Positions 1-64,000 of a stretch of DNA of 64,000 nucleotides are shown here, one piece after another. A model generated the notes under the pieces. That model saw only the letters and a program-made list of their open reading frames with translations. It searched no databases and was not told where the DNA came from. This DNA is from Natrialba asiatica DSM 12278 (GTDB lineage: Archaea; Halobacteriota; Halobacteria; Halobacteriales; Natrialbaceae): the NCBI RefSeq assembly GCF_000337555.1, contig NZ_AOIO01000007.1, positions 22,293 through 86,292 on the forward strand, written 5' to 3'. The position numbers were made by a program, and so were the translations under genes. Every line of letters starts with the position of its first letter. Within the stretch, counting starts at the first letter, position 1.

Positions 1-1
1 C

Positions 2-1339
2 GGCATCGAGGAGGACGTCGACGCCGTCTTCCTCGAGCGCGAGGCCGAGTTCAACTGGCACGAAGGGATGTTGCTCGAGGGGGCGACCCTCGAGGTGCCG
101 TTCCTCGCGGACCTCGTCACGCTCGCGGACCCGACGAGCCCCTACAGTTACCTCAACTACCTGCGGGAGACGGGCCGACTCTACGAGTTCTACTTCTACG
201 AGACGTTCCAGGTGCCCCGGCGGGAGTACAACGAGTACCTGCGCTGGGTCGTCGCTGAACTCGAGAGCTGTCGGTTCGGACGCGAGGTGACGGCGGTCCG
301 GTGGGACGACGAGCGCGGGCACTACGTCGTCACGGCGACGCATCCGGAGACGGGCGAGCGCTTCGAGTACCGGGGGGAGAACCTCGCGCTCGGCGTCGGG
401 TCGCGGCCGCAGATTCCGGACCATTTGCAGGGCCATTCCGAACGCGACGTGTTCCACACGGCGACCTATCGCGGCAACCGAGAGCGGGTCTTGGAGGCCG
501 ACTCGGTTACCGTCGTCGGCTCCGGACAGAGCGCCGCCGAGGTGTTCCAGGATCTGCTGGAGCGCCAGGCGGATCCGGACAACGACTATCGGCTCGACTG
601 GCTGACCCGGTCGGACGGCTTTTTCCCGATGGAGTACTCCAAGCTCGGATTGCAACACTTCACGCCCGAGTACGACCGCTACGTCTACGACCTTCCCCAG
701 GGTGTCAAAGACGAGTTCATCCCGGAGCAGGAACTGCTCTACAAGGGGATCGATCCGGGGACGAGCGCCGAGATATACGATCTGCTCTACCGGCGGTCGA
801 TCGGCGACCGGGACCCCGACGTCGGTCTCTTCGCGATGACCGAGGTTCGGGATATCGAGGCCGTCGGAGACGGGGCCGAGTACGCGCTCGACTGCCGCCA
901 GTGGCAGGCCGAGGAGTCGTTCGTTCACGAGAGCGAGGTGGTCGTCCTCGGAACGGGCTACGAACGACCGATTCCGGACTTTCTCGATCCGGTCGCGGAC
1001 GCTATCGGCTGGGACGAGCAGGGCCGATTCGAGGTGACGGCGGATCACCGCCTCGCAATCGACGTGCCGGGGGACGTCTTCCTGCAGAACGCCGAGATGC
1101 ACACTCACGGCGTCGGCGTGCCGGACCTCGGCCTCGGCTGTTATCGCAACGCGCGGTTCGTCAATCGGCTGGTCGGTCACGAGGCCTACCCCGAGGACAC
1201 GGATACCGTCTACCAGGATTTCGCCGTCGAACAGTTCGTCGAACGAGCACCGAATGCCTCCCGCCAGCACGGAAACGGGACCGAATCGAGTTCAGGAGCG
1301 GACCCGAGTCGTCCGTCTCCGCCGACGCAAAAGGACTAA
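2..1339 (+). CDS. Lysine/ornithine N-monooxygenase, siderophore biosynthesis (5' end cut by window)
   Basis: This is the C-terminal part (445 codons) of a flavin- and NADPH-dependent amine N-hydroxylase of the IucD/SidA/PvdA family, which hydroxylates the side-chain amine of a diamine or amino acid to build hydroxamate siderophores. The frame is open from base 2, so the true start lies upstream; the first visible ATG at 68 is internal, because the residues before it (EFNWHEGM) are a conserved block of the family. The NADPH-binding motif VVGSGQSAAEVF and the late ATGY-like segment (VLGTGYERP) are present. It ends 23 bases before the IucA/IucC synthetase, so the two belong to one operon. The family is clear; the substrate (lysine, ornithine or a diamine) cannot be told from sequence alone. 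Confidence 0.9.
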   Translation, partial: GIEEDVDAVFLEREAEFNWHEGMLLEGATLEVPFLADLVTLADPTSPYSYLNYLRETGRLYEFYFYETFQVPRREYNEYLRWVVAELESCRFGREVTAVRWDDERGHYVVTATHPETGERFEYRGENLALGVGSRPQIPDHLQGHSERDVFHTATYRGNRERVLEADSVTVVGSGQSAAEVFQDLLERQADPDNDYRLDWLTRSDGFFPMEYSKLGLQHFTPEYDRYVYDLPQGVKDEFIPEQELLYKGIDPGTSAEIYDLLYRRSIGDRDPDVGLFAMTEVRDIEAVGDGAEYALDCRQWQAEESFVHESEVVVLGTGYERPIPDFLDPVADAIGWDEQGRFEVTADHRLAIDVPGDVFLQNAEMHTHGVGVPDLGLGCYRNARFVNRLVGHEAYPEDTDTVYQDFAVEQFVERAPNASRQHGNGTESSSGADPSRPSPPTQKD

Positions 1340-1362
1340 CACGAGAATAATTGATACGACAC

Positions 1363-3195
1363 ATGAATCCGAACGATCCAACGCTACAGCACGCACTCGA
1401 GCAGGATGTCTGGGAAACCGCCGAACGGCGGCTGCTGACGAAGATGCTCGCGGAGTTCGCGTACGAGGAGATCATCGCGCCGCGGGTGGTGGCGGGCGGC
1501 GACGACCGCAACACCTACCGATTTGACCTCGGCGACGCGGCGTATCGCTTCGAAGGAACCGACCGCCTGATGGACAGCCTTCACGTCGACGGTGAGACCG
1601 TCGAACGACGTGCGGACGACGAGTGGACGCCCCTTTCGGACCCGCTTCGATTGCTTCGCGACCTCGGCAAGACGACGTCGCTGGACGGGCTGACGGAGGG
1701 AAACCTCGTTCGCGAGTACAAGCGGACGCTGCTCGCCGACGCCCACGTCGAGGCGCGTCAGCGGGGCCGAGACGAGTTCGATCCCCTCGAACTCGACTAC
1801 GCTCACCTCGAAGGCGAGATGGACGGCCACCCCTGGATAACTTACAACAAGGGTCGCCTCGGCTGGGGATACGACGACTACCGCCAGTACGCGCCCGAGC
1901 GCCAGACCCCGGTCGCGCTCTCGTGGGTCGCCGTGCGCCGGGAGAAAGCGACCTTCGTCGCCACCGACGCCATCGATCACGACTCGCTCGTTCGCACTGA
2001 ACTCGGCGCTCGCTACGACGAGTTCCGCGATCGACTCGCCGCACAGGGGCTCGATCCGGACGCCTACTACTTCCTGCCGGTTCACGACTGGCAGTGGGAC
2101 AACAGCATCGTGCCGCTGTTCCCCGACGATATCGCCGCCGACGATATCGTGCCGCTCGGCGAGGGGCCTGACGCGTACCTCCCCCAACAGTCCGTCCGGA
2201 CCTTCGTCAACATCGATGACGCCGAGAAACACCACGTGAAGGTTCCGATGCGGATCCTCAACACGCTCGTCTGGCGCGGCCTCCCCGGCGAGCGAACCGA
2301 ACTCGCGCCGACGGTCACCGAGTACGTCAAGGGGATCTATGAAGACGACGCGTTCCTCCAGGAGCAGGGGCTCGTCCTGCCGGGCGAGATCGCCGGCATC
2401 AACTACGACCACGGGGACTTTACCGACATCGAGAACTCGCCGTACCAGTACCACGAACTGCTGGGTGCCGTCTGGCGCGAATCCATCTACACCTTCCTCG
2501 ACGACGGCGAGCGGGCGATCACGCTCTCGGCGCTGATGCACGTCGACGGCGACGGCGAACCCTACATCGCCCGTCTCGTCGAGCAGTCCGGACTCACGAC
2601 GGACGAGTGGCTCGAGACGTTCTTCGACACGGTCCTCCCGCCGCTGTTGCACTTCCTCTATCGCTACGGGACGGTGTTCTCCCCGCACGGTCAGAACACC
2701 ATCCTCGTCGTCAAGGATGGCGTTCCGACCCGGCTGGCGGTCAAGGACTTCGTCGACGACGTGAACGTGAGCGACCAGCCGCTGCCGGAACTGGAGGCGC
2801 TCCCGGACGAGATGCACGAGGTCCTCCGGAAAGAACCGCCGGAGGGACTCTGTCAGTTCATCTTCTCCGGCCTGTTCGTCTGCGTCCTCCGGTACGTCGC
2901 CGACATCCTCGAAACTCACGAGGACTACCCCGAGGAAGCGTTCTGGATGCACGCGAGAACGGCTATCCTCGACTACCAGGCGCAGTTCCCTGAACTCGAG
3001 GACCGATTCGAGCTGTTCGACCTGTTGCAGCCGGAGTTCACGAAACTCACCCTCAACCGGAATCGCATCTTCGACTCCGGCTACGACGACGCACCCGGGC
3101 GTCCCCACGCCTCCGAGTACGGAACCGTTACGAACGCACTTTACGAGGTAGCTGCGGACGATTCCACGCGCGCCGTCGCTAAATCCGACGACTGA
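1363..3195 (+). CDS. IucA/IucC-family NIS siderophore synthetase
   Basis: A 610-residue NRPS-independent siderophore (NIS) synthetase, which uses ATP to join a carboxylic acid such as citrate to a hydroxylated amine. The family signature is visible: HPWITYNKGRLGWG near residue 155, the ATP-site block HGQNTILVVKDG near 445 followed by RLAVKDF, and a FhuF-like C-terminal domain. Length matches the family (about 580-620). I chose the ATG at 1363; an in-frame TTG at 1351 would add only four residues. It follows the N-monooxygenase by 23 bases and is the last gene of the siderophore operon on this side. Cytoplasmic. Expression is presumably iron-controlled, but no iron operator is visible because the promoter is outside the window. 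Confidence 0.93.
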   Translation: MNPNDPTLQHALEQDVWETAERRLLTKMLAEFAYEEIIAPRVVAGGDDRNTYRFDLGDAAYRFEGTDRLMDSLHVDGETVERRADDEWTPLSDPLRLLRDLGKTTSLDGLTEGNLVREYKRTLLADAHVEARQRGRDEFDPLELDYAHLEGEMDGHPWITYNKGRLGWGYDDYRQYAPERQTPVALSWVAVRREKATFVATDAIDHDSLVRTELGARYDEFRDRLAAQGLDPDAYYFLPVHDWQWDNSIVPLFPDDIAADDIVPLGEGPDAYLPQQSVRTFVNIDDAEKHHVKVPMRILNTLVWRGLPGERTELAPTVTEYVKGIYEDDAFLQEQGLVLPGEIAGINYDHGDFTDIENSPYQYHELLGAVWRESIYTFLDDGERAITLSALMHVDGDGEPYIARLVEQSGLTTDEWLETFFDTVLPPLLHFLYRYGTVFSPHGQNTILVVKDGVPTRLAVKDFVDDVNVSDQPLPELEALPDEMHEVLRKEPPEGLCQFIFSGLFVCVLRYVADILETHEDYPEEAFWMHARTAILDYQAQFPELEDRFELFDLLQPEFTKLTLNRNRIFDSGYDDAPGRPHASEYGTVTNALYEVAADDSTRAVAKSDD

Positions 3196-3328
3196 GACCG
3201 CGCCGCCCGTCGTCCCATAGCCTTTCGGGCGGTCACTTTTCCGTGCTCTGCTCCGGCCATACCGCTCGGTAGCGCGACTCGTTTTACACCCGTATGTATG
3301 TAATTGGTCTGTTGGGTACGGAAGATCT

Positions 3329-3345
3329 ATTCCCTTCTCGGGAAC
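3329..3345. promoter_or_regulatory. Putative IclR-type operator, copy 1
   Basis: ATTCCCTTCTCGGGAAC. Arms TTCCC and GGGAA are separated by TTCTCG-type spacing as in the other copies; only the outermost pair is mismatched. It matches the exact 17-mer found at 23955 and 37328 at 15 of 17 positions. No gene starts just downstream, so its target is unclear. Confidence 0.45.
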
Positions 3346-3561
3346 GCTAATGGCGCTCTGCGTGAGTTTAGATCGCTCGGCCGACGAGAACGCCCGTATC
3401 GATGTGCTTCCCGTACCGAGTGCCGTCCGTCTCCACTAATTGTCACCCGGGAAACCGCCCCGTCAGCCCCTCATTGTGCGCTTTTCGAGTCGGTCCGCCG
3501 ATCGCACCGCTCGTCCCCTCGCCATTCGCCGCACAACCCGAACTCGTCGCGCCTCTCGACT

Positions 3562-3578
3562 GTTCCCGTACCGAGAAC
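3562..3578. promoter_or_regulatory. Putative IclR-type operator, copy 2
   Basis: GTTCCCGTACCGAGAAC. Five of six arm pairs match. It is the same as the reverse complement of the 24404 copy at 15 of 17 positions. It lies in the gene-free stretch. Confidence 0.45.
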
Positions 3579-3869
3579 AGCGCGGCTACGTGGCCGTTGG
3601 CAACCGCGACTCGCGGCTCCTCCGAACATCTCCTTCTCCGCTCGAGTTCAGCGTTGCCAAATCCGCCGTTCCGACTCGGCTCGGCGCTTCGAGGGAGTCG
3701 CTCTGATCCTGATCGTTCCCGACGACCGAATCGCTCTTCTTCTGCCCTCGGAGCCCCAATCTGCGATCCGAGTCACAAACCGGGGTTATCGATGGCCAGC
3801 AACGCGCGAGCGACCGAACACGATAGCCTCTCAGCTCGCCGTATCGGCTGGAATCGCAGATCGGTCGCT

Positions 3870-3886
3870 GTTCCCCGTCCGGGAAC
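3870..3886. promoter_or_regulatory. Putative IclR-type operator, copy 3
   Basis: GTTCCCCGTCCGGGAAC. All six arm pairs are perfect (GTTCCC-N5-GGGAAC). It is the third copy in the same gene-free stretch, 291 bases after the second. Confidence 0.5.
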
Positions 3887-4076
3887 GACCCGTCAGTATT
3901 CCTGAACTCGTCGGTGAGGCCGTCGTAGCTGAGCGACTCACGAGGTCGTTTCGTTCTCGCGGCATCGCAGGCGGCCCAACCGCTTCCACTGACTCGGTTG
4001 AGTCTCCGTCCCAGAACCGTAGCTGTGCTGGAGCTGTTGCACCGCTTTGCGGCGCTATCCGGTCGCGGCTGGCTGC

Positions 4077-5015
4077 TCACTGAACGAGCGATTCGATGTC
4101 GTCCTCGAGTTGGGCGTACAGTTGCTCGGCTTTGTCCGCCTCCTCGGGGGCGAGCGGCCGGATCGGTTCGCGAACGGTGCCGCCGTGGAGGCCGGCGAGG
4201 TCGAGTCCCTTTTTGACCGCGGAGACGCTGATTGCGCCGGGGATGGTGTTTTGCTGTCCCGTTTCGCTCCGGAAGTTCTGGTAGGGAAGGCAGATGTTTC
4301 GCAGCTGGCAGGCTCGTTCCCAGTCGCCGTCGGAGAGCGCTTCGAAGAGTTCGAGTCCGATCTCCGGGCGGAAGTTACTGACGCCGGCGGAAAAGCCCTC
4401 TGCGCCCTCCGCCCAGAAGGAGACCGCAAACGGCTCCGCGAGGCCGTCGACCCAGACCACATCGTCGGCACCGGCGGCGACGCCCGCGCCGAGCTTGACG
4501 GGATCTTCGAGGGCGTACTTGATGCCGATGACGCCCTCGACGCGAGTGAGGGCGGCGAGGTATTCGACCGAGGGGTCGAAGCCGCGGACGTACGGGACGA
4601 GCGGCGTTACCGTGACCGACGCGAGGTCGCGGTAGTACTCGAGCAGCCCCTGTTCGTGAAGATACGTGTGATCCGGCGGCATAACCATCAACGCGTCGAC
4701 ATCGACCGCGTCGTAGGCCCGGATCAGGTCCTGTGCCGCCGCCGTGCTGCCGCCGACGCCGGCGAGCACACAGGCATCGGACGGGAGCGCGTCGACACTC
4801 GTCTCGGCGACCGAGACGCGTTCGCTCTCCGAGAGCGAATGGTACTCGCTGATGTTCGCAACTGAGAGAAACGTCCGAATCCCCTTCTGATAGAGATCCT
4901 GGGCGTTCTCCGCGAGCTTTTCGTGTTCGATTTCGAGATCGTCGTCGAACGGCGTCAGGAGTCCAACGGCAACGCCACGGAGGTGGCTCCGCACCTGCTG
5001 CGCTGACAATGACAT
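4077..5015 (-). CDS. DHDPS/KdgD-family dehydratase or aldolase
   Basis: A 312-residue member of the dihydrodipicolinate synthase/N-acetylneuraminate lyase superfamily (TIM barrel, Schiff-base lysine). The catalytic lysine is K166 in GVIGIKYALED and the partner tyrosine is probably Y142 in VPYVRG. In this setting the likely reaction is either conversion of 5-keto-4-deoxyglucarate to 2-oxoglutarate semialdehyde (KdgD) or cleavage of a 2-keto-3-deoxy sugar acid. The ATG at 5015 was chosen because a good TATA box (5040-5046) sits 25-31 bases upstream, which fits a leaderless transcript; the longer in-frame extension to 5174 would cross that box. The usual glycine/threonine phosphate-binding loop is replaced by NISEYHSL. 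It is divergent from the UxaA remnant. The substrate is not certain. Confidence 0.82.
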   Translation of the reverse strand: MSLSAQQVRSHLRGVAVGLLTPFDDDLEIEHEKLAENAQDLYQKGIRTFLSVANISEYHSLSESERVSVAETSVDALPSDACVLAGVGGSTAAAQDLIRAYDAVDVDALMVMPPDHTYLHEQGLLEYYRDLASVTVTPLVPYVRGFDPSVEYLAALTRVEGVIGIKYALEDPVKLGAGVAAGADDVVWVDGLAEPFAVSFWAEGAEGFSAGVSNFRPEIGLELFEALSDGDWERACQLRNICLPYQNFRSETGQQNTIPGAISVSAVKKGLDLAGLHGGTVREPIRPLAPEEADKAEQLYAQLEDDIESLVQ

Positions 5016-5039
5016 AGCGTGTCGATGTATCGCGGATAG

Positions 5040-5046
5040 TATAAAT
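5040..5046 (-). promoter_or_regulatory. TATA box of the DHDPS-family gene
   Basis: On the minus strand this reads ATTTATA, centred about 28 bases before the ATG at 5015. This spacing is typical of haloarchaeal leaderless promoters. Confidence 0.6.
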
Positions 5047-5086
5047 CCATCGCCCGGCCGCCACGAGACGGTCGTTTCGATTATGT

Positions 5087-5104
5087 GTTCCGGCAAACCG
5101 GAAC
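5087..5104. promoter_or_regulatory. 18-bp palindrome, variant of the 17-bp operator
   Basis: GTTCCGGCAAACCGGAAC, a perfect 7+4+7 inverted repeat, 41 bases upstream of the TATA box of the minus-strand DHDPS-family gene. It shares the GTTC...GAAC ends with the 17-bp copies but is one base longer, so it could be a variant site or a site for another regulator. Confidence 0.4.
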
Positions 5105-5135
5105 GATGATTCCACGCCCTATTGTACGACCGCCT

Positions 5136-5366
5136 ATGCAGATGTTTGCCGGATACGGGCGTGACGATGGCCAAATCGGCGTCCGCAATCGTATCGTCGT
5201 CCTGCCGACATCAGTCGCAGCGAGTGCGGTCGCGGACGACATCGCAGCCGGCGAGACACCGGTCGAGACGCTGTCGGACGATGTCGATCTCTCGCTGAAG
5301 AGACGACACTGGAAGCACTGCTGGCGACGCTCAGGACGCTCTCAACGGGGAGCAAACGTGCGCTGA
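5136..5366 (+). pseudogene. Remnant of UxaA-family altronate/galactarate dehydratase
   Basis: The first 35 or so codons read MQMFAGYGRDDGQIGVRNRI..VLPTSVAASAVADDIA in outline, which is the start of the UxaA/GarD catalytic domain (family pattern GYxRxDGxxGVRNxxxVLPT). After about 5260 the similarity ends and the frame runs into basic, non-family sequence to a stop at 5364. A full domain needs about 380 residues, so this is a truncated, non-functional gene. UxaA enzymes dehydrate altronate in bacterial-type galacturonate catabolism, or galactarate in GarD relatives. Its presence beside the oxidative pathway suggests a replaced or duplicated step. Confidence 0.7.
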
Positions 5367-5459
5367 AAACAGCGGTGTGACGACCTTCGCGATCACGCGC
5401 GTTGGACCGTCGATCCGGTGGCGTCTCTTCTCCGAATTCGGTCGCCTACCGATCAGCCG

Positions 5460-7763
5460 TCACTCGTCCTGTGTAAGCGGCTCAGACGCGCCATCGTTCG
5501 TGTCGCCACCGCCGTCCGTCGCTGCCGGTTCTTCGGCCGTCGCTTCCGCGTCGCTTTCGTCGTCGGTGATCGACGCACTGGACCAGTATTCGTGGTCGTC
5601 CGTAACCCGGAAACACGCGGCGTTGTGGACCTCTTCGTCCGGGACGCTGAACGACTCCGGTTGCTGTGTTTTACAGACTTCGCGGGCGTTTGCACACCGG
5701 GTGTGATAGCGGCAGCCGCTCGGTGGATCGGTAGGATCCGGAATGTCGATCTTTCGAATCGGCGAGTCGGCCGCATCCGTGTCGACGCCGAGTTCGGGTG
5801 TGGCCCAGCAAAGGGCTTGCGTGTAGGGGTGTTGTGGGTTGTGGATGATCTGTTCCGGCGGGCCGATTTCGACGAGTTCACCGAGGTAGACGACGCCGAT
5901 TCGGCCGCCGGTTTTCTCGGCGATGTACCGGGCGTTCGAGAGGTCGTGCGAGACGAACAGGTACGACGTGTCGAACGTTTGCTGGAGTTGGATCATGAGG
6001 TCCATCATTTCGACGCGCAGCGAGACGTCGAGTGCGCTGACCGGTTCGTCGGCCATGATGAGGTCGGGATTCATCAGCATCGCTCGAATGAGCGCGACGC
6101 GCTGTTGTTCGCCGCCGCTGAGTTGGTGGGGATAGCGCTCGATGTAGTCCTCGGGGGGCGTCATGCCGACGTGTTCGAGCAGGCTCAGAATCCGCTGTTT
6201 GCGGTCGTTGCCGTCGAGGTCGTCGTTCCACCGTTTGAGGGGGGCTTCGAGGCTCGCCTTGACGCGTCGGTGGGGGTTCAACGCGCTGCCGGGGTCCTGA
6301 TGGACGATCTGGAGCGATTGGCGGATCTCGCCCCAGGAGATGCCGTTCCCGTTGCCTGCCTTGACGTCCCAGATACTGTGTCCCCGGTACGTGATCTCTC
6401 CGCCGGTGGGCTCTTGCAGGCCGACCGTCGTTTTACCGAGCGTCGTTTTGCCGCAGCCCGACTCGCCGACGAGGACGACGACATCCTGTTCGTAGATATC
6501 CAGCGAGACGCCATCGACGGCCTCGACCACGTCGGGTTCGGAGAAAATGTCGAGAAAGCCCTGCTCTTTCTCGAAGTGAACTTCGACGTTGTCGAGCGAG
6601 ACGACCGGCTCAGCCGCCGTCGATGCGGAAGTTCCGCTCGACGGTGACGTTGTTGAGGCAGTCCGGGCGATCGTCTCGGGCGTCCCCGTCGCTGTTTGCT
6701 CATCGTCGAGTTCTGCGTCGTCGATCTCGTAACTCATCGGGATGTCTTCCCGCGCGTCTTCCCAGTGGTGACAGTGGACGTGATGGCTCGAATGGACCTC
6801 GTACGCCACGGGGTCCTCGGCGCGGCAGTGCTGATCGGCGAGCGGACAGCGGGTGTGGAACGAGCAGCCGGTGGGGACGTTTACCGGGTCCGGTGCGCTA
6901 CCTTCGACCGGTTGCATCGTCTCGATCGGCGCGTTGAGATTCGGTGTCGATTTCAAGAGCAACCGCGTGTACGGATGGGCCGCGTCTTCGAGGATTTCGT
7001 CGGTCGGCCCGAGTTCGACGAACTCGAAGGCGTACAACACGCCGATGCGGTCCGCGATGTCGGCGACGAGCGGCAGGTCGTGGGTGATGAAGACGATCGT
7101 CAGATCGTACTCCGTCTTGATCTCCTGGATGAGCGAGATGATCGAGCGCTGCATCAGCAAGTCGAGCGCGGCGGTAGGCTCGTCCATCACCAGGACCTCC
7201 GGCTCGAGGACCAGACTGAGCGCGATCAGCGCGCGTTGTTTCATGCCGCCGGAGAGTTCGTGCGGATAGGAATCGAGGACGCGCTCGGGGTCGAGGTAGA
7301 GGTCTTCGAGAATCGTCCACGTTCGGTCCATGCCTTCGTCGATGTCGTAGTCGTGGGCGTCGAGCGTCTCGACGAAGTGGGTGCGGAGCTTGCGGACGGG
7401 GTTGAACGAGCTCATTGCGCCCTGGAACACCATCGAAATCTCCTCCCAGCGGAGTTCCTTGAGTCCCTGTTTATCGAGGTCGAGGATGTTGATCGGGCCC
7501 CCGTCGGCGGGGTAGTACGTGATGTCTCCGTAGAGGACGCCGGGATCGACGATGGCGTCGAGGAGCGCGGAGGCGAGCATCGATTTGCCGCTGCCGCTCT
7601 CGCCGACGACGCCGAGGATTTCGTTTCGCTGGATGTCCAGGTCGACGTCGTCGAGGACGCGGGATTCTCCGCGGTCCATGTCGAAGGTGACTGACGCGTT
7701 CCGGATCTCCAGGATCGAATCGGTTTGGTCCAGGTCGTGGTGTGCAGTTTCTGAGACGGTCAT
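5460..7763 (-). CDS. Fused double ATPase (DppD-DppF) of Dpp/Opp-type ABC importer
   Basis: A 767-residue protein with two complete ABC ATPase domains in one chain. The first has Walker A GESGSGKS (about residue 56), signature ELSGGMKQRA and Walker B VLVMDEPTAALD. The second starts near residue 390, with GESGCGKTT, signature QLSGGEQQRVALIRAM and LIMADEPVSALD. Each is followed by the oligopeptide-transporter C-terminal cysteine segment (HTRCPLADQHC; HTRCANAREVC). Dpp/Opp importers usually encode the two ATPases separately, so this is a fusion, and each half looks catalytically intact. It is the last gene of a permease-permease-ATPase operon; its ATG lies one base past the stop of the upstream permease. 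Given the neighbours, oligogalacturonides are a likely cargo (inference), though peptides cannot be excluded. Confidence 0.93.
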   Translation of the reverse strand: MTVSETAHHDLDQTDSILEIRNASVTFDMDRGESRVLDDVDLDIQRNEILGVVGESGSGKSMLASALLDAIVDPGVLYGDITYYPADGGPINILDLDKQGLKELRWEEISMVFQGAMSSFNPVRKLRTHFVETLDAHDYDIDEGMDRTWTILEDLYLDPERVLDSYPHELSGGMKQRALIALSLVLEPEVLVMDEPTAALDLLMQRSIISLIQEIKTEYDLTIVFITHDLPLVADIADRIGVLYAFEFVELGPTDEILEDAAHPYTRLLLKSTPNLNAPIETMQPVEGSAPDPVNVPTGCSFHTRCPLADQHCRAEDPVAYEVHSSHHVHCHHWEDAREDIPMSYEIDDAELDDEQTATGTPETIARTASTTSPSSGTSASTAAEPVVSLDNVEVHFEKEQGFLDIFSEPDVVEAVDGVSLDIYEQDVVVLVGESGCGKTTLGKTTVGLQEPTGGEITYRGHSIWDVKAGNGNGISWGEIRQSLQIVHQDPGSALNPHRRVKASLEAPLKRWNDDLDGNDRKQRILSLLEHVGMTPPEDYIERYPHQLSGGEQQRVALIRAMLMNPDLIMADEPVSALDVSLRVEMMDLMIQLQQTFDTSYLFVSHDLSNARYIAEKTGGRIGVVYLGELVEIGPPEQIIHNPQHPYTQALCWATPELGVDTDAADSPIRKIDIPDPTDPPSGCRYHTRCANAREVCKTQQPESFSVPDEEVHNAACFRVTDDHEYWSSASITDDESDAEATAEEPAATDGGGDTNDGASEPLTQDE

Positions 7764-7764
7764 G

Positions 7765-8907
7765 TTAGATACCTCCCATCATGTCGTTCGCGTTCGTTGT
7801 GTCGTCGGGTTCGCCCTCGGGGTCGGCCGGGGAAGTCGTCTTTTCGTGTCGGGCTCGAACGCGGGGGTTGAACACGCGGTCGAGTGACTGCCCGAGGAGG
7901 GTCAGCCCGACCGAAATGAAGACGATCGCGACCATGGGAACGAGGAACCAGTGCAGTGCGCCGGGCCGTACGTGGGCGTTTTCTTGATAGGCGAGGTTCA
8001 GGGTGCTCCCCCAGTTCAGGTTCTCGAACGGCAGGATGCCCAGGTAGTACAGGGCGACGGCCTCGAAGATAACCCGTCGACCGGCGTTGGTGAGGTTGAT
8101 CACGACGTAGGGCATCAGGTGGGGGATAATCTCCTTGAAGACGATCGTGTGGGTACGCATTCCCATCGCCTGTGATGCTTCGACGAACGATTCTTCTCGG
8201 AGCGTGAGCATCTGGGATCTGATGGCGCGAGCGAGTCCGCCCCACGCCGCGACACTCAGCAGTACGCCGACTGCGTACGGATTGCCGAGGATGATGTCGT
8301 CGAACATGAGCCCGAGGACCATCACGAGCGGGAAGCCGGGGATGTTGATGAAGACGTCCGTAATCGAACTCAGGACCGTATCGACCATGCCACCTTTGTA
8401 CCCGGCGATAGCGCCAACGGTGGTCCCGATGCCGACGGTACAGACCGCCCCCGAGACGACCATCTTGAGGATCGTTGCTGTCGAGTGAACCGTCTGCGAG
8501 AGCAGGTCGCGACCGTGTCCGTCCGTTCCGAGGATGTACTCCGCGTTCTCGAACGGATTGATGAGCGCGGATCCTTCAGCGACGTTCGTCGGTTCGACGA
8601 GCACCGTTCCGACGGTTCCCATCAACAGGTACAGGACGACGATCGTCAATCCGATCCGCGCCCGCCAGTCGCGCCAGATGATCGAAACCGGCGCGTAGAC
8701 GTAGGCATCGTACAGCTTTCGATAGCGATCACGGCGCGTCTCCTCGAACTCCGAGACGACTTCGAACGGCGAGTTCACGTTTCCGCCGTCGGTTTCGACG
8801 GGCCTGTCGGCTGCCCCGTTGCGTTCGGTTTCGGGCGTCGACTTGATATCGGTACTGAGTTCGTGTTCGTCTCCTGGGTCGGTTGGACTGGGTGATTCTC
8901 GTGTCAT
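7765..8907 (-). CDS. ABC importer permease, DppC type
   Basis: A 380-residue inner-membrane permease of the Dpp/Opp type. An unusually long, acidic, non-membrane N-terminus (about 100 residues, rich in E, D, T, S) precedes the first membrane segment (LTIVVLYLLMGTVGTVL). The DppC-family sequence GTDGHGRDLLSQ and the EAA-type loop (EASQAMGMRTHTIVFKEIIP) contact the ATPase. The ATG at 8907 overlaps the stop of the upstream permease by four bases (ATGA), which shows translational coupling. Its stop is next to the start of the fused ATPase. It forms the transmembrane channel with the DppB-type partner. Confidence 0.93.
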   Translation of the reverse strand: MTRESPSPTDPGDEHELSTDIKSTPETERNGAADRPVETDGGNVNSPFEVVSEFEETRRDRYRKLYDAYVYAPVSIIWRDWRARIGLTIVVLYLLMGTVGTVLVEPTNVAEGSALINPFENAEYILGTDGHGRDLLSQTVHSTATILKMVVSGAVCTVGIGTTVGAIAGYKGGMVDTVLSSITDVFINIPGFPLVMVLGLMFDDIILGNPYAVGVLLSVAAWGGLARAIRSQMLTLREESFVEASQAMGMRTHTIVFKEIIPHLMPYVVINLTNAGRRVIFEAVALYYLGILPFENLNWGSTLNLAYQENAHVRPGALHWFLVPMVAIVFISVGLTLLGQSLDRVFNPRVRARHEKTTSPADPEGEPDDTTNANDMMGGI

Positions 8908-9896
8908 TGGGCCCTCCGTGCACGCGGATCGACGTAGCCGTAGGTCAGGTCGGCCAGCAGCAGTGCGGTAACGATTGCCAGCGTGATGACCATAAAGCCC
9001 CCCATCATGAGCGGGTAGTCGCGCTGGTGGGTGGCTGATAGCATGTACCAGCCGAGACCGTGATACTGGAACACCTGTTCGAGGACGATCGAACCGCCGA
9101 ACATTTCGCCGATGCTGATCAGCAGCGTCGTGTACATCGGCAACACGGCGTTGCGAGCGACGTACTGGGTCGAGATAGTGATATCGGAGAGGCCGCGGAG
9201 GCGGGCGACGCGAAGGTAGTCCTCGCCGAGCACGCGGATGCTGTTTCCGCGCATGCCGAGGGAGGCGACGCCGGAGGCGACTAACATCGAGATGATCGGT
9301 AAGGCTGCGTGGTGGATGATCCCGCTGATGTATACCAGATTGAATCCCGGGTCGGCTCCGATCGGTTGGCGGCCGCCGTTTGGAAACAGTCCGTACCGGT
9401 ACGACAGGAAGATCAGCAGGAGGATTGCAAGTACGTAGAACGGGATCGATCCCATCAAGACGGCATACGAGGTGAGTCCGACGTCCAATTTCCCACCTTC
9501 CCAATAGGCCATCAGCGCGCCGACGCTGATGCCGATGAAGAAACTGATGAAGACCGCCCAGCTTAGGACGAACAACGTCCACGGCAGTGCTCCCGCGAGC
9601 ACATCTGTCACCGGCTCGCCGTAATAGACAGACTGTCCAAGATCACCCTGCAGCGTGTCCACAACATAGCTCCCGTAGGCCGTGAGGAGCGGCTCGTCCG
9701 GATCGATCGTCATGCGAAGCTCAACGAGTTCACGCGCGCGGCCCGGATTGATTCCCTGTTGGGTCATCCGCGTAATCATCGCGCCCATAATGTTTCCGGG
9801 CATCATCCGGATCAACACGAACGATAGTGTGAGAACGGCCCACACGGTGAAGGCTGCTTGCCCTAATCGTCTGACACGCCAGTCCACTGTTACCAT
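8904..9896 (-). CDS. ABC importer permease, DppB type
   Basis: A 330-residue Dpp/Opp-type permease with about six membrane segments. It shows the family N-terminal region (TLSFVLIRMMPGNIMG), the periplasmic loop with DEPLLTAYGSYV and GDLGQSVYYGEPV, and the EAA-type loop (YLRVARLRGLSDITI). The ATG at 9896 is preferred; an in-frame TTG at 9914 would add six residues. An AT-rich palindromic promoter at 9944-9957 lies upstream, so the permease/ATPase operon probably starts here. Both candidate substrate-binding proteins are further upstream on the same strand. Confidence 0.93.
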   Translation of the reverse strand: MVTVDWRVRRLGQAAFTVWAVLTLSFVLIRMMPGNIMGAMITRMTQQGINPGRARELVELRMTIDPDEPLLTAYGSYVVDTLQGDLGQSVYYGEPVTDVLAGALPWTLFVLSWAVFISFFIGISVGALMAYWEGGKLDVGLTSYAVLMGSIPFYVLAILLLIFLSYRYGLFPNGGRQPIGADPGFNLVYISGIIHHAALPIISMLVASGVASLGMRGNSIRVLGEDYLRVARLRGLSDITISTQYVARNAVLPMYTTLLISIGEMFGGSIVLEQVFQYHGLGWYMLSATHQRDYPLMMGGFMVITLAIVTALLLADLTYGYVDPRARRAQ

Positions 9897-9943
9897 GGCT
9901 GTATAGCTGTTCAAAACAATTCGTAATGAAGGTTTGCAATCGT

Positions 9944-9957
9944 ATAATATATATTAT
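9944..9957 (-). promoter_or_regulatory. AT-rich palindromic promoter element before the permease operon
   Basis: ATAATATATATTAT, a perfect 14-bp palindrome, is the only strong TATA-like element between 10025 and the permease start. It would give a leader of about 25-30 bases to the ATG at 9896. Confidence 0.45.
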
Positions 9958-10024
9958 CATTTCGGCCGAATTCGGCGGGGGGTCGGAGACGAACCGTCTC
10001 GAGGTCGGGAGCTATCGTCCGGCG

Positions 10025-10219
10025 TTAGAACGGCTCCCAGCCGGTATAGAGCACGGCGATGCTTCCCGCGAGCGAGAGGATAACTGGGATGAGAGCGAGT
10101 TGCGCGACGACGTACGGTCCCGTTCCCGGGTCGACGAAGGCGAGGGAGAATCCCAGGAGGAGGAGGAAGACGAAGTTGACGCCGAGGACGATCTGTGAAA
10201 TAGCCTGCAGGAATCCCAT
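10025..10219 (-). CDS. Small two-span membrane protein, unknown function
   Basis: A 64-residue protein with two predicted membrane helices (about residues 11-28 and 37-58) and almost no soluble part. The loop between them contains DPGTGPYV. Third codon positions are GC-rich and the start context is clean, so it looks like a real gene. It lies between a substrate-binding protein gene and the permease operon on the same strand. I do not recognise the family; many haloarchaeal genomes carry similar short membrane proteins. Confidence 0.65.
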   Translation of the reverse strand: MGFLQAISQIVLGVNFVFLLLLGFSLAFVDPGTGPYVVAQLALIPVILSLAGSIAVLYTGWEPF

Positions 10220-10307
10220 GCGAAACCGTTTGCATCGATGCTAATAAACGTTCGTCCAAGTCGGGACTGAACTCGAAACCGGCGGCAGCGTTCGACCGTC
10301 GCGGTCG

Positions 10308-12116
10308 TCACCCGTTGTACTCGATCGTCGCTCCCTCCATCTTCGGAATGAGATACAGCGCGTCCTCGGTGCCATCGATGACGCCCTCGGGCGCGTCGAG
10401 CGTCCAGTTGGCTGCGTTGTACGCGCCGGCGTCGGGCTGGAACATCGCCTCCATCTGGGGGACCGTCTGGTTCCACCACCACATCAGTTCTTGGTGGTAC
10501 TGGTCGTCGCCGGTGACCTGCCACTGACGGATGTGCTCCTCGACGTTGATCGACTTCGTCCCGTCCGCGCCGTCGGGGTCGCCAATCGGCATTGGGATTT
10601 CCGTGTCGGGATCGAAGTGCGAGATCGACTGGACCCAGGTCGGGACGAGATCGAGCGCCCAGAGCGCCCTGATCCCGTTCGCGGATGAGCCATCGGGCAT
10701 GATGTCGTACTCGCCCGCCTGCCGACGTTCGTCGAACGTCGCGTCGTCGACCTGTTCCTGGTTCGTCCCGATGCCGAAGTTCTCCAGGTTCTCTTTGAGG
10801 ACGCCGATATCCTTCCGCTTGGTCCCGTTCATGATATCGACTTCGAACCGGTCTCCATCGGGCGTGAACCACTCGCCGTCGTCGCGCTGGAATCCTTCCT
10901 CCTCGAGGAGTTCGGTGGCGCGGTCGGTATCGTTCTGGCCGTACAGGGTGAAGTCCTCGACCCAGTCGGCGGCGTCGTGCGAGCCGTTATCGAGGACGTT
11001 CCCCGGAACGCGACAGGGGGGCCACTCGAACATGCGGTTGACGCCTTCGAGGAGTTGGACGACCTGTTGTCGGTCGAAGACGTGACAGATTGCCTTGCGG
11101 ACGTTCGCGCTCTCCAGGGGAGTGTCGTAGCTGACGTCGTACCCGCAGTTGAACGTGAAGAGTTTGTTCGTCGAGAAGCCCTCCTTGATGAGCGTGTGCT
11201 CTTCCGGTAACTGCTGCTTGTTCTTGACCGGGAACTGCGTATGGGCGGCGTCGATCTCGCCGTTCGAATACGGCTGTGCCGGGTTGTTGTTATTGTAGAG
11301 GTGTACCGAGTACTCGCTGAAATTAAGTTCGCCGGCGTTCGGATGGTCATCGTACCGTTCGAAGATCATGACGTTGTCCCCGATATCGGCGACTTGAAAC
11401 GGCCCGTTCCCAACCGCATCCTCGAGCGACGGATACGATGTCGTCGTCATCTCCTCTAAGACACCCTCCATCTCCCCGTCGTCGCTATTCCGGAGTTGTT
11501 CGTGCCAGTCGATCCACTGATCGTCGGTGTGTTTGGTGAATATCCCGCGACTCTCATCACCCACGAGGTCGGCGACGACGTTCTGGACTGCAACCTTCGT
11601 CGACAGCGGATCGTGGAACGTAACCTGGGCCGTCCGTTCGTCGACCGCTTCCGCCGACTCGATGAACTGGTGGGGCCGCTCGCCGTCTTCCGCCTGGTAG
11701 TCCAGAATCTCCAGCGCCATCTGGAGTTGCATCACCCAGTCGTCGGCGACGACCTGATCCCCATCGTGCCAGGTCCACTCGTCGCTGAAGGCGAACTCGA
11801 GCGTCGTGTCGTCGACCATCTCCCAGTCGGTTGCGATCAACGGGTACACCTCGTCCCTCGACGGGCTGTAAACGACGGGTCGGTCGTAGATGAGCGCCCC
11901 CGGATGCCACGTGCCGCGTTGCGTCGGATTCCACGGGTTGCAGTGACGCTGCGACGGCAGCGTCCCGCTGGTCTCTGCGTCGAACACACGGAATCGATCG
12001 GTACTACTCGAACCGCCGAGGCACCCCGCCATCAACGCCGTTCCGCCCGCAGCACTGTATTTGAGTACATCTCGCCGGTTCAATCCACTGCTCCGCCAGC
12101 TGTTACCCTCTGGCAT
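10308..12116 (-). CDS. Dpp/Opp-type substrate-binding lipoprotein, copy 1
   Basis: A 602-residue extracellular solute-binding protein (family 5). The N-terminus carries a Tat signal (NRRDVLKYSAAGG) followed by a lipobox (ALMAGC), so the protein is exported folded and lipid-anchored at the cysteine. The ATG at 12116 was chosen over an upstream in-frame start because the TATA element (12143-12156) would lie inside the longer form. It is a close paralog of the next gene upstream (12267-14081); the two share a 134-base block that is identical at the DNA level. It probably captures pectin-derived oligosaccharides for the permease operon downstream, although family 5 proteins also bind peptides. 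Confidence 0.92.
   Translation of the reverse strand: MPEGNSWRSSGLNRRDVLKYSAAGGTALMAGCLGGSSSTDRFRVFDAETSGTLPSQRHCNPWNPTQRGTWHPGALIYDRPVVYSPSRDEVYPLIATDWEMVDDTTLEFAFSDEWTWHDGDQVVADDWVMQLQMALEILDYQAEDGERPHQFIESAEAVDERTAQVTFHDPLSTKVAVQNVVADLVGDESRGIFTKHTDDQWIDWHEQLRNSDDGEMEGVLEEMTTTSYPSLEDAVGNGPFQVADIGDNVMIFERYDDHPNAGELNFSEYSVHLYNNNNPAQPYSNGEIDAAHTQFPVKNKQQLPEEHTLIKEGFSTNKLFTFNCGYDVSYDTPLESANVRKAICHVFDRQQVVQLLEGVNRMFEWPPCRVPGNVLDNGSHDAADWVEDFTLYGQNDTDRATELLEEEGFQRDDGEWFTPDGDRFEVDIMNGTKRKDIGVLKENLENFGIGTNQEQVDDATFDERRQAGEYDIMPDGSSANGIRALWALDLVPTWVQSISHFDPDTEIPMPIGDPDGADGTKSINVEEHIRQWQVTGDDQYHQELMWWWNQTVPQMEAMFQPDAGAYNAANWTLDAPEGVIDGTEDALYLIPKMEGATIEYNG
10354..10487. repeat. 134-bp direct repeat, copy A
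   Basis: By eye identical base for base to 12316-12449, including third codon positions, while the flanking parts of the two paralogous genes differ at many sites. It encodes the same C-terminal segment of both binding proteins. Confidence 0.75.
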
Positions 12117-12142
12117 ACTCCCTAATGTTGGAAGGTAGTACA

Positions 12143-12156
12143 TATAGTTAACTATA
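12143..12156 (-). promoter_or_regulatory. AT palindrome and TATA element of binding-protein gene 1
   Basis: TATAGTTAACTATA, a perfect 14-bp palindrome, is centred about 33 bases before the ATG at 12116. It overlaps the likely TATA box and could be an operator as well as a promoter. Confidence 0.45.
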
Positions 12157-12266
12157 AAAAATACAATATTCGTCTCGGCGACCGACGACGCTACCGCCGA
12201 GGGTGAACTCGCTTTTGATCTCCGGCCGTCCGTCGCTTCCAGCTTGCTGTCGACAGTCGGCGTCCG

Positions 12267-14081
12267 TTATGGTCCGGTATATTCCATCGTGGCGTCTTCC
12301 ATCTTCGGAATGAGGTACAGCGCGTCCTCGGTGCCATCGATGACGCCCTCGGGCGCGTCGAGCGTCCAGTTGGCTGCGTTGTACGCGCCGGCGTCGGGCT
12401 GGAACATCGCCTCCATCTGGGGGACCGTCTGGTTCCACCACCACATCAGCTCCCGGTGGTACTCGCTATCATCGGTGACCTGCCACTGATTGATGTGTTC
12501 TTCGACGTTGATCGTCTTCGTCCCGTCCGCGCCGTCGGGATCGCCGACCGGCATCGGAATCTCCGCCTCGAGTTCGAAGTGAGCGATCGACTGGAGCCAT
12601 CGGGGGACGAGGTCGAGTCCCCAGAGGGGAACGACGCCGTTTGCGGAGGATCTGTCGGGCATCATGTCGTACTCGCCGGCGTGGCGACGCTCGTCGAACG
12701 ACGCGTCGTCGACCTGTTCCTGGTTCGTCCCGATGCCGAAGTTCTCCAGGTTCTCTCTGAGGACGCCGATATCCTTCCGGTCGGCTCCGTTCATGACGTC
12801 GATCTCGAATCGGTCGCCGTCGGGCGTGAACCACTTGCCGTCGTCGCGTTGGTACCCCTCCGCTTCGAGGAGTTCGGTGGCGCGGCCGGTATCGTTCTGG
12901 CCGTACAGGGTGAAGTCCTCGACCCAGTCGGTGGCGTCGTGTGACCCCTCGTCCAGAACGCTCCCCGGGACGCGACAGGGGGGCCACTCGAACATGCGGT
13001 TGACGCCCTCGAGGAGTTGGACGACCTGTTGGCGGTCGAAGACGTGACAGACCGCCTTGCGGACGTTCGCGCTCTCGAAGGGAGTGTCGTAGCTGACGCC
13101 GCTCCCGCAGTTGAACGTAAACAGCAGGTTGATCGATAAGTCCTCCCTGACGAGCGTGTGCTCCTCGGGTAGTTGGGATTTGACGTCGTCTCTGACCGGA
13201 AATTGGATGTGGGCGGCGTCGACTTCTCCGCTCGTGTACGGTTGCGTCGGATCGTCGTTCTCGAAGACGCGTACCGAACACGTCTCGAAGTTGAGATTAT
13301 CGGCGTTCGGATGGTCATCGTAGCGCTCGAAAACGACGACGTTGTCACCGACATCCGCGACTTCGAACGGGCCGTTGCCGACGACCTCCTCGAGCAACGG
13401 ATAGTTCGTCGTCGTAATCTCCTCGACGACGGTTTCCGCCTCCGCTTCGTCGCCCTCGTGGAGCCGCTGATGCCAGTCGGCCCACTGGTCGTCAGTGTGT
13501 TGCGTGAAGATCCCCCGGCTCTCGTCTCCCACGAGATCCGCAACTGCGGTTCGCACCGCGTAGGTCGACAGCAACGGGTCGTACAACGACACGCGGGCCG
13601 TCCGCTCGTCGACCGCTTCCGCCGACTCGATGAACTGGTGGGGTCGCTCGCCGTCTTCCGCCTGATACTCCATGATGCCAAGCGCTAGCTGCAGTTGCAT
13701 CACCCAGTCGTCGGCGACGACCTGCTCGCCGTCGTGCCAGGTCCACTCGTCGCTGAAGGTGAACTCGAGCGTCGTGTCGTCGACCATCTCCCAGTCGGTT
13801 GCGATCAACGGGTACACCTCGTCCGCAGCGGGGCTATAGACGACGGGCCGATCGTGAATGAGCGCCCCGGGGTGCCACGCCCCGCGCTGTGCGAAGTTCC
13901 ACGGATTGCAGTGACGCTGGGACGGTAGTGCGCCGCTGGTCTCCGCATCGAACATGCGAAATCGATCGGTACTATTCGAACCGCCGAGGCACCCGGCGAG
14001 GACGGAAACCCCGCCCGCAGTTCCGTACTTGAGCACGTCGCGCCGACTCGGCTGTTGCCACTGTTTGTCACCGTCTGGCAT
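12267..14081 (-). CDS. Dpp/Opp-type substrate-binding lipoprotein, copy 2
   Basis: A 604-residue family 5 solute-binding protein, paralogous to the gene at 10308-12116 along its whole length. It has a Tat signal (SRRDVLKYGTAGG) and lipobox (VLAGC). The two copies differ most in the middle (for example the region after the conserved QFPV segment, where this copy has extra residues), so they may bind ligands of different size or charge. The ATG at 14081 was chosen; the preceding in-frame start would add 14 cysteine-containing residues not expected before a Tat signal. It is the first gene of the transporter group on this strand and is divergent from the short-chain dehydrogenase gene. Confidence 0.92.
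   Translation of the reverse strand: MPDGDKQWQQPSRRDVLKYGTAGGVSVLAGCLGGSNSTDRFRMFDAETSGALPSQRHCNPWNFAQRGAWHPGALIHDRPVVYSPAADEVYPLIATDWEMVDDTTLEFTFSDEWTWHDGEQVVADDWVMQLQLALGIMEYQAEDGERPHQFIESAEAVDERTARVSLYDPLLSTYAVRTAVADLVGDESRGIFTQHTDDQWADWHQRLHEGDEAEAETVVEEITTTNYPLLEEVVGNGPFEVADVGDNVVVFERYDDHPNADNLNFETCSVRVFENDDPTQPYTSGEVDAAHIQFPVRDDVKSQLPEEHTLVREDLSINLLFTFNCGSGVSYDTPFESANVRKAVCHVFDRQQVVQLLEGVNRMFEWPPCRVPGSVLDEGSHDATDWVEDFTLYGQNDTGRATELLEAEGYQRDDGKWFTPDGDRFEIDVMNGADRKDIGVLRENLENFGIGTNQEQVDDASFDERRHAGEYDMMPDRSSANGVVPLWGLDLVPRWLQSIAHFELEAEIPMPVGDPDGADGTKTINVEEHINQWQVTDDSEYHRELMWWWNQTVPQMEAMFQPDAGAYNAANWTLDAPEGVIDGTEDALYLIPKMEDATMEYTGP
12316..12449. repeat. 134-bp direct repeat, copy B
   Basis: Identical to 10354-10487. 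See that entry. Confidence 0.75.
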
Positions 14082-14204
14082 AGTCTCTACTGCCAGACAG
14101 TCGCACTTAACTTTACCCCGCACTCGGCCGGTGTCTCTCTCGACCGACTCGTCGCCCGGCTAACGCCGAAACGTTTTCCCACCGGTCCGTCCACTCCTCT
14201 ATCG

Positions 14205-14978
14205 ATGGACGAGCGAACAGTCGTCGTTACCGGTTCGAGCAAAGGCATCGGCAAGGCACTCGCCAAACGCTTCGCCGCCGAGGGCACAACCGTCGTCACG
14301 AACTCGCGGGACGGGTCGCGCGCCGAGCGCGTCGCCGAGGAAATTCGGGCTGACGGCGGCCGAGCGGTCGGAATCGAGGCCGACATCAGCGATCGCGACG
14401 CGGTCGAGCGGCTCATCGAGGGTGCCGTCGACGCGTTCGGATCGCTCGACGTCATGGTGAACAACGCCGGTACCACCGTCATCGATCCCGCCCTCGAGAT
14501 GGACCCCGCGGACTGGCGGCGCGTGATCGAGGTCAATCTCACCGGTGTCTTCTTCGGGATGCAAGCGGCCGGCCAACAGTTCGTCGAGCAGGGAACCGGC
14601 GGCCAGATCATCACGATCAGCAGCATGATCGGCGAACGCGGCTTCGCACAGCGCGCACCCTACTGCGCCTCAAAGGCCGCCGTCAACAACCTCACCCGCG
14701 TCTTCGCGACTGAACTCGCCGAGCACGACGTCCACGTCAACGCGCTAGCCCCGGGGTTCGTCCGCACGGAAATCACCGACCAGACCCAGGAAGCCGCCGG
14801 CTACACCGATGCGGACGTCTGCGATCGAACGCCGCTCGACCGATTCGGCACGATGGAAGAAATCGCAAACTGCGTCAGTTTTCTCGCCGCCGGCGATCAC
14901 TACATGACCGGCGAGGTCATCCGCGCCGACGGCGGCTGGCTCGCCGACGCCTGGGGTCCCGACGCAGAAGTCGATTGA
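14205..14978 (+). CDS. Short-chain dehydrogenase/reductase, possibly KduD-like
   Basis: A 257-residue classical SDR. It has the cofactor motif TGSSKGIGK (9-17), NNAG (86-89), and catalytic N111, S140, Y153 and K157 (APYCASK). SDRs of this size in pectin loci often oxidise or reduce keto-deoxy sugar acids, such as the 2-dehydro-3-deoxygluconate dehydrogenase KduD that handles unsaturated lyase products. The ATG at 14205 is chosen; the open frame extends upstream to 14055 but without family similarity. It is divergent from the binding-protein gene. The substrate is not readable from sequence; the acidic residue at the end of beta-2 that would select NAD over NADP is not obvious. Confidence 0.85.
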   Translation: MDERTVVVTGSSKGIGKALAKRFAAEGTTVVTNSRDGSRAERVAEEIRADGGRAVGIEADISDRDAVERLIEGAVDAFGSLDVMVNNAGTTVIDPALEMDPADWRRVIEVNLTGVFFGMQAAGQQFVEQGTGGQIITISSMIGERGFAQRAPYCASKAAVNNLTRVFATELAEHDVHVNALAPGFVRTEITDQTQEAAGYTDADVCDRTPLDRFGTMEEIANCVSFLAAGDHYMTGEVIRADGGWLADAWGPDAEVD

Positions 14979-15014
14979 GCGACGACGCTCTCGAACGGTG
15001 TCGCAGTCGATCGA

Positions 15015-16001
15015 TCACTCGAACGCAGGGACAACCTCCTCGCCGAACAACCGAATCTGCTTCTCCACGAGTTCTTTCGGCATCCCGGAGTGGTGAAACC
15101 GGAGTGTGAGGTGATCGAGCGGGAAGCGCTCGCGGATCGATTCGATCTGCTCGACGATCTGTTCGGGCGTGCCGTAGATGAACCGGTCGTCGGCGAGTTC
15201 GTCGAAGTTTTCGACGGCGTCGGCGTTCATCAGCGGGTGGGAGAACTCGCCGCCGTACTCGTCGACGTAAGTGCGGTGGAGGTACTCCTTGCGCTCCATC
15301 ACTTCAGCTTCGGTCTCGGCGATGACCGCCTCGCGCATCAGCGGGTGTTCAATCTCGTCCCACTCCTGGTCGCTGTCCTCGATGTGCTCGCGCTGGGCTT
15401 CCTTGCGGTCCTCGACGATTCCCAGGTCGGCGACGACGCCGGGTACCCAGGCGTCGCTGAACCGCACCGAGCGGGCGATCTGCTTGTCGCCCCAGCCGCC
15501 GACCCAGAGGTCGGGTCGGGGCTCCTGGACGGTCTCGGGCAGCGGCTGCCAGTCCTCGACCTCGAAGAACGGACACTCGAAGGAAATCGGCTCGTCCGAG
15601 GAGAGGAACTCGTCGAGGAATTGCAGTCCCTCGATCATGCGCCCCGCCCGTTCGTCCATCGGGACGTCGAACGCCTCGAACTCTTCCTCGACGTAGCCGA
15701 GGCCGACGCCGAGCGTGAGCCGTCCGTTCGAGATGTTATCGAGCATCGCCGCCCGCTGTGCGACGTGCAACGGGTGGTAGAGCGGGAGGATCAACACCGA
15801 CGTGACGAGTTCGAGTTCCTCGGTTCCGGTGCCGATGCTGGTCAGTCGCGTCAGCGGCGAAGGCCAGTAGTTGTCGCCCTCGGTCGCCTGGTGGTCGTTG
15901 ACCCAGCAGGACGAGAAGCCGACCCGTTCGGCGAGTTGACACTGTTCGACGACGCCGTCCCACGATTGTCCGCCTTCGACTGGGAAAATCCCGAATTTCA
16001 T
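15015..16001 (-). CDS. LLM-class flavin/F420-dependent oxidoreductase
   Basis: A 328-residue luciferase-like monooxygenase superfamily protein (TIM barrel). The N-terminus MKFGIFPVEGG and the segments LVTSVLILPLYHP, GRLTLGVGLGY and DLWVGGWGDKQIARS are typical. In archaea such proteins usually bind F420 or FMN. The role here is unknown; it sits between the SDR gene (convergent) and the glycerate kinase gene (same strand, 123 bases upstream), within the sugar-acid locus. Confidence 0.85.
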   Translation of the reverse strand: MKFGIFPVEGGQSWDGVVEQCQLAERVGFSSCWVNDHQATEGDNYWPSPLTRLTSIGTGTEELELVTSVLILPLYHPLHVAQRAAMLDNISNGRLTLGVGLGYVEEEFEAFDVPMDERAGRMIEGLQFLDEFLSSDEPISFECPFFEVEDWQPLPETVQEPRPDLWVGGWGDKQIARSVRFSDAWVPGVVADLGIVEDRKEAQREHIEDSDQEWDEIEHPLMREAVIAETEAEVMERKEYLHRTYVDEYGGEFSHPLMNADAVENFDELADDRFIYGTPEQIVEQIESIRERFPLDHLTLRFHHSGMPKELVEKQIRLFGEEVVPAFE

Positions 16002-16124
16002 ACGCTACGATGTGACAGTGCGAGCAGCACGTATTTACATTTTCTGTTGGTGGGTTGATATCCATCGCGGAATCGGTGTTTACGCGACCACCTCCGGTCT
16101 CGTGTCTCCGTCACCTGCGTATCG

Positions 16125-17471
16125 CTACTCGTCGTCGTAATCGTCCGGGTCGTCCACGACGAGAATCCGAAGGTCGTTGACGTTCGTCCCCGTCGCACCG
16201 GTTCGGACGAGTTCGCCACGGCCCGCGAAGAAGCCGCCGGCATCGTTTTCTCGCAGCGCGGTCGTGGCGGCCCTGCGGTCGGTGACGGTCTCGCCGTCGA
16301 CCACCGCACCCGCAACGTCGGTTCCCCCGTCGAAGCCGTCCGTGTCGACGCTGCCGAGAACGATCGGCGCGTCGGGGTCCAACTCCAGCGCCCCTTGCAA
16401 GCTGAACTCGAGGTTCGGACCGCCGTCGCCGTCGCCGCGGACCGTCACCGTCGTCTCGCCGCCGCTGAGCACGGCCGCCGGCGGCTCGACCGGGCGGCCG
16501 GTCGCGGCGATCTCCTCGGCGACGGCGACGTGGGTCGTTGCAGCGGCTCGGGCCTCGCCTCGAACGCGAGTCGAGAGGACCACCGGGTCGTACCCGCTGG
16601 CTGCGGCTTCCCGGGCGGCACCCTCGATCGCCGTGTCGGCGTTTGCGAGCACGTGGTTGTCGACGGTCCGAACGCGCGGATCGTCCGCGTCCGGCGTCTC
16701 CCCGTCGCCGTCGCGACCCCGTTCGAGGTGCGCCTCGACGCTCGAGGGGGGCGTCACGTCGTACTCCTCGAGGACGGCGATCGCGTCCGCGTATGTGGTC
16801 TGGTCCGGCGCCGTCGGACCGCTCGCGATGACGCCGAGCGGGTCGCCGATAACGTCGCTGAGGACGAGGCCGACCACGCGGGCCGGCCCCGCCCGTCCGG
16901 CCAACCGGCCGCCCTTTACCGCCGAGCAGTGCTTCCGGACGGCGTTTATCGATTCGATGTCGGCTCCGCGTTCGAGCAGCGCCTCGGTCACCTCCCGCAG
17001 GTCGGACAGCGCGACGTCCGCTGCGGGCGCGGCCAACAGCGCACTGGCGCCGCCCGTGACGACCGCGAGGACGAGGTCGTCGGCCCCCGCCGCGTCCGCG
17101 ACCGCGAGCACGTCGCGCGTTCCGTCGACGTTCTCCGAACTCGGTAACGGGTGGGTCCCCTCGCGAATCGATACCCGATCCACGGCGACCGGATCGTCCG
17201 TCACGACCGCACCTCCGTCGAGTTCGTCGCCGAGGATCGATTCGAGCGCCGCGGCGACGTGCCCAGCGGCGTTGCCGCCGCCCGCGACGAGCACGTCGTC
17301 GATGGCCGCGAGATCGATCCGGGTGTCGTCGACGACGAGCGTCCGGCCCCGGTCGTCGAGCGTCACCGTTTCCTCGACGACGCGCCGGGGATGGGCGGCG
17401 TCGATTCCCGCGGTCAGACAGTCGACCGCCGCGGTTCGTCGGTCGGCGGTATCGTGGTGGCGTGGTCCCAT
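16125..17471 (-). CDS. Glycerate 2-kinase (GckA/TtuD, MOFRL family)
   Basis: A 448-residue kinase that phosphorylates glycerate to 2-phosphoglycerate. Family blocks seen are VAGGGNAAGH near residue 70, TGGASALLAAP, the KHCSAVKGGRLA segment, SGGETTVTV and the C-terminal GSVDTDGFDG. The ATG at 17471 gives the normal family length; a GTG at 17540 would add 23 residues. In the pectin context glycerate arises when 2-keto-3-deoxy sugar acids are cleaved to pyruvate and glyceraldehyde or tartronate semialdehyde, so this kinase could bring that three-carbon fragment into glycolysis. It is divergent from the galactonate-dehydratase-like gene. Confidence 0.9.
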   Translation of the reverse strand: MGPRHHDTADRRTAAVDCLTAGIDAAHPRRVVEETVTLDDRGRTLVVDDTRIDLAAIDDVLVAGGGNAAGHVAAALESILGDELDGGAVVTDDPVAVDRVSIREGTHPLPSSENVDGTRDVLAVADAAGADDLVLAVVTGGASALLAAPAADVALSDLREVTEALLERGADIESINAVRKHCSAVKGGRLAGRAGPARVVGLVLSDVIGDPLGVIASGPTAPDQTTYADAIAVLEEYDVTPPSSVEAHLERGRDGDGETPDADDPRVRTVDNHVLANADTAIEGAAREAAASGYDPVVLSTRVRGEARAAATTHVAVAEEIAATGRPVEPPAAVLSGGETTVTVRGDGDGGPNLEFSLQGALELDPDAPIVLGSVDTDGFDGGTDVAGAVVDGETVTDRRAATTALRENDAGGFFAGRGELVRTGATGTNVNDLRILVVDDPDDYDDE

Positions 17472-17636
17472 GTGTTCGTAGCCGGTGGTTCGCAGTACAT
17501 CAGTTTCAAGGTATGGGACGGCTGTCCCCACGGGGTCCACGGTTCCGCGCTCGAAGCGAACTCGCCGCTTCGCCGGTCCGTTGCGGTTTTCTCGCCGTCG
17601 GAACGTTCAATACTCGCCCGCTCGCATCGCCACTGC

Positions 17637-18812
17637 ATGCGCGTTACCGATTACGAACTCTACGCGGTGCCACCGCGGTGGCAGTTCCTCAAACTCGAAA
17701 CCAGCGACGGCCGCGTCGGCTGGGGCGAGGTCTACACGAAGTGGCACTTCGCGGGCGACAGCGAACCGGCGACGGAGAACGCGGTCGATCAGTTGCTCCA
17801 CCAGTACGTCCTCGGGGAGGATCCCAGTCGCATCGAGTACCTCTGGCAGGCGATGTACAGAAGCAGTTTCTACCGCGGCGGCCCGGTGCACATGAGCGCC
17901 ATCGCCGGCATCGACGAGGCCCTCTGGGACCTGAAGGGAACGGCCGCCGGCATGTCCGTCGCCGAGTTGCTGGGCGGCCCTGCCCGCGACCGCATTCGGA
18001 CCTATCGCCACGTCAGAGCCCACGGCGAAGACGGCGTTTCGGACCCGGCGGCCGCTGCCGCCGCGGAGGCACGCGACGCCGTCGAGGCCGGGTACACCGC
18101 CGTGAAGCTGATCCCGACGGGCGGACTCGAACCCATCGACACGCCGGCGACCGTCGAGCGCGCTCGCGACGTTGTCGGCGCGGTCCGCGAGGCGATCGGC
18201 CCGTCCGTCGACCTCGCGCTCGACTTCCACGGCCGCACTTCGAAGGCGATGGCCCGCCGGCTGGCGAGTTCACTCGAGGCGTTCGACCCGCTGTTTATCG
18301 AGGAGCCGGTAACGCCGGAACACGACCGCGAACTCACTCGGCTCGCCGAGGGAACGACGGCCCCGATCGCGACGGGAGAGCGGCTCTACTCCCGATGGGA
18401 GTTCCGTCCGATTCTCGAGGCGGACGCGGTCGACGTCGTCCAGCCGGACGTTTCGAGCGCGGGCGGCATCACCGAGACGAAGAAGATCGCGGACATGGCC
18501 GACACCTACGACGCCTCGATCGCACCCCACTGTCCGATCGGGCCGCTGGCGCTCGCGGCGTCGCTCCAGATCGACGCGGTCGCACCGAACGCCCTGATTC
18601 AGGAGCAGGTTATCCTCGACGACGCGGCGGCGATGCGATACGTCGAAAACGACGGCGTGTTCGACCTGACCGACGGCTTCCTCGACGTTCCCGACGGCCC
18701 CGGACTCGGCATCGAAATTGACGAGGATCGCGTTCGTGAACTCGCGGGAACGAATCTGGGTTTCGATCGGTCACCGGGACACCGCGCCGACGGGAGTATC
18801 GGCGAGCGGTGA
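17637..18812 (+). CDS. Enolase-superfamily sugar-acid dehydratase, galactonate dehydratase (DgoD)-like
   Basis: A 391-residue mandelate racemase/muconate lactonising family protein. Visible active-site pieces are AVKLIPTGG, LDFHGRTS (metal ligand D), FIEEPVTPE (metal ligand E), GERLYSRWEF and APHCPIGPLAL (catalytic His). This pattern, especially GERLYSRWEF with APHCPIGP, is that of D-galactonate and related aldonate dehydratases, which give 2-keto-3-deoxy acids. The ATG at 17637 starts the family alignment (MRVTDYELY). It stands alone, divergent from glycerate kinase, which could act later in the same pathway. Confidence 0.88.
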   Translation: MRVTDYELYAVPPRWQFLKLETSDGRVGWGEVYTKWHFAGDSEPATENAVDQLLHQYVLGEDPSRIEYLWQAMYRSSFYRGGPVHMSAIAGIDEALWDLKGTAAGMSVAELLGGPARDRIRTYRHVRAHGEDGVSDPAAAAAAEARDAVEAGYTAVKLIPTGGLEPIDTPATVERARDVVGAVREAIGPSVDLALDFHGRTSKAMARRLASSLEAFDPLFIEEPVTPEHDRELTRLAEGTTAPIATGERLYSRWEFRPILEADAVDVVQPDVSSAGGITETKKIADMADTYDASIAPHCPIGPLALAASLQIDAVAPNALIQEQVILDDAAAMRYVENDGVFDLTDGFLDVPDGPGLGIEIDEDRVRELAGTNLGFDRSPGHRADGSIGER

Positions 18813-18922
18813 GTAGCCGGCGGTGAGTAACGAGTGGTGAGTGGCGAACAGTGAGTAACGAGTGATGGGTACGGTGAGGTGAGGGATGAGGCCTGCTGGC
18901 GAGCAGTGCGCGGTGAGTGGCG
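18808..18922. repeat. Degenerate GTGAGT-type short tandem repeats
   Basis: The spacer after the dehydratase gene contains repeated GTGAGTAACGAGTG-like words and shorter GTGAGTGGCG units at irregular spacing (about seven). It is probably slippage-derived intergenic sequence. No coding pattern. Confidence 0.6.
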
Positions 18923-18951
18923 CGACCGCTCGGGATTACCTGATCACGTAG

Positions 18952-20658
18952 TTATACCGACTCGAACGTCCAGCGCTGGTTCGCCCCGCCGGTGTCCGGC
19001 CACTGGATAACGTTTGCGCCGTCGCTCGTCGATGCGCCCTCAACATCCGCAAGTTTGCCGCTGTGGACGGCTTCGAGCGTGTACTCGCCGTTTCCGTCGT
19101 CGGTGATGTACCACCGCTGGCAGTCACAATCAGTCGCCGCGTACTGTTGGACGGTTGCGCCGTCGGCAGTTTCGCCGTCTGCGACTTCGAGGAACTTGCC
19201 GCTGTTCTCGTTTTCCAGTCGATACTCCCCGTTACCGACTTCTTCGACGTACCACTGCTGCGTCGGATGGTCGGTCGCGCCCCACTGCTGGACGTTCGCG
19301 CCGTCGGCGGTTTCGCCGTCTGCGACCTCGAGGAGTTTGCCGCTGTTAGCGTTCGCGATCTCGTAGGTTCCCGTCGGAATCGGGCCGCTGTCGCCGCCGT
19401 TGCCGTCGTCCGGTGGCGATTGCCCTCCTTCGACGGATTGCGCCCAGCTCGCGAGCCACTCGCGCAGCCCGCTGTCGGGCACGCTGAGCGAGTGCGTGTT
19501 AACCGCGAGTTCGGGATAGCCGCCGACCTCGTCCTGGTGGCCGACCCAGTACTCGTAGGGCGAATCGAGGCGGTCGTTTCCGGCGCGGTTCTGGATCTCT
19601 TGGACGATTCGATCGTCGTTGCCCGTTCGGTCGGCCGGCCGCGCGCCGGCGTTTGCGAGGTTGTGGCTCTCGACCTCCGAAGCGGACAACTCGTCGAGGC
19701 CGCTCGGCCACAGCGGCGGTGAACTCTCGCTGTCGGTGCCGGCGAAGTCGGTGTCGTCGTCCTGGGGCGGGTCGGCGGTGTAGTTGTCCGCGTAGTAGGC
19801 CGTCGGACTGCCTTCGAGAATCTGGTCGCCCGTGTCCGTCAGCCCGGTGTAGGCGTTGCCGACGAAGCTCGTGACGGCCGAGCTGTCGGCGTTTGCCGAT
19901 TCGTCGAAGAAGTACGCGAAGTTGTTGACGATGACCGTCTCGGTGTCGTTTTTGAGTCTGGGGATTCGGGCGCGAGTTTTCGACCAGACGTTCCCCGCGA
20001 ACGTGACCTCCGACGCGCCGTCGCCGATGAGCGTCGAGTAGTTGTGGTCCGCCCCGTCGCCGTAGGGGTCCCACAGCCCCTCGTAGATGAGGCAGTTGGT
20101 GACCGTCGTCGCCTGTGTATCGTAGCCAACCGAGAGACACTCGTCGACCCCCCACGAGGCGGTCACGTGGTCGAGGACGTTGTTCCGGGTATCGTCCTGG
20201 GTGTTGATCGCGTCGTTGCCCTGAATCGAGCCGTCGCCGGGGCCGATCCGCGAACGGACGTGCTGGACGACGCAGTTACTGGCGTCGACCTGCACCATAC
20301 CCTTGATGAACGTGATTCCCGGTGAGGGGGCCGTCTGTCCGGCAACCCAGCAGTTGTCTTCCGTAATCCGTAGCGTTTCGCCGCCGAGGTCGATCGTCCC
20401 GCTGGTTTCGAAGACCACCAGCCGCGGGCCGCTGGCGTGAAACGCCGCTTCGACGGCCGCGCGGGTCGGCTCGGTAATCGTGTAGACGTCGACGTCGTCG
20501 TCGAACCACGACGTATCCGCGAAGCCGTCGTCGAGGCCGAAGTGTGAACTCCCGCCGGACTGGGCCGTTACTGACCCTGCGAGTCCGCCGAGCGCTCCCA
20601 TGCTGATGAGTGCCGATGCTGCCGTGCCTTTCAGATAGGTTCGTCTCGTCTGTCTCAT
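18952..20658 (-). CDS. Secreted pectate lyase with C-terminal ricin-type lectin domain
   Basis: A 568-residue exported enzyme. A Tat signal (TRRTYLKGTAASA) occupies the first 33 or so residues. The catalytic part is a right-handed beta-helix of the pectate lyase type, with VFETSGTIDLGG, WVAGQTAPSPGITFIKG, NNVLDHVTASWGVDE and NCLIYEGLW. A Gly/Asp-rich linker follows near residue 425. The last 130 residues form a ricin-B beta-trefoil with three repeats ending in QQW, QRW and QRW; the first two are very alike (GKLLEVADGETADGANVQQW and its twin). The lectin part probably holds the enzyme on polysaccharide. A TATA-like stretch (ATTATTTATG) lies about 36 bases before the ATG at 20658. It is a paralog of the lyase at 38287. 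Confidence 0.92.
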   Translation of the reverse strand: MRQTRRTYLKGTAASALISMGALGGLAGSVTAQSGGSSHFGLDDGFADTSWFDDDVDVYTITEPTRAAVEAAFHASGPRLVVFETSGTIDLGGETLRITEDNCWVAGQTAPSPGITFIKGMVQVDASNCVVQHVRSRIGPGDGSIQGNDAINTQDDTRNNVLDHVTASWGVDECLSVGYDTQATTVTNCLIYEGLWDPYGDGADHNYSTLIGDGASEVTFAGNVWSKTRARIPRLKNDTETVIVNNFAYFFDESANADSSAVTSFVGNAYTGLTDTGDQILEGSPTAYYADNYTADPPQDDDTDFAGTDSESSPPLWPSGLDELSASEVESHNLANAGARPADRTGNDDRIVQEIQNRAGNDRLDSPYEYWVGHQDEVGGYPELAVNTHSLSVPDSGLREWLASWAQSVEGGQSPPDDGNGGDSGPIPTGTYEIANANSGKLLEVADGETADGANVQQWGATDHPTQQWYVEEVGNGEYRLENENSGKFLEVADGETADGATVQQYAATDCDCQRWYITDDGNGEYTLEAVHSGKLADVEGASTSDGANVIQWPDTGGANQRWTFESV

Positions 20659-20818
20659 GGTACCGCACCCCGAGAAACAACACAACTCCATAAATAATTT
20701 TTCCTGAAAATAACCAATACCTACCAACTCTCGGACTCAGTTTACGTCGTTGCTTCGGTATCGAAGGGTGAACCAGCTGGACGGGTGTACCAGAACGGCG
20801 ATCTGCGGCGGCGAACGA

Positions 20819-21541
20819 TCAGTCTTCGAGCGGTTCGGCCGGTTCGACTTCGCCCCACACCGCCTCACTTCCGTCGGTCGGGGCGGCCCACTCGACGGCG
20901 TTATCGAGCACCGTTCGGATCTCGTCCTGGTAGAAGATGGGGTACTCCTCGTGCCCCGGCCGAAACGCGAAGATACGTCCGCGACCGCGACGATAACAGA
21001 CGCCCGAACGGAACACCTCTCCGCCCTCGAACCACGAGATAAACACGGTTCGATCCGGTTCCGGAACGTCGTAGGGTTCGCCGTACATCTCCGTCGCGGG
21101 AATCTCGAACGACTCCGGGAGGCCGTCGACGATCGGGTGGCCCGGATCAGCGACCCAGAGCCGTTCGGTCTCGCCGCCGTGTCGGTACTTGATGTTACAG
21201 GAAGTCCCCATCAAGCGCGTAAACGGCTTCGAGTTCTTCCCGGAGTGAATCGGGACGAAGCCCATGCCCTCGTGGACGCGATCGACGACGCGGTCCGCGA
21301 CCTCGTCGGTGACCTCATCGTTCGCGCAGTGAGACCACCACAGGAGGACGTCGGTGTCAGCGAGGACGGACTCGGTTAGCCCGTGGTCCGGCTCTTGAAG
21401 CGTGGCCGTGCGGACGGTTCGCTCGTCGCCGGCGACCGCATCCGCAATCGCGCCGTGAATTCCGTCCGGGTAGCGCTCGGCGACCGCCTGTTCTTCCTGT
21501 TCGTGGACGTTCTCGTTCCAGACCGTGACCTGTACCGGCAT
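20819..21541 (-). CDS. ThuA-domain protein
   Basis: A 240-residue protein of the ThuA (trehalose utilisation) family, which has a glutamine-amidotransferase-like fold. Seen: VTVWNENVHEQ at the N-terminus, VLLWWSHCANDEV, GFVPIHSGKNSKPF and GRIFAFRPGHEEYP. The biochemical role is unsettled; ThuA proteins are linked to disaccharide catabolism and often accompany Gfo/Idh/MocA oxidoreductases, one of which is encoded at 32072. The ATG at 21541 is preferred over a GTG two codons earlier. It is downstream of the pectinesterase on the same strand. Confidence 0.88.
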   Translation of the reverse strand: MPVQVTVWNENVHEQEEQAVAERYPDGIHGAIADAVAGDERTVRTATLQEPDHGLTESVLADTDVLLWWSHCANDEVTDEVADRVVDRVHEGMGFVPIHSGKNSKPFTRLMGTSCNIKYRHGGETERLWVADPGHPIVDGLPESFEIPATEMYGEPYDVPEPDRTVFISWFEGGEVFRSGVCYRRGRGRIFAFRPGHEEYPIFYQDEIRTVLDNAVEWAAPTDGSEAVWGEVEPAEPLED

Positions 21542-21592
21542 GCCCACGGTGTTTCCGGCGATTCGGGATAAGTCCTCCGCCCCGCTGTACGG

Positions 21593-22711
21593 TTAGCGAC
21601 CCGAACAGCGCCGCGGATCCCAGCCGTCGAGGACGGTTTCGACCGTATACGCCGCGGCCTCGTCCTCTCCGAGCTGGTGGCTCCAGTCCGCGCGCTGCTC
21701 CGGCGTGTACCCCGGCCCGTGGTTGTCGTACTCCGCGAAGTAGGCCGTCTCCCGTTTGTCGCCGTGTTCCGGTTCGTCCCACGGCTCCCACCCTACCGGA
21801 CGAATGTGGTCGCCGAGTTCACAATCGATGTAAACCGTTTGTCCGTACGGTTCCCACGGCCGCCCGAGGTAGACGGACTGGCTCGGCGCGCCACCGCGGA
21901 TGTCGCAGTCCTTGAACACGAACCCGTGTGCGACATCTTCCGGCTGGGCGGGCGCTGCGATGAACCCCTCGTCTGTACAGACGACGGTGCAGTCGTCGAA
22001 AAACGCCGTCGCGCGACCGAAGATGAAGTCCACGTCGCCTTCGATGTAGCAGTCCGTGAAGTACTGGCGCGTCCTTCGCCCGAAGTTGTAGAGGGTGTCT
22101 TGATTGCCGAGAAACCGGCAGTTATCGAAGGCGACCCGATCGGCGTCGATGCGGATCGCGACGGCCTGTGCCACGGGCTCGGCGGCGTTTTCGAAGGTAA
22201 CGTTCCTCGCGCTGAACTCGTCTCCCCAGACGAAGAAACTCGAGGACCCGCTCGTGCCGATTTCGTCGCCGTTTTCGTCGCGTTTGTCGGCGTGATCGTC
22301 GTACGTAAGCACCGTGTCTTCGACGCGCTCGCCGACGAACGTCACGTTGATCCGATCTTCGGGGAGCTCCAGTTTCTCCTTGTAGCGACCCGTTTTGATG
22401 TACACCCGCGTCTCCTCGGACGAGTTCGGCTGTACCGCATTGATCGCGGCCTGAACGGTTTCGTAGTCGCCGCTGCCGTCCTGTGCGACGACGATATCGT
22501 AGTCATCACCACCGGAACGTCCGGTCGATTCGCTATCGTTCGCGGCAGCGATATCGCGGCCCCCGTCGGTGGCGGCCGTCGCGTTCGCCCCGGGAGCCGA
22601 TCCCCCGATGTTGCTGTAGCCGGGCATCGCGCCGAGTACGCCGGCACCTGTGACGGCCAGCAGCCGTCTCCGTAGCACGCTCTGCTCACTATGGCTGTCG
22701 GTGTCTGCCAT
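21593..22711 (-). CDS. Secreted pectin methylesterase (carbohydrate esterase family 8)
   Basis: A 372-residue exported esterase that removes methyl groups from pectin so lyases can act. The N-terminus has a Tat-like signal (LRRRLLAVTGAGVLGA). Family CE8 motifs are complete: AIRIDADRVAFDNC, FLGNQDTLY, YIEGDVDFIFGRA (two catalytic aspartates and the QDTL glutamine region) and YLGRPW (substrate arginine and tryptophan). The ATG at 22711 has a TATA-like GATTTAATAC about 28 bases upstream, supporting a leaderless start; the open frame extends further but not sensibly. It has the ThuA gene downstream and the KdgD-like gene upstream on the same strand. Confidence 0.94.
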   Translation of the reverse strand: MADTDSHSEQSVLRRRLLAVTGAGVLGAMPGYSNIGGSAPGANATAATDGGRDIAAANDSESTGRSGGDDYDIVVAQDGSGDYETVQAAINAVQPNSSEETRVYIKTGRYKEKLELPEDRINVTFVGERVEDTVLTYDDHADKRDENGDEIGTSGSSSFFVWGDEFSARNVTFENAAEPVAQAVAIRIDADRVAFDNCRFLGNQDTLYNFGRRTRQYFTDCYIEGDVDFIFGRATAFFDDCTVVCTDEGFIAAPAQPEDVAHGFVFKDCDIRGGAPSQSVYLGRPWEPYGQTVYIDCELGDHIRPVGWEPWDEPEHGDKRETAYFAEYDNHGPGYTPEQRADWSHQLGEDEAAAYTVETVLDGWDPRRCSGR

Positions 22712-22927
22712 GGAACCGACCTCCACACAACTTGTATTAAATCTACTCATTTGGCGAGAAAGATATGTTTCGTCCGGCTCCACGCCCGTTGGGCAGCGCG
22801 GGGCAGACTCCACCGACACGATGGACTCGAGCGGGTCACCGCGGCGTTCAGTCCTGCTCGAAACCTATTCGGCCGAATCCGCCGTGCCCTCCGTTCTCGG
22901 AACGACGAGAAACCGACCGAACGACGG

Positions 22928-23863
22928 TTACAGACGATCGAGGTCGTCGAGAATCCGCCGGAGGTCCTCGCGTTCCTCGTGGTCGATCTGTTCTTGCGGG
23001 GGCAAGACGGTATCGTGCTCGAAGACGCCCTGCATCTGGAGGGCCGCTTTCGTGCGGGCGCGGTAGCGGCCCTCCGGCTCCCCGAAGATGTGGTTGGTCA
23101 GCGGCAACAGCCGTTTGCGGATCTCGCGGGCGCGCTCGATGTCGCCGTCGTGGACGGCGCGGATTTTCTCCACGTGGAGTTCGGGCACGAGGTTCGCGTA
23201 CCCGATGAGCCCGGTTTCGGCCCCCAGTTCGTAGGCGTGCATGAGGAACGTATCGTTGCCCGTCATGATCGTACAGTCGTCCCGAAGGTGATCGACCGCC
23301 CGAATCGTCCGGTCGTACCGAATCGGGTCGAACGAGGCCTCCTTGAACGCGATCACGTGCGGCAGCTTGCAAATTTCGACGTGGGCGCTGATCGGGAGCC
23401 CCGGACTCCCCCAGGTCGGGAACTGGAAGTTGATCAACGGCATATCGACCGCGTCGGCGACGTACTTGAAGTGATTGATCGCTTCCTGGGGAATCTGGTG
23501 GGCGTAGACGTCGAGGGGCAACAACATGACGCCGTCCGCACCGGCATCCTTGGCCGTCTGGGCCAGTTTCGCCGCCTCGATCGAACTCTCGCCGTAGACG
23601 CCGGCGAACACGGGCGTGTCGCCCGCCGCCTCGACGTGCGTCTCGATGACCCGTCGGTAGGTCTCCTCGTCTTGCATCTTCGTCTCGCCGGTGTGGGCGT
23701 TCGCGATGACCGCCTCGATCCCATCGACGGACACGAGGGAATCGACGTGACCTTTGAGATCGGCTTCCACCAGTTCGTACTCCGGCGTCCACGGATTCGC
23801 CGTCGCGGGAATGATGCCACCGGCTATCTGCTCTTTGAGCTCTTTGAACTCGTCTTTCAGCAT
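22928..23863 (-). CDS. DHDPS/KdgD-family enzyme, probable 5-keto-4-deoxyglucarate dehydratase
   Basis: A 311-residue TIM-barrel Schiff-base enzyme. The loop NAHTGE (55-60) matches the family GTTGE-type site and K174 in IAFKEASFD is the catalytic lysine. Where most relatives have a YNxP tyrosine, this protein reads NFQFP (145-149), so the usual catalytic tyrosine may be replaced by Phe. Expected role by context: decarboxylating dehydration of 5-keto-4-deoxyglucarate to 2-oxoglutarate semialdehyde, feeding the dehydrogenase at 28542. The ATG at 23863 was chosen: a TATA-like CTTTTAC is about 30 bases upstream, so longer in-frame starts would be untranscribed. A copy of the 17-bp palindrome lies at 23955. 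Confidence 0.84.
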   Translation of the reverse strand: MLKDEFKELKEQIAGGIIPATANPWTPEYELVEADLKGHVDSLVSVDGIEAVIANAHTGETKMQDEETYRRVIETHVEAAGDTPVFAGVYGESSIEAAKLAQTAKDAGADGVMLLPLDVYAHQIPQEAINHFKYVADAVDMPLINFQFPTWGSPGLPISAHVEICKLPHVIAFKEASFDPIRYDRTIRAVDHLRDDCTIMTGNDTFLMHAYELGAETGLIGYANLVPELHVEKIRAVHDGDIERAREIRKRLLPLTNHIFGEPEGRYRARTKAALQMQGVFEHDTVLPPQEQIDHEEREDLRRILDDLDRL

Positions 23864-23954
23864 ACTCCTTCGGAGAGAGATCAGCATTCTGTAAAAGTGT
23901 TCGGTTCGCCGGTCCCCGCTCGCCGAACTCGTCTCACCGTTCGCAACGGCCCCT

Positions 23955-23971
23955 GTTCCCTTCTGGGGAAC
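23955..23971. promoter_or_regulatory. Putative IclR-type operator, copy 4
   Basis: GTTCCCTTCTGGGGAAC, with six perfect arm pairs. It is identical in all 17 bases to the copy in front of the IclR gene (37328-37344), which is strong evidence that the two promoters share a regulator. It lies about 58 bases upstream of the TATA-like element of the KdgD-like gene. Confidence 0.65.
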
Positions 23972-24269
23972 ATTACAGGAGTACAAACGTAATTGCCGCT
24001 GTGAGTCGCCGGAACGCCTTACGAACGAACGAGATTACGTCTACCCCTCTTCGGAGTTACCGACCGTCACTCTCACTTTTGCTCCCTCTAGCCAACTATA
24101 CCGCCCTGAAACGACCGATTTGGAGCAGCAGAATCCAATTCGCGGTTGCGTTCGATCGTCGTCGTTGAACTCGCCGCTTCTGAAGTCGCGAAACGCTATG
24201 AAACGAACTGTTAGTCGCTGCTACACCGTGGTATTGTCTCACGGTAATTTCTTTCTCGCATCACATATC

Positions 24270-24286
24270 GTTCCCCTCTCGAGAAC
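24270..24286. promoter_or_regulatory. Putative IclR-type operator, copy 5
   Basis: GTTCCCCTCTCGAGAAC, five of six arm pairs, about 190 bases before the enolase-superfamily gene. Confidence 0.5.
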
Positions 24287-24403
24287 AGTTTCTGTACGAA
24301 GAATGGGATGAAAGCGGATCGATAGCAGTGCTATCCGCCTCGTCGACGACACCGGACGAGTTCTCTTCGAGTGAACGGTCGCGGTGAACACGCCTTCTCC
24401 GCC

Positions 24404-24420
24404 GTTCTCGGCGCGGGAAC
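24404..24420. promoter_or_regulatory. Putative IclR-type operator, copy 6
   Basis: GTTCTCGGCGCGGGAAC, five of six arm pairs, ending 27 bases upstream of the TATA element (TTTATA, 24448-24453) of the gene starting at 24478. A site just upstream of the TATA/BRE region is the usual place for an archaeal activator. Confidence 0.6.
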
Positions 24421-24477
24421 GCGACGAGATGGCAGCCACTCGGATGATTTATAGGCCAGGCGGTGGATGCGGTGTGT

Positions 24478-25728
24478 ATGCACATCACTTCGGTGAGCGG
24501 GTACGCCCTCTCGTCGCCGATCGAACCGGTACAGGAACGACCGTTCTTCGGTGGAACGCGCCGCCTTCGCAAACGAGATGTCGTCCTCGTCGTCGTCGAA
24601 ACGAAAGCCGGGCATCAGGGAGTTGCGACGGCCGGGGCCAGTAGCTCCGCCATGCGCGAGTACTTCGAGGGCGACTCCCAGGGGACGTTTGCCGATGTCA
24701 TCGAGACCGACGTCGCCCCCGCACTCGAGGGCGAGTCGATCGACGACAGCCGTTCCGCCCGCGACCTGCTCGCGGCGACCAGCCTCCCGGCACACCTCCG
24801 TACCGAGGCGATCTCGGCGATCGATGTTGCTCTCTACGATATTCGCGGCAAGGAACTCGGTATGCCGGTCTACGACCTTCTGGCCGAGGAGTACGAGACG
24901 GATCCGACGACGGAGATCCCCCTGTACGCCAGCGCGGGGATGTACATGGAACCCGAGGGATACGCCGAACAGGCCGCCGCGATCGAATCGCTCGGCTTTT
25001 TCGGCTACAAGTACCGCCCCGGAATCAACCCCGACGGCGACCGCCGCACGATCGACCTGCTCGCCGACGCGCTCGACGAAACCGAGTTCATGCTCGACAC
25101 CCACACCTGGTGGAAACTCGAGAACGGGTACGGTCGGGCTACCGTTCGTGAACTCGTCGAACACGCGGCCGAGCAGGGGGCCTACTGGATCGAGGAGCCG
25201 GTCGAACCCGCCGATCACGACGGCTACGTCGAGCTAGCTGAAACCGGTGCGCCGTTGGCCGGCGGCGAGAGCGAGTCTTCCCCCGTCGCGCTCGCCGACC
25301 TCGGTCGGACCGGCGGCGTCGAGTTCTTGCAGGGAGACGTTCGCCACCACGAGGGCTTTACCGGCTGCCGAGATGCCATCGAGTTCTGTGCCGGCCGGGA
25401 GGTCGAGTTCGTTCCGCACAACTTCGGCACCTGGCTCGGGTTGCAGGCTAACGCCCATCTCGTGGCCGCGGCCCCGGAGGTTCGGCTGCTCGAGTATCCG
25501 GTTTTCGAGGACGATCCGGCGCTCGAAGAGACGGCAGTCGATCCGGGAATGTATCCGTTCGAGTTGGCGTTCGACATCATCGAGGGGCAGCCGATCATCG
25601 AGGACGGTTGTCTGTCCGTTTCGGATGCACCGGGGCTCGGCGTCGAGGTCGATCTCGACGTACTCGAGGAGTATCCGTTCGTCGAGGGTCCGTGGACGGA
25701 GTTCCACTACGAAGGCGAGACGGCGTAA
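24478..25728 (+). CDS. Enolase-superfamily dehydratase, probably acting on a sugar (di)acid
   Basis: A 416-residue mandelate racemase/enolase-superfamily protein. Active-site pieces are FGYKYRPG (lysine on the second barrel strand, K-x-R instead of the common K-x-K), MLDTHTWWK, YWIEEPVEP, GGESESS (metal ligands) and FVPHNFGTW (catalytic histidine). The K-x-R form suggests one-base (dehydratase) chemistry rather than racemisation. By context it is a candidate galactarate or glucarate-type dehydratase making the KdgD substrate. The ATG at 24478 sits 25-30 bases after a TATTTATA-like box, so a leaderless start; a GTG at 24463 is rejected. Two palindromes precede it. It is followed after 87 bases by a second superfamily member. 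Confidence 0.86.
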   Translation: MHITSVSGYALSSPIEPVQERPFFGGTRRLRKRDVVLVVVETKAGHQGVATAGASSSAMREYFEGDSQGTFADVIETDVAPALEGESIDDSRSARDLLAATSLPAHLRTEAISAIDVALYDIRGKELGMPVYDLLAEEYETDPTTEIPLYASAGMYMEPEGYAEQAAAIESLGFFGYKYRPGINPDGDRRTIDLLADALDETEFMLDTHTWWKLENGYGRATVRELVEHAAEQGAYWIEEPVEPADHDGYVELAETGAPLAGGESESSPVALADLGRTGGVEFLQGDVRHHEGFTGCRDAIEFCAGREVEFVPHNFGTWLGLQANAHLVAAAPEVRLLEYPVFEDDPALEETAVDPGMYPFELAFDIIEGQPIIEDGCLSVSDAPGLGVEVDLDVLEEYPFVEGPWTEFHYEGETA

Positions 25729-25815
25729 TCGCGACGATTCGGACCCCGGTTGCGTAAGGTCGGGGACGTTCCCGTCAACGCAAGCTATATTGTGTGGTAG
25801 TCTCTCGTACACGCC

Positions 25816-26949
25816 ATGGAGATTACGGATATTCGCGCGATTCCGCTCGCTCATTCGCTCCCCGAGGGCCGCGGACTCGGCGATGCGCGGGGATTCGGAA
25901 CCGATCGCGGAACGACGTTGGTGCGACTGGAGACCGACGACGGAACCGTCGGCTGGGGCGAGGCGTTCGCCCCCGGACCGATCGCGACGGCGACCGTCGA
26001 GGAACTGTTCGCCGACGACGTGCTCGGGATGGACCCGTTCGCCGTCGAGTCGCTCGCCGACCGCTCCTACACCGATCCCTACCACTTCGGCGGCGACGTG
26101 TTCGTCCAGAGCGCGGTCAGCGCGATCGACGTCGCCTGCTGGGACATCATCGGAAAATCCGTCGGCCGACCGATTCACCGCCTGCTCGGCGGGACGCAGT
26201 GCTCGGAGTTGACGCCGTACGCGTCGACGATGTACTTCACCGAGGCGGATCGTCCGATCGAAGATCCGATCCGCGTGGCCGTCGTGGAAGGATTTACCGC
26301 CGCGAAAATCAAGATCGGGTCCGGGATCGCGGACGATATCGAACGCGTCAGGACGGCGCGGGAGATCCTCGGCCCCGACACCGACCTGATGGTCGACATG
26401 AACGGCAACTACCGCCCCCATCAGGCGCTCGAATCCGCGCGGGCCATCGCGGAGTACGACGTGACCTGGATCGAGGAACCGGTGCCGCCGGAGAACCGGT
26501 CGGGCTACCGCGAGCTTCGGTCCAAAATCGATACTCCCATCGCGGCCGGCGAAGCCCACTACGGGCGGTTCGAGTTCAAGGAACTGATCGACGACCGAAC
26601 GGTCGACATCGTCCAGCCGAATCTCGGTCGCTGCGGCGGGCTCTCCGAGGCGCGGTTGATCGCCGGCATGGCGTCGACCGAGAACGTCGCCGTCAGACCC
26701 CACATCTGGAACAGCGCCGTCGGCATGGCCGCCGCAATCCAGTTCGCCGCCAGCATCTCGTCGTACCCCAACACGCGCCACGTTCCCGAACCGATGCTGA
26801 TCGAGTTCGACCGCAGCGAGAACCCGCTGCGAAGCGACTTGCTCGAGACGCCGTTCGATCCGGCCGGTGGGACGATCACCGTTCCGCAGTCGCCAGGACT
26901 CGGGATCGATATCGACGAGGCGGCGCTCGAGCGGTATCGCGCCGACTGA
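25816..26949 (+). CDS. Enolase-superfamily enzyme, possible galactarolactone cycloisomerase or dehydratase
   Basis: A 377-residue mandelate racemase-family protein, of a different subgroup from the preceding gene. It has TAAKIKIGSG (K-x-K), LMVDMNGNY (metal ligand), WIEEPVPPE, AGEAHYGRFEF and RPHIWNSAVG (His). Proteins with this layout include the galactarolactone cycloisomerases that convert the uronate dehydrogenase product directly to 5-keto-4-deoxyglucarate lactone forms. That would fit the nearby uronate dehydrogenase, but a dehydratase role is equally possible. It has its own TATA-like GCTATATTG about 27 bases upstream and a half-site GTTCCC just before that. Confidence 0.84.
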   Translation: MEITDIRAIPLAHSLPEGRGLGDARGFGTDRGTTLVRLETDDGTVGWGEAFAPGPIATATVEELFADDVLGMDPFAVESLADRSYTDPYHFGGDVFVQSAVSAIDVACWDIIGKSVGRPIHRLLGGTQCSELTPYASTMYFTEADRPIEDPIRVAVVEGFTAAKIKIGSGIADDIERVRTAREILGPDTDLMVDMNGNYRPHQALESARAIAEYDVTWIEEPVPPENRSGYRELRSKIDTPIAAGEAHYGRFEFKELIDDRTVDIVQPNLGRCGGLSEARLIAGMASTENVAVRPHIWNSAVGMAAAIQFAASISSYPNTRHVPEPMLIEFDRSENPLRSDLLETPFDPAGGTITVPQSPGLGIDIDEAALERYRAD

Positions 26950-27139
26950 GACGGACTGCTGTCAGTCAGTTCCGTCGCACCCGCGACAGTTTGCGAGTGC
27001 GCCGAGAATCGGTACAGCAATCCGCCTGACCGGTCTCCGGGTCGAGTGCTGTGTCCTGCAGATTCGAGACTGAAACCGGCCGCCAGTCCGGTCTCGTCCC
27101 GGAGGTACTTTTATCAGACTGCCCACCCAGATGACGTGT

Positions 27140-27604
27140 ATGCAACGTGCACTTGTCGTTATCGACGACACTGACGCGCACCGACGACTACTCACCGAAG
27201 CCGGCCAGTTCGCTCGCAATGGCGCCGCTGAACTCGTCGTCTTCGCGTGGACGACTCCCGAGGCGGCCGAAGATGGCAACGACGCGATCGAGTGGGTCGA
27301 GGAGATGGAGGGGACCACGTTCGAGGATACCGACGCGACGGCCATGACGCGGCAGTTCGCCCGCGAGTTCAGCGATGACGCGCTGTCGGGGGTCGACGCC
27401 GACGTCGATGTCGAGACCGAGGTCGTCATCACGCCGGACGACGAGCGCGACGATGCGATCCTCTCGGCGGCCGACCGCCAGGGGTGCGATCACGTCTTCC
27501 TCGTGGGGCAAAAGCGCTCGCCGACGGGTAAGGCGATTTTTGGGAACATCGCTCAGCGCGTGCTGTTGAACTTCGACGGGCCGGTAACCGTCATGATGGA
27601 GTGA
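27140..27604 (+). CDS. UspA-type universal stress protein
   Basis: A 154-residue single-domain universal stress protein fold. The start MQRALVVIDDTDAH and the C-terminal nucleotide-loop segment (GQKRSPTGKAIFGNIAQRVLL) match the family; the G-2x-G-9x-G(S/T) loop is present in modified form. The ATG at 27140 is preferred to one nine bases earlier because a TATA-like ACTTTTAT is centred 29 bases upstream. It stands between enzymes of the galacturonate pathway; any role in that pathway is unknown. Confidence 0.85.
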   Translation: MQRALVVIDDTDAHRRLLTEAGQFARNGAAELVVFAWTTPEAAEDGNDAIEWVEEMEGTTFEDTDATAMTRQFAREFSDDALSGVDADVDVETEVVITPDDERDDAILSAADRQGCDHVFLVGQKRSPTGKAIFGNIAQRVLLNFDGPVTVMME

Positions 27605-27687
27605 GGTTCGGCTGGATCGGTACCGTGATGGAGTGAACGGTTGGCCGGACCGGTATTTTGATGGTGGCTCCGCGTGGGACTAGAGGC

Positions 27688-28548
27688 ATGGACGTACTAG
27701 TGACCGGTTCGTACGGCCGCTGTGGAACCGCGATCATCGATCACCTGCACGACGACGATCGGTACGAGTTCACCTACTACAACCGATCCGGACGGGACGA
27801 AGACGATCCCTACGGCGGCTACGAAACCGTTATCGGCGACATTGCGGACTACGAGACGCTTCGGGAGGCCTGTACCGGTCAGGACGCGATCGTTCACCTC
27901 GCCGCCTACCCCTACACCGACGGCGACTGGAGCGACATCTTCGAACCGAACGTCATCGGGATGTACAACGTGCTCGAGGCCGCTCGCGAGGCCGAAGTCG
28001 ACTCGGTCATTTTCGGCTCGACCAACCACGTGATGGGACAGTACGAACAGGAGTTCGCCCCCGACATCTACGACCGCCAGCACGAACTCGTGCTCGACCA
28101 CACGGACCCCGTGCGTCCGGATTCCTACTACGGAGCCTCCAAGAGTTTCGGCGAGGATCTGGGACGGTACTACGTCGAGGACTGTGCGTATCCGAACCGA
28201 TTCTACGCGCTTCGGATCTGCAGCGTCCGGATGCCGGAGTACGACCATCCCTACGGCGACGCCGAGGCGGGCGTCGAAAACGGCGAGTGGGAGCGCGGCA
28301 GCTCCGAGTACGAACGGGAGGTCGCGCGGATGAAAGCGACCTGGCAGTCACGCCGGGACTTCGCCCACCAGATCGAGTGCTGCCTGGCGGACGACCGCGT
28401 CGAGTTCGATATTTTCAGCGGCGTGAGCGACAACCGGCGGCGGTGGTTCGATCTCGAACACGCGCGCTCGGTTCTCGGCTACGATCCGCAGGACGACGGC
28501 GAGGAGTGGACCGCACCGCCGGAGTCCGTCGAGCAGCTGTCTCAGTAG
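27688..28548 (+). CDS. Uronate dehydrogenase (NAD-dependent)
   Basis: A 286-residue extended SDR. Features that fit uronate dehydrogenases are the Rossmann motif TGSYGRCG (6-13), LAAYP near 71, GSTNHVMG (110-117), the catalytic RPDSYYGASK (Y148, K152) and RICSVRMPEYD. The reaction is oxidation of galacturonate or glucuronate at C1 to the aldaro-lactone, the first step of the oxidative uronate pathway. Context supports it strongly: a lactonase, KdgD-like enzymes and 2-oxoglutarate semialdehyde dehydrogenase are all nearby. A TATA-like GTATTTTGA lies about 30 bases upstream. Its 3' end overlaps the convergent aldehyde dehydrogenase gene by seven bases. Confidence 0.87.
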   Translation: MDVLVTGSYGRCGTAIIDHLHDDDRYEFTYYNRSGRDEDDPYGGYETVIGDIADYETLREACTGQDAIVHLAAYPYTDGDWSDIFEPNVIGMYNVLEAAREAEVDSVIFGSTNHVMGQYEQEFAPDIYDRQHELVLDHTDPVRPDSYYGASKSFGEDLGRYYVEDCAYPNRFYALRICSVRMPEYDHPYGDAEAGVENGEWERGSSEYEREVARMKATWQSRRDFAHQIECCLADDRVEFDIFSGVSDNRRRWFDLEHARSVLGYDPQDDGEEWTAPPESVEQLSQ

Positions 28549-29993
28549 TTCATGTAAACCGTCTTCGTCGACGTGAAGAAGTCGAGGCCGGCGTCGCCCT
28601 GCTCGCGGTAGGTGTCCGTCGACGACTGTTTGTAGCCGCCGAAGGGAACGTGCAGTTCGAGGCCGGTCGTCTTCTCGTTGACCTTCGCGACGCCCGACTC
28701 GATCTCCTCGGTGAACCGGTGGGCCTCCGAAAGATCTTGCGTGACGATACTCGCCGAGAGGCCGTACTCCACGTCGTTTGCCACGTCGACGCCCGCCTCG
28801 AAACTGTCGACCTTCAGCACTGCGAGTACCGGTCCAAACACCTCTTCCTGGGCGATCCGCATGTCGCTCGTGACACCCGATACGACGGCCGGTTCGACGT
28901 AGTGGCCGTCCTCGTAGGCCCTCCCTTCGGGCTGGCGGCCGCCGGTCTCGAGGTTCGCGCCGTCTTCGGTCGCGATATCGACGTACTCGAGCGTCGACTC
29001 GAGTTCACTCTGCGTTACGTGGGGGCCCATATCGGGGTTCTCGAGGCCGGGACCGATTTCGATCGACGCGGCGTAGTCGACGATGCCCGCGACGAACTCG
29101 TCGTAGACGTCCTCGTGGACGATCGCTCGAGAGCAGGCGGTGCAGGCCTGTCCGGTGACGCCGAACGCGCCGGCCCCGACGATGTCGACCGCCTCGGCCA
29201 CGTCGGCGCTCGGCATGACGACGGTGGGGTTCTTGCCGCCCATCTCGCACTGCACGCGGGTCAGATCGTCGGCGGCGGCCTGCGCGACGCCCGTTCCGAC
29301 CGCCGTGCTGCCGGTGAACGAGACGCCGTCGATGTCCTCGTGTGACGCGAGCGTCCCCCCGACCTCGCTGCCCGAGCCGGTGACGTAGTTGGCGACGCCG
29401 TCGGGAAGTCCGGCGTCGTCGAGCGCCCCGAGGAGCTTCCGGGCGACCGTCGGCGCTGCGGAAGCCGGCTTTAGCACCGCCGTGTTCCCGGCTGCGAGCG
29501 CCGGCGCGAGTTTCCAGGCCGGAATCGCGATGGGGTAGTTCCAGGGGGTGATCAGCGCGACGGTTCCGAGCGGCTCGCGTTTGGTGTACAGTTCCGTATC
29601 CGTGCCGCTCGGCGATTTGACGGTGCCGCCGAGATCGCGGGCCTTCTCGGCGTAGTAGCAGAAGATATCGATCGCGCGCTGGACCTCGCCGCCGGCTTCG
29701 TCGAGCGTCTTGCCCTCCTCGCGCGCGAGCGTCTCGGTCAGTTCGTCCCGCTGCTCTTCGAGAATCCGGGCCGTCTCCGCGAGCACGTTGCCCCGTTCCG
29801 GCCCCGGCGTCGTCGCCCATTCCGTCTGTGCACCGACCGCAGCTTCGACCGCCGCGTCGGTATCTGCACTCGTCGAAGCCTGGAACTCCCCGACGATATC
29901 GCCCGTGTCGGCGGGATTCCGAACCTCGAACGTCTCGCCCGCACGCGATTCGATCCACTCGCCGTCGACGTAATTACGGTATGCTGTCGGCAT
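28542..29993 (-). CDS. 2-Oxoglutarate semialdehyde dehydrogenase (aldehyde dehydrogenase family)
   Basis: A 483-residue NAD(P)-dependent aldehyde dehydrogenase. Catalytic residues are visible: N152 (TPWNYP), E250 (CEMGGKNP) and C284 (GQACTA). The NAD-fold motif FTGSTAVG is at about 227. Length and motifs fit the XacF/KGSADH group, which oxidises 2-oxoglutarate semialdehyde to 2-oxoglutarate as the last step of oxidative pentose and uronate pathways, including the pentose pathway known in Haloferax. The ATG at 29993 begins the family alignment (NYVDGEW); the longer open frame is not family-like. The exact aldehyde is inferred from the neighbours. Confidence 0.88.
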   Translation of the reverse strand: MPTAYRNYVDGEWIESRAGETFEVRNPADTGDIVGEFQASTSADTDAAVEAAVGAQTEWATTPGPERGNVLAETARILEEQRDELTETLAREEGKTLDEAGGEVQRAIDIFCYYAEKARDLGGTVKSPSGTDTELYTKREPLGTVALITPWNYPIAIPAWKLAPALAAGNTAVLKPASAAPTVARKLLGALDDAGLPDGVANYVTGSGSEVGGTLASHEDIDGVSFTGSTAVGTGVAQAAADDLTRVQCEMGGKNPTVVMPSADVAEAVDIVGAGAFGVTGQACTACSRAIVHEDVYDEFVAGIVDYAASIEIGPGLENPDMGPHVTQSELESTLEYVDIATEDGANLETGGRQPEGRAYEDGHYVEPAVVSGVTSDMRIAQEEVFGPVLAVLKVDSFEAGVDVANDVEYGLSASIVTQDLSEAHRFTEEIESGVAKVNEKTTGLELHVPFGGYKQSSTDTYREQGDAGLDFFTSTKTVYMNY

Positions 29994-30191
29994 TCGGACT
30001 AGTGATTTCGCGTTTCCCGATACGAACGTTGGTCTTCCGGCAAAACTCTCCTCTCGCGCGACGATCCGCTGTGGCTGTGTTCTCTCTTTTTCTCTCGGCC
30101 GTCTTCGCGATGCTGACGGTGACGCGGTATCGCCGTTGGGTCGGCGACGAACCCGAATTACTTTATACGAGTATGCGTACCATTCGTGGTA

Positions 30192-30428
30192 ATGGAGGTC
30201 ACACAACAGACGGACGACTCGGAGTCGGTCGCACATCCCCGCGGAGTGCGGCGCGGATCGCTTCGGAACTCAATCCTGTTGAAACTCGCACTGCTAGGCG
30301 GACTGTTGATCGCACTCGGCGCGCTCATAAACGAAGGCGTCTGGGCCGCCGTTATCACCGTCTGGGGCGCTGGACTGGCACTTGTCGGCCTCGGCTTCTA
30401 CGGATTCATCTGGTGGCGACGCCGGTAA
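30192..30428 (+). CDS. Small membrane protein, unknown function
   Basis: A 78-residue protein with a charged N-terminus (about 25 residues) and two membrane helices (about 28-46 and 50-72), ending in WWRRR. A TATA box (CTTTATAC) is centred about 29 bases before the ATG at 30192, so it is likely transcribed. No family recognised. It is divergent from the aldehyde dehydrogenase gene and convergent with the DUF296 gene. Confidence 0.65.
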   Translation: MEVTQQTDDSESVAHPRGVRRGSLRNSILLKLALLGGLLIALGALINEGVWAAVITVWGAGLALVGLGFYGFIWWRRR

Positions 30429-30467
30429 TCGGTCCGCCCGAGTTCAGAACGCGTCGGCGGTCGTTTC

Positions 30468-30902
30468 TTAGCGACGCTCGAGCTGTGAGATCTGCCGGTC
30501 GTTCGGCCGCCGCTCCAATTCGAGACCCGGTAGTTTTCTGATCGTTATCTCGCCGAGAACGTTGATCTCACAGCCTTGTTCCAGGTGCCCGCCGACGGTT
30601 CGGTCGCCGTCGAACGCGGTCACGTGGAGGTGGGGCTCGCCGTTCGCGATGACGCCGTTGATATCGGTGACTTCCCAGGCACCCGTCAACTCCCGAGAGG
30701 CGTTCCGATCGGCCTGCTCGTCGGGGAGGTCGGTCCGATCCACGTAATGGATGTGCAGGGTGCTGAAGGTGCCGATCCCGGTGACGACCGCACCGGTGTC
30801 AACCTCGTGTGCTGTACAGGCGCGCTCGATCGATTCGAGCGCCATATCGCCGCGATCGAGGCGAACGATGACGTGCCCGTCGTCGGATTCGAACGAGTTC
30901 AT
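30468..30902 (-). CDS. PPC/DUF296-domain protein
   Basis: A 144-residue single-domain protein of the PPC (plants and prokaryotes conserved) or DUF296 family. Seen: MNSFESDDGHVIVRLDRGD with the early VRLDRGD segment, VVTGIGTFS, and GEPHLHVTAF (the histidine pair conserved in the family, a likely metal site). In plants the domain mediates self-association of DNA-binding proteins; in prokaryotes its role is not established. It is upstream of the lactonase stop on the same strand as the lactonase and oxidoreductase genes. Confidence 0.82.
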   Translation of the reverse strand: MNSFESDDGHVIVRLDRGDMALESIERACTAHEVDTGAVVTGIGTFSTLHIHYVDRTDLPDEQADRNASRELTGAWEVTDINGVIANGEPHLHVTAFDGDRTVGGHLEQGCEINVLGEITIRKLPGLELERRPNDRQISQLERR

Positions 30903-30997
30903 CGTCTCACCGTGGACCGGCCGGGAGAATAAAGCTTGACGCCGCGGCAGCCGACGATCCGTCGGGACGGCGATCCGCGTTCGACGCCGGGTGCTCT

Positions 30998-32059
30998 CTA
31001 CCGCGGATCGAGAACCGTCACGCAGACCGGCTTCGGCACCGCGAGTTCAGCGCGCGCGTCGAGGCGTCCGTCGCCGTCGATCGCGAACGCGACGAGCGAG
31101 TCGCCGTGCTGATTGGCCGCAAGCAGGAACTCGCCACCGGGCGAGAGCGCGATGTCTCGGGGCGTTTCTCCACGCGTCGACTGGTGACCGATGCGTTCGA
31201 GACTCCCGCTCGCCCGGTCGACCGCGAAGACGGCGATGCTGTCGTGGCCCCGGTTCGAGACGTACACCCACCGGCCCGACGGGTGGACGCCAACGGCTGC
31301 GGGTGCGTTGTCTCCACCGAACTCCGAGGGGAGGGTGCTCGTCCGACCGACCGCCGTGAGCGCACCGGACTCGCGGTCGCGACTGAACTCGCTCACCGTC
31401 GACTCGAGTTCGCCGACGACGTAACAGACGGAGGCGGTCGGATGAAATGCGATCTGACGCGGTCCCGCCCCCGCACGGGCCGTTGCGGGCTCCGTTTCGG
31501 CCGCTTTCAGTTCGCCGGCGTCGGCGTCCGGGCGGTAGATCGCAATGCGATCCGTTCCGAGGTCGGGTGCGTAGCAGAACCGATTCCGCGGACCCGGTTC
31601 GATCGCGTGGGGATGCGGGGCTGACTGCCGGTCCTGATCCGGACCGGTCCCCTCGTGGCGGACGACATCGCTGGCCTCGCCCACCCGCCCGTCGGATTCG
31701 ATCGGAAACGCGGCGACGGTTCCGCCCCGGTAATTCGCCACGAACGCGTAGCGTCCGGTCGCATCGACGCTGACGTAACAGGGGGCGGCCCCCTCGCTCG
31801 AGCGCTCGTTGAGCCGCGACAGATCGCCGCAACCGTCGTTCAGTCGGTAGGCGACCAGTCGTCCGCCCGCCGCTCGCTCGACCGTGTAGAGACTCTTCCC
31901 GTCGGGGTGGACCGAAAGAAACGCCGGATTCGCCGCGGGAACTCGTGTGCGCTCCGTTACCGTTCCGTCGGCCGCCAACTCGATATCGACGATGCCGTCG
32001 CCGTTGCTCCCGGCCGAACAGACGAGTACGCGGATCGTCTCTCGTGTCCGTACGCTCAT
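30998..32059 (-). CDS. Seven-bladed beta-propeller lactonase (Pgl/YbhE family)
   Basis: A 353-residue lactonase-family protein related to 6-phosphogluconolactonase YbhE. Repeated propeller strands end in motifs such as FLSVHPDGKSLYTVE, YVSVDATGRYAFVANYRGG, AIEPGPRNRFCYAPDLGTDRI, GVHPSGRWVYVSNRG and LSPGGEFLLAANQHG. It has no signal peptide. In this locus the fitting substrate is the galactarolactone made by uronate dehydrogenase. The ATG at 32059 begins 12 bases after the Gfo/Idh/MocA gene stop, so the two form an operon; a GTG one codon earlier is possible. Confidence 0.87.
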   Translation of the reverse strand: MSVRTRETIRVLVCSAGSNGDGIVDIELAADGTVTERTRVPAANPAFLSVHPDGKSLYTVERAAGGRLVAYRLNDGCGDLSRLNERSSEGAAPCYVSVDATGRYAFVANYRGGTVAAFPIESDGRVGEASDVVRHEGTGPDQDRQSAPHPHAIEPGPRNRFCYAPDLGTDRIAIYRPDADAGELKAAETEPATARAGAGPRQIAFHPTASVCYVVGELESTVSEFSRDRESGALTAVGRTSTLPSEFGGDNAPAAVGVHPSGRWVYVSNRGHDSIAVFAVDRASGSLERIGHQSTRGETPRDIALSPGGEFLLAANQHGDSLVAFAIDGDGRLDARAELAVPKPVCVTVLDPR

Positions 32060-32071
32060 CACAACGCGGCG

Positions 32072-33124
32072 TTAGCCCAGTAGCGCGTCGTCTCCGAACG
32101 CGTACCGATCGGCGAGTTCGATGCGGTCGCCGGTGCGACCGGACTCGTACGCCGCCATCGTCACGACCAACGTTCGAAACGCGTCTCGAACCGAAATCGG
32201 CGGTTCCGTTCCCTCGAGCACCGATTCGGTGAACGCTTCGGCCTTGGTCCGTCGGCCGTGATAGTCGAGATACGGATCGTGCTTCGTTCCCTCCGCGTCG
32301 ATCGTGTAGCCGGTGCGTTCGTCCCACTCGCGGCCCTCGAGATACACCGCGCCGTCGTCGTCCCAGATGTGGATGTGTTCCCGGGTACACGCGACGATCC
32401 CCGTGTCCGAGACGGTGGCGAGCGCGCCGTTTGCGAACTCGATGGTGATCGACGATTGCGTGTCGAAGTACTGGTCGTCGTCGTGGAACTCTACGGTGGC
32501 GTCGACGCTGGTCGGCGTGAGGCCGGTTACCCAGAGAATAGCGTCGAGAACGTGTGAGCCAACGTTCAGGAGGTGACCGCCGCCGCTCAGTTCGGGGTCC
32601 ATTCGCCAGTCGTCCATGGTCTCGTAGTACGAGCGCCAGTCGTGGGTGATCTCGGCCGTGATCGATGTCGGGTCGTTGTTGCCCGTCGCCCACCGTTCGC
32701 GGGCCATGATGAACGCGGGGTTCAGGTGACGCTGGTAGCCGAGCATCACCACTCGATCGGTCTCCTGCTCGCGTTGATAGAGTTCAGCCGCGTCGTCGAC
32801 GGCCGTCGCCAGCGGCTTTTCACAGAGGACGTGCAGGTCGCGGTCGAGCGCGGCCAGGATCTGTTCGTAGTGCAGGCCGTTCGGGGTGGCGATTGCCGCC
32901 GCATCGAGGGTGGCCTCGTCGAGCATCGTTTCGTAGTCCGCGTATTGGGCCGACTGCGGAACGTCTAATTCGCGGCCCGCATCGGCGAGGTTCGGTTCGT
33001 TGATGTCGGCCAAGGCGACCAATTCGGCGTTCGGGACGGTTTCGAACTGCCGGCCGAGTCGGACGCCGAGGCTGCCGAGTCCGACGAGTCCGACGCGAAG
33101 CGGCGATTCGGATGGGTCAACCAT
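32072..33124 (-). CDS. Gfo/Idh/MocA-family oxidoreductase
   Basis: A 350-residue NAD(P)-dependent sugar oxidoreductase. The N-terminal Rossmann motif GLVGLGSLG, the CEKPLATAVDDA segment (catalytic lysine region), and the C-terminal alpha/beta domain with GGHLLNVGSHVLDAI (histidine of the active site) are present. The family oxidises or reduces sugars and inositols; substrate not readable. I prefer the ATG at 33124 because a TATA-like ATTATAC is about 33 bases upstream; an in-frame ATG at 33139 is only 18 bases from it. First gene of an operon with the lactonase. Confidence 0.87.
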   Translation of the reverse strand: MVDPSESPLRVGLVGLGSLGVRLGRQFETVPNAELVALADINEPNLADAGRELDVPQSAQYADYETMLDEATLDAAAIATPNGLHYEQILAALDRDLHVLCEKPLATAVDDAAELYQREQETDRVVMLGYQRHLNPAFIMARERWATGNNDPTSITAEITHDWRSYYETMDDWRMDPELSGGGHLLNVGSHVLDAILWVTGLTPTSVDATVEFHDDDQYFDTQSSITIEFANGALATVSDTGIVACTREHIHIWDDDGAVYLEGREWDERTGYTIDAEGTKHDPYLDYHGRRTKAEAFTESVLEGTEPPISVRDAFRTLVVTMAAYESGRTGDRIELADRYAFGDDALLG

Positions 33125-33283
33125 GTCGTAATCACGCATACAGGTAAATAGCGTATAATTGTTTTGTTCGGTGGGTGTTTGCCGTCTCTTGTGGCGCGGT
33201 CTTGCCCTGCAGTCCTGCAGCCGGTTCGTCGTGGTCGGTGATCGCGGTGACCGGTGATGCCGGACTAGGGGAGCGCTCAGCGG

Positions 33284-34852
33284 TCAGTCCAGATCGAGCC
33301 GCACATCGCTCCCATCGTCGATTTCGATCGAGTCGGCCAGCGAACCGTGGTTGCCCGCCAGCGAAATCGTGTCGGTCTTCGGACCGCTCGCGCGCAGGAA
33401 CTGTCCGTCCGACGGCGCGGTACAGCCGCTCACGCGGGTGCGCTCGGCGTTCGAAAGTGAGAGAGCGGGTTCGTCGGATGAGGCGGATGAGTCCGCGGAG
33501 CGTTGCACATCGAGTCCGTCGATGGTTACGTCGTCGGTTTCTTCGACGCGCAGTGCAGGGCTGTCGGGCGTTCGGAGTTCGACGTTCCGAAACGAGATGT
33601 CGGCGATGGACTTGCAGAACAGGCCGTGGGTCTGCTCGTAGCCGTCGGCCATCGCGGGATCGAGGTCCGTCGCATCGAGCGATCTGGTTGCGTCGATCCG
33701 CACGTCGCGAAACGAGATGCCCTCGAAGTACCGCTCGGGGAGTCCGGCGAAGAAGCCGGCGGTCTCGACGTTGCGGGCGGTAATATTGCTGAACGAGACG
33801 TTGCGGACCAGCGGCGTCCCCTCGTCGATCGGTTCGGGATCGCTGTCCAACGGGGTGAAGTAGTAGCCGTTGATGACGAACGGACACGCGATGCGGCGCA
33901 TGACGATCTGGTCGAATCGCAGGTCCTCGACGACGCCACCGCGGCCTCGCTGGGTCTTGATCCGGATCCCGCGGTCGGTGTCGGTGAACGTGCAGTTCGT
34001 CACCGTCACGTCCCGGACGTCGCCGGACATCTCGCTGCCGATGACGACGCCGCCGTGACCGGCCTCGACGGTGCAGTTCGTGACCGTGATCTGCGAGGCC
34101 GGTTCGCCGACCTCACGCCCCTCCGCGTCCTTCCCGGATTTGATGCAGATCGCGTCGTCGCCCGCGTTGATGTACGCATCGCTGATCCGGACGTACCGCG
34201 AGGAGTCGATGTCGATCCCGTCGCCGTTCGGCGCGCCGGCCGGGTTTTCGATGTTCACGTCGGTGATCGTCACGTTCTCCGAGTAGACGACGTGCGTGTT
34301 CCAGAACGGCGAGTTCCGTAGCGTCACGCCCGAGACGGTGACGTTCTCGGCGTCGAAAACCTGGAGCAGCGGCGGCCGGTGCGTGAAACTGCTCACGTCA
34401 TCTTGCTTGTCGTTTTGCGCCTCGAACTCGGCCAGTCGGTCCTGCAGTCCGTCGGGAAGCGTCGATTCCGGTTCGCCGTAGAACTGCCACCAGTACTCGC
34501 CGTTCCCGTCGATCGTTCCCCGACCGGTAATCGAAACGGTGTCGGCTCCATCGACCAGCAGGCACGGGTGGAAGCCGACCTGATCCCACCCCTCCCAGCG
34601 ACTCTTTACCGTCGGGAACGCCTCGTAGTCGCCGACGAATCGCAGTGTCGCTCCAGCCTCCAGATGAAGCGTCGTCCGATCGCCGACGCGAAGCGGACCC
34701 GTCACGTACGTTCCCGGGGGAACGGACACCGTTCCGCCGGTTCCGGCACACTCGTCGAGCGCCGTCTGAATCGCCTCGGTATTGGAATCGTCGGACCCAC
34801 TCTGTGCGCCGAACTCGCGGATGTCGTATCGGCCCGTGTCGGGGACTGCCAT
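33284..34852 (-). CDS. GH28 polygalacturonase, apparently cytoplasmic
   Basis: A 522-residue glycoside hydrolase family 28 protein (right-handed beta-helix). The GH28 catalytic set is seen: the NGDGIDIDSS block (the NxD motif), NAGDDAICIKSG (the two adjacent aspartates), VEAGHGGVVIGSEMSG (GHG histidine) and RIKTQRGRGG (RIK substrate-binding motif). There is no Tat or Sec signal at the chosen ATG (34852), so it should act inside the cell on imported oligogalacturonides, most likely as an exo-enzyme. A TATA-like GTTTATTTT is about 26-30 bases upstream. It follows the GH4 gene by 74 bases on the same strand. The last 60 residues lack GH28 similarity. Confidence 0.93.
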   Translation of the reverse strand: MAVPDTGRYDIREFGAQSGSDDSNTEAIQTALDECAGTGGTVSVPPGTYVTGPLRVGDRTTLHLEAGATLRFVGDYEAFPTVKSRWEGWDQVGFHPCLLVDGADTVSITGRGTIDGNGEYWWQFYGEPESTLPDGLQDRLAEFEAQNDKQDDVSSFTHRPPLLQVFDAENVTVSGVTLRNSPFWNTHVVYSENVTITDVNIENPAGAPNGDGIDIDSSRYVRISDAYINAGDDAICIKSGKDAEGREVGEPASQITVTNCTVEAGHGGVVIGSEMSGDVRDVTVTNCTFTDTDRGIRIKTQRGRGGVVEDLRFDQIVMRRIACPFVINGYYFTPLDSDPEPIDEGTPLVRNVSFSNITARNVETAGFFAGLPERYFEGISFRDVRIDATRSLDATDLDPAMADGYEQTHGLFCKSIADISFRNVELRTPDSPALRVEETDDVTIDGLDVQRSADSSASSDEPALSLSNAERTRVSGCTAPSDGQFLRASGPKTDTISLAGNHGSLADSIEIDDGSDVRLDLD

Positions 34853-34926
34853 CGTCTGCCTATTTCGCAGTACGAAAATAAACGTTGCGTCGTCGGCGAT
34901 TCGTGACCGAGGTTCTATCGCTCTCC

Positions 34927-36366
34927 TTACGGACGCCGATCGGGTCCCGTCTCGAGAATCGCCGCGTTCTCTCTGTCCCACGCATCAAGGAACTCGCGTT
35001 CGCGCTCGACGAGTTCACTGAAGAGGGATTCGGCCGCCTCCCGCTCGAGAGTCACGAGGGGGTCGGAGAGGAATACCCGGAACGCCCGGTCGAGGTCGCC
35101 GTCGAAGCCGGCCTCGACGAGCGTTTCCTGATTGTGGACGTGCGCGAGGACGAGCGACCGGAGCGACCGGGGAAGCGAGCCCGCGGTCAGCGGCGTGACG
35201 GCGTCACCGGTGAGCAACGCGTTCGTCTCGACGACGGCGCCGTCCGGCAGGTTGGCGACCTGTCCCCGGTTGGGATAGTTCAGGTGCGTTTCCAGGGGTT
35301 CGAGCCCGAGCAGCGCCCGGATGATGTCGACGGCTTCCTCGCCGGATTCGGTGAGTTCGAACGTCTCCGCCCCCGAGAGATACCGTTCCGTCGGCGTCGG
35401 TCCGTCGGCCGGAAGCCGCGCTTCGCTCGGCGTCAATCGGATTCCCCACCGGTGGAGTTCGTCGGGATCGTCGAGTTCGAGATACCACGGGACGAACTCG
35501 ACGAGGTGGCGGTCGCCGGCAGCGGGGAAGCAGCCGAACCGGTCGTAGAGGTCAAACGCGACGCGGTAGTTGTTGGTCCAGTAGGATGCGTCGGCCATCG
35601 AACCGGGATCGAAGTCGGCAAGCGGCGTTCGGGCCGCGAGTTCGGCGTCGAGGAACCGATAGAGGTCGCGGCCACGCCAGCGGGCCTCGTCGACCCACGT
35701 GAAGTGGTTGATTCCCTTGACGGTGACGTGAACCTCGTCCGGATCGACGGCGTCGACCCCGTCGAGGTGCGTCGCCGCGAGTTCGGCGAACAACTCCTGC
35801 GTTTGAAACACCTCGTGACAGAGGCCGATGGCTTTGATCTCGGGGAACTCTTCGTAGAGGGTGCGGGTGCAGACGGTCATCGGGTTCGTGTAGTTGAGCA
35901 CCCATGCATCGGGACACTGTTCGCGGATCGTCGCCGCGATTTCTCGGTACTGTGGAATCGCCCGCATCGAGCGCAGGATGCCGCCGGGGCCGACGGTATC
36001 GGCGACCGGCTGGTGGATGCCGTACTGCTTGGGCAGGTCGATGTCGTGGACGAACGTCTCCGCCGGCGGGTCCTGGATCGAGCAGATGACGATATCCGCG
36101 CCCGAGAGCGCGGCGGACAGGTCCCGAACCGCGTCGAACGTCCAGTCCCCGTCGGCGTCCGCGCGATCCGTTACCTGCGTTCCGAGTTCGGCGTTCTTCC
36201 TCGCGGCCTCGTAGTCGACATCGTACAGCGCAACGGTGCCGGCGATGTCCGTACACTGCGCGAGGTCGTTGATGAGGGTGTGCGCCCAGCCCTGACTGCC
36301 GCCGCCGATGTAGCCGATCCGAACTTCCGGAATTGCGTCGCTCGACCGTCTGCCGAGGTGATGCAT
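34927..36366 (-). CDS. GH4 alpha-galacturonidase
   Basis: A 479-residue glycoside hydrolase family 4 protein, a NAD- and metal-dependent enzyme that cleaves by a redox-elimination mechanism. The Rossmann motif IGYIGGGSQGW (17-27), LNYTNPM (158-163) and the diagnostic GLCHEV are present; CHEV occupies residues 183-186. That CHEV motif is reported as the signature of alpha-galacturonidases within GH4, distinct from CHSV alpha-galactosidases and CHG-type glucuronidases. No signal, so cytoplasmic, matching GH28 next to it. The ATG at 36366 is chosen over a GTG three codons earlier. Expected job: releasing galacturonate from short oligogalacturonides. Confidence 0.9.
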   Translation of the reverse strand: MHHLGRRSSDAIPEVRIGYIGGGSQGWAHTLINDLAQCTDIAGTVALYDVDYEAARKNAELGTQVTDRADADGDWTFDAVRDLSAALSGADIVICSIQDPPAETFVHDIDLPKQYGIHQPVADTVGPGGILRSMRAIPQYREIAATIREQCPDAWVLNYTNPMTVCTRTLYEEFPEIKAIGLCHEVFQTQELFAELAATHLDGVDAVDPDEVHVTVKGINHFTWVDEARWRGRDLYRFLDAELAARTPLADFDPGSMADASYWTNNYRVAFDLYDRFGCFPAAGDRHLVEFVPWYLELDDPDELHRWGIRLTPSEARLPADGPTPTERYLSGAETFELTESGEEAVDIIRALLGLEPLETHLNYPNRGQVANLPDGAVVETNALLTGDAVTPLTAGSLPRSLRSLVLAHVHNQETLVEAGFDGDLDRAFRVFLSDPLVTLEREAAESLFSELVEREREFLDAWDRENAAILETGPDRRP

Positions 36367-36456
36367 ACGTCTCACCCGAACGGAACGCGCAAAAGCGTTG
36401 GTGATTGGGGTCGAAACTGCCGGCTCTCCTCCTAATGGACCGGCTGTACCTCGCGT

Positions 36457-36890
36457 TTAGATGCCGCCACGCGGCGACCGACGGCCTCCGATCGGTGTCG
36501 GACGGGCTGTGACCGGCTCGCCACGCAACGTCGCAAACGCCAGCGGCACCGGGTCTTCGAGACGAATGTGGTCCTCCTCGTCCACGGACGCGTTGCCAGA
36601 CGGCCGCACTTCTCGGACGTTTGCCCCCACACGAGCCGCCGCGTCGAGGTCGTAGCTGACGCCAGCCCGCCGAGCGCTCTGAAGAACTCTTGCTGGACGG
36701 CGACGTTTGCAAGTCGCGTTTCGTTGCTAACACCGCGGGCATCGGCAGCGACTGCAACGCCAGATCCCGGATCGATCACGTCGGCGAAAAGCGGTGTCTC
36801 CGTGTCGTCGTATCGATCGCGACCGTCTGCAAGAACTGTCTCGACGCGTCGCTGAACGGTGTCGATCAGCTCCGCTGCTCCTGCGTTCAC
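36457..36890 (-). pseudogene. Decayed gene fragment, unknown family
   Basis: The first 75 or so codons from the ATG at 36890 look coding and halophilic (RDRYDDTETPLFADVIDPG, LANVAVQQEFFRALGGL). A frameshift near 36670 then moves the coding pattern to another frame (SYDLDAAARVGANVREV ... VPLAFATLRGEPVTARP) that ends at 36457. The total is too short for any enzyme suggested by the start. The N-terminal wording recalls the start of several haloarchaeal polysaccharide-active proteins, but I cannot assign it. Confidence 0.55.
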
Positions 36891-37378
36891 CGTGCCTGGT
36901 ACCCAGTCCAGCGGTCGGTATTTGTTCGTTCCGGTGAGTTCTCCCCTGCTGGTTTCCGTTACGGCTATTATCGATTACCCTTCGTTTCTCTCCCCGAGAG
37001 CAGTGAGTTCCCGCTCGCCGAATATTGACAAGCGTACTGTTGTAATGAATGTGCGGAAACATTTCAATCGTACACTTGTAAATGATATCGACCGGTCCTC
37101 ACGTAGTAGTGTCGAATAGCGGCACTGTAGCGCTTCTACACACTGAATACGCCGTTTATCCGGTGTTCAGATCTGTTCGCGAGACGGGAATGACGACCGG
37201 TTCAGCGATACTGTGTCGGACGACGTTGTGGGTGTCGGCCTGCGACGGGCGGTCCGCTAACAGGGACGGACGAACGCACCCAGCGAGTAGTCAGTGCTGG
37301 ATCGATCGATCCAGACGACCCATTTTGGTTCCCTTCTGGGGAACAGACTTATAATGCTGAACTATGATACCACTTTGT
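36891..37378. promoter_or_regulatory. 488-base control region upstream of the IclR gene
   Basis: No gene is visible. It contains AT-rich patches near 37020-37085 and the exact operator copy and TATA element in front of the IclR gene. Confidence 0.5.
37328..37344. promoter_or_regulatory. Putative IclR-type operator, copy 7 (autoregulatory position)
   Basis: GTTCCCTTCTGGGGAAC, identical to 23955-23971. It ends three bases before the TATA element (TTATAA, about 37349-37354) of the IclR gene, overlapping the BRE position, so binding here would directly affect transcription of the regulator itself. Confidence 0.65.
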
Positions 37379-38152
37379 ATGGCAAGCACCCCCAATAAAC
37401 GCACGGGACGGCGCATTCGGTCGGTCGAAATCGCATTTACGATTCTCGACGCCATCCGTGCGAACGAGGCGACGAGCGTTACCGAACTGGCCGACGAGCT
37501 CGGTCACTCCAAAAGCACCATCCACAGTCACCTTCGAACCCTCGAAAGTCAGGAGATCATCGTTCGGCAGGACGATGGCTACCGACTCAGTCTGCAACTC
37601 CTCGATATGGCAAACGACGTTCGAGAGCAGGTTGCAAACTACGAGGTCATCGTCGACGAAGTCGATAAACTGGCGTCCGAAACGGGCGAAATCGCCCACT
37701 TTGGGCTCGAAGAACACGGCAAAGTGGCCTACCTCTACAAGGCGATGGGTACGCAGGCCGTCGAAACGGTCTCGCGCCCCGGCGGCAAACAGCCGATGTA
37801 TTCGACATCGCTCGGGAAGGCCATCCTCGCCTTCCTCCCGGCCGACCGACGCCGAGAGATTCTCGAACACGTCTCGTTCGCCCCGAAAACGCCGAAAACG
37901 ATCACCGACCCCGAGCGCTTCGCTGATGAACTCGATGTCATCACCGACCAGGGGTACGCGATCGACGACGAGGAAAACATCGAGGGGCTCCGGTGTGTCG
38001 CCGCTCCCGTTAAAAACGAGAACACGGTCCTCGGCGCCGTCAGCGTCTCCGGTCCAGTGAGTCGCAGCACTGACGAGGTCCTCCACGGTGAACTCGCCGA
38101 AAGCGTGCAACGGACCGCCAACGTGATCGAACTCAATACCAAATTTTCCTAA
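37379..38152 (+). CDS. IclR-family transcriptional regulator
   Basis: A 257-residue regulator with an N-terminal winged helix (about 15-75; recognition part VTELADELGHSKSTIHSHL) and a C-terminal GAF-like effector domain (RPGGKQPMYSTSLGKAILAFLP; GYAIDDEENIEGLRCVAAPV). IclR proteins control catabolic genes by binding short palindromes; XacR of Haloferax is a haloarchaeal example for pentose oxidation. The ATG at 37379 is chosen because the TATA box is 25-30 bases upstream; an ATG at 37364 is too close. The 17-bp palindrome next to this TATA box recurs at the sugar-acid genes, so this is the probable regulator of the locus. The effector is probably a pathway intermediate. Confidence 0.92.
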   Translation: MASTPNKRTGRRIRSVEIAFTILDAIRANEATSVTELADELGHSKSTIHSHLRTLESQEIIVRQDDGYRLSLQLLDMANDVREQVANYEVIVDEVDKLASETGEIAHFGLEEHGKVAYLYKAMGTQAVETVSRPGGKQPMYSTSLGKAILAFLPADRRREILEHVSFAPKTPKTITDPERFADELDVITDQGYAIDDEENIEGLRCVAAPVKNENTVLGAVSVSGPVSRSTDEVLHGELAESVQRTANVIELNTKFS

Positions 38153-38286
38153 CGACAGCCGCCGTTCGGCGTCTCTCTGGCCAGTTCCCATTGTTGTCGC
38201 TGCACTCACCTCCTCTCGGCTACCTGTGTATTCGTTGAAGAAACACTTACCAGTTTCCGACTTGATTCCCTGGTTGGTGTGAGCCA

Positions 38287-40392
38287 ATGACACATGATAG
38301 ACGGACGTTTCTGCAGACGGTCGGTGCAGGGAGTCTCGGCCTCGCGACAATACCGCTGTTCAGCGATACGGTTGCTGCAGCGACCCTCATCACGATCCGC
38401 GGCGGTGGCGCGGACATCTGGAACACGGAGGACGCGTTTCACTACTACCACGACGAGTTCAGCGGGGACATCGACGTTCGAGTGCGCAATACAGCGCTGG
38501 AACACACCGACCCGAACGCGAAGACCGGAATCATGGTTCGGGAGTCGCTGGCACCCGACGCGGCGAACGTGATGCTTCGCCGGACGCCGAACGGGGCGGT
38601 ATCGCTTCAGTGGCGTCCTGAATCCGGAGCCGAGACGGTGAGTACGACCTCCGGCGGCGAGGACGAGAGCGAGGTCGACGGCGGCAGTCTCGAGGCCGAG
38701 TGGCTGCGATTGTGCAGGCGCGGCGACACCTTCGAAGCGTACGGGTCGTCCGACGGGGACGACTGGACGCTCCTCGCCGACATCGATACGGAGCAGGTCG
38801 CGATAAGCGACGAGGCGTCCGTCGGGATCCCGGTTACGAGCCACTCCGTCGGCGAGCGCTGTACCGCCGAACTACGCGATCTAACGGGAATTTCGCCGAC
38901 CGGGAATCAGGATATCGGCGACGTTGCTGTCTCCGGCGGCGTCGACGTCGAAACCGGCGTCCCGTTCGTCACGACTGGCGACGCCACGGACGTGACGGCG
39001 ACCTCGGCGACGCTCCACGGCGAACTGACGGATCTCGGCGGTGCCGATTCGGCCGAGTGCTACGTCGAGTATCGGGCCGTCCCGAACGATTCCTGGACGG
39101 CGACCCGGGGACAGACGCTCGAGGAGCCGACCGCGTTCAGCGTGGACCTCGACGGACTCACGAGCAGGCGCTACTACGAGTATCGAACGGTCGTCGAAAC
39201 GAGCGATGGCGACGTGGCGGTCGGTTCGCCCGCGACGGTCGGAACGCCGAGTCGTTCGAACGGTACCGCTCCCGGCCGCGGCCCGCAAAGCGCATCGCAG
39301 ATCGATCTCGCCGACGGGTTCGCCGACCCGGCACCGTGGCTCGACGACGACACGCCGGTCATCCCGATCACGGAGCCGACGCGACGCCAACTAACGGCCG
39401 CGCTCGAGGTCGACGGCCCTCGCCTGGTCGTCTTCGAGACCAGCGGCGTCATCGACCTCGAACAACAGCGCCTCACCGTCGCCACCGACGAACTCTACCT
39501 CGCCGGCCAGACGGCTCCCTCGCCGGGCATCACGCTCATCAAGGGTGACCTCTGGATCGATGCCAACGACTGCGTGATCCAACACCTCCGCGTTCGACCG
39601 GGCGATGCCAACCTGACGAGCGAAAGCGACTGGGAGCCGGACGGCATTCGAACCGAAGACGGCACCGAGAACAACGTCATCGACCACTGTACGGCGACCT
39701 GGGCGGTCGACGAGAACCTCTCCGTCGGCTACGACACCGCCGAAACGACCGTCTCGAACTGTCTGATCGCCGAACCGCTCCAGGACGCCACCCACCACAA
39801 GGGCGACCACGGCTACGGCTCGCTGATCGGCGACGGCGCCGACTCCGTCACGCTCGCCGGGAACGTCTGGGCGCACAACTACGACCGGAATCCGCGACTC
39901 AAACAGGGAACGCACTCCGTCGTCGCGAACAACCTCGTCTACCACTACAACGACGGCATCTGGATGGACCCCGAAACGACGGCGAGCATCGAGGGCAACG
40001 TCTTCCGACGCCCGGTCGCTGCCCAACCGGTCGTCTTCGGCGACGGCCACGCCTTCGTCGCCGATACCGTCCTCGACGACGCGTCGAATCCCATCGTCGG
40101 CGACGGGATCACCGAACTCGACTCACGGCCGCTCTGGCCCGCTGCACTGGAGCCCCTCGAGTCGGCGGCCGTCGTCGATCACAACCTCGCCAACGCCGGC
40201 GCGCGACCGGCCGACCGCACCGCCACCGACGAGCGAATCCTCGCCCAACTCGACGCCGGCGACGGGACCTACATCGACAGCCAGTCGGAAGTCGGCGGCT
40301 ATCCCGACCTCCCGGTTCGGACGCGCCCGATCTCCGTTCCTCAGAGCGGGACGCGCGCCTGGCTTCGAGCGAAAGCCCGCGCCGTCGAATAG
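38287..40392 (+). CDS. Secreted multidomain pectate lyase
   Basis: A 701-residue exported protein. Residues 1-32 are a Tat signal (DRRTFLQTVGAGSLGL). About 35-200 form a beta-sandwich of the kind seen in secreted hydrolases (DIWNTEDAFHYYHDEFSGD, AKTGIMVRESL). About 225-320 resemble a fibronectin type III domain (VTATSATLHGELTDLGG, YYEYRTVVET). About 345-701 are the catalytic beta-helix, paralogous to the lyase at 18952: VFETSGVIDLEQQ, LAGQTAPSPGITLIKG, NNVIDHCTATWAVDENL, GNVWAHNYDRNPRL. It lacks the ricin tail of its paralog. It follows the IclR gene by 134 bases on the same strand. Confidence 0.91.
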   Translation: MTHDRRTFLQTVGAGSLGLATIPLFSDTVAAATLITIRGGGADIWNTEDAFHYYHDEFSGDIDVRVRNTALEHTDPNAKTGIMVRESLAPDAANVMLRRTPNGAVSLQWRPESGAETVSTTSGGEDESEVDGGSLEAEWLRLCRRGDTFEAYGSSDGDDWTLLADIDTEQVAISDEASVGIPVTSHSVGERCTAELRDLTGISPTGNQDIGDVAVSGGVDVETGVPFVTTGDATDVTATSATLHGELTDLGGADSAECYVEYRAVPNDSWTATRGQTLEEPTAFSVDLDGLTSRRYYEYRTVVETSDGDVAVGSPATVGTPSRSNGTAPGRGPQSASQIDLADGFADPAPWLDDDTPVIPITEPTRRQLTAALEVDGPRLVVFETSGVIDLEQQRLTVATDELYLAGQTAPSPGITLIKGDLWIDANDCVIQHLRVRPGDANLTSESDWEPDGIRTEDGTENNVIDHCTATWAVDENLSVGYDTAETTVSNCLIAEPLQDATHHKGDHGYGSLIGDGADSVTLAGNVWAHNYDRNPRLKQGTHSVVANNLVYHYNDGIWMDPETTASIEGNVFRRPVAAQPVVFGDGHAFVADTVLDDASNPIVGDGITELDSRPLWPAALEPLESAAVVDHNLANAGARPADRTATDERILAQLDAGDGTYIDSQSEVGGYPDLPVRTRPISVPQSGTRAWLRAKARAVE

Positions 40393-40626
40393 TCACTACT
40401 CGACCCCGAAGAACCGAAGAACCGAAGAACCGACCGCCGATAGCAGACGGCCGCCGTCGCTGAACTCGCGGACCCGCTTGCCGACGCGCCGCTAGCTCGG
40501 TTGATCTTCGGTCGAGTCGGTTCGCCGTTCCGCGATCGTTCGCTTTGTAGCTTCACCGTCTCGCAGGTTCACGGCCGAGAGCACACCATTTATACGATCC
40601 TCGGCCGTGTCCCAACGTATCACACA

Positions 40627-40989
40627 ATGACGGCCCAACCGCGATACGAACCCCGGATCGAGGACGAAACGCTCTACCTAGACCACGATGGGGATCGCCT
40701 GGAAGTCGGTCCGATGGAGCACATCGTCGATCGAATCGGCGAGACGTACACGCTCGAGTACACCGAAGAGCAAAGCGCCGCCGCGTGGCTCCGGACCGAC
40801 AGCGACAACACGATCACGTTCGACGTTCGCGAGGTCGTCGGCGAGATGACCCACACCCGAGAGTTCGTCGCGAACCTCGAAAACTGTCCGCTCGACGAGA
40901 CGACGCCGGACGGGGAGCCGAAGCGAACGGCGTTGTTCGTCGATCTCATCACCGAAATTTGGGATTCGAAGGGGAATCTCGACGGGTAG
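40627..40989 (+). CDS. Conserved-looking acidic haloarchaeal protein, unknown function
   Basis: A 120-residue soluble acidic protein (many D and E; one cysteine). A TATA box (TTTATAC) is about 30-35 bases before the ATG at 40627, and the codon pattern is strongly GC3, so it is probably a real gene. No motif recognised; the C-terminal part (TALFVDLITEIWDSKG) ends in a likely helix. It stands alone between the lyase and the 642-residue protein. Confidence 0.7.
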   Translation: MTAQPRYEPRIEDETLYLDHDGDRLEVGPMEHIVDRIGETYTLEYTEEQSAAAWLRTDSDNTITFDVREVVGEMTHTREFVANLENCPLDETTPDGEPKRTALFVDLITEIWDSKGNLDG

Positions 40990-41074
40990 CGACGGGTTCG
41001 GGTCTACGGACACCCGCGACTCGCCTCTCTCCTCGACCCAAATATTAATCATCCCGAACGACACCACACGAGGT

Positions 41075-43003
41075 ATGTTCGAGCTAGCGGCGCAGCACTC
41101 GATCGGTCGGCCGCCCGAGTGGGCGCTCTTGCAACGAGAACTGTTCGAGACGATGGCGGACGCCGTTGACCGCTTCGTCGACGAGTACGTCGACGAGAAC
41201 GGCGAACCGTACTGGCCACCCAGGGGCTACACCGGCGTCGATGGGTTCGACGACGTGCTCGAGGGATTCTACAACTGGCCGCTCGTCTACGCGCTGGGCG
41301 GCGACGAGCGATTTCTCGAACACGCCCAGGATGTCTATGCGGGCGCGCTTCGACGCGGGAGGAACACTGACACCCCGTTCGGTCACCCGATGGTCGTCGA
41401 CGAGTTCGAGCAGTGTCGCGACTGGTTTCACCTGGGGGAGGGAAATCTCTTTACGTACAACATGGGCCTTGCAGCGCCGACTGACGAGACCGTCGTCGAC
41501 CGCGCGGAACGGTTCGCTCGGTTGTATCTCGATACCGACGACGAGGCGGACGCGGGGAACTACGACGGCGAGCGGCGACTCGTCCGCGGGCCGATGAACG
41601 GTAGTATGGGGCCGGATCGCTGCGATTTTTCCGCGTACGAACACCACCCCTACGGGGCCGAGTACCGCTGGGCGAGCCACGGTCTGCCGTGGCGTGATCT
41701 CGAGTTCGACGAGGCGGCCGAACTGTGCGACCCCGACAACGAGGAGCGACTGTTCGAGGTGCTCGACGAGCGGTGTTCGAAGGGGGATATTCCGCTCAAT
41801 CTCAACGTGACGAGCCTGATGACGAACGCCTACCTCCACACCGGCGAGGCCCGGTATCGCGAGTGGGTCCTCGAGTATCTCGAGGCGTGGCGCGAGCGGA
41901 CGGCCGAAAACGGCGGCATCATTCCGGACAACGTCGGTCGGTCGGGTGAGATCGGGGAGTACACTGACGGCTCGTGGTACGGCGGCTATTACGGCTGGTC
42001 GTGGGGCGGGTGGCACTACGTCGGCATCGGGCCGACGGTCGCCGCGGAGAACGCCGTGTTGCTCACCGGGGATCGGGAGCATCTGGCGTTTCCGCGGTCG
42101 CAACTCGACGTGTTGATCGAGAACGGAATCGAGGTCGCCGAGGATTCGGTCCACGAGACGCTGTACGTTCCGCACAAGTACGGCGGTCCCGGCGATTACC
42201 ACTACGACGCCTCGGGCGTCCTGACCGAGAACGACGGGGAGGTGCTGTGGCGCGACGGGTGGTACGAGTTCAAGCCGCACCGGGACGATCCGTACGTCTT
42301 TCACCTCTGGTATCTGTCCCTGTCGGAAGCGGATCGGGAGCGGGTCGATCGACTTCGCGACTGGGGGTCACGGGACTGGACGCAGGTCGACTACCGGCCG
42401 TCGAACAAGCACGGTGCAGGCCAGGAGTACGCCTGGTTGGCGTACCTCGATGGGGAGTTTCCGGACTATCCCCAGCGGCGGCTGGAAGCGAGCCACGCCC
42501 ACGTACAGGACCGCCTCGCGCTCATGCGCGAGGAGGGCGGGGTCCCGGACGATGTCGACGAGGATTACCTTCGCGACCGGAATCCGATCGTTCACCGCGG
42601 ACTACTCCAGTTGACGATGGGTGCCCCACAGCCGGTCTATTACGGCGGGCTCGTGATGGCGCAGCTTCGCCACTTCGACCCCGAGCGGGAGCGGCCGGGA
42701 CTGCCGCCCGGCGTCGCCGCGCTGGTCGAGAACGTGACCCGGGACGGCGTGACGCTGACGCTGGTTAACGTCGGTGGACGGGACCGCGACGTGATCGTCC
42801 AGGCCGGCGCGTACGGCGAACACGAGTTCGCGGCGATAGAACTCGAGGACGAACGGGTACGTCCTGAGTCGACGTGCGTTCGGGTGTCGCTCCCGAGCGG
42901 AACGCGGCTCACGGTCGCGGCGTCACTCGATCGATTCGTCACTGAGCCGTCCTACGCGCTGCCGTGGACCCGGTCATGTCGGTCGCGAGTTCGGGATGAG
43001 TGA
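41075..43003 (+). CDS. 642-residue protein, possible (alpha/alpha)6-barrel polysaccharide enzyme
   Basis: I do not recognise a family. The first 550 residues look like a chain of paired helices with aromatic-rich loops (EGFYNWPLVYALGGDERFLE, LFTYNMGLAAPTD, YGGYYGWSWGGWHYVGIG, HKYGGPGDYHYDASG), the style of alpha/alpha-barrel glycoside hydrolases and lyases. The last 90 residues switch to beta-strands (VENVTRDGVTLTLVNVGG ... LPSGTRLTVAASL), as in the C-terminal sandwich of such enzymes. It has no signal peptide, so it would act in the cytoplasm. The position next to the pectin genes makes a role on an imported oligosaccharide plausible. An AATATTAAT element is about 30 bases upstream of the ATG at 41075. 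Confidence 0.75.
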   Translation: MFELAAQHSIGRPPEWALLQRELFETMADAVDRFVDEYVDENGEPYWPPRGYTGVDGFDDVLEGFYNWPLVYALGGDERFLEHAQDVYAGALRRGRNTDTPFGHPMVVDEFEQCRDWFHLGEGNLFTYNMGLAAPTDETVVDRAERFARLYLDTDDEADAGNYDGERRLVRGPMNGSMGPDRCDFSAYEHHPYGAEYRWASHGLPWRDLEFDEAAELCDPDNEERLFEVLDERCSKGDIPLNLNVTSLMTNAYLHTGEARYREWVLEYLEAWRERTAENGGIIPDNVGRSGEIGEYTDGSWYGGYYGWSWGGWHYVGIGPTVAAENAVLLTGDREHLAFPRSQLDVLIENGIEVAEDSVHETLYVPHKYGGPGDYHYDASGVLTENDGEVLWRDGWYEFKPHRDDPYVFHLWYLSLSEADRERVDRLRDWGSRDWTQVDYRPSNKHGAGQEYAWLAYLDGEFPDYPQRRLEASHAHVQDRLALMREEGGVPDDVDEDYLRDRNPIVHRGLLQLTMGAPQPVYYGGLVMAQLRHFDPERERPGLPPGVAALVENVTRDGVTLTLVNVGGRDRDVIVQAGAYGEHEFAAIELEDERVRPESTCVRVSLPSGTRLTVAASLDRFVTEPSYALPWTRSCRSRVRDE

Positions 43004-43279
43004 CCGTCGGTGCTGCGATCGTCGCAGCGAACTCGTACCTGTATCAGATACTAGTGTGGTATCAGATTTGCATTCCTACATACTAACTTGCCGTCACTGA
43101 ACCCGGATTTGAACGGCGGATATAGGTTTGAATCATTCTACTCGAACGCCAATCGTGTTCCTTCTGAAAATAGTATCCGGAAGAAGACAACGGTTTGTAT
43201 TTCTGGTTCGGATTCGCGCCGTATACTCTGTTCCGCTACCTGTCTGACTTCGCCAAGAAAAGTAGTTTCTATACTGGTA

Positions 43280-44776
43280 CTAGTCGTCGGACGGCGTCTC
43301 CGAGCCGGGTACGTCTGCGCCGATATCCGACTCGGTGAGCGACGCCTCCCGCCAGGTGCCGCGCTTGAACCAGAGGTACGCGATGACGCCGCCGATGACG
43401 TTCGAGATCGGGAACGCGATCCAGAGGCCGGTAGCGCCGATCGCTTCCGCGCCGAGCCAGGCGACGGGCAATCGTATGAGTCCAAGCGTTACGACGGAGA
43501 TCACTGCGGCAAACAGCGTCTTTCCGGCACCGCGGAAGCCGCCCGTGTAGGCTCGCATAACTCCGATAAATCCGAACGTGAGTGCGGTATATCGGAGGAA
43601 CGATGCGCTCTCTGCGGCGACCGTCGGGTTGTCCGTGAAGATGGACGAAATCGGCCGTGCAGCCAAGATGGTGATAATTCCGAGACCGGTTAGCACGGCG
43701 AGCATCGCACGAGCGCCGAAGTGGTTCGTCTTAGCGGCCCGATCGGGTTTCTCAGCGCCGATATTCTGTCCGGTTATCGTTTCGATCCCCTGGGAGACCG
43801 CAAGCGCCGGAAGGAAGATAACCGAGAAGATTCGCGTCCCGATCCCGTAGGCGGCGCTGATTTCCTCGGGGAACATCGCCAGGACGAACAACAGGAGGGT
43901 GATCGACAGCGAGCGGGCCGTTCCCTCGATCGACGCCGGCAGACCGATGTCGACGACCTTCCGCCCGAACGAGAGATCGGGAACCATCTGTCCGAGTCGG
44001 ATTCGGACGCCGCGGTTCCCGCGGAACATGATCGCCAGTCCGACGACGAAAGCGAGCGCCCGCGAGAACACCGTCGCGATCGCGGCGCCGGCGACCCCCG
44101 AACCAGTGTAGCCCGTCAGTTCGAGCAGCGACGCTTCGAGGCCCGTGGCCCCGAGGTACCCGAACAGGGGATTGTTCTGGAAGCCGAAGATCATCACCGG
44201 ATCGAGCACGACGTTGAGGAAGACCGAACCGCCCATCACGTACATCGGGGTGATCGTGTCGCCGTAGCCGCGCATGAGCGCCATGAACACGGCGAAGCCG
44301 AACACTCCGACGAGGCCGACCGAATAGACCCGCATGTAGTCCGCGACCAGCGACGAGATCTCGGGTCCCGTCCCGAGGATCACGAGGAAATCGTCGACGA
44401 AGACGAACCCGATCGCACCGAGCACGATGGACGCCACGGCGGCGTAGGCCATCGTCTGCGAGGCCGCGTACTCGGCTTTCCGGTCGTTTCCGGCACCGAT
44501 ATGTTGGGCGACGAGGACGCTGCCGGCAACCGAGAGACCGAGCGCGAGCGAGATCATCAGAAAGACCATCGGGAACGCGAACGTAATCGCCGACAATGAC
44601 GCCGTGCTGTGTCGCCCCAGCCAGAACGTGTCCGCGAGGTTGTACGTGACCTGGAACAGGTTCTGTAGGACGATCGGCAGGGAGAGGTAGAACAGCGGCT
44701 TGCCGATCCCGCCCTCGGTGAGGTTGAACTCGTCGGGGCCCTTGAAGAACTTGCTGACGAACTGCCGAATCCCCAT
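43280..44776 (-). CDS. MATE-family efflux transporter
   Basis: A 498-residue multidrug and toxin extrusion transporter with about 12 membrane helices in two related halves. The N-terminal half starts GGIGKPLFYLSLPIVLQNLFQVTYNLADTFW in outline, with the family pattern LPIVLQNLF; the second half contains GIGTRIFSVIFLPALAVSQG and QNIGAEKPD. It exports cationic drugs or metabolites using an ion gradient. Its ATG overlaps the stop of the TetR gene by one base (ATGA), so it is translated with its regulator. The C-terminus is a short acidic tail. Confidence 0.93.
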   Translation of the reverse strand: MGIRQFVSKFFKGPDEFNLTEGGIGKPLFYLSLPIVLQNLFQVTYNLADTFWLGRHSTASLSAITFAFPMVFLMISLALGLSVAGSVLVAQHIGAGNDRKAEYAASQTMAYAAVASIVLGAIGFVFVDDFLVILGTGPEISSLVADYMRVYSVGLVGVFGFAVFMALMRGYGDTITPMYVMGGSVFLNVVLDPVMIFGFQNNPLFGYLGATGLEASLLELTGYTGSGVAGAAIATVFSRALAFVVGLAIMFRGNRGVRIRLGQMVPDLSFGRKVVDIGLPASIEGTARSLSITLLLFVLAMFPEEISAAYGIGTRIFSVIFLPALAVSQGIETITGQNIGAEKPDRAAKTNHFGARAMLAVLTGLGIITILAARPISSIFTDNPTVAAESASFLRYTALTFGFIGVMRAYTGGFRGAGKTLFAAVISVVTLGLIRLPVAWLGAEAIGATGLWIAFPISNVIGGVIAYLWFKRGTWREASLTESDIGADVPGSETPSDD

Positions 44777-45372
44777 CAGTGAGACACCTCCGGCGGTTCG
44801 GGCGAGAGGTGTTGCTCAACGTACGTTCGTACCGTCTCGTGGAGTCGATCCATCGAGTAGTCGACGGCGACGCGGCGCGTGTGTGCGCCGCTGATCATCG
44901 TCGTCAGAAACTCCGCGGCGAGATCGGGATCGACGTGCTCGTTGAACTCCTCGCGCTCGATGCCCGCTTCGATGATCGAGTGCAGTTCCCCGTACAGGAA
45001 CTCGTCGAATTTGGTGAGTTGTTCCCGTATCCCGTCGTTGTACGGGCCTTGCGCTCGTATCTCCAACATTGCGGTCCGAAACTCCGTATCCGGTCCGTCT
45101 TCTCCGTCTGCAAGCAAGACATCGAGCAGCGACAACAACCGCGCTTGCGGGGACGCTCCGGTGACCCCCGTTACTTTGTCGGTGTAGCGGCCGTACAGGA
45201 ACTCCAGAAAGGCCGTAAAGAGATCCTCTTTCGTGTCGTAGTAGTAGTGAATCGACGCCTTGCTCTTGTCCGTCTCATCGGCGATATCTTGCAGTGTAAG
45301 CTCTGCATAACCGTGTTTACAAAGGGCACGATATGTCCCATCTAGTATTTCATTTGCTGTGTCGTCATCCAT
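44776..45372 (-). CDS. TetR/AcrR-family transcriptional regulator
   Basis: A 198-residue regulator. The N-terminal TetR helix-turn-helix is clear (ALCKHGYAELTLQDIADET, SKASIHYYYDTKEDLFTAFL); the C-terminal ligand domain is helical. The ATG at 45372 is preferred over an earlier in-frame start at 45408. It is the first gene of a two-gene operon with the MATE transporter and so likely represses it until a toxic substrate binds. A short AT-poor promoter region precedes it; the sequence TACTAACCGGTCAGT, near 45390-45405, could be part of an operator. Confidence 0.92.
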   Translation of the reverse strand: MDDDTANEILDGTYRALCKHGYAELTLQDIADETDKSKASIHYYYDTKEDLFTAFLEFLYGRYTDKVTGVTGASPQARLLSLLDVLLADGEDGPDTEFRTAMLEIRAQGPYNDGIREQLTKFDEFLYGELHSIIEAGIEREEFNEHVDPDLAAEFLTTMISGAHTRRVAVDYSMDRLHETVRTYVEQHLSPEPPEVSH

Positions 45373-45605
45373 GTCGGTTGGTATAGGACTTACTAACCGG
45401 TCAGTCAAAAGAGTTCGGAAACCGGTACCGCAATGTCGTGTAACCCCATGACGAGGGCACGTGGCTGTGTCTCAGGGGAAACGAGTTCTTCTCGTTTACT
45501 CGCCGTCTCGTTCGTCTCGCTCGCAGCGAACTCGATTGCACTGTGGCCAGCGCAAGCCGGAAACTTTCACCTGCGAGCGTGTATCCGTACCGGTGAGGCT
45601 GCCGT

Positions 45606-48029
45606 ATGGACGATCACAGCGACCAACCGGGTGACGGTGACACCACTGACTCCGGTCCTCGTTCGGACCCGGATCGTACAGTTCGCGACGCCCGCGACGA
45701 GCAAGATACTCACGACCGGACCGACGAACGCGCGATACCCGACGCCGAGCGCGAGGAGTCGGGCGTCGAACAGTCGATGCTCGAATCCGAGGCCGACGAC
45801 GCCAGTGAGGGCCACCGAACGATCGACGAGCAGTACGACGGGCGATCAACCGGCAGTCACGATGCTCGTGACGAACACGGTGACCACGGCGGTGATTCCG
45901 GCATGCACGAGGGCCACGAACAGCTGTTCCGGCGGCGCTTTTTCGTCTCGACGCTGCTCTCGATTCCGGTGTTGCTCTACAGCGAGACGCTACAGGCCTG
46001 GCTCGGTTTCTCCGTCCCCGCGTTCCCCGGCAGCCAGTGGCTCACCCCCGTCTTCGCGGTGATCGTCTTCGCCTACGGCGGGGTGCCGTTCCTTCGAATG
46101 GCCGTCCCTGAACTCGCGGACCGAACGCCGGGAATGATGACGCTCATCTCGATGGCGATCACCGTCGCGTTCGTCTACAGCCTCGCGAGCGTCGTCTTTC
46201 CTACCACATCGGCGTTCTTCTGGGAACTCGTGACGCTCATCGATATCATGTTGCTCGGTCACTGGATCGAGATGCGCTCCGTTCGCAGAGCCTCCAGTGC
46301 GCTCGACGAACTGGCGAAACTGCTGCCGGATACGGCGGAGCGGCTCACCGACGACGGCGATACTGAGGAAGTCCCCGTGAGCGATCTGTCTGCGGGCGAC
46401 CTCGTTCTCGTGCGACCCGGCGCGAGCGTGCCAGCCGACGGCGTCGTCGAGGAGGGGGATTCCGACGTGAACGAGTCGATGATCACCGGCGAGTCAAAGC
46501 CGGTGTCGAAGGAACCGGGTGACGAAGTAATCGGCGGCACGCTAAACGGCGACGGCAGCCTTCGCGTTCGGATCAGCGCGACGGGAGACGAGACGACGCT
46601 TGCAGGGATCATGCGCTTGGTCGAGGAGGCCCAGGAGAGCGAGTCCCGGACTCAACAGCTCGCCGACCGCGCAGCGGGATGGCTGTTCTACGTCGCCCTG
46701 GCTGCGGCAATCGTCACTGCTATCGCGTGGACCGTCGCGATTTCGTTCGACGCCACGGTCGTCGAACGAGTCGTCACCGTCTTGGTGATCGCCTGTCCGC
46801 ACGCGCTCGGGCTCGCCATCCCCCTCGTCGTCGCGATCAATACGTCACTCGCCGCACGGAACGGCATGCTGATTCGAGACCGGATCGCCATGGAGCGAGC
46901 CCGCAACCTGGATACGATCGTCTTCGACAAGACGGGGACCCTCACGAAAGGCGAACAGGGGGTTGTCGGCATCGAAACCGTCGGTACCGTTTCCGAGAAT
47001 GACGCCCTCGCGCTCGCGGCTGCTGTCGAGAGCGATTCGGAGCACATGATCGCCCAGGCGATCCGCGAGGTTGCCGACGAACGAGACGTTTCGGTGGACG
47101 CCGCGACGGATTTCGAGGCGCTCAAAGGCCGCGGCGTGCGGGCAACTGTCGACAGCGACGCGATCTCCGTCGGCGGTCCGAACCTCCTCTCTGCACTCGA
47201 TGTCGAGGCTCCGTCCGAGTTAACCGCGTTCGCGGAACGCGCCGGTGATAACGCACAGACTGTGGTCTATCTCGTGCGCGAGGATATTCCCGGTCGTTCC
47301 GAGGAAGAACCGAACGCGACACAACGGGCGACCAACGAGGAGGAGCGCAGCGAACCTGCGTCTCGAACGAGCGGCGCTGCCGCGGGCACCGAAGCAACAG
47401 TGATCGCTGCGTTCGCACTCGCGGATGTTATTCGCGAGGAGAGCTATCAGGTCGTCGACGCGCTTCACGAACTCGGCATCGAAGTCGCGATGCTCACCGG
47501 CGACAGCGAGGACGTTGCCACCGCGGTGGCCGACGACCTCGGGATCGACACGGTTTTCGCCGAAGTGCTGCCGGAGGACAAAGACGGGAACATAACCGCG
47601 CTTCAAGAGCAGGGCCGATCCGTCGCGATGGTCGGCGACGGCGTCAACGATGCGCCCGCGCTGACGCGAGCCGACATCGGCATCGCTATCGGCTCCGGGA
47701 CGGACGTGGCAGTCCAGTCAGCGGATATCATCCTCGTCCAGAACAATCCGATGGATGTCGTTCGCCTCGTCAAATTGAGCAAGGCAAGCTATCGAAAGAT
47801 GCAGGAGAACCTCGTGTGGGCCGCCGGCTACAACGTATTCGCACTCCCGCTCGCGGCGGGTATCCTCGCCCCGATCGGCATCCTCCTCTCGCCCGCAGTC
47901 GGCGCGTTGCTCATGTCACTCAGTACGGTCATCGTCGCGATCAACGCGCAGTTCCTTCGCCGAACCGATCTGGACCGCCCGAGTCTCCCCGGCGTCTCCA
48001 GTTCTCGGTCCCCGGAACCGGCGGACTGA
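45606..48029 (+). CDS. P1B-3-type copper-transporting ATPase
   Basis: An 807-residue heavy-metal P-type ATPase. The membrane metal site is CPH (residues 397-399, [12 protein letters not shown]), which marks the P1B-3 class (CopB type). Other motifs are TGES ([10 protein letters not shown]), the phosphorylated aspartate in DKTGTLTKG (D441), and [12 protein letters not shown]. The first 105 or so residues are a very acidic, histidine-containing tail ([13 protein letters not shown]) instead of a CxxC metal-binding domain. An inserted, low-complexity acidic stretch ([17 protein letters not shown] region) interrupts the nucleotide-binding domain. It should export copper across the cell membrane. 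Confidence 0.93.
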
Positions 48030-48140
48030 TTCGCGTCTCTCTCACCGGTGTCGTCGCCAGCCGGCACCGAGTAGTATTGTGTGCTATTTGGACTTCTATA
48101 CGGGCCCGTATCCGTGTGCTGTCTGTAGTGTGGTACGACG

Positions 48141-49285
48141 ATGACAGCTGATGGTGTCACCGACGCAGTCGAATCGATCACGCCGACAGAACTGCACGCG
48201 CGGATCGACAGCGACGAGGACGCCTTCCTCCACGATGTCCGCTCGACAGCGGATTTCGAAGCGTGGTACATCGACGGTCCCACCGTCGAAGTCGTCAACT
48301 GCCCACACTTCTAACTCCTGATGGGAATTCCGGACACGCTCCACGCGAAACTCCCTGAGGACCAGCCTATCGCGGTCGTCTGTGCGAAAGGCGATTCCAG
48401 TGAACTCGTCGCTGAACGCCTCGAAGCGGCGGCTATGACAGAATCTACCTCGAACACGGAATGCGAGGCTGGACACGCGTCTACGAGTTCACGACGCTCG
48501 ACACCGATAGCAATGCAACGATAGCACAGTACCGTCGCTCCTCGAGCGGCTACCTCGCGTATCTCGTCGTTTCGGACGGTGAAGCCGCGGTTATCGATCC
48601 GCTACGGGCGTTCACCGACGAGTATCTGGCGGATGTGCGGGCGTTCGATACCGAGCTGACGTACGCGCTCGATACCCACATCCACGCGGACCACCTCTCA
48701 GGCGTTCGTGAACTCGCCGGTCGGACTGGGGCGACGGCGGTCGTCCCCGAGGCTGCTGCGGCTCGGGGCGACGACTACGATGTCGCCTTCGATACCCTCG
48801 CAAACGGCGAGACGCTCTCGGTCGGCACCGTCGACATCGACGGTATTCACACGCCTGGCCACACGGAGGGAATGACCGCATACGCGGTCGAGAACGTGCT
48901 GTTCACCGGCGATGGCCTCTTCACGGATCGCGTTGTCCGCCCCGACTTCGAAGACCCTGCGGCGGCCAGAAACGCAGCCCAGACCCTGTACGAATCACTG
49001 ACCCGGACGGTATCGACGCGGCCGTTCGAGACGATCGTCGCCCCCGCACACAGTAGCGATTCCGCAACACCGACCGACGATGGGACGGTCACTGCGACAC
49101 TCGGCGAACTGACGGAAACGCTGGCTGCACTGTCGATGGACGAAGCCGAGTTCGTCGCCGCGGATCTGCCCCCGCGACCGGCCAATTACGAGACGGTCAT
49201 CGCCGCCAGCCTCGGCGCGGAGTCGCTCGATGACGTGACGGCGTTTGAACTCGAACTCGACCCGAACAACTGCGCGGCCAACTAG
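48141..49285 (+). pseudogene. Broken rhodanese/metallo-beta-lactamase fusion
   Basis: Starts intact (MTADGVTDAVESITPTEL ... FLHDVRS, a rhodanese domain) but an in-frame TAA at 48312-48314 follows VEVVNCPHF. The same frame then continues with rhodanese sequence (LPEDQPIAVVCAKGDSSE) to about 48430, where a one-base indel moves the reading to another frame (GYDRIYLEHGMRGWTRVYEF). From there the metallo-beta-lactamase domain is intact to 49285, with its zinc motif THIHADHLSG, HTPGHTEG and the later APAHSS. The lesions are one stop and one frameshift; either decay or sequencing error. An intact homolog would be a persulfide dioxygenase-like or sulfurtransferase fusion. Confidence 0.85.
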
Positions 49286-49423
49286 GCGGGTATCGAAGTT
49301 GTCCCGCGGTGTTGATTACAGCCACTTCGACGGCGCATTGGCCGATAAATAGGTGTGCGGATTAGTCAAACCACTGGTTGAACTTCACGAAGATATATAG
49401 TGACCCACATCAAATATTTGACT

Positions 49424-49900
49424 ATGAAGCGACGGAAATTCCTTGCTATTGGGGGTCTCGGTCTTGGAGCGGGATATGCATGGAACAGGTCTCGATCTCC
49501 GTCAATCCCCAGTGGTATGACTATAGATACGCTATACTACGAAGGGAATATTTTCGATGCACGTGATGTTTTTGGGCCGAGAGAAGAGTCACACACGCTC
49601 ATAACTGACGAAGAAACGGCTGCCAGTGAATTTAGAGACGTTGAACAGCTATCTGATTTCACCGAGGGGATAAATTTTGATGAATCATATATTCTTGTTG
49701 TTCAAAACGGAATGCGATCAGAAGACGATCTTGAATTAGGTTCAATTAACCGCATTGAAGACGGTCTTCAGGTTGCTATTTCTATAGATAAACCACTAAT
49801 CCCCGACCATGATGACCTTATCACACATACTCTCCTTATCAGAATTACTGATGAGAAAAGCGTGTTCAATTCAATAGATGTCAGTATAGACGGCCATTGA
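49424..49900 (+). CDS. Short Tat-exported protein in AT-rich DNA, unknown function
   Basis: A 158-residue protein with an N-terminal Tat-like signal (MKRRKFLAIGGLGLGAGYA). The rest has no family I know; it is acidic and contains EESHTLITDEETAASEF and YILVVQNGMRSEDDLELGS, which could be a small beta-rich extracytoplasmic domain. Base use is strikingly AT-rich compared with every neighbour (many AAT, ATA, TTA, GAT codons), a sign of recent transfer. ATG at 49424 gives the signal directly; an in-frame GTG at 49400 is possible. Flanking spacers 49300-49420 and 49900-50040 are AT-rich too. Confidence 0.7.
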   Translation: MKRRKFLAIGGLGLGAGYAWNRSRSPSIPSGMTIDTLYYEGNIFDARDVFGPREESHTLITDEETAASEFRDVEQLSDFTEGINFDESYILVVQNGMRSEDDLELGSINRIEDGLQVAISIDKPLIPDHDDLITHTLLIRITDEKSVFNSIDVSIDGH

Positions 49901-50078
49901 TGATCGAATTATTCTATCAAAATCCATAGACTCCGTTAGTTCCTGCGCTGTGTAGGTCACTGTACTTATCGAATCAAAGCGCCCATAGTCTGTGAAAGAC
50001 ATCACATAATTCAATCAACTAGTCTCCCATTTTGGTGCAAAGTTTGTAGCGATGGCGGTCGTATCCCCCCTCGTGAGC

Positions 50079-50948
50079 ATGTACGAGGATATCCTTCTTC
50101 CGTACGATGGTAGCGACGGGGCTGCAGAGGCGATCCACCACGCCGCCGAGGTCGCACACTGGGCCGATGCGACGCTCCACGTGTTGTTCGTTGCCGACAC
50201 GACCCGGGATAGCGTCACCGTCGTCGACGGCCAGGTCGTCGACGCACTCGCTCGGAAAGGCGACGAGATCGTCGATGAAGCGGCGAAGACCCTGGATAGT
50301 CTCGGCGTTCCGTACGACACCGATGTCGTCCAGGGAAATCCAGCCCGGTCGATCGTCGAGTACGCCGACCGCTACGAGCACGACCTGATCGTCCTGCCAA
50401 CCCACGGTCGCGACGGAATTTCGAGATACCTGGCCGGGAGCGTCTCCGAGAAGGTCGTTCGTCTCGCTTCGCTTCCGGTGCTTACAGTACGGATGCAACC
50501 CGACGAGCAGTTGACGTTCCCCTACGAGGCTATCCTCATTCCGACGGACGGGAGCGCCGCCGCAGCGCACGCCACCAACTACGGGCTCTCGCTCGCGGAG
50601 TCACTCGATGCAACCGTCCACGTCCTGTCCGTCGTCGATGAGACGCTCCTTGAACTGGGTCTCGGATCGACAGTCTCCGGGCTAGATAGCGAACAGGCCG
50701 CAACCGATGCGATCAACGACATCGTGTCGGAGGCGGAGGCACGCGGCATTTCCAACGTCGTCACGCACATCGAACGCGGCACGCCGATCGATGGGATTCT
50801 CGACACCATCGAGTCGACCGCTATCCACGCCGTCGTCATGGGAACGACGGGACAGCGCGGCACTGAACGAATACTGCTCGGAAGCGTCGCCGAAAAGACA
50901 GTCCGCTCTGCGCCAGTGCCAGTCATGACTGTCGCCAACCCGGACTGA
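50079..50948 (+). CDS. Tandem UspA-domain universal stress protein
   Basis: A 289-residue protein with two consecutive universal stress domains. The first begins MYEDILLPYDGSDGAAEA and carries the ATP-type loop GRDGISRYLAGSVSEKVVR. The second begins near residue 148 (EAILIPTDGSAAAAHA) and ends TGQRGTERILLGSVAEKTVR. Both loops match the G-2x-G-9x-G(S/T) pattern. I prefer the ATG at 50079, where the family alignment starts; an in-frame ATG at 50052 would add nine residues. It is the first complete gene after the AT-rich island. Confidence 0.9.
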   Translation: MYEDILLPYDGSDGAAEAIHHAAEVAHWADATLHVLFVADTTRDSVTVVDGQVVDALARKGDEIVDEAAKTLDSLGVPYDTDVVQGNPARSIVEYADRYEHDLIVLPTHGRDGISRYLAGSVSEKVVRLASLPVLTVRMQPDEQLTFPYEAILIPTDGSAAAAHATNYGLSLAESLDATVHVLSVVDETLLELGLGSTVSGLDSEQAATDAINDIVSEAEARGISNVVTHIERGTPIDGILDTIESTAIHAVVMGTTGQRGTERILLGSVAEKTVRSAPVPVMTVANPD

Positions 50949-51224
50949 CCGCCTCCCTACCGGGAGCGTCGAATTGCGGCGGCTCGGACACCAGCGCCCG
51001 CTCCCCTCAGCGCCCTGCCAGCGTTCCGAACTCGTTTCGATCCCCGTCTCCGTGGTAATATTGTTTCCGTCCTCCGTGTCAACTTTCGAGTTCCGCCTCT
51101 CAGTCGAATCGAGTATCGGAATTGCTGGGGAAGGTCCTGTTGTTGTAGAGAATCCGTTTTGTGAATTTGAACGACTACTTAGCATAGCTATTTGGCGAAT
51201 CACGCCCTCAGTTGTAGCGGAACC

Positions 51225-52265
51225 ATGTTGGGTGTTACCGAATTACAAGACATGTACGAAACGATGGTGATGGCGCGTCACTACGAGGAACGGCTGCAGG
51301 AGGAGTATCTCGAGGGAAAACAGCCCGCCTTCGATATTTCCGCTGGCCCCATCCCGGGTGAACTGCACCTGGCGGCCGGTCACGAGGCATCCGGCGTTGG
51401 CGTCTGTCATCACTTACGAGCCGAGGATTCGGTTACAGCGCCCCATCGCCCCCACCACATCGCGATTGCAAAGGGCGTCGATTTGAAAGCCATGACCGCC
51501 GAAATATTCGGGCGAGAGACCGGTCTCAGTGGTGGAAAAGGCGGCCACATGCACCTTTTCGATCCCGACGTCAACTTCGCGTGTAGCGGGATCATTGCCG
51601 AGGGCTGTCCGCCGGCGGTCGGTGCCGGATTGGACGCGAAAAAACGGAATGCTGACGACGTGGCAGTCGCTTTCCTCGGCGAAGGTGCGATCGACCAGGG
51701 CGCGTTTCTGGAATCGCTCAACCTGGCGAGCGTCCAAAACCTGCCGGTCGTTTTCGTCATCGAGGACAACGACTGGGCGATCAGTATGCCAAAAGAACGC
51801 GTCACCGACGTCACGAACGGGGCACAACGAGCAGCCGGATTCGATCTTCCAGGCACTCGCGTCGACGCCGACGACGTGATCGCAATCTCTGATGCCGCTA
51901 CTGACGCCATCGGACGCGCTCGCGACGGGAACGGCCCGTCGCTACTCGAGGTCCAGGTCCATCGGCGCATGGGCCACTTCATGGGAGACGCAGAAGGATA
52001 TCGCCCGGATGCGGACAAGGATGCGGCTACCCGTCGAGACGCGATCGAACGTCTCGAAACGAAACTGCGAGCCAACGACATCGATGACGAGACGTTCGAT
52101 GAACTCCGCTCTCGTGCCCGCGACCGCGTCGAAGAGGCCATCGAGTGGGCGAAAGAACAACCCGAACCCGAGCCGTCGGCGGCCTACGAAGACGTGTTCT
52201 CGTCGCCACCGTCCGAGGAACCGGAGCGCGCTCCGTCCGTCGCGGACACAGGAGGTGAGGACTGA
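51225..52265 (+). CDS. 2-Oxoacid (pyruvate/acetoin-type) dehydrogenase E1 alpha subunit
   Basis: A 346-residue thiamine-diphosphate-dependent E1 alpha. Seen: MVMARHYEERLQEEY, the conserved HLAAGHEASGVGVCHHL, GGKGGHMHLF, and the cofactor site LGEGAIDQGAFLESLNLA with VIEDNDWAIS. It decarboxylates a 2-oxoacid or cleaves acetoin. The ATG at 51225 is preferred to a TTG at 51192. Its stop overlaps the E1 beta start by one base (TGATG), so the subunits are co-translated. The substrate cannot be assigned; the GxGHMH group includes acetoin dehydrogenases. Confidence 0.92.
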   Translation: MLGVTELQDMYETMVMARHYEERLQEEYLEGKQPAFDISAGPIPGELHLAAGHEASGVGVCHHLRAEDSVTAPHRPHHIAIAKGVDLKAMTAEIFGRETGLSGGKGGHMHLFDPDVNFACSGIIAEGCPPAVGAGLDAKKRNADDVAVAFLGEGAIDQGAFLESLNLASVQNLPVVFVIEDNDWAISMPKERVTDVTNGAQRAAGFDLPGTRVDADDVIAISDAATDAIGRARDGNGPSLLEVQVHRRMGHFMGDAEGYRPDADKDAATRRDAIERLETKLRANDIDDETFDELRSRARDRVEEAIEWAKEQPEPEPSAAYEDVFSSPPSEEPERAPSVADTGGED

Positions 52266-53299
52266 TGGCCCGGCCGGAGGAGCACCGACAAACGGAGCGC
52301 TCGCTGACGATGAGCCGGGCGATGGTCGAGGCGATCGCCCACGAAATGCGCGAGGACGATGCCGTCTTCTACATGGGCGAGGACGTCGCGGACTACGGCG
52401 GTATCTTCGATAGCACCGAGGGGCTCCTCGACGAGTTCGGCCGCGACCGTATCATGGACGTGCCCATCAGCGAGACGGCGTACATCGGTGCTGCGGTCGG
52501 TGCCGCACAGGGGGGGATGCGGCCGATTGCCGAACTCATGTTTGTCGACTTCTTCGGCGTCGGCATGGATCAGATCTACAATCAGATGGCGAAGAACACC
52601 TACATGAGCGGCGGGGCCCTCTCCGTTCCGATGGTCCTCACGGCCGCCGTCGGTGGGACGTACAACGACGCTGCACAGCACTCACAGACGCTCTACGGAA
52701 CGTTTGCTCACCTTCCGGGGATGAAAGTTGTGGTCCCGTCGACGGCCTACGATGCAAAGGGACTGCTGCACACTGCGATCCGTGACGACGATCCGGTCGT
52801 CTACCTGTTTCACAAGCGGTTGATGGGTATCGGATGGCTTCCCGCACCGGACGGTCCGAAAACCGGCGTCCCCGAGGAGGCGTACACGATCCCGTTCGGC
52901 CGTGCCGACATCAAACGCGAGGGCGCTGACGCGACCGTCGTCACACTCGGATTGCACGTTCACCGTGCGCTTGCGGCCGCCGACTCGCTTGCCGATGACG
53001 GGATCGATGCCGAAGTCATCGATCTTCGGACGCTGGCTCCGCTCGATATCGAGACGATCCGGGACTCGGTCGCGAAGACCGGTCGACTCGTCGTCGTCGA
53101 CGAAGATTACCGTTCGTACGGTCTCACCGGCGAAATCATCGCAGGGGTGGCTGAAGGTGACCTCGCCGCTCTCGACGCCGTCGAACGGGTTGCACTTCCG
53201 GACGTCCCGATACCCTACGCGCGCCCGATGGAGAACGAAGTCATTCCGGATACCGACGATATCACAGCGGCGATTCGACGCGTTCGATCGGACGAATGA
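52265..53299 (+). CDS. 2-Oxoacid (pyruvate/acetoin-type) dehydrogenase E1 beta subunit
   Basis: A 344-residue E1 beta (transketolase pyrimidine-binding and C-terminal domains). Motifs are MGEDVADYGG, DVPISETAYIGAAVGAA, GLRPIAEL-type GMRPIAELMFVDF, VYLFHKRLMG and VVVDEDYRSYG. It completes the E1 tetramer with the alpha subunit encoded upstream. It overlaps both neighbours by one to four bases, which marks a tightly coupled operon. Confidence 0.93.
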   Translation: MARPEEHRQTERSLTMSRAMVEAIAHEMREDDAVFYMGEDVADYGGIFDSTEGLLDEFGRDRIMDVPISETAYIGAAVGAAQGGMRPIAELMFVDFFGVGMDQIYNQMAKNTYMSGGALSVPMVLTAAVGGTYNDAAQHSQTLYGTFAHLPGMKVVVPSTAYDAKGLLHTAIRDDDPVVYLFHKRLMGIGWLPAPDGPKTGVPEEAYTIPFGRADIKREGADATVVTLGLHVHRALAAADSLADDGIDAEVIDLRTLAPLDIETIRDSVAKTGRLVVVDEDYRSYGLTGEIIAGVAEGDLAALDAVERVALPDVPIPYARPMENEVIPDTDDITAAIRRVRSDE

Positions 53300-53559
53300 G
53301 CTCGAACACACCCCGCGTCGCCGTCGAGACGGCCGACGTCTGGCCCGAAGATAGCGACGAGAACGAGGGCGTCGTCGTCAACTGGTTCACGAGCGAGGGG
53401 ACCCGCGTCGACGAGGGTGATCCCCTCTGTGAATTTCAGGTCGAAAAGGTGAGCGTCGACGTTCCGGCACCGGTGTCCGGCATCCTCGATGAAATCGCCC
53501 TCGACGAAGACGACGAGTTCGAAAAGGGCGAGACGATCGCCTGGATTCGCCGCGAGTAG
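53296..53559 (+). CDS. Stand-alone lipoyl (biotinyl-type) carrier domain
   Basis: An 87-residue protein that is only a lipoyl domain: GVVVNWFTSEGTRVDEGDPL and the lipoylation hairpin VEKVSVDVPAPVSG with the acceptor lysine in EK. In complete E2 proteins this domain is joined to a catalytic core; here it ends at 53559 and the core sequence follows only as a decayed pseudogene. It overlaps the E1 beta stop by four bases (ATGA). It may still serve as a mobile carrier for an E2 encoded elsewhere. Confidence 0.88.
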   Translation: MSSNTPRVAVETADVWPEDSDENEGVVVNWFTSEGTRVDEGDPLCEFQVEKVSVDVPAPVSGILDEIALDEDDEFEKGETIAWIRRE

Positions 53560-53593
53560 TTCCGCCCCCATCCAGAACTCGTTTCCAGAGAGT

Positions 53594-54290
53594 ATGACCG
53601 CCACTGATCCAGACACCGACATCGACTCGGACCCTGATTCAGACTCAGGCCCGGGCCCGCATTCGAACCCAGATTCGAACCGGACCGTCAACGCACCAGC
53701 GACGAACGCCAGCGAATCCGATCTCGGCCGGACCGTCTCCGAGGCGAGAGTGCAGCGACGACCCTCAATGTGAACAGCTCCGTTTTTGACCTCGTCCGCC
53801 GCGCAGTTTCTGCAACCCTTGCCGAACACCCGGCCGTTAACGCGACGTTCGAAGACGCACGTTCTGTACGAGGAGCACAATGTCGGTATTGGCGTCGATA
53901 CCGAGGTCGGGTTGGCGACCCCGTACTCCGTCGTCTCGATTCAAAATCCCTCGCTGAACTCGCAACGGAACGGCGACGACTGACCGAGCGCGTTCAGGAG
54001 GAGAGTACTCGATGCGTGATCTTCGCGGTGGCACGTTCACCGTCTCAAATCCCGGCGTCTTTGGCGTTGACTCGTTCACGCCGATTAGTACCCCGCCGGA
54101 GATTGCGATTCTCGGCGTCGACCGCATGGAGATCCGCGAGCGCGCACAGCGTTGGTCTGACGGTGTCGCGTTCAAAATCAGTTGCCCGTCGACCCGAGTT
54201 TCGATCACCGCCTCGTCGACGGTGCAGACGCGGCTCGATTTCTCGAGACGTTTGCGGAGCACGTGGAAAACTCGGATCGATTCGTGCCTG
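53594..54290 (+). pseudogene. Decayed E2 acyltransferase catalytic domain
   Basis: Fragments of a dihydrolipoyl acyltransferase core are readable in order but in three alternating frames: VFDLVRRAVSATLAEHPAVN (about 53778), YEEHNVGIGVDTEVGLATP (53870), [17 protein letters not shown] (53945), [20 protein letters not shown] (54012) and the active-site block [19 protein letters not shown] (54190). Five or so frameshifts and at least two stops separate them, and the start region is a D/P/S-rich linker. The HxxxDG active-site sequence survives as relic. The E1 subunits and lipoyl domain upstream are intact, so loss of E2 is recent or it is supplied from another locus. Confidence 0.85.
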
Positions 54291-54358
54291 GGGGCTGCCC
54301 ATCGGGTGGTCGTGTTCTTTCGAACGATCGTGGGACGACCCGAAGTGAGGGGAGTGCC

Positions 54359-54901
54359 TTAAAACACCGTAATGAGCCATCCAACGACGCCGGCCGTGAC
54401 GAGCAACCGACCGAGACTTCCCAGAAAGGTCGCGATAGCAAACCGCACGTAGTTCGTTTCGAGCGCGGCGAACGCGTATATCGATATCGTATCGGGAAAG
54501 AAGGGGACGGACAGTGCCAGCGCGAGCCCGGCGTACCCATACTGCTGTGCGAGCTGCACTGAGCGTTTCTCTGACCACTCCAGTATGTTCCATCTGGATC
54601 GGCGTAACCACCGAATAAGCGGCCCGGCTTGTTTGGCTTCCTGTCCGATATGGAACGCGAAAACGCTTCCTGCAGCCTTTCCAGTCGCACTTACGATCAT
54701 AATACACCCGAGTTGTCCCCATGCGGGGAGACCGAGATCGAGTGGGACACCGAGAACGACCTCGCTGGGGCCTGGGAGGGCAAATGCGATGAGAAACGAG
54801 TAGACGAAAATAATCCCCATTCCCGGCCAACCTGTCACCGATTCAATGACCGTTTCGATACCACTACCGAGGGAGAGAACCAATGGGGCAGCTACTTCCA
54901 T
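54359..54901 (-). CDS. VTT/DedA-like membrane protein
   Basis: A 180-residue membrane protein with about four to five helices. The pattern [18 protein letters not shown] followed by [21 protein letters not shown], and [21 protein letters not shown], fits the VTT (SNARE-associated/DedA/YqaA) family, whose members move lipids or help membrane homeostasis. ATG at 54901 chosen over a TTG at 54922. It is convergent with the decayed E2 gene, whose 3' end it nearly reaches. Confidence 0.8.
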
Positions 54902-55101
54902 TACATAATTCTTCAGCAGCAACCACTATGATCATTTTCATCTAGCGAGTATCCATATGTCGTCTCATCTTTGTCGGCCCAACGCAGCCTTTCCGCTACA
55001 AAAAAACGAGGCTGCTACCAGTACTCTCGGGTTTCTACGGGGCTGATCTAGGCCGGTTTCCAGCCAAACGATGGCTCCACAAGCAAGCGCAAACAGTAGC
55101 G

Positions 55102-55440
55102 TCAGAAATCCTGTCGTTCGACCTCTACTGATCGAGGCTGGTTCGAGAGCGGTAGCCGCGTCCAGACGGCACGTCCGATGATCGCGCCGATCGAGTTGAT
55201 AAGCAGCAGCGAACAGAAGTACCACGGCTTGGCCTGAACCACTGTAAGCCCTCTCGTCGAAGCGGGGACAATACCCAGCGCCAGCAAATAGAACAGGGTG
55301 AGGAGACAAAGCGAGGACCGGCGATACCCGTGCCAATAGAGAACGCCGACAAGGGCACCCGCGAGTAATCCGAGTTGACCCGAATGAAGTTCGGGAATAG
55401 TGCTGAAAATTGACGAGAGGATCGTTTCAACGGTCGCCAT
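55102..55440 (-). CDS. Small membrane protein, unknown function
   Basis: A 112-residue protein with about three membrane helices (LGLLAGALVGVLYWHGY; LCLLTLFYLLALGIV; WYFCSLLLINSIGAIIG). No family recognised. Codon use is less GC-biased than in the pectin locus. It is preceded on its strand by a stretch without genes. Confidence 0.55.
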   Translation of the reverse strand: MATVETILSSIFSTIPELHSGQLGLLAGALVGVLYWHGYRRSSLCLLTLFYLLALGIVPASTRGLTVVQAKPWYFCSLLLINSIGAIIGRAVWTRLPLSNQPRSVEVERQDF

Positions 55441-55908
55441 GAGTACCTTGCTCTAGTCGGGACCCGTTCTATGCGTTGACCTGCAATTCGACAGGCCATA
55501 TAACGATTCACGTTGGCCGATACCGATGGCACACTGATACGAACAGGAGAACACGATCAGTGAGGCTCGTTGTCGGAACCGACTCTCTAATAACACCCGA
55601 ATCTGTTTCCACACGGATTGCCCGACAGCTGTGCGAGCGGGTGCACTGACTTTCAGTGACCCCTGTATCTCCCTGCACGAGTGCTCGTCAGAGACGAACT
55701 CGAACTCGTGCCACGTCGGGCACCGGTCGTTGTTCGCTGCTGGCCGTGACGTTGGTCCGTTGAGAAGCGGAACGATGGAGGACGGAAACCAGCCACTATA
55801 GCCTCCCGGGTAAGACGTCGCGTGTACCAGTTGTTGGTAATACGAGTTCTTTATTCAGTCTGCACCGCGAACATTTACCGGGCGATTCATCGTCGTTCAT
55901 GAATTTAC
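55441..55908. other. 468 bases without a recognisable gene
   Basis: Short disrupted frames only. An acidic-valine rich segment near 55690-55740 on + could be a scrap of an old gene (RDELELVPRRAPVVVRCW), but it is too short to assign. Confidence 0.4.
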
Positions 55909-56370
55909 TCACGAGCGTAATCCGTTCTTTCCCGCCAATTCCTGACACTGTTCACCGAGGGGTTTCAGCCGCAGTTCTCCGAAGCCGTATCGAGAGTAAG
56001 ACCCGACCCGCTGGAGGCCGTTCCTCGCGGTCTCCACCGGGCGGTCACCGAGGTACTTCACGACCTGGCCGTGATCGACCGTTTCCAGCCGGAACACCCC
56101 GCGTTGCTCCAGTATCTTCTCCTCGCGGAGCCGGAGATCGTCACGGTTCTCGGCCCACCACCAGGGATAGTGCGGTCGTTCGCCTCTGGATACTCCGACG
56201 CCAGGACGAACGGCGTTACCAACTCGATGAGGTACGTCTCCGCGCCTTCGAGCCGTGAATAGTCCAGTTCGTCGAGGTCAACCATCTGCGTGTCCTTCAA
56301 CTGAACCCCGCCGTAGCCGTAGTTCCGCTTACCGCCGAACTGGAGCTCCTCCAGCACACCCTCGCCGAGG
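55909..56370 (-). pseudogene. Frameshifted gene remnant, weakly RAMP-like
   Basis: On the minus strand, coding-type sequence runs from about 56370 (SLGEGVLEELQFGGKRNYG, then YGGVQLKDTQMVDLDELDY, RLEGAETYLIELVTPFVL) to a one-base frameshift near 56165. It resumes as WWWAENRDDLRLREEKI ... RVGSYSRYGFGELRLKPL, and stops at 55909. The start is missing: upstream of 56370 the sequence is instead coding-like on the plus strand up to a stop at 56484 (RIRKRIEEVEDDAEVLQEHH). The glycine-rich words FGGKRNYGYG and SRYGFGELRL resemble glycine-rich loops of CRISPR RAMP proteins (Csm/Cmr type), but no other cas gene is near. Family assignment is tentative. Confidence 0.4.
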
Positions 56371-56598
56371 CTACAAGCCGAATTCGCAAGCGAATCGAGG
56401 AAGTAGAAGACGACGCCGAAGTACTTCAGGAACACCACCTGGAACTCTACGAAGAGCTTTACGACGCCGTCTGCGAGGAAGAGTAACAGTAAATAGTAGC
56501 ACGATTTCTTCACCCATGGAGATTACCGAAACTAACCGGAAAATTCGGTAACTACGTATGCGTAACGACCATACCTCTTGAAACAGTGGACATATCTG

Positions 56599-58170
56599 AT
56601 GACCGGGTCCGAGACGCCGGGTGAAACCTCTCGTCAAAGTTCTCCAGAAGACGTTTTAGAGCGTGTAACTGACGGCGTCTTTGCGCTCGACGAGGACTGG
56701 CGGTTCACGTATTTGAACGACCGAGCCGAAACTATGTTCCAGCGAGACCGAGCGGAACTCCGTGGGAAGGTCATCTGGGAGGAGTTTCCCGTGATGACCG
56801 ACTCGCCGTTCCAGTGGGAGCACGAACGTGCGATGGAGACCCAAGAACCCGTTACGTTCGAGGCACACTATCCGCCGCAGGATAGCTGGTTCGAGGTGCG
56901 TGTTTACCCCTCTGAAACCGACCTATCAGTGTACGTGCGCGACATCACTGCCCCGGATGACTACGAGCAGGAACTCGAAGAACGTGAGCAAGCCCTCCGG
57001 CGTGCGTATGAGGTGATGGCGGCCCCAGACCAACCGTTCTCCCAGCAGATTAACTCGCTCCTCGATGTGGTCCGCACGGCAGTCGGGACCAAATTTGCGA
57101 CGCTCTCGCGGGTCGAGGAAGACGCTGGGGAATACATCTTCGAGCATGTGGCCACGCCGGAGGAGGTTGACCTCGAACCGGGCGACACAACGCCGATGGA
57201 AACCCTCCCCAACTGCTCGCACGTCGTCGAGACCGAGGAGACACTCGTCTTGCAGGACGTGAAGGCAGAGGCTCCGGAACTGGCCGACCCCGAATGGGGC
57301 ATCGCCTGTTATCTCGGGACACCGGTCATCGTCCACGGAGACGTGTATGGGACGTTCTGCTTCTACGGGATGGAACCACGGACCGAGGCGTTTTCCGACT
57401 GGCAAGTGTCATTCGTCGGCCTGCTCAGTCAGTGGGTGAGCAATGAACTCGAGCACAAGGCGTATGAGCGAGAGCTCAAAGAGTCCAACAAGGAATTAGA
57501 GCAGTTCGCCTACGCTACCTCCCACGACCTCGAGGAGCCCTTACGGATGGTGTCGAGTTACCTCACGCTCATCGACCAGCGCTACAGCGACGACCTCGAC
57601 GAGGACGGCCGAGAGTTCATCGACTTCGCCGTCGATGGCGCTGACCGGATGCGCGACATGATAGCGGGGTTGCTTGAATATTCGCGGGTTGACACGCGCG
57701 GCGACCCCTTGGAGCCAGTCGAGTTGGACGCCGTTCTCGAAGACGTTTGCGAGGACCTTCAGGTGAAAATCGAGGAGACGGATGCGGAGATAGTCACGGA
57801 GGTACTCCCCCGCGTCGAAGGTGACTCCGACCAACTCCGGCAGGTGTTCCAAAACCTGCTGGACAACGCCATCGAGTACAGCGGCGAGGAGTCACCGCGG
57901 GTTCACGTCTCGGCCGAGCGGACGGGCGACGAGTGGACGGTATCGGTTCGCGATGAGGGCATCGGTATCGACCCCGCGGACGCCGATCGCGTCTTCGACG
58001 TGTTCCAGAGCCTCCACACGCAAGAGGAGGCAGCGGGGACAGGTATCGGACTGGCGCTGTGCGAGCGCATCATCGAGCGCCACGGCGGCGAAATCTGGGT
58101 TGAATCCGGCCTTGGCGAGGGAACGACGTTTTCTTGTACTCTTCCGGCAGCAGACGAATCCGATAACTGA
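56599..58170 (+). CDS. PAS-GAF sensor histidine kinase
   Basis: A 523-residue soluble histidine kinase. A PAS domain (about 12-115; VTDGVFALDEDWRFTYLN) precedes a GAF domain (about 145-300; TAVGTKFATLSRVEEDAG). HisKA holds the phospho-acceptor (ATSHDLEEPLRMVSSYL, His near 310), followed by the ATPase domain with NLLDNAIEYS, RDEGIGIDPADADRVF and GTGIGLALCERI. It has no membrane segment, so it senses an internal signal such as light, redox or small molecules. No response regulator is adjacent, which is common in haloarchaea. ATG at 56599 chosen over a TTG at 56578. Confidence 0.91.
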   Translation: MTGSETPGETSRQSSPEDVLERVTDGVFALDEDWRFTYLNDRAETMFQRDRAELRGKVIWEEFPVMTDSPFQWEHERAMETQEPVTFEAHYPPQDSWFEVRVYPSETDLSVYVRDITAPDDYEQELEEREQALRRAYEVMAAPDQPFSQQINSLLDVVRTAVGTKFATLSRVEEDAGEYIFEHVATPEEVDLEPGDTTPMETLPNCSHVVETEETLVLQDVKAEAPELADPEWGIACYLGTPVIVHGDVYGTFCFYGMEPRTEAFSDWQVSFVGLLSQWVSNELEHKAYERELKESNKELEQFAYATSHDLEEPLRMVSSYLTLIDQRYSDDLDEDGREFIDFAVDGADRMRDMIAGLLEYSRVDTRGDPLEPVELDAVLEDVCEDLQVKIEETDAEIVTEVLPRVEGDSDQLRQVFQNLLDNAIEYSGEESPRVHVSAERTGDEWTVSVRDEGIGIDPADADRVFDVFQSLHTQEEAAGTGIGLALCERIIERHGGEIWVESGLGEGTTFSCTLPAADESDN

Positions 58171-58248
58171 GCCCGCTGTACTTGCCGCGGATTTCACGGC
58201 TAACTCCGGATAAAGAAATCTCATTACCAACGATTGATAACCGAACGG

Positions 58249-58350
58249 AAAAATCAAGGGATTGGGGACGACTACACGTACTTCTACACGAACCTCAACC
58301 CGACCGAGATTCCGCCGGAGGAACTCGCCAGCGACTACCGGCGACGTTGG
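58249..58350 (+). mobile_element. Transposase remnant (IS4/ISH-type DDE family)
   Basis: About 34 codons read YTYFYTNLNPTEIPPEELAS followed by DYRRRWGL, matching the segment of haloarchaeal DDE transposases that ends in the (D/E)YRRRWGIE motif with the last catalytic glutamate region. Sequence before and after is unrelated and AT-richer. It is a dead scrap of an insertion sequence; no ends or target duplications were seen. Confidence 0.7.
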
Positions 58351-58539
58351 GGATTAGGGGTATTTCGCCTTAGCCGCGATCATGGTGATCGTTATCGGTC
58401 TGACGGTTTAGATGCCGGACGTAGCACACTCATAGAACCCAATTTTCTCTTTACAAGATATCGTATTTTCGAGTTTATTTGAGATATCCCAACTGAACCA
58501 CTATCTTGTCAGCGGCTGAACCCGAGTTACTGCAAGCCC

Positions 58540-60018
58540 ATGAACAAGCAGAACGACGCTGAACGCCGCGGCGTCTCGCGCCGAAACTACCTCAAATTCG
58601 GGAGCGCAACAGCACTTTCGATCGGAGCTATCGACAGCGCAACTGCGACAGCACGGATGGAGAGTTCCGATCAGCACCAGGGGAGTCCCGACCGGATCGT
58701 GATCAAAAACGGGACGCTCGTTACGGTTGACCCCGATCGCGGTATTCTCCACGATACGGACCTGCTTATCGCGGACGGAGCGATCGAACGGATCGACGAG
58801 TCGATCGACGAACCGAGCGCTGCCCACCTCGACGCCGAGGATGCAATCGTCCTTCCCGGATTCGTTAATTCGCACCTGCATACGTGGCAAGCGGGCGTTC
58901 GCGGAATCGCGGGGAACTGGTCGTTCTCCGAATACCTCGAAACGATGCTCGGAGAGATCAGTCGTCACTACCGACCCGCCGACGCGTACCTCGGAAACCT
59001 CTTCGGCGCTGTCGACCAACTCAACGCCGGCACGACGACGATTCTCGACTGGTTCCACATCGCGAACTCGCCGTCACACACCGATCGTGCGATAGACGGC
59101 CTCGAAGACGCCGGCATCCGCGCAGTCTTCGCCCACGGACCGCCCGGAGACGACAGTGCGACGTGGTGGGAAGACAGTGCGGAACCGCATCCGGACGATA
59201 TCCGCCGGCTTCACCGCGAGCGCTTTCCCTCGGCCGATAGACGACTCACGCTGGCGATGGGGATCCGCGGCCCCGATTACTCGACTGACGAAGTCGTCAC
59301 GCACGACATCGAACTCGCCCGGGAACTCGGACTTCCCGCCTCGATGCACATCGGCTCGCTCGGCCCCGGCGGCGTCTCGACGCTCGACGAACTCGGGCTC
59401 CTCGGCGACGACCTCAACTACGTTCACGCGAACCGTCTGACGCAAGCGGAGTTCGACCGCATCGGCGACTCCGGCGGTTCGGTATCGACGACTCCCGAGG
59501 TCGAAATGCAGATGGGAATGGGCATGCCGGCGCTGCGGGAAACCATCGATGGAGGCGCAACGCCAGCAGTCGGCGTCGACATCGTCTCGAACGTCAGCAG
59601 CGACCTGTTCACGCAGACGCGAACGGCGCTGCAGGTTCAGCGCGCTCTCGATACCCAGCCGACCGTCGAGCAAAACGAACAGATCGAAACGGTCTCGCTG
59701 TCCGCCAGACGCGCACTCGAACTCGCGACGATCGACGGCGCTCGAGCACTTGGACTCGACGACACGATCGGCTCGCTGACGCCCGGCAAGCGAGCGGATA
59801 TCACGCTCGTTCGGACGACCGATATCAATACGACGCCGGTCCACGATCCGGTCGAAACGGTCGTCTTTCAGGCGGGCGTTGCGAATATCGATACGGTCCT
59901 GGTCGACGGACGGATCGTCAAGAAAGACGGCGTCCTGTACAACGATCCCGCGAGAAAGCACCGCGATCAGCTCGTGCAGTCGGGGCGACGGATCCTTCGA
60001 GAGAGCGATCTCCACTGA
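58540..60018 (+). CDS. Tat-exported amidohydrolase
   Basis: A 492-residue metal-dependent amidohydrolase (deaminase/chlorohydrolase type). A Tat signal lies at the N-terminus (SRRNYLKFGSATALSI). Metal ligands are seen in GFVNSHLHTW (HxH), SMHIGSLG (His), YVHANRL (His) and GVDIVSN (Asp). The C-terminal GSLTPGKRADITLV closes the beta-sandwich. The family deaminates or dehalogenates aromatic and heterocyclic rings; substrate unknown. Export of such an enzyme is unusual because most relatives are cytoplasmic. It follows the transposase remnant. Confidence 0.88.
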   Translation: MNKQNDAERRGVSRRNYLKFGSATALSIGAIDSATATARMESSDQHQGSPDRIVIKNGTLVTVDPDRGILHDTDLLIADGAIERIDESIDEPSAAHLDAEDAIVLPGFVNSHLHTWQAGVRGIAGNWSFSEYLETMLGEISRHYRPADAYLGNLFGAVDQLNAGTTTILDWFHIANSPSHTDRAIDGLEDAGIRAVFAHGPPGDDSATWWEDSAEPHPDDIRRLHRERFPSADRRLTLAMGIRGPDYSTDEVVTHDIELARELGLPASMHIGSLGPGGVSTLDELGLLGDDLNYVHANRLTQAEFDRIGDSGGSVSTTPEVEMQMGMGMPALRETIDGGATPAVGVDIVSNVSSDLFTQTRTALQVQRALDTQPTVEQNEQIETVSLSARRALELATIDGARALGLDDTIGSLTPGKRADITLVRTTDINTTPVHDPVETVVFQAGVANIDTVLVDGRIVKKDGVLYNDPARKHRDQLVQSGRRILRESDLH

Positions 60019-60165
60019 CGGGCTTTCGAACTGCCGAACTCGTCGGCAGGACCCGATCCAGAGCGTCCATCGCTTCTCGCAGGGAATATTTCCTGTTAAC
60101 CGGAGTAGCGGCAGTGGCTTCGGTAAGAGGGGAAGTTAACCCGGTAGCCTTCCTGAAGTCCGATA

Positions 60166-60558
60166 ATGTCCGAGACCGACGTGGCAGACAACGGGACACC
60201 GTCTCGATTCGGCCGACTCCTCTTTGCGGGTGGGCTTGCAATACTCGCGATTCGAAACCTGACCGACCTTGAGGGGCGTATCGCCTATGCAGATGCCAAG
60301 GGGGTCCCGTCTGCGGACAGACTCGTTCCGGCGGCGAGCGGACTCCTCCTCGGTGGCAGTCTGGGTATCGGCACCTGGAAATTCCCGAAACTTTCCGCGG
60401 GAAGCGTCGCGGCGTTCCTTGCAGGCGTGACACCGGTTATGCACGACTTCTGGGCCGTCGATTCGGAATCACGCGATGCGGAACTCACGTCTTTCCTCCA
60501 AAACCTAACGCTGCTCGGTGCTGCTATCGTCTTCTTCAGACGAGCGAGCGAGAACTAA
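60166..60558 (+). CDS. DoxX-like membrane protein
   Basis: A 130-residue membrane protein with four likely helices (RLLFAGGLAILAIRNL; LVPAASGLLLGGSLGIG; AGSVAAFLAGVTPVMHDFW; NLTLLGAAIVFF). The layout and the FWAVDSESRDAELTSFLQNL segment resemble the DoxX/DoxD family. Function unknown. Confidence 0.8.
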   Translation: MSETDVADNGTPSRFGRLLFAGGLAILAIRNLTDLEGRIAYADAKGVPSADRLVPAASGLLLGGSLGIGTWKFPKLSAGSVAAFLAGVTPVMHDFWAVDSESRDAELTSFLQNLTLLGAAIVFFRRASEN

Positions 60559-60786
60559 CGGGACTCCCCACCGTCACCCTCCCAACCGGCTTCTCTCCGA
60601 GTAACAGAACGAGTTCACACGCACGCGTTCTCTCCGCACACCGGAACTCGTCTGTCTCTTCAGCCACGGTAGAGAGCGAGATGCAGCATCCAGCCGTGAC
60701 CGCTATCCCGGTCGACTGCGCTCGATTCGTTGTGTCCCCTCAGTATCTCCGACAGGTTTTATCGTTGGGTCGCCAATGAGACGCGT

Positions 60787-61749
60787 ATGAGCCACTTCGA
60801 CCGGACTGTCGATTCCAGCGCGGAATCAGGGACGGACGCTGACCGGAATCGGACACTCGAGTCAGCGTCCAGCGTCCGAACTGAATCCCAGCTGCTCCCT
60901 GCGGAAGTGTTCTCGATTCTCGGCAACGATACGCGAGTTTCCATCCTCCAGGCGCTGCTCGAACTCGGCGCGGACGACGCTCCCGTCAGCTTCACGGCTC
61001 TCTTCGAAGAAGTCGATATGCAGGACAGTGCGAACTTCAGCTACCATCTCAACCAGCTCACCGGCCATTTCATCACGCAGAGCGATGGCGGATACGAGTT
61101 CCGCCATCCGGGGCGGAAAGTCGTCAGTTCGATCTTCAGCGGCACACTTACCGATCGCGCGAAGTTGGGATTTTTCCCCGTTGATGGGTCGTGTTACGCC
61201 TGTGATGGGTCACTTCACGGTTGGTACGTCGATGATACGCTCACCATCGGCTGTACCGACTGCGGGACGATTCAGGTGCAGTATCCGTTCCCGACCGGCG
61301 GCCTCGACGACCGATCACCCGACGAGTTCCTCCAGGCCTTTCACCACTACGTCCGCCACCACTACTGCCTCGCCGCCGACGGCGTCTGTCCCGAGTGCAC
61401 CGGCGCGGTCGAGACCACTCTCGTTCGCGATCCGGAACCGGACGATCAGGACGTCGCCGTTACCCACGTCTGTCAACGCTGTGGCTACCGCCTCCAGTCG
61501 ACCGTCGGGCTCACCCTGCTCGACAACGCCGAGGTGCTCGTCTTCCATTCCGAGCGCGGCGTCGACCTGAATACCGACCCGTTCTGGCAATTCGACTGGT
61601 GCGTAAGCGATACGCAGACGACGATCGTCTCGGACGACCCGCTTCGCGTTCAACTGACCCTCCCCTGTGCCGGCGCTGAACTCGTGGTACGGCTCGACGA
61701 GACGGTCTCGGTGATCGAAACGGCTGTTGTTGAACGGTCTTCACAGTGA
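60787..61749 (+). CDS. Haloarchaeal winged-helix regulator with zinc-binding segments
   Basis: A 320-residue protein. Residues about 40-115 form an ArsR-like winged helix (EVFSILGNDTRVSILQALLE, FSYHLNQLTGHFI). The C-terminal half contains CYACDG, IGCTDCGTI, CPECTG and CQRCGY, which look like two zinc-ribbon-like modules, and ends in a beta-rich domain. This architecture is common among haloarchaeal transcription regulators with unknown signals. The ATG at 60787 is preferred because a TATA-like GTTTTATC lies about 27 bases upstream; a longer in-frame start at 60730 is upstream of it. Confidence 0.85.
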   Translation: MSHFDRTVDSSAESGTDADRNRTLESASSVRTESQLLPAEVFSILGNDTRVSILQALLELGADDAPVSFTALFEEVDMQDSANFSYHLNQLTGHFITQSDGGYEFRHPGRKVVSSIFSGTLTDRAKLGFFPVDGSCYACDGSLHGWYVDDTLTIGCTDCGTIQVQYPFPTGGLDDRSPDEFLQAFHHYVRHHYCLAADGVCPECTGAVETTLVRDPEPDDQDVAVTHVCQRCGYRLQSTVGLTLLDNAEVLVFHSERGVDLNTDPFWQFDWCVSDTQTTIVSDDPLRVQLTLPCAGAELVVRLDETVSVIETAVVERSSQ

Positions 61750-61843
61750 TGGCTTCGCCTACCGAGTAGCGTGTTGCAACGTAATTGCTGCTGAAAACTG
61801 AAAAACGAAGAAATAACGACCGGAACGATGCCCACGTACCGGC

Positions 61844-62446
61844 TTACTCGAAGCGTTCGACGGCCTGCTCGTAGCGGGTCGATGGCTCGTCCCAGTCGAC
61901 GACCTCGAAGAAGTTATCGACGAAGTCGCCGCGGTCGGGGCCGTAATCGTGGTAGTAGGAGTGCTCCCAGACGTCGAGGGCCAGAATCGGGTGGCTGCCC
62001 CAGAGTGCGCCCTGGTCGTGCTTGTCGACGACGATATTGCGAAGCTGGTTGCTAAAGGAGTCGTAGACGAGGAGCGCCCAGCCACCTGCAGCGGAGGCGG
62101 CGGCCTCAAACTCTCCCTTCCAGGCTTCGTAAGAGCCAAAGTCCGCTTCGATGCGAGCCGCGAGGTCGCCCGTCGGCTCGGCACCGCCTTCCGGGCTCAT
62201 CGACTGCCAGAAGAGGTCGTGGAGAACGTGGCCGGAGCCGTTGTGCGTTACGTTCCGGATCGCCCCCGCCGACGAGGAGAAGTCGCCCGCTTCGCGGTTT
62301 GCTTCGAGGGTTTCTTCGGCGCTGTTCCAGCCGTTGACGTAGCCCTGATGGTGCGTATCGTGGTGCCAGTTCAGAACCTGTTCGCTAATGTGTGGTTCGA
62401 GCGCGTCGTAGTCGTACGGAAGCGGTGGTAGTTCGTGATTGCTCAT
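61844..62446 (-). CDS. sod: Iron/manganese superoxide dismutase
   Basis: A 200-residue superoxide dismutase that converts superoxide to hydrogen peroxide and oxygen. Metal ligands are seen in LNWHHDTHHQGYVNGWN (His), GHVLHDLFW (His), and LALDVWEHSYYHDYG (Asp and His). Second-sphere residues GGWALL follow the family. ATG at 62446 gives the family start (MSNHELPPLPYDYDALEP); the longer frame is not family-like. Fe versus Mn preference cannot be read safely. Confidence 0.95.
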   Translation of the reverse strand: MSNHELPPLPYDYDALEPHISEQVLNWHHDTHHQGYVNGWNSAEETLEANREAGDFSSSAGAIRNVTHNGSGHVLHDLFWQSMSPEGGAEPTGDLAARIEADFGSYEAWKGEFEAAASAAGGWALLVYDSFSNQLRNIVVDKHDQGALWGSHPILALDVWEHSYYHDYGPDRGDFVDNFFEVVDWDEPSTRYEQAVERFE

Positions 62447-62733
62447 GTTTCTCGCATACTCGACTATACGCGGAGCGGATATGAATGTTCGCTGTACTGC
62501 ATTCAAGTAACAATACTGCCATCTCCACCTGAGGCGGAAACACGATCATCTGCTTCGAAATCGAGAATAAATAGACTATGTATGGGAAATGCGACAGATA
62601 CCGTGTTTCTGCCGCTGCAAATACCCCAGATCTATGCACGAGAGAGTCGCCTCAGCATCGAGATGTCTGTGTCAGAGTTAAGGAACAATTCCAACACAGT
62701 AGCGTCGAATCATCCCAATAAATTAGCTTTCAT

Positions 62734-63288
62734 TTATTTGCGATTTTGCCACTCTTGACGGAGCAATCCGTACTGGAACGTATCGCGGTACTCACCGTCG
62801 ACGAAGCGGTCCTTCCGCATGCATCCTTCTTTGGTGAACCCGAGCGATTTTAGCAGACCACGGGAAGCGTCATTGAAATCGTAGACTCTCGCACCTACGG
62901 CAGGGGTGGCGTACACCCGGAAAACGTACTCGATGACGAGAGAGACGGCCTCTTGTCCGTACCCTTCGCCGTGGACCTCCGGAACCAGCCAGTAGGAGAG
63001 TTCGGGTCGCCGCCAGTCGGCGTCCTTCAGCGAAATCGCGCCGATTGGCCGTACATCGTCCTCATTAGGTTGACCGGGGTCAGCATGATCCTCGTCGAGA
63101 CAGACGAGGAATTGATCCCCGCTGTTCTCCTCGTGCCAATCTTCTAACTGCTCTTGATTCCGGAGGGGGACGCCTCCGGGGTAGCGAATCTCGGGATTCG
63201 CATACGCGCGCTGAACGAACGGGATGTCCTCGTGTTCGAGTGTCCGAAGTGTGACCCGCTCGCCGCTCTCGATGCGTGCTCCTGGCAT
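62734..63288 (-). CDS. GNAT-family N-acetyltransferase (RimJ/RimL type)
   Basis: A 184-residue acetyltransferase. Motifs are [18 protein letters not shown] at the start, [20 protein letters not shown] (acetyl-CoA pyrophosphate loop with QEA variant), and the C-terminal [20 protein letters not shown]. It modifies the amine of an unknown substrate or protein N-terminus. ATG at 63288 chosen; the longer frame adds 20 residues without family support. Confidence 0.9.
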
Positions 63289-63685
63289 GAGTACCTCACA
63301 GATGAGTTTACCGGGAAATAAATGCTTGCAGAACGCTCGGCTTGGCAACTCTTCGTTACGTTCGCTGACTAGTCAGCGAGCAGTAGGTACTGAGACCGAA
63401 CGGCGGTTCCGAGTGCACTCCTGCTGTTTTTCCTGTGCTCGGAGCGTCCTCGTCGGCGTCGGAACACGCCTCGGAAAGGGCTGTACGTCGGGCCACGGCG
63501 CTTGCGGAGTCGGCTCGCTGTCGAACACGTCGGTCACCCAGTACCGAGAGCACTCCCGAGACAGCGTCTAGCTAACTCCGTCGATCGATCGGCTCCGTTC
63601 AACCCGTGCGGAGCTACAAGTTCGGTCAGTAGTGTGACCGAACGCAGACTCTCCCGAGTTCACAGTCGTTTCGGATCGTAGAGGC
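63289..63685. other. About 400 bases without a recognisable gene
   Basis: Only short, arginine- and serine-rich frames. Nothing repeated or palindromic of note was seen. Confidence 0.5.
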
Positions 63686-64000
63686 TCACCAGCCCATCCC
63701 CGGATCATCGGCGGCCTGCCGGACCCAGGAAGCGACTTGCTCCTCGTCCAGCGTGTCCGTCTTCTTCAGGTCCAGTGCCTGTCTATCCGGGCCCGTCCCG
63801 CTGGGCGGCTCTGGATCGAGGTACGTTTCACACACGAATGTCAGTTTCACGTGTTTCGAGAACGCACTGAATGACGCGAACCATCCTTGGTCCTCGACGC
63901 CGTAGAACGGCTGGTGATACTTTACGGCGCGACGCACATGGGGCGCTTCCTGCTGAACGATCTGGTCGAATTGTGCCGCAACTTCATGCTTCCAATCCGG
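63686..64000 (-). CDS. DUF1801/YdhG-like protein (5' end cut by window)
   Basis: The C-terminal 104 codons of a small protein. The segment APHVRRAVKYHQPFYGVEDQG (split here only for length by its neighbours) and FASFSAFSKHVKLTF resemble the DUF1801 (YdhG/YjbR-related) family, which has a small alpha/beta fold and unknown function. The frame is open to base 64000, so the start lies outside. Stop at 63686. Confidence 0.75.
   Translation of the reverse strand, partial: PDWKHEVAAQFDQIVQQEAPHVRRAVKYHQPFYGVEDQGWFASFSAFSKHVKLTFVCETYLDPEPPSGTGPDRQALDLKKTDTLDEEQVASWVRQAADDPGMGW

Follow-up and report, generated by a model that had tools for sequence, protein, structure and literature searches.

The 17-bp palindrome GTTCCC-N5-GGGAAC, which we call M1, very probably serves as operator for an IclR-family regulator whose gene lies at 37379-38152 and which would thereby govern a regulon for pectin and galacturonate use. 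We assign this reading, with the mechanism proposed below taken as a whole, a probability of roughly 0.85. The window, that is the entire stretch of 64,000 nucleotides under analysis, contains a pectin/galacturonate locus. A first-pass annotation had proposed that the palindrome marks an IclR regulon, and the proposal is well supported by its presence in the promoters of 65 of 70 iclR orthologs as against 1 of 35 paralogs, by its co-occurrence with the regulator across genomes, by its recurrence at the same pathway genes elsewhere, and by its GTT-11-AAC operator type.

The regulator gene and its promoter comprise the following features.
37379-38152, forward strand: iclR, predicted regulator of 257 aa (Pfam HTH_IclR and IclR_C)
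37349-37356, forward strand: iclR TATA box TTATAATG, a conserved block of columns in 31 aligned promoters
37328-37344, no strand: promoter-proximal predicted M1 operator GTTCCCTTCTGGGGAAC, separated from the downstream iclR TATA box by 4 bp
37175-37191, no strand: auxiliary M1 site GTTCGCGAGACGGGAAT, upstream of the proximal one by 153 bp here and by 153-154 bp across three Natrialba species

The protein combines the N-terminal winged helix-turn-helix (PF09339, 1.1e-10, 41.6 bits against a cut-off of 22) and the C-terminal effector domain (PF01614, 4.9e-39, 134 bits against a cut-off of 24) of the IclR family, and its nearest PDB entry is 1mkm (E 4.7e-34). Its best matches in NCBIfam, BhcR with 157 bits and KdgR with 139 bits, belong to the BhcR/KdgR/PcaR type of regulator; all scores fall well short of the curated thresholds, which makes the protein an established equivalog of none. 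In the close named relatives Natrialba aegyptia and N. taiwanensis it is 99 and 98% identical. The start at ATG 37379 implies a leaderless transcript. In this promoter the proximal palindrome occupies approximately -51 to -35 and abuts the BRE/TATA region; its placement next to the TATA box, as first annotated, is exact, with 4 bases between the two. The auxiliary site was considered as a mere operator of a divergent neighbour, and this was set aside, as GH4, the closest gene in divergent orientation, begins some 800 bp off in Natrialba.

The remaining M1 sites and the genes of the locus are listed below.
3329-3345, no strand: M1-like site ATTCCCTTCTCGGGAAC, in a convergent gap beside a conserved KdgD-type gene
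3562-3578, no strand: M1 site GTTCCCGTACCGAGAAC, convergent gap; the N. taiwanensis change stays within the consensus
3870-3886, no strand: M1 site GTTCCCCGTCCGGGAAC, convergent gap; identical in N. taiwanensis
4077-5174, reverse strand: second DHDPS-family/KdgD-type gene (KdgD subfamily model 6e-40, below cut-off)
20819-21547, reverse strand: ThuA-family gene; in 10 other genera its ortholog has M1 sites no more than 500 bp away
21593-22711, reverse strand: pectinesterase (PF01095, 5.1e-71)
22928-23863, reverse strand: KdgD-like DHDPS-family gene, 311 aa, predicted target (PF00701, 1.7e-39; below the KdgD family cut-off)
23955-23971, no strand: predicted M1 operator for the KdgD-like gene, with the same sequence as at iclR
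24270-24286, no strand: predicted M1 operator upstream of MR2, GTTCCCCTCTCGAGAAC; identical in N. taiwanensis
24404-24420, no strand: predicted M1 operator of MR2, GTTCTCGGCGCGGGAAC; identical in N. taiwanensis
24478-25728, forward strand: MR2, enolase (mandelate racemase) superfamily, predicted target (PF13378/PF02746)
25816-26949, forward strand: MR3, enolase superfamily; nearest solved relatives 5olc and 4ggb
27658-28548, forward strand: uronate-dehydrogenase-like gene; nearest PDB entry 3ay3, with uronate dehydrogenases 6mfh and 3rft
28542-30236, reverse strand: aldehyde dehydrogenase (PF00171, 2.7e-164), candidate ketoglutarate semialdehyde dehydrogenase, the substrate being deduced from the pathway
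33284-34981, reverse strand: GH28 (polygalacturonase family) gene (PF00295, 5e-49)
34927-36375, reverse strand: GH4 family glycosidase gene (PF02056, 8.3e-51)

The locus also holds pectate-lyase-like genes, a lactonase and a peptide-type ABC transporter. The oxidative (galact)uronate pathway runs through uronate dehydrogenase, galactarolactone cycloisomerase, KdgD and ketoglutarate semialdehyde dehydrogenase, and one homolog for every step is present; the family scores obtained lie below equivalog cut-offs, and the substrates are therefore deduced from the set as a whole. The KdgD-type gene at 4077-5174 is the copy that travels with iclR, being present in most ortholog neighbourhoods.

Within the window, the 17-mer GTTCCCTTCTGGGGAAC occurs exactly at 23955-23971 and 37328-37344, all 17 bases agreeing at the coordinates first annotated, and at up to three mismatches it gives 5 matches against 0.20 expected from shuffled windows. 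The degenerate form GTTCYC-N5-GRGAAC is exact at 3562, 3870, 23955, 24270, 24404 and 37328, which includes the two related copies already annotated at 24270 and 24404; at one mismatch it has 10 matches against 1.02 in shuffles. The exact copies at 3562 and 3870 and the near copy at 3329 are additions to the first-pass annotation. The site at 23955 lies 92 bp upstream of the KdgD-like ATG, with a TATA-like sequence some 55 bp off, and differs in N. taiwanensis by one spacer base only; the site at 24404 lies 134 bp from that at 24270 and about 28 bp before a TATA box. Between Natrialba species, the M1 sites stand out as conserved islands. The convergent gap at 3195-4077, with its three M1 sites, contains no recognisable target gene, and an RNA explanation for it was dropped, since the window has no Rfam match.

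A genome-wide motif search had been suggested as a check. Exact copies of GTTCYC-N5-GRGAAC are concentrated, with six of the nine in 4.4 Mb inside the 64-kb window (1.5% of the genome), whereas the one-mismatch motif sits at chance density (76 seen against about 70 expected, from 1.02 x 4404/64 on window shuffles). The loose motif alone is thus uninformative, its genome count was rejected as evidence, and only exact or matrix-scored sites were used. One might read these numbers as chance palindromes in a GC-rich genome where GTTC and GAAC are common, and the chance density of the loose motif would agree with this, as would the three exact copies outside the window, which look like chance because they lie inside called reading frames. 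Such an origin is nevertheless hardly tenable for the set as a whole, given the clustering of the exact copies in one 1.5% stretch, the two copies that share even their spacer, and a position conserved in 26 genera. It is already refuted for the proximal and the KdgD/MR2 sites, and could hold for 24360 and for weak single matches. The one-mismatch copy at 24360 was tried as a fourth KdgD/MR2 site and is probably not one, because it is lost in N. taiwanensis.

The conservation of M1 follows one clade of regulators. Searching the order, together with three of its families, gave 70 usable ortholog loci in 26 genera, which form a single clade with support of 100 in a quick tree. Where present, the palindrome lies 50-78 bp before the matched start, and in most orthologs about 4 bases separate it from a TATA box placed for a leaderless start. 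Information in the 31 aligned promoters is at background level upstream of the site and continues into the TATA box downstream. The proximal site is missing in the orthologs G305, G297, G397b and G510b; a fifth miss, G247b, is a contig-edge artefact, and a longer stretch does carry the site. The scarcity of the site in paralog promoters differs from the orthologs at Fisher 4e-21, a p-value that serves only as a guide among related rows, and several paralogs carry other GTT-11-AAC palindromes at the matching position, for example GTTTGTCACACACAAAC, 31 bp from the match start. Family genomes with an ortholog hold 2.78 exact copies of GTTCCC-N5-GGGAAC on average (n=23) against 0.92 in those without (n=102; p=1.4e-7), and in the genomes listed the distance to iclR is about 50 kb or less for most copies. 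Within Natrialba itself, the counts are 4, 4 and 5 with iclR as against 1, 0, 0 and 0 without it.

The same target genes recur elsewhere. Across 73 stretches (about 1.5 Mb), genes were called on composition by a simple rule. Of the sites scoring 15 bits or more there, 158 stand in non-coding DNA or near gene starts and 19 deep in genes, even though the coding DNA is 5 times larger; the site matrix derives from iclR promoters in part of this very set, which makes the enrichment partly circular, while target promoters were unused in building it. Counted by genus, sites precede iclR (26), ThuA (10), MR2 (7), u41075 (4), KdgD, pectate-lyase-like and luciferase-like genes (3 each), MocA and the SBP transporter (2 each) and pectinesterase (1). 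The ThuA counts include cases in which ThuA is merely divergent from iclR. The divergent KdgD/MR2 region, with M1 at both promoters, is also present in a genome of another family (L146).

The form of M1 is that of a known operator class. Bacterial IclR operators of group 1, subgroup (ii), follow GTT-11-AAC, GTTYCRYW3RYGRAAC (PMC8222616), and M1 is likewise an odd palindrome of 17 bp with GTTYC...GRAAC outer half-sites at the same spacing; the outer GTTC/GAAC positions are kept in 29-31 of the 31 aligned ortholog sites. Unlike the bacterial operators, M1 has C or T rather than R at position 6 (C in 29 of 31), so that the R-Y step at 6-7 is absent, and its centre is mixed rather than A/T-rich. 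M1 is therefore a variant of the known type and not a textbook member. In bacteria, tandem sites with centres 18-22 bp apart occur in more than half of the groups (PMC8222616), whereas here 126-167 bp separate the second M1 from the first, and any neighbour at about 20 bp is a palindrome of different sequence.

The pairing of M1 sites was scanned over 1.2 kb upstream of the 65 proximal sites, with a threshold of at least 13 bits for the second site. A second M1 at 120-170 bp was found 19 times (15 when collapsed by genus) against 0.1 in shuffles, piling up at 126-167 bp from the first; there is none at 20-120 bp in the 65 promoters, and beyond the 120-170 bp bin second sites are rare except at 320-370 bp. 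For M1 sites that are remote from iclR, 19 of 37 adjacent spacings, after collapsing, measure 110-165 bp, the 24270/24404 pair among these. A looser whole-genome pair search returned 16 pairs at 112-142 bp, 6 at 143-173, 3 at 81-111 and 10 at 174-204; some of these are plainly unrelated, so by this measure the spacing preference is clear yet less sharp. An IclR tetramer could bridge two such operators. It is also possible, at somewhat short of even odds, that dimers act singly without a loop and that the spacing reflects promoter layout or shared ancestry, to which the pairs at 174-204 bp in the looser search would conform. Helical phasing, hinted at by apparent clusters at 142, 154 and 165 bp, is not significant in the iclR promoters (Rayleigh p 0.3-0.67), which also speaks for single dimers, and in the pooled set it is only suggestive and was examined after the fact. 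What speaks for bridging is the empty interval from 20 to 120 bp and the sharp pile-up in unrelated promoters of several genera.

The palindrome that accompanies M1 at close range, M2, is of 22 bp and was first read as ATTACA-N4-TA-N4-TGTAAT among the M1 pairs; it has the form WTTACA-N3-RTAY-N3-TGTAAW, or ATTACAATAGTACATATGTAAT. Four copies at up to three mismatches were found in the window against 0.2 expected.
3283-3304, no strand: M2 palindrome TTTACACCCGTATGTATGTAAT, separated by 24 bp from the M1-like site at 3329
23972-23993, no strand: M2 palindrome ATTACAGGAGTACAAACGTAAT, abutting the M1 of the KdgD-like gene on the promoter-distal side
37025-37046, no strand: M2-like palindrome TTGACAAGCGTACTGTTGTAAT, 2 mismatches
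37061-37082, no strand: M2-like palindrome ATTTCAATCGTACACTTGTAAA, 2 mismatches (1 in N. taiwanensis)

In eight genera M2 abuts M1, mostly at non-iclR promoters, with 0-1 bp between them and centres 19.5-20.5 bp apart; wherever the target gene of an abutting pair is clear, M1 is the palindrome nearer to the gene and M2 the farther one. The genome carrying the window has 30 copies of M2 at up to two mismatches against 1 for the reversed pattern, and positions 9 and 12, which were outside the query, are R and Y in 97%. Of the 25 sites outside the window, 12 have an IclR-like gene at no more than 1 kb, and a 17-bp palindrome of another sequence often lies close by. In other genera, M2 stands within 600 bp of the IclR gene at 14 of 20 paralog loci, many of these paralogs being of one clade, as against 0 in reversed sequence. 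A literature search, in which subscription journals were little covered, yielded no description of an M2-like sequence in haloarchaea, and no earlier description of a conserved second M1 or of an abutting M2 was found.

These M2 data bear on the question of which protein binds M1. Another transcription factor that co-occurs with the locus might own M1, while IclR itself would bind elsewhere, perhaps at M2, which is the second strongly conserved palindrome and adjoins many IclR genes; binding of IclR to M1 is, after all, a prediction. We regard this as improbable, since M1 tracks one IclR clade and not the paralogs, has the GTT-11-AAC form of the family, and is replaced in some paralogs by a variant palindrome of their own at the matching position. 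M2, on the other hand, keeps its form beside many IclR paralogs that are themselves divergent, which suggests a factor common to them; its binder is probably a separate regulator that cooperates with many of the IclR proteins. That M2 is the operator of an unrecognised global haloarchaeal regulator paired with many different IclR proteins, each of these bringing its own pathway-specific GTT-11-AAC variant and the M2 binder the common input, with M1 and M2 docked some 20 bp apart on one DNA face, is in our estimate about an even bet.

With M1 as the operator of IclR, the mechanism may be pictured as follows. An IclR dimer would bind GTTCCC-N5-GGGAAC. At its own promoter, binding to the proximal M1 would result in autoregulation, most likely autorepression because the site touches BRE/TATA, and at the catabolic promoters (KdgD/MR2 here; ThuA, pectinase and a transporter in relatives) the protein, with a compound of the galacturonate pathway bound, would activate, activation being likely as M1 is there at least 28 bp upstream of TATA. 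The M1 positions are compatible with the earlier suggestion of an activator or an autoregulator. The direction of regulation leans on site position and on an analogy with XacR. M2, on the distal side of M1, would be taken by the separate shared regulator.

The analogy with XacR, drawn in the first-pass annotation, is apt. Johnsen et al. are said to have described in 2015 that XacR activates its pathway genes and represses its own gene through a promoter palindrome, and 65 of the 70 ortholog promoters analysed here likewise carry a palindrome. As with XacR and other haloarchaeal IclRs, the regulator gene adjoins an oxidative sugar pathway cluster; unlike XacR, its substrate class would be that of pectin/galacturonate genes. 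Haloarchaeal members of the family (the XacR, RhcR, GacR and MscR group) act as activators (PMC11519228), and xylose control of xacEA needs a remote upstream region, 250-750 bp (PMC10448506).

Haloarchaea with GH28 and pectate lyase genes showed no growth on pectin in direct tests, and enrichments failed (PMC9726719); a 2025 paper holds that growth use of such polysaccharides is unproven (PMC12343721). Orthologs of the regulator are found in related isolates including HArc-gm2 and AArc-m2/3/4, which are named among those not growing on pectin (PMC9726719). The present analysis offers a predicted regulon for pectin and galacturonate use that is defined by sequence, with inducers and conditions open to reporter testing; being defined by its operator, it provides a direct way to ask what induces the pectin genes. 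The pairing of M1 and M2, in turn, suggests that promoters for archaeal sugar regulation use a two-part code and that a further regulator is involved.

The 22-bp palindrome WTTACA-N3-RTAY-N3-TGTAAW (M2) is repeated at the promoters of the predicted pectin/galacturonate regulon, and it also stands close to many other IclR-family genes. Its positions in the window are the following, and further copies occur in the loci L181-L195, L196-L213 and L216-L235.

3283-3304, M2 palindrome
23972-23993, M2 palindrome
37025-37046, M2-like palindrome (2 mismatches)
37061-37082, M2-like palindrome (2 mismatches)

In the genome of Natrialba asiatica itself (L197-L213 and L016), different 17-bp palindromes, GTTCGAcactgTCGAAC, GTTTCGctgtcCGAAAC, GTTCAAtatcgTTGAAC and ATTCCGtagcaCGGAAT, lie at most ~120 bp from M2 sites and may be the operators of other IclR proteins. 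The paralog IclR promoters of L221, L222, L225 and L231 carry their own GTT-11-AAC palindromes of the form GTTTG...CAAAC, ~31 and ~57 bp ahead of the match start; this pairing of sites 26 bp apart differs from the IclR regulator encoded at 37379-38152.

One M2 site and three sites of M1 (GTTCYC-N5-GRGAAC, the predicted operator of that regulator) are found within 3195-4077, an 880-bp gap flanked by a convergent IucC-like gene and a KdgD-type gene. The gap is ~94% identical to its counterpart in N. taiwanensis, with near-perfectly kept blocks, and neither a recognisable gene nor an Rfam RNA was found in it. Similar sites at the equivalent position in several relatives lie ahead of a 353-aa gene, which is missing from the N. 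asiatica gap. Siderophore-type biosynthesis genes (lysine/ornithine monooxygenase, IucA/IucC; 68-3195) adjoin the pectin locus. Upstream of the KdgD-type gene, an apparent N-terminal piece of a UxaA/GarD-type hydro-lyase (MFAGYGRDDGQIGVRNRIVVLPT..., ~5135-5290, + strand) is probably a gene remnant.

The quick tree of the regulator is at odds with taxonomy, as with copy G215b from genus g2, which clusters with genus g56 of another family. Together with the many plasmid-borne orthologs, this mismatch suggests that the locus spread by horizontal transfer.

Follow-up and report, generated by a model that had tools for sequence, protein, structure and literature searches.

We analyzed a 64,000-nucleotide stretch of the Natrialba asiatica DSM 12278 genome (the window), which lies on contig C7 of a 4.4-Mb host genome and carries a set of genes from pectin-related enzyme families together with the gene for a 642-residue protein (the target protein). 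The features are listed with positions in the window and the strand.

5460 to 14123, −: dipeptide-type ABC importer (ATPase, 5460 to 7763; permease-like gene, 8904 to 9914; solute-binding protein, 10308 to 12143; likely second copy, 12267 to 14123)
21593 to 22819, −: pectin methylesterase
22928 to 23986, −: DHDPS-family protein, KdgD/aldolase-like (below the KdgD cutoff)
25816 to 26949, +: enolase-superfamily enzyme, possibly of the galactarolactone cycloisomerase type (Pfam; PDB 4ggb/4hpn, E 4.7e-70)
27658 to 28548, +: uronate-dehydrogenase-like SDR (PDB matches include the uronate dehydrogenases 3rft and 6mfh)
28542 to 30236, −: 2,5-dioxovalerate dehydrogenase (NCBIfam NF052305, above its cutoff)
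30998 to 32062, −: 7-bladed lactonase
32072 to 33139, −: Gfo/Idh/MocA oxidoreductase of a conserved module (adjoins GH28 and ABC genes in L123, L124, L126, and L127)
33284 to 34981, −: GH28 polygalacturonase
34927 to 36375, −: GH4, alpha-galacturonidase type (Pfam GH4; best PDB sequence match, the alpha-galacturonidase 3fef, E 8.9e-119)
37364 to 38152, +: IclR-family regulator
38287 to 40392, +: beta-helix protein, pectate-lyase type (Pfam Beta_helix; 77% identical to the L063 copy; H. turkmenica counterpart annotated as pectate lyase)
41036 to 41051, +: conserved upstream element
41075 to 43003, +: target protein (ATG start, 642 residues; predicted helical barrel at about residues 15 to 515 and predicted C-terminal beta-sandwich at about 531 to 620)

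Within the importer, the ATPase and the first binding protein have Pfam matches; the permease-like gene and the second binding protein were assigned by similarity only. The structure 4ggb, matched by the enolase-superfamily protein, is presumably a galactarolactone cycloisomerase. Judged from their sequences, the window genes together would encode an oxidative galacturonate route, and the Gfo/Idh/MocA oxidoreductase may perform an unassigned step. The gene for this oxidoreductase also adjoins GH28 in genomes that have neither the target nor GH88/105 or PL22. Of the reference genes, the one most often found near the target (19 of 33 loci) encodes a ThuA-family protein (20819 to 21547), and it also lies close to the form of the module that has PL2 (L127). 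Inside the pectin locus, positions 18952 to 20727 encode a likely exported protein with a ricin-type beta-trefoil lectin domain, homologues of which occur in three Halosimplex loci (L014, L019, and L028).

The target gene is conserved in haloarchaea

An earlier note on this DNA, made from the letters alone, had described a 642-residue protein at 41075 to 43003, and the ORF is present there with a coding-type composition (third-position GC, 0.82; Asp plus Glu, 19%). Full-length relatives with 65 to 96% identity occupy 26 haloarchaeal loci, the closest (96%) being those of Natrialba taiwanensis and N. aegyptia. Because such full-length relatives recur across haloarchaea, the ORF is real, well beyond chance. 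The protein is present at full length in 28 of 391 Halobacteria genomes from 13 genera, and fragments occur in three more (G144, G164, and G270), which we excluded from the 28 carriers. We used three alignments: A1, with the window and all 26 loci; A2, with 16 chosen members; and A3, with the window and 21 of those 26 loci. No signal peptide was seen on the target protein by eye, in agreement with the earlier note.

Upstream of the gene, 39 bases 5′ of the ATG, lies the element ACCCAAATATTAATCA (= ACCCAAATATTnAT). In 22 of 23 haloarchaeal loci, the best match to this unusually well conserved element falls 37 to 40 bases 5′ of the start codon. We had considered a palindromic motif that might act as a regulon signal, but it proved to be promoter-like and to keep a fixed distance from the start, and positions 41036 to 41051 are probably the core promoter of a leaderless or near-leaderless transcript. 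At three or fewer mismatches, the window contains four matches versus 2.58 expected. At two or fewer, the element is confined within the window to the position before the target gene and therefore provides no evidence of coregulation.

The protein matches no modeled family

Searches of Pfam and NCBIfam with the target protein gave no match at an E value of ≤1. When 16 diverse members were searched at an E value of ≤10, nothing consistent emerged and all matches were to single members, the best being a Tat-signal model (E 0.054), a DUF (0.066), and a C5-epimerase domain (0.072). Comparison with PDB sequences, using the target singly (phmmer) and as a profile (hmmsearch), yielded chance matches only. 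The earlier statement that the protein matches no named family is therefore borne out for Pfam, NCBIfam, and PDB sequences.

The earlier note had also called for profile-profile comparison with GH88, GH105, GH127, and PL families, and we performed this with hhalign, using family profiles built from tblastn-cropped haloarchaeal members. The target scored between 0.7 and 4.2% against all five families compared, with no clear match: GH105, 2.9%; GH88-like, 2.0%; GH127, 0.8%; AGE, 4.2%; and PL2, 0.7%. As controls, GH105, GH88-like, GH127, and AGE were compared with one another, and five of the six pairings scored 13 to 87% (GH105 with AGE, 67%; GH105 with GH127, 27%; AGE with GH127, 87%), and the pair GH88-like and GH127 scored 2%. 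Since the target comparisons are negative while most of the families detect one another, its membership in any of the five is unsupported.

We rejected membership in these five families. Neither the target nor the 16 members matched the GH88/GH105 profile (PF07470), and the target likewise had no profile match to GH127 (PF07944), to AGE epimerases (PF07221), where 4.2% compares with 67 and 87% for AGE with GH105 and GH127, to PL2 (PF06917), or to PL22 oligogalacturonate lyase (PF14583). The genome that holds the target (G000) contains no PF06917 or PF14583 match. GH88, GH105, and GH127, which had been suggested as relatives, are thus not recognizable as such by sequence profile. The target might still have a remote common origin within the six-hairpin superfamily. 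The best reading is that it would form a new sequence family, judged against families with Pfam or NCBIfam models or PDB sequences; CAZy families lacking both lie outside this comparison. We found no description of the protein in the literature; the portion of PMC3102087 at hand lists the H. turkmenica pectin genes that neighbor it and leaves the target itself unnamed.

Predicted fold and invariant residues

Two AlphaFold models of the family, the second from the divergent member L025, were of low confidence (pLDDT, 61.6 and 57.4), the second being no improvement on the first. In both, 12 or more helices precede a C-terminal beta-sandwich. Six-hairpin carbohydrate enzymes gave the best structural alignments with both models. 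With either model, Foldseek found no match below an E value of 0.001, and the top rows for the first model were GH127/GH146 enzymes at nonsignificant E values of 0.05 to 0.2. VIA-align placed the barrel of these low-confidence models near GH76, AGE epimerases, GH47, GH127/146, and, once, UGL, with Z scores up to 8, and placed the C-terminal end near the C-terminal beta-sandwiches of glycosidases. The UGL match was 2fv0 with the second model (Z 7.1; 213 residues; root mean square deviation, 4.9). PL2 is absent from the structural neighbor lists and UGL is present once, which carries no weight either way for either family. As a reading of the fold, an alpha/alpha barrel of six hairpins plus a C-terminal beta-sandwich is suggestive only, because the models are weak (these pLDDT values, no Foldseek E value below 0.001, and Z scores of at most 8). 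The helical barrel and C-terminal beta domain proposed earlier thus find support, but from two low-confidence predictions.

In the 16-member alignment, the invariant polar positions include D56, D59, D60, E63, D116, H119, E122, D238, R275, D420, R532, D535, E582, and H583, and many Trp residues are also invariant. Two motifs stand out, DGxDDxxE (residues 56 to 63) and DWxHxxE (residues 116 to 122), and the invariant Asp/His/Glu/Trp motifs are kept from archaea to Proteobacteria. No catalytic residue of the target could be assigned by homology.

The target gene accompanies pectin genes

GH28 (PF00295) occurs in 42 of the 391 Halobacteria genomes. Of these, 33 score at least 129 bits, a threshold chosen after the scores had shown a break between 129.6 and 90.8 bits. 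Each of the 28 full-length carriers of the target has a high-scoring GH28, compared with 5 of 363 noncarriers (Fisher P = 5e-38, ignoring kinship); counting any GH28 match without a threshold, the figures are 28 of 28 and 14 of 363 (P = 1e-32). The two genes are on the same contig in 25 of the 28 genomes and within 50 kb of each other in 24. The 10-kb flanks, some of which are shortened by contig ends, hold a homologue of the window's GH28, GH4, pectate-lyase-type, or methylesterase gene at 21 of 26 loci. Five loci have none of these four genes in the flanks (L005, L012, L020, L021, and L026), and against the pectin reading, the flanks of L020 are also devoid of homologues of the other reference genes, 25 in all. 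The link between the target and pectin genes is very strong, and the co-occurrence in other genomes that the earlier note proposed as a check is present. Neither outcome that the earlier note had named as refuting its idea arose: no known family matched clearly, and the pectin link holds in other genomes.

The fragmentary targets lie at G270:C3:284641-286250, G144:C4:238857-248539, and G164:C63:116788-117422, in genomes without a high-scoring GH28, and those in G270 adjoin fragments of a pectate-lyase-type gene; all three look like decayed pectin modules. In N. taiwanensis (L003; G230:C32:36281-37032), the pectate-lyase-type gene beside the target is reduced to fragments.

PL2 in genomes without the target

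Five genomes have a high-scoring GH28 and no target (G056, G100, G311, G379, and G258). The GH28 of G258 is isolated and divergent. The other four have the cluster of PL, GH28, Gfo/Idh, and binding-protein genes, as well as ABC genes where the stretch reaches, with a PL2 pectate lyase close by that shows no signal peptide by eye. Haloarchaeal PL2 matches solved PL2 enzymes. PL2 is found in 10 of the 391 genomes (including the loci L123, L124, L126, and L127), all 10 of which have a high-scoring GH28; the split PL2 of G356 (L137 and L138) was counted as present and left out of the PL2 alignment. Because six of these genomes also carry the target, the two proteins are not strictly exclusive. PL2 occurs in 4 of 5 high-GH28 noncarriers versus 6 of 28 carriers (P = 0.021); the four noncarriers belong to three genera, and a hand count by genus gives a P value of about 0.06 to 0.16. 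In Yersinia, the PL2 enzyme PelW is cytoplasmic, and its gene shares an operon with those of TogMNAB, an ABC transporter for oligogalacturonides, according to the available part of PMC5559549. Partial interchangeability of the target with PL2 would be the best reading of this distribution, although the genomes behind it are few. Against this explanation, two genomes with PL2 only (G056 and G100) have no target, high-scoring GH4, GH88/105, or PL22, which leaves the steps after PL2 unaccounted for.

The earlier note had remarked that a cytoplasmic enzyme for unsaturated or branched oligogalacturonides was missing from its list, and this was partly verified: the window genome has no match to PF07470, PF14583, or PF06917. 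Among the 28 carriers, PF07470 is absent from 8, PL22 is absent from 15, and both are absent from 5 (G000, G118, G230, G321, and G350). Four carriers have neither GH88/105 nor PL22 nor PL2; these are three Natrialba genomes (G000, G230, and G350) and G321, which also has no high-scoring GH4. GH88/105 is present in eight of the nine genomes that have only a low-scoring GH28 and no intact target, the exception being G315, a combination suggestive of a separate module.

Bacterial relatives

By tblastn, 17 of 72,556 plasmid records contain the target protein, and 12 of the 17 are haloarchaeal. The bacterial homologues, all from this plasmid collection, are nearly full length, with about 30 to 38% identity overall (Nonomuraea, 37%; two Streptomyces, 36 to 37%; Asticcacaulis, 32%; Sphingobium, 30%), and repeating the search with three bacterial members returned the same 17 records plus insignificant matches. 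Three scans of viral contigs revealed no distant relatives, and among 100 genomes of the phylum only the window's own contained the target. The Asticcacaulis and Sphingobium homologues start with an apparent export signal, judged by eye, and the other members do not; the cellular location therefore differs between lineages, and the protein is apparently cytoplasmic in archaea and Actinomycetota.

In both alphaproteobacteria, an MFS transporter gene is directly upstream. In Asticcacaulis this is followed by a divergent KdgD gene (above the NCBIfam cutoff), with a dgoD-like dehydratase and a TonB receptor near, and in Sphingobium a KdgD above the cutoff is near. A cupin gene near the Asticcacaulis homologue was considered as KdgF and rejected, as it matched generic cupins only. 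The Nonomuraea neighbors are an enolase, a DHDPS, an acetyl-xylan-esterase-like protein, a GH29-like fucosidase, and beta-helix proteins; those in Streptomyces strain NBC_01450 are a PL9-like beta-helix protein with CBM6 and sugar ABC genes; and S. mirabilis has a sugar-binding protein. The common thread of these contexts across phyla would be transport, depolymerization, and uronate catabolism.

Proposed function and alternatives

We propose, with a probability of about 0.6, that the target protein is an intracellular enzyme that cleaves pectin fragments (oligogalacturonides); we infer both substrate and chemistry, and the proposal includes an unsaturated galacturonyl hydrolase as one form. 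Secreted pectate lyases and GH28 would cut homogalacturonan, and the dipeptide-type ABC importer would take the fragments into the cell. There the target protein would shorten the imported oligogalacturonides, with an active site in the alpha/alpha-barrel cleft lined by DGxDDxxE (56 to 63) and DWxHxxE (116 to 122). GH4 would next remove saturated galacturonate, and the monomers would pass through the uronate-dehydrogenase, cycloisomerase, KdgD-like, and 2,5-dioxovalerate-dehydrogenase route.

The evidence does not decide between a lyase and an unsaturated-uronyl hydrolase. Exo-type cleavage equivalent to that of PL2/PelW (beta-elimination) is favored because PL2 stands in the target's place, and by this analogy it would be the likeliest chemistry, if still a tentative choice. 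A hydrolase is favored because unsaturated ends must be dealt with. As a special case of the broad proposal and a rival to the lyase form, a GH88/GH105-like unsaturated galacturonyl hydrolase would hydrate the 4,5 double bond and free the unsaturated end, with GH4 digesting the rest. The pectate-lyase-type genes of the module should yield such ends, eight carriers (the window genome included) have no PF07470, GH88/105 accompanies low-scoring GH28 in eight of nine genomes as if there were one such enzyme per module, and UGL 2fv0 is among the neighbors of the second model. Yet 20 of the 28 carriers also have PF07470, hhalign gives 2.9% to GH105 and 2.0% to GH88-like proteins, and the five high-GH28 genomes without the target are also without PF07470, which ill suits a strict GH105 substitute; we consider this form rather doubtful. 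The cytoplasmic oligogalacturonide enzyme of the earlier note thus stands as the best reading, on the link with pectin genes, and the earlier interpretation is supported in part. A specificity for unsaturated or branched substrates would be one option; the strongest functional hint, PL2 in four of the five exceptions, points equally or more to exo-lyase-type cleavage.

Action on another pectin linkage, whether in side chains, in decorations of xylogalacturonan or rhamnogalacturonan-II, or in branched fragments, would fit the many hydrolases of this kind hosted by the six-hairpin fold (GH127, GH146, and GH76) and the fucosidase and esterase-like genes near the Nonomuraea homologue. We think it unlikely, as the near-perfect partner of the target is a high-scoring GH28, usually with GH4, rather than a GH105/PL22 set, and none of the 20 window genes scanned matches GH43, GH51, GH2, or any similar family of side-chain hydrolases. 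Less probable again is a noncleaving, AGE-like or C5-epimerase-like enzyme that isomerizes or epimerizes a uronate, a keto-uronate, or the end of an oligosaccharide. AGE epimerases rank high among the structural neighbors and give the highest hhalign value (4.2%), and 1 of 16 members matched a C5-epimerase C-terminal model (E 0.072), but none of these values rises above noise, the target differs from AGE in size and in its predicted C-terminal beta-sandwich, and the window's galacturonate route has no need of a further epimerase. That the gene has no enzymatic role in pectin use, encoding a sugar-binding or regulatory protein or merely hitchhiking, would accord with the failure of at least one carrier to grow on pectin: in the available part of PMC9726719, Natronoglomus AArc-m2/3/4 (L024) shows no growth on pectin, polygalacturonate, or rhamnogalacturonan, a result that also counts against the main proposal. 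We regard the lack of an enzymatic role as very improbable, since the tight co-occurrence, the 65 to 96% conservation, and the invariant Asp/His/Glu/Trp motifs suit an enzyme.

Archaeal pectin use is little studied, and the same enrichment study, as far as its available part goes, never isolated a pectin-growing haloarchaeon, though the genomes carry pectin enzymes (PMC9726719). The target family accompanies 28 of the 33 high-scoring GH28 genes and PL2 accompanies 4 of the other 5, which makes the cleaving enzyme proposed here a single candidate for the conversion of imported pectin fragments to smaller uronates. Confirmation would establish a new CAZyme family, and proteins now labeled hypothetical could be annotated. 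In its fullest form, the proposal is of an unclassified carbohydrate-active family of haloarchaea, Actinomycetota, and Alphaproteobacteria that cleaves oligogalacturonides in cells, replaces PL2 in most haloarchaeal pectin modules, and may differ in chemistry from all described pectin enzymes; we rate this whole at somewhat below even odds.

Comparison with known systems

Several known enzymes resemble the target in part. The AGE (N-acylglucosamine 2-epimerase) and GH76 enzymes are among the best structural neighbors of its predicted barrel (Z 6 to 8), but the target has no profile match to AGE, and the profile-profile figure of 4.2% covers AGE and not GH76. The GH127/GH146 beta-l-arabinofuranosidases resemble the low-confidence target models in having a helical barrel and then a beta domain at the C terminus, and they supply the top, nonsignificant Foldseek rows of the first model, whereas profile matches are absent and the GH127 value is 0.8%. 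With GH88/GH105 the target may share a six-hairpin barrel, judged from the low-confidence models, and such an enzyme is expected in the pathway; the target differs in having no PF07470 match (hhalign, 2.0 to 2.9%) and a distribution that is not complementary to GH105. A parallel in role would be PL2 (PF06917; PelW/YePL2B, a cytoplasmic exopolygalacturonate lyase), which is intracellular, as the target probably is, lies beside an oligogalacturonide ABC importer, and occurs in the same haloarchaeal module in four of the five high-GH28 genomes without the target. The PL2 fold is an alpha/alpha barrel, as predicted for the target. The target is nevertheless the longer protein, with a predicted C-terminal beta-sandwich, and neither Pfam nor hhalign (0.7%) relates it to PL2. 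The kind of system is not new; what is probably new here is a sequence family of likely intracellular pectin-fragment enzymes.
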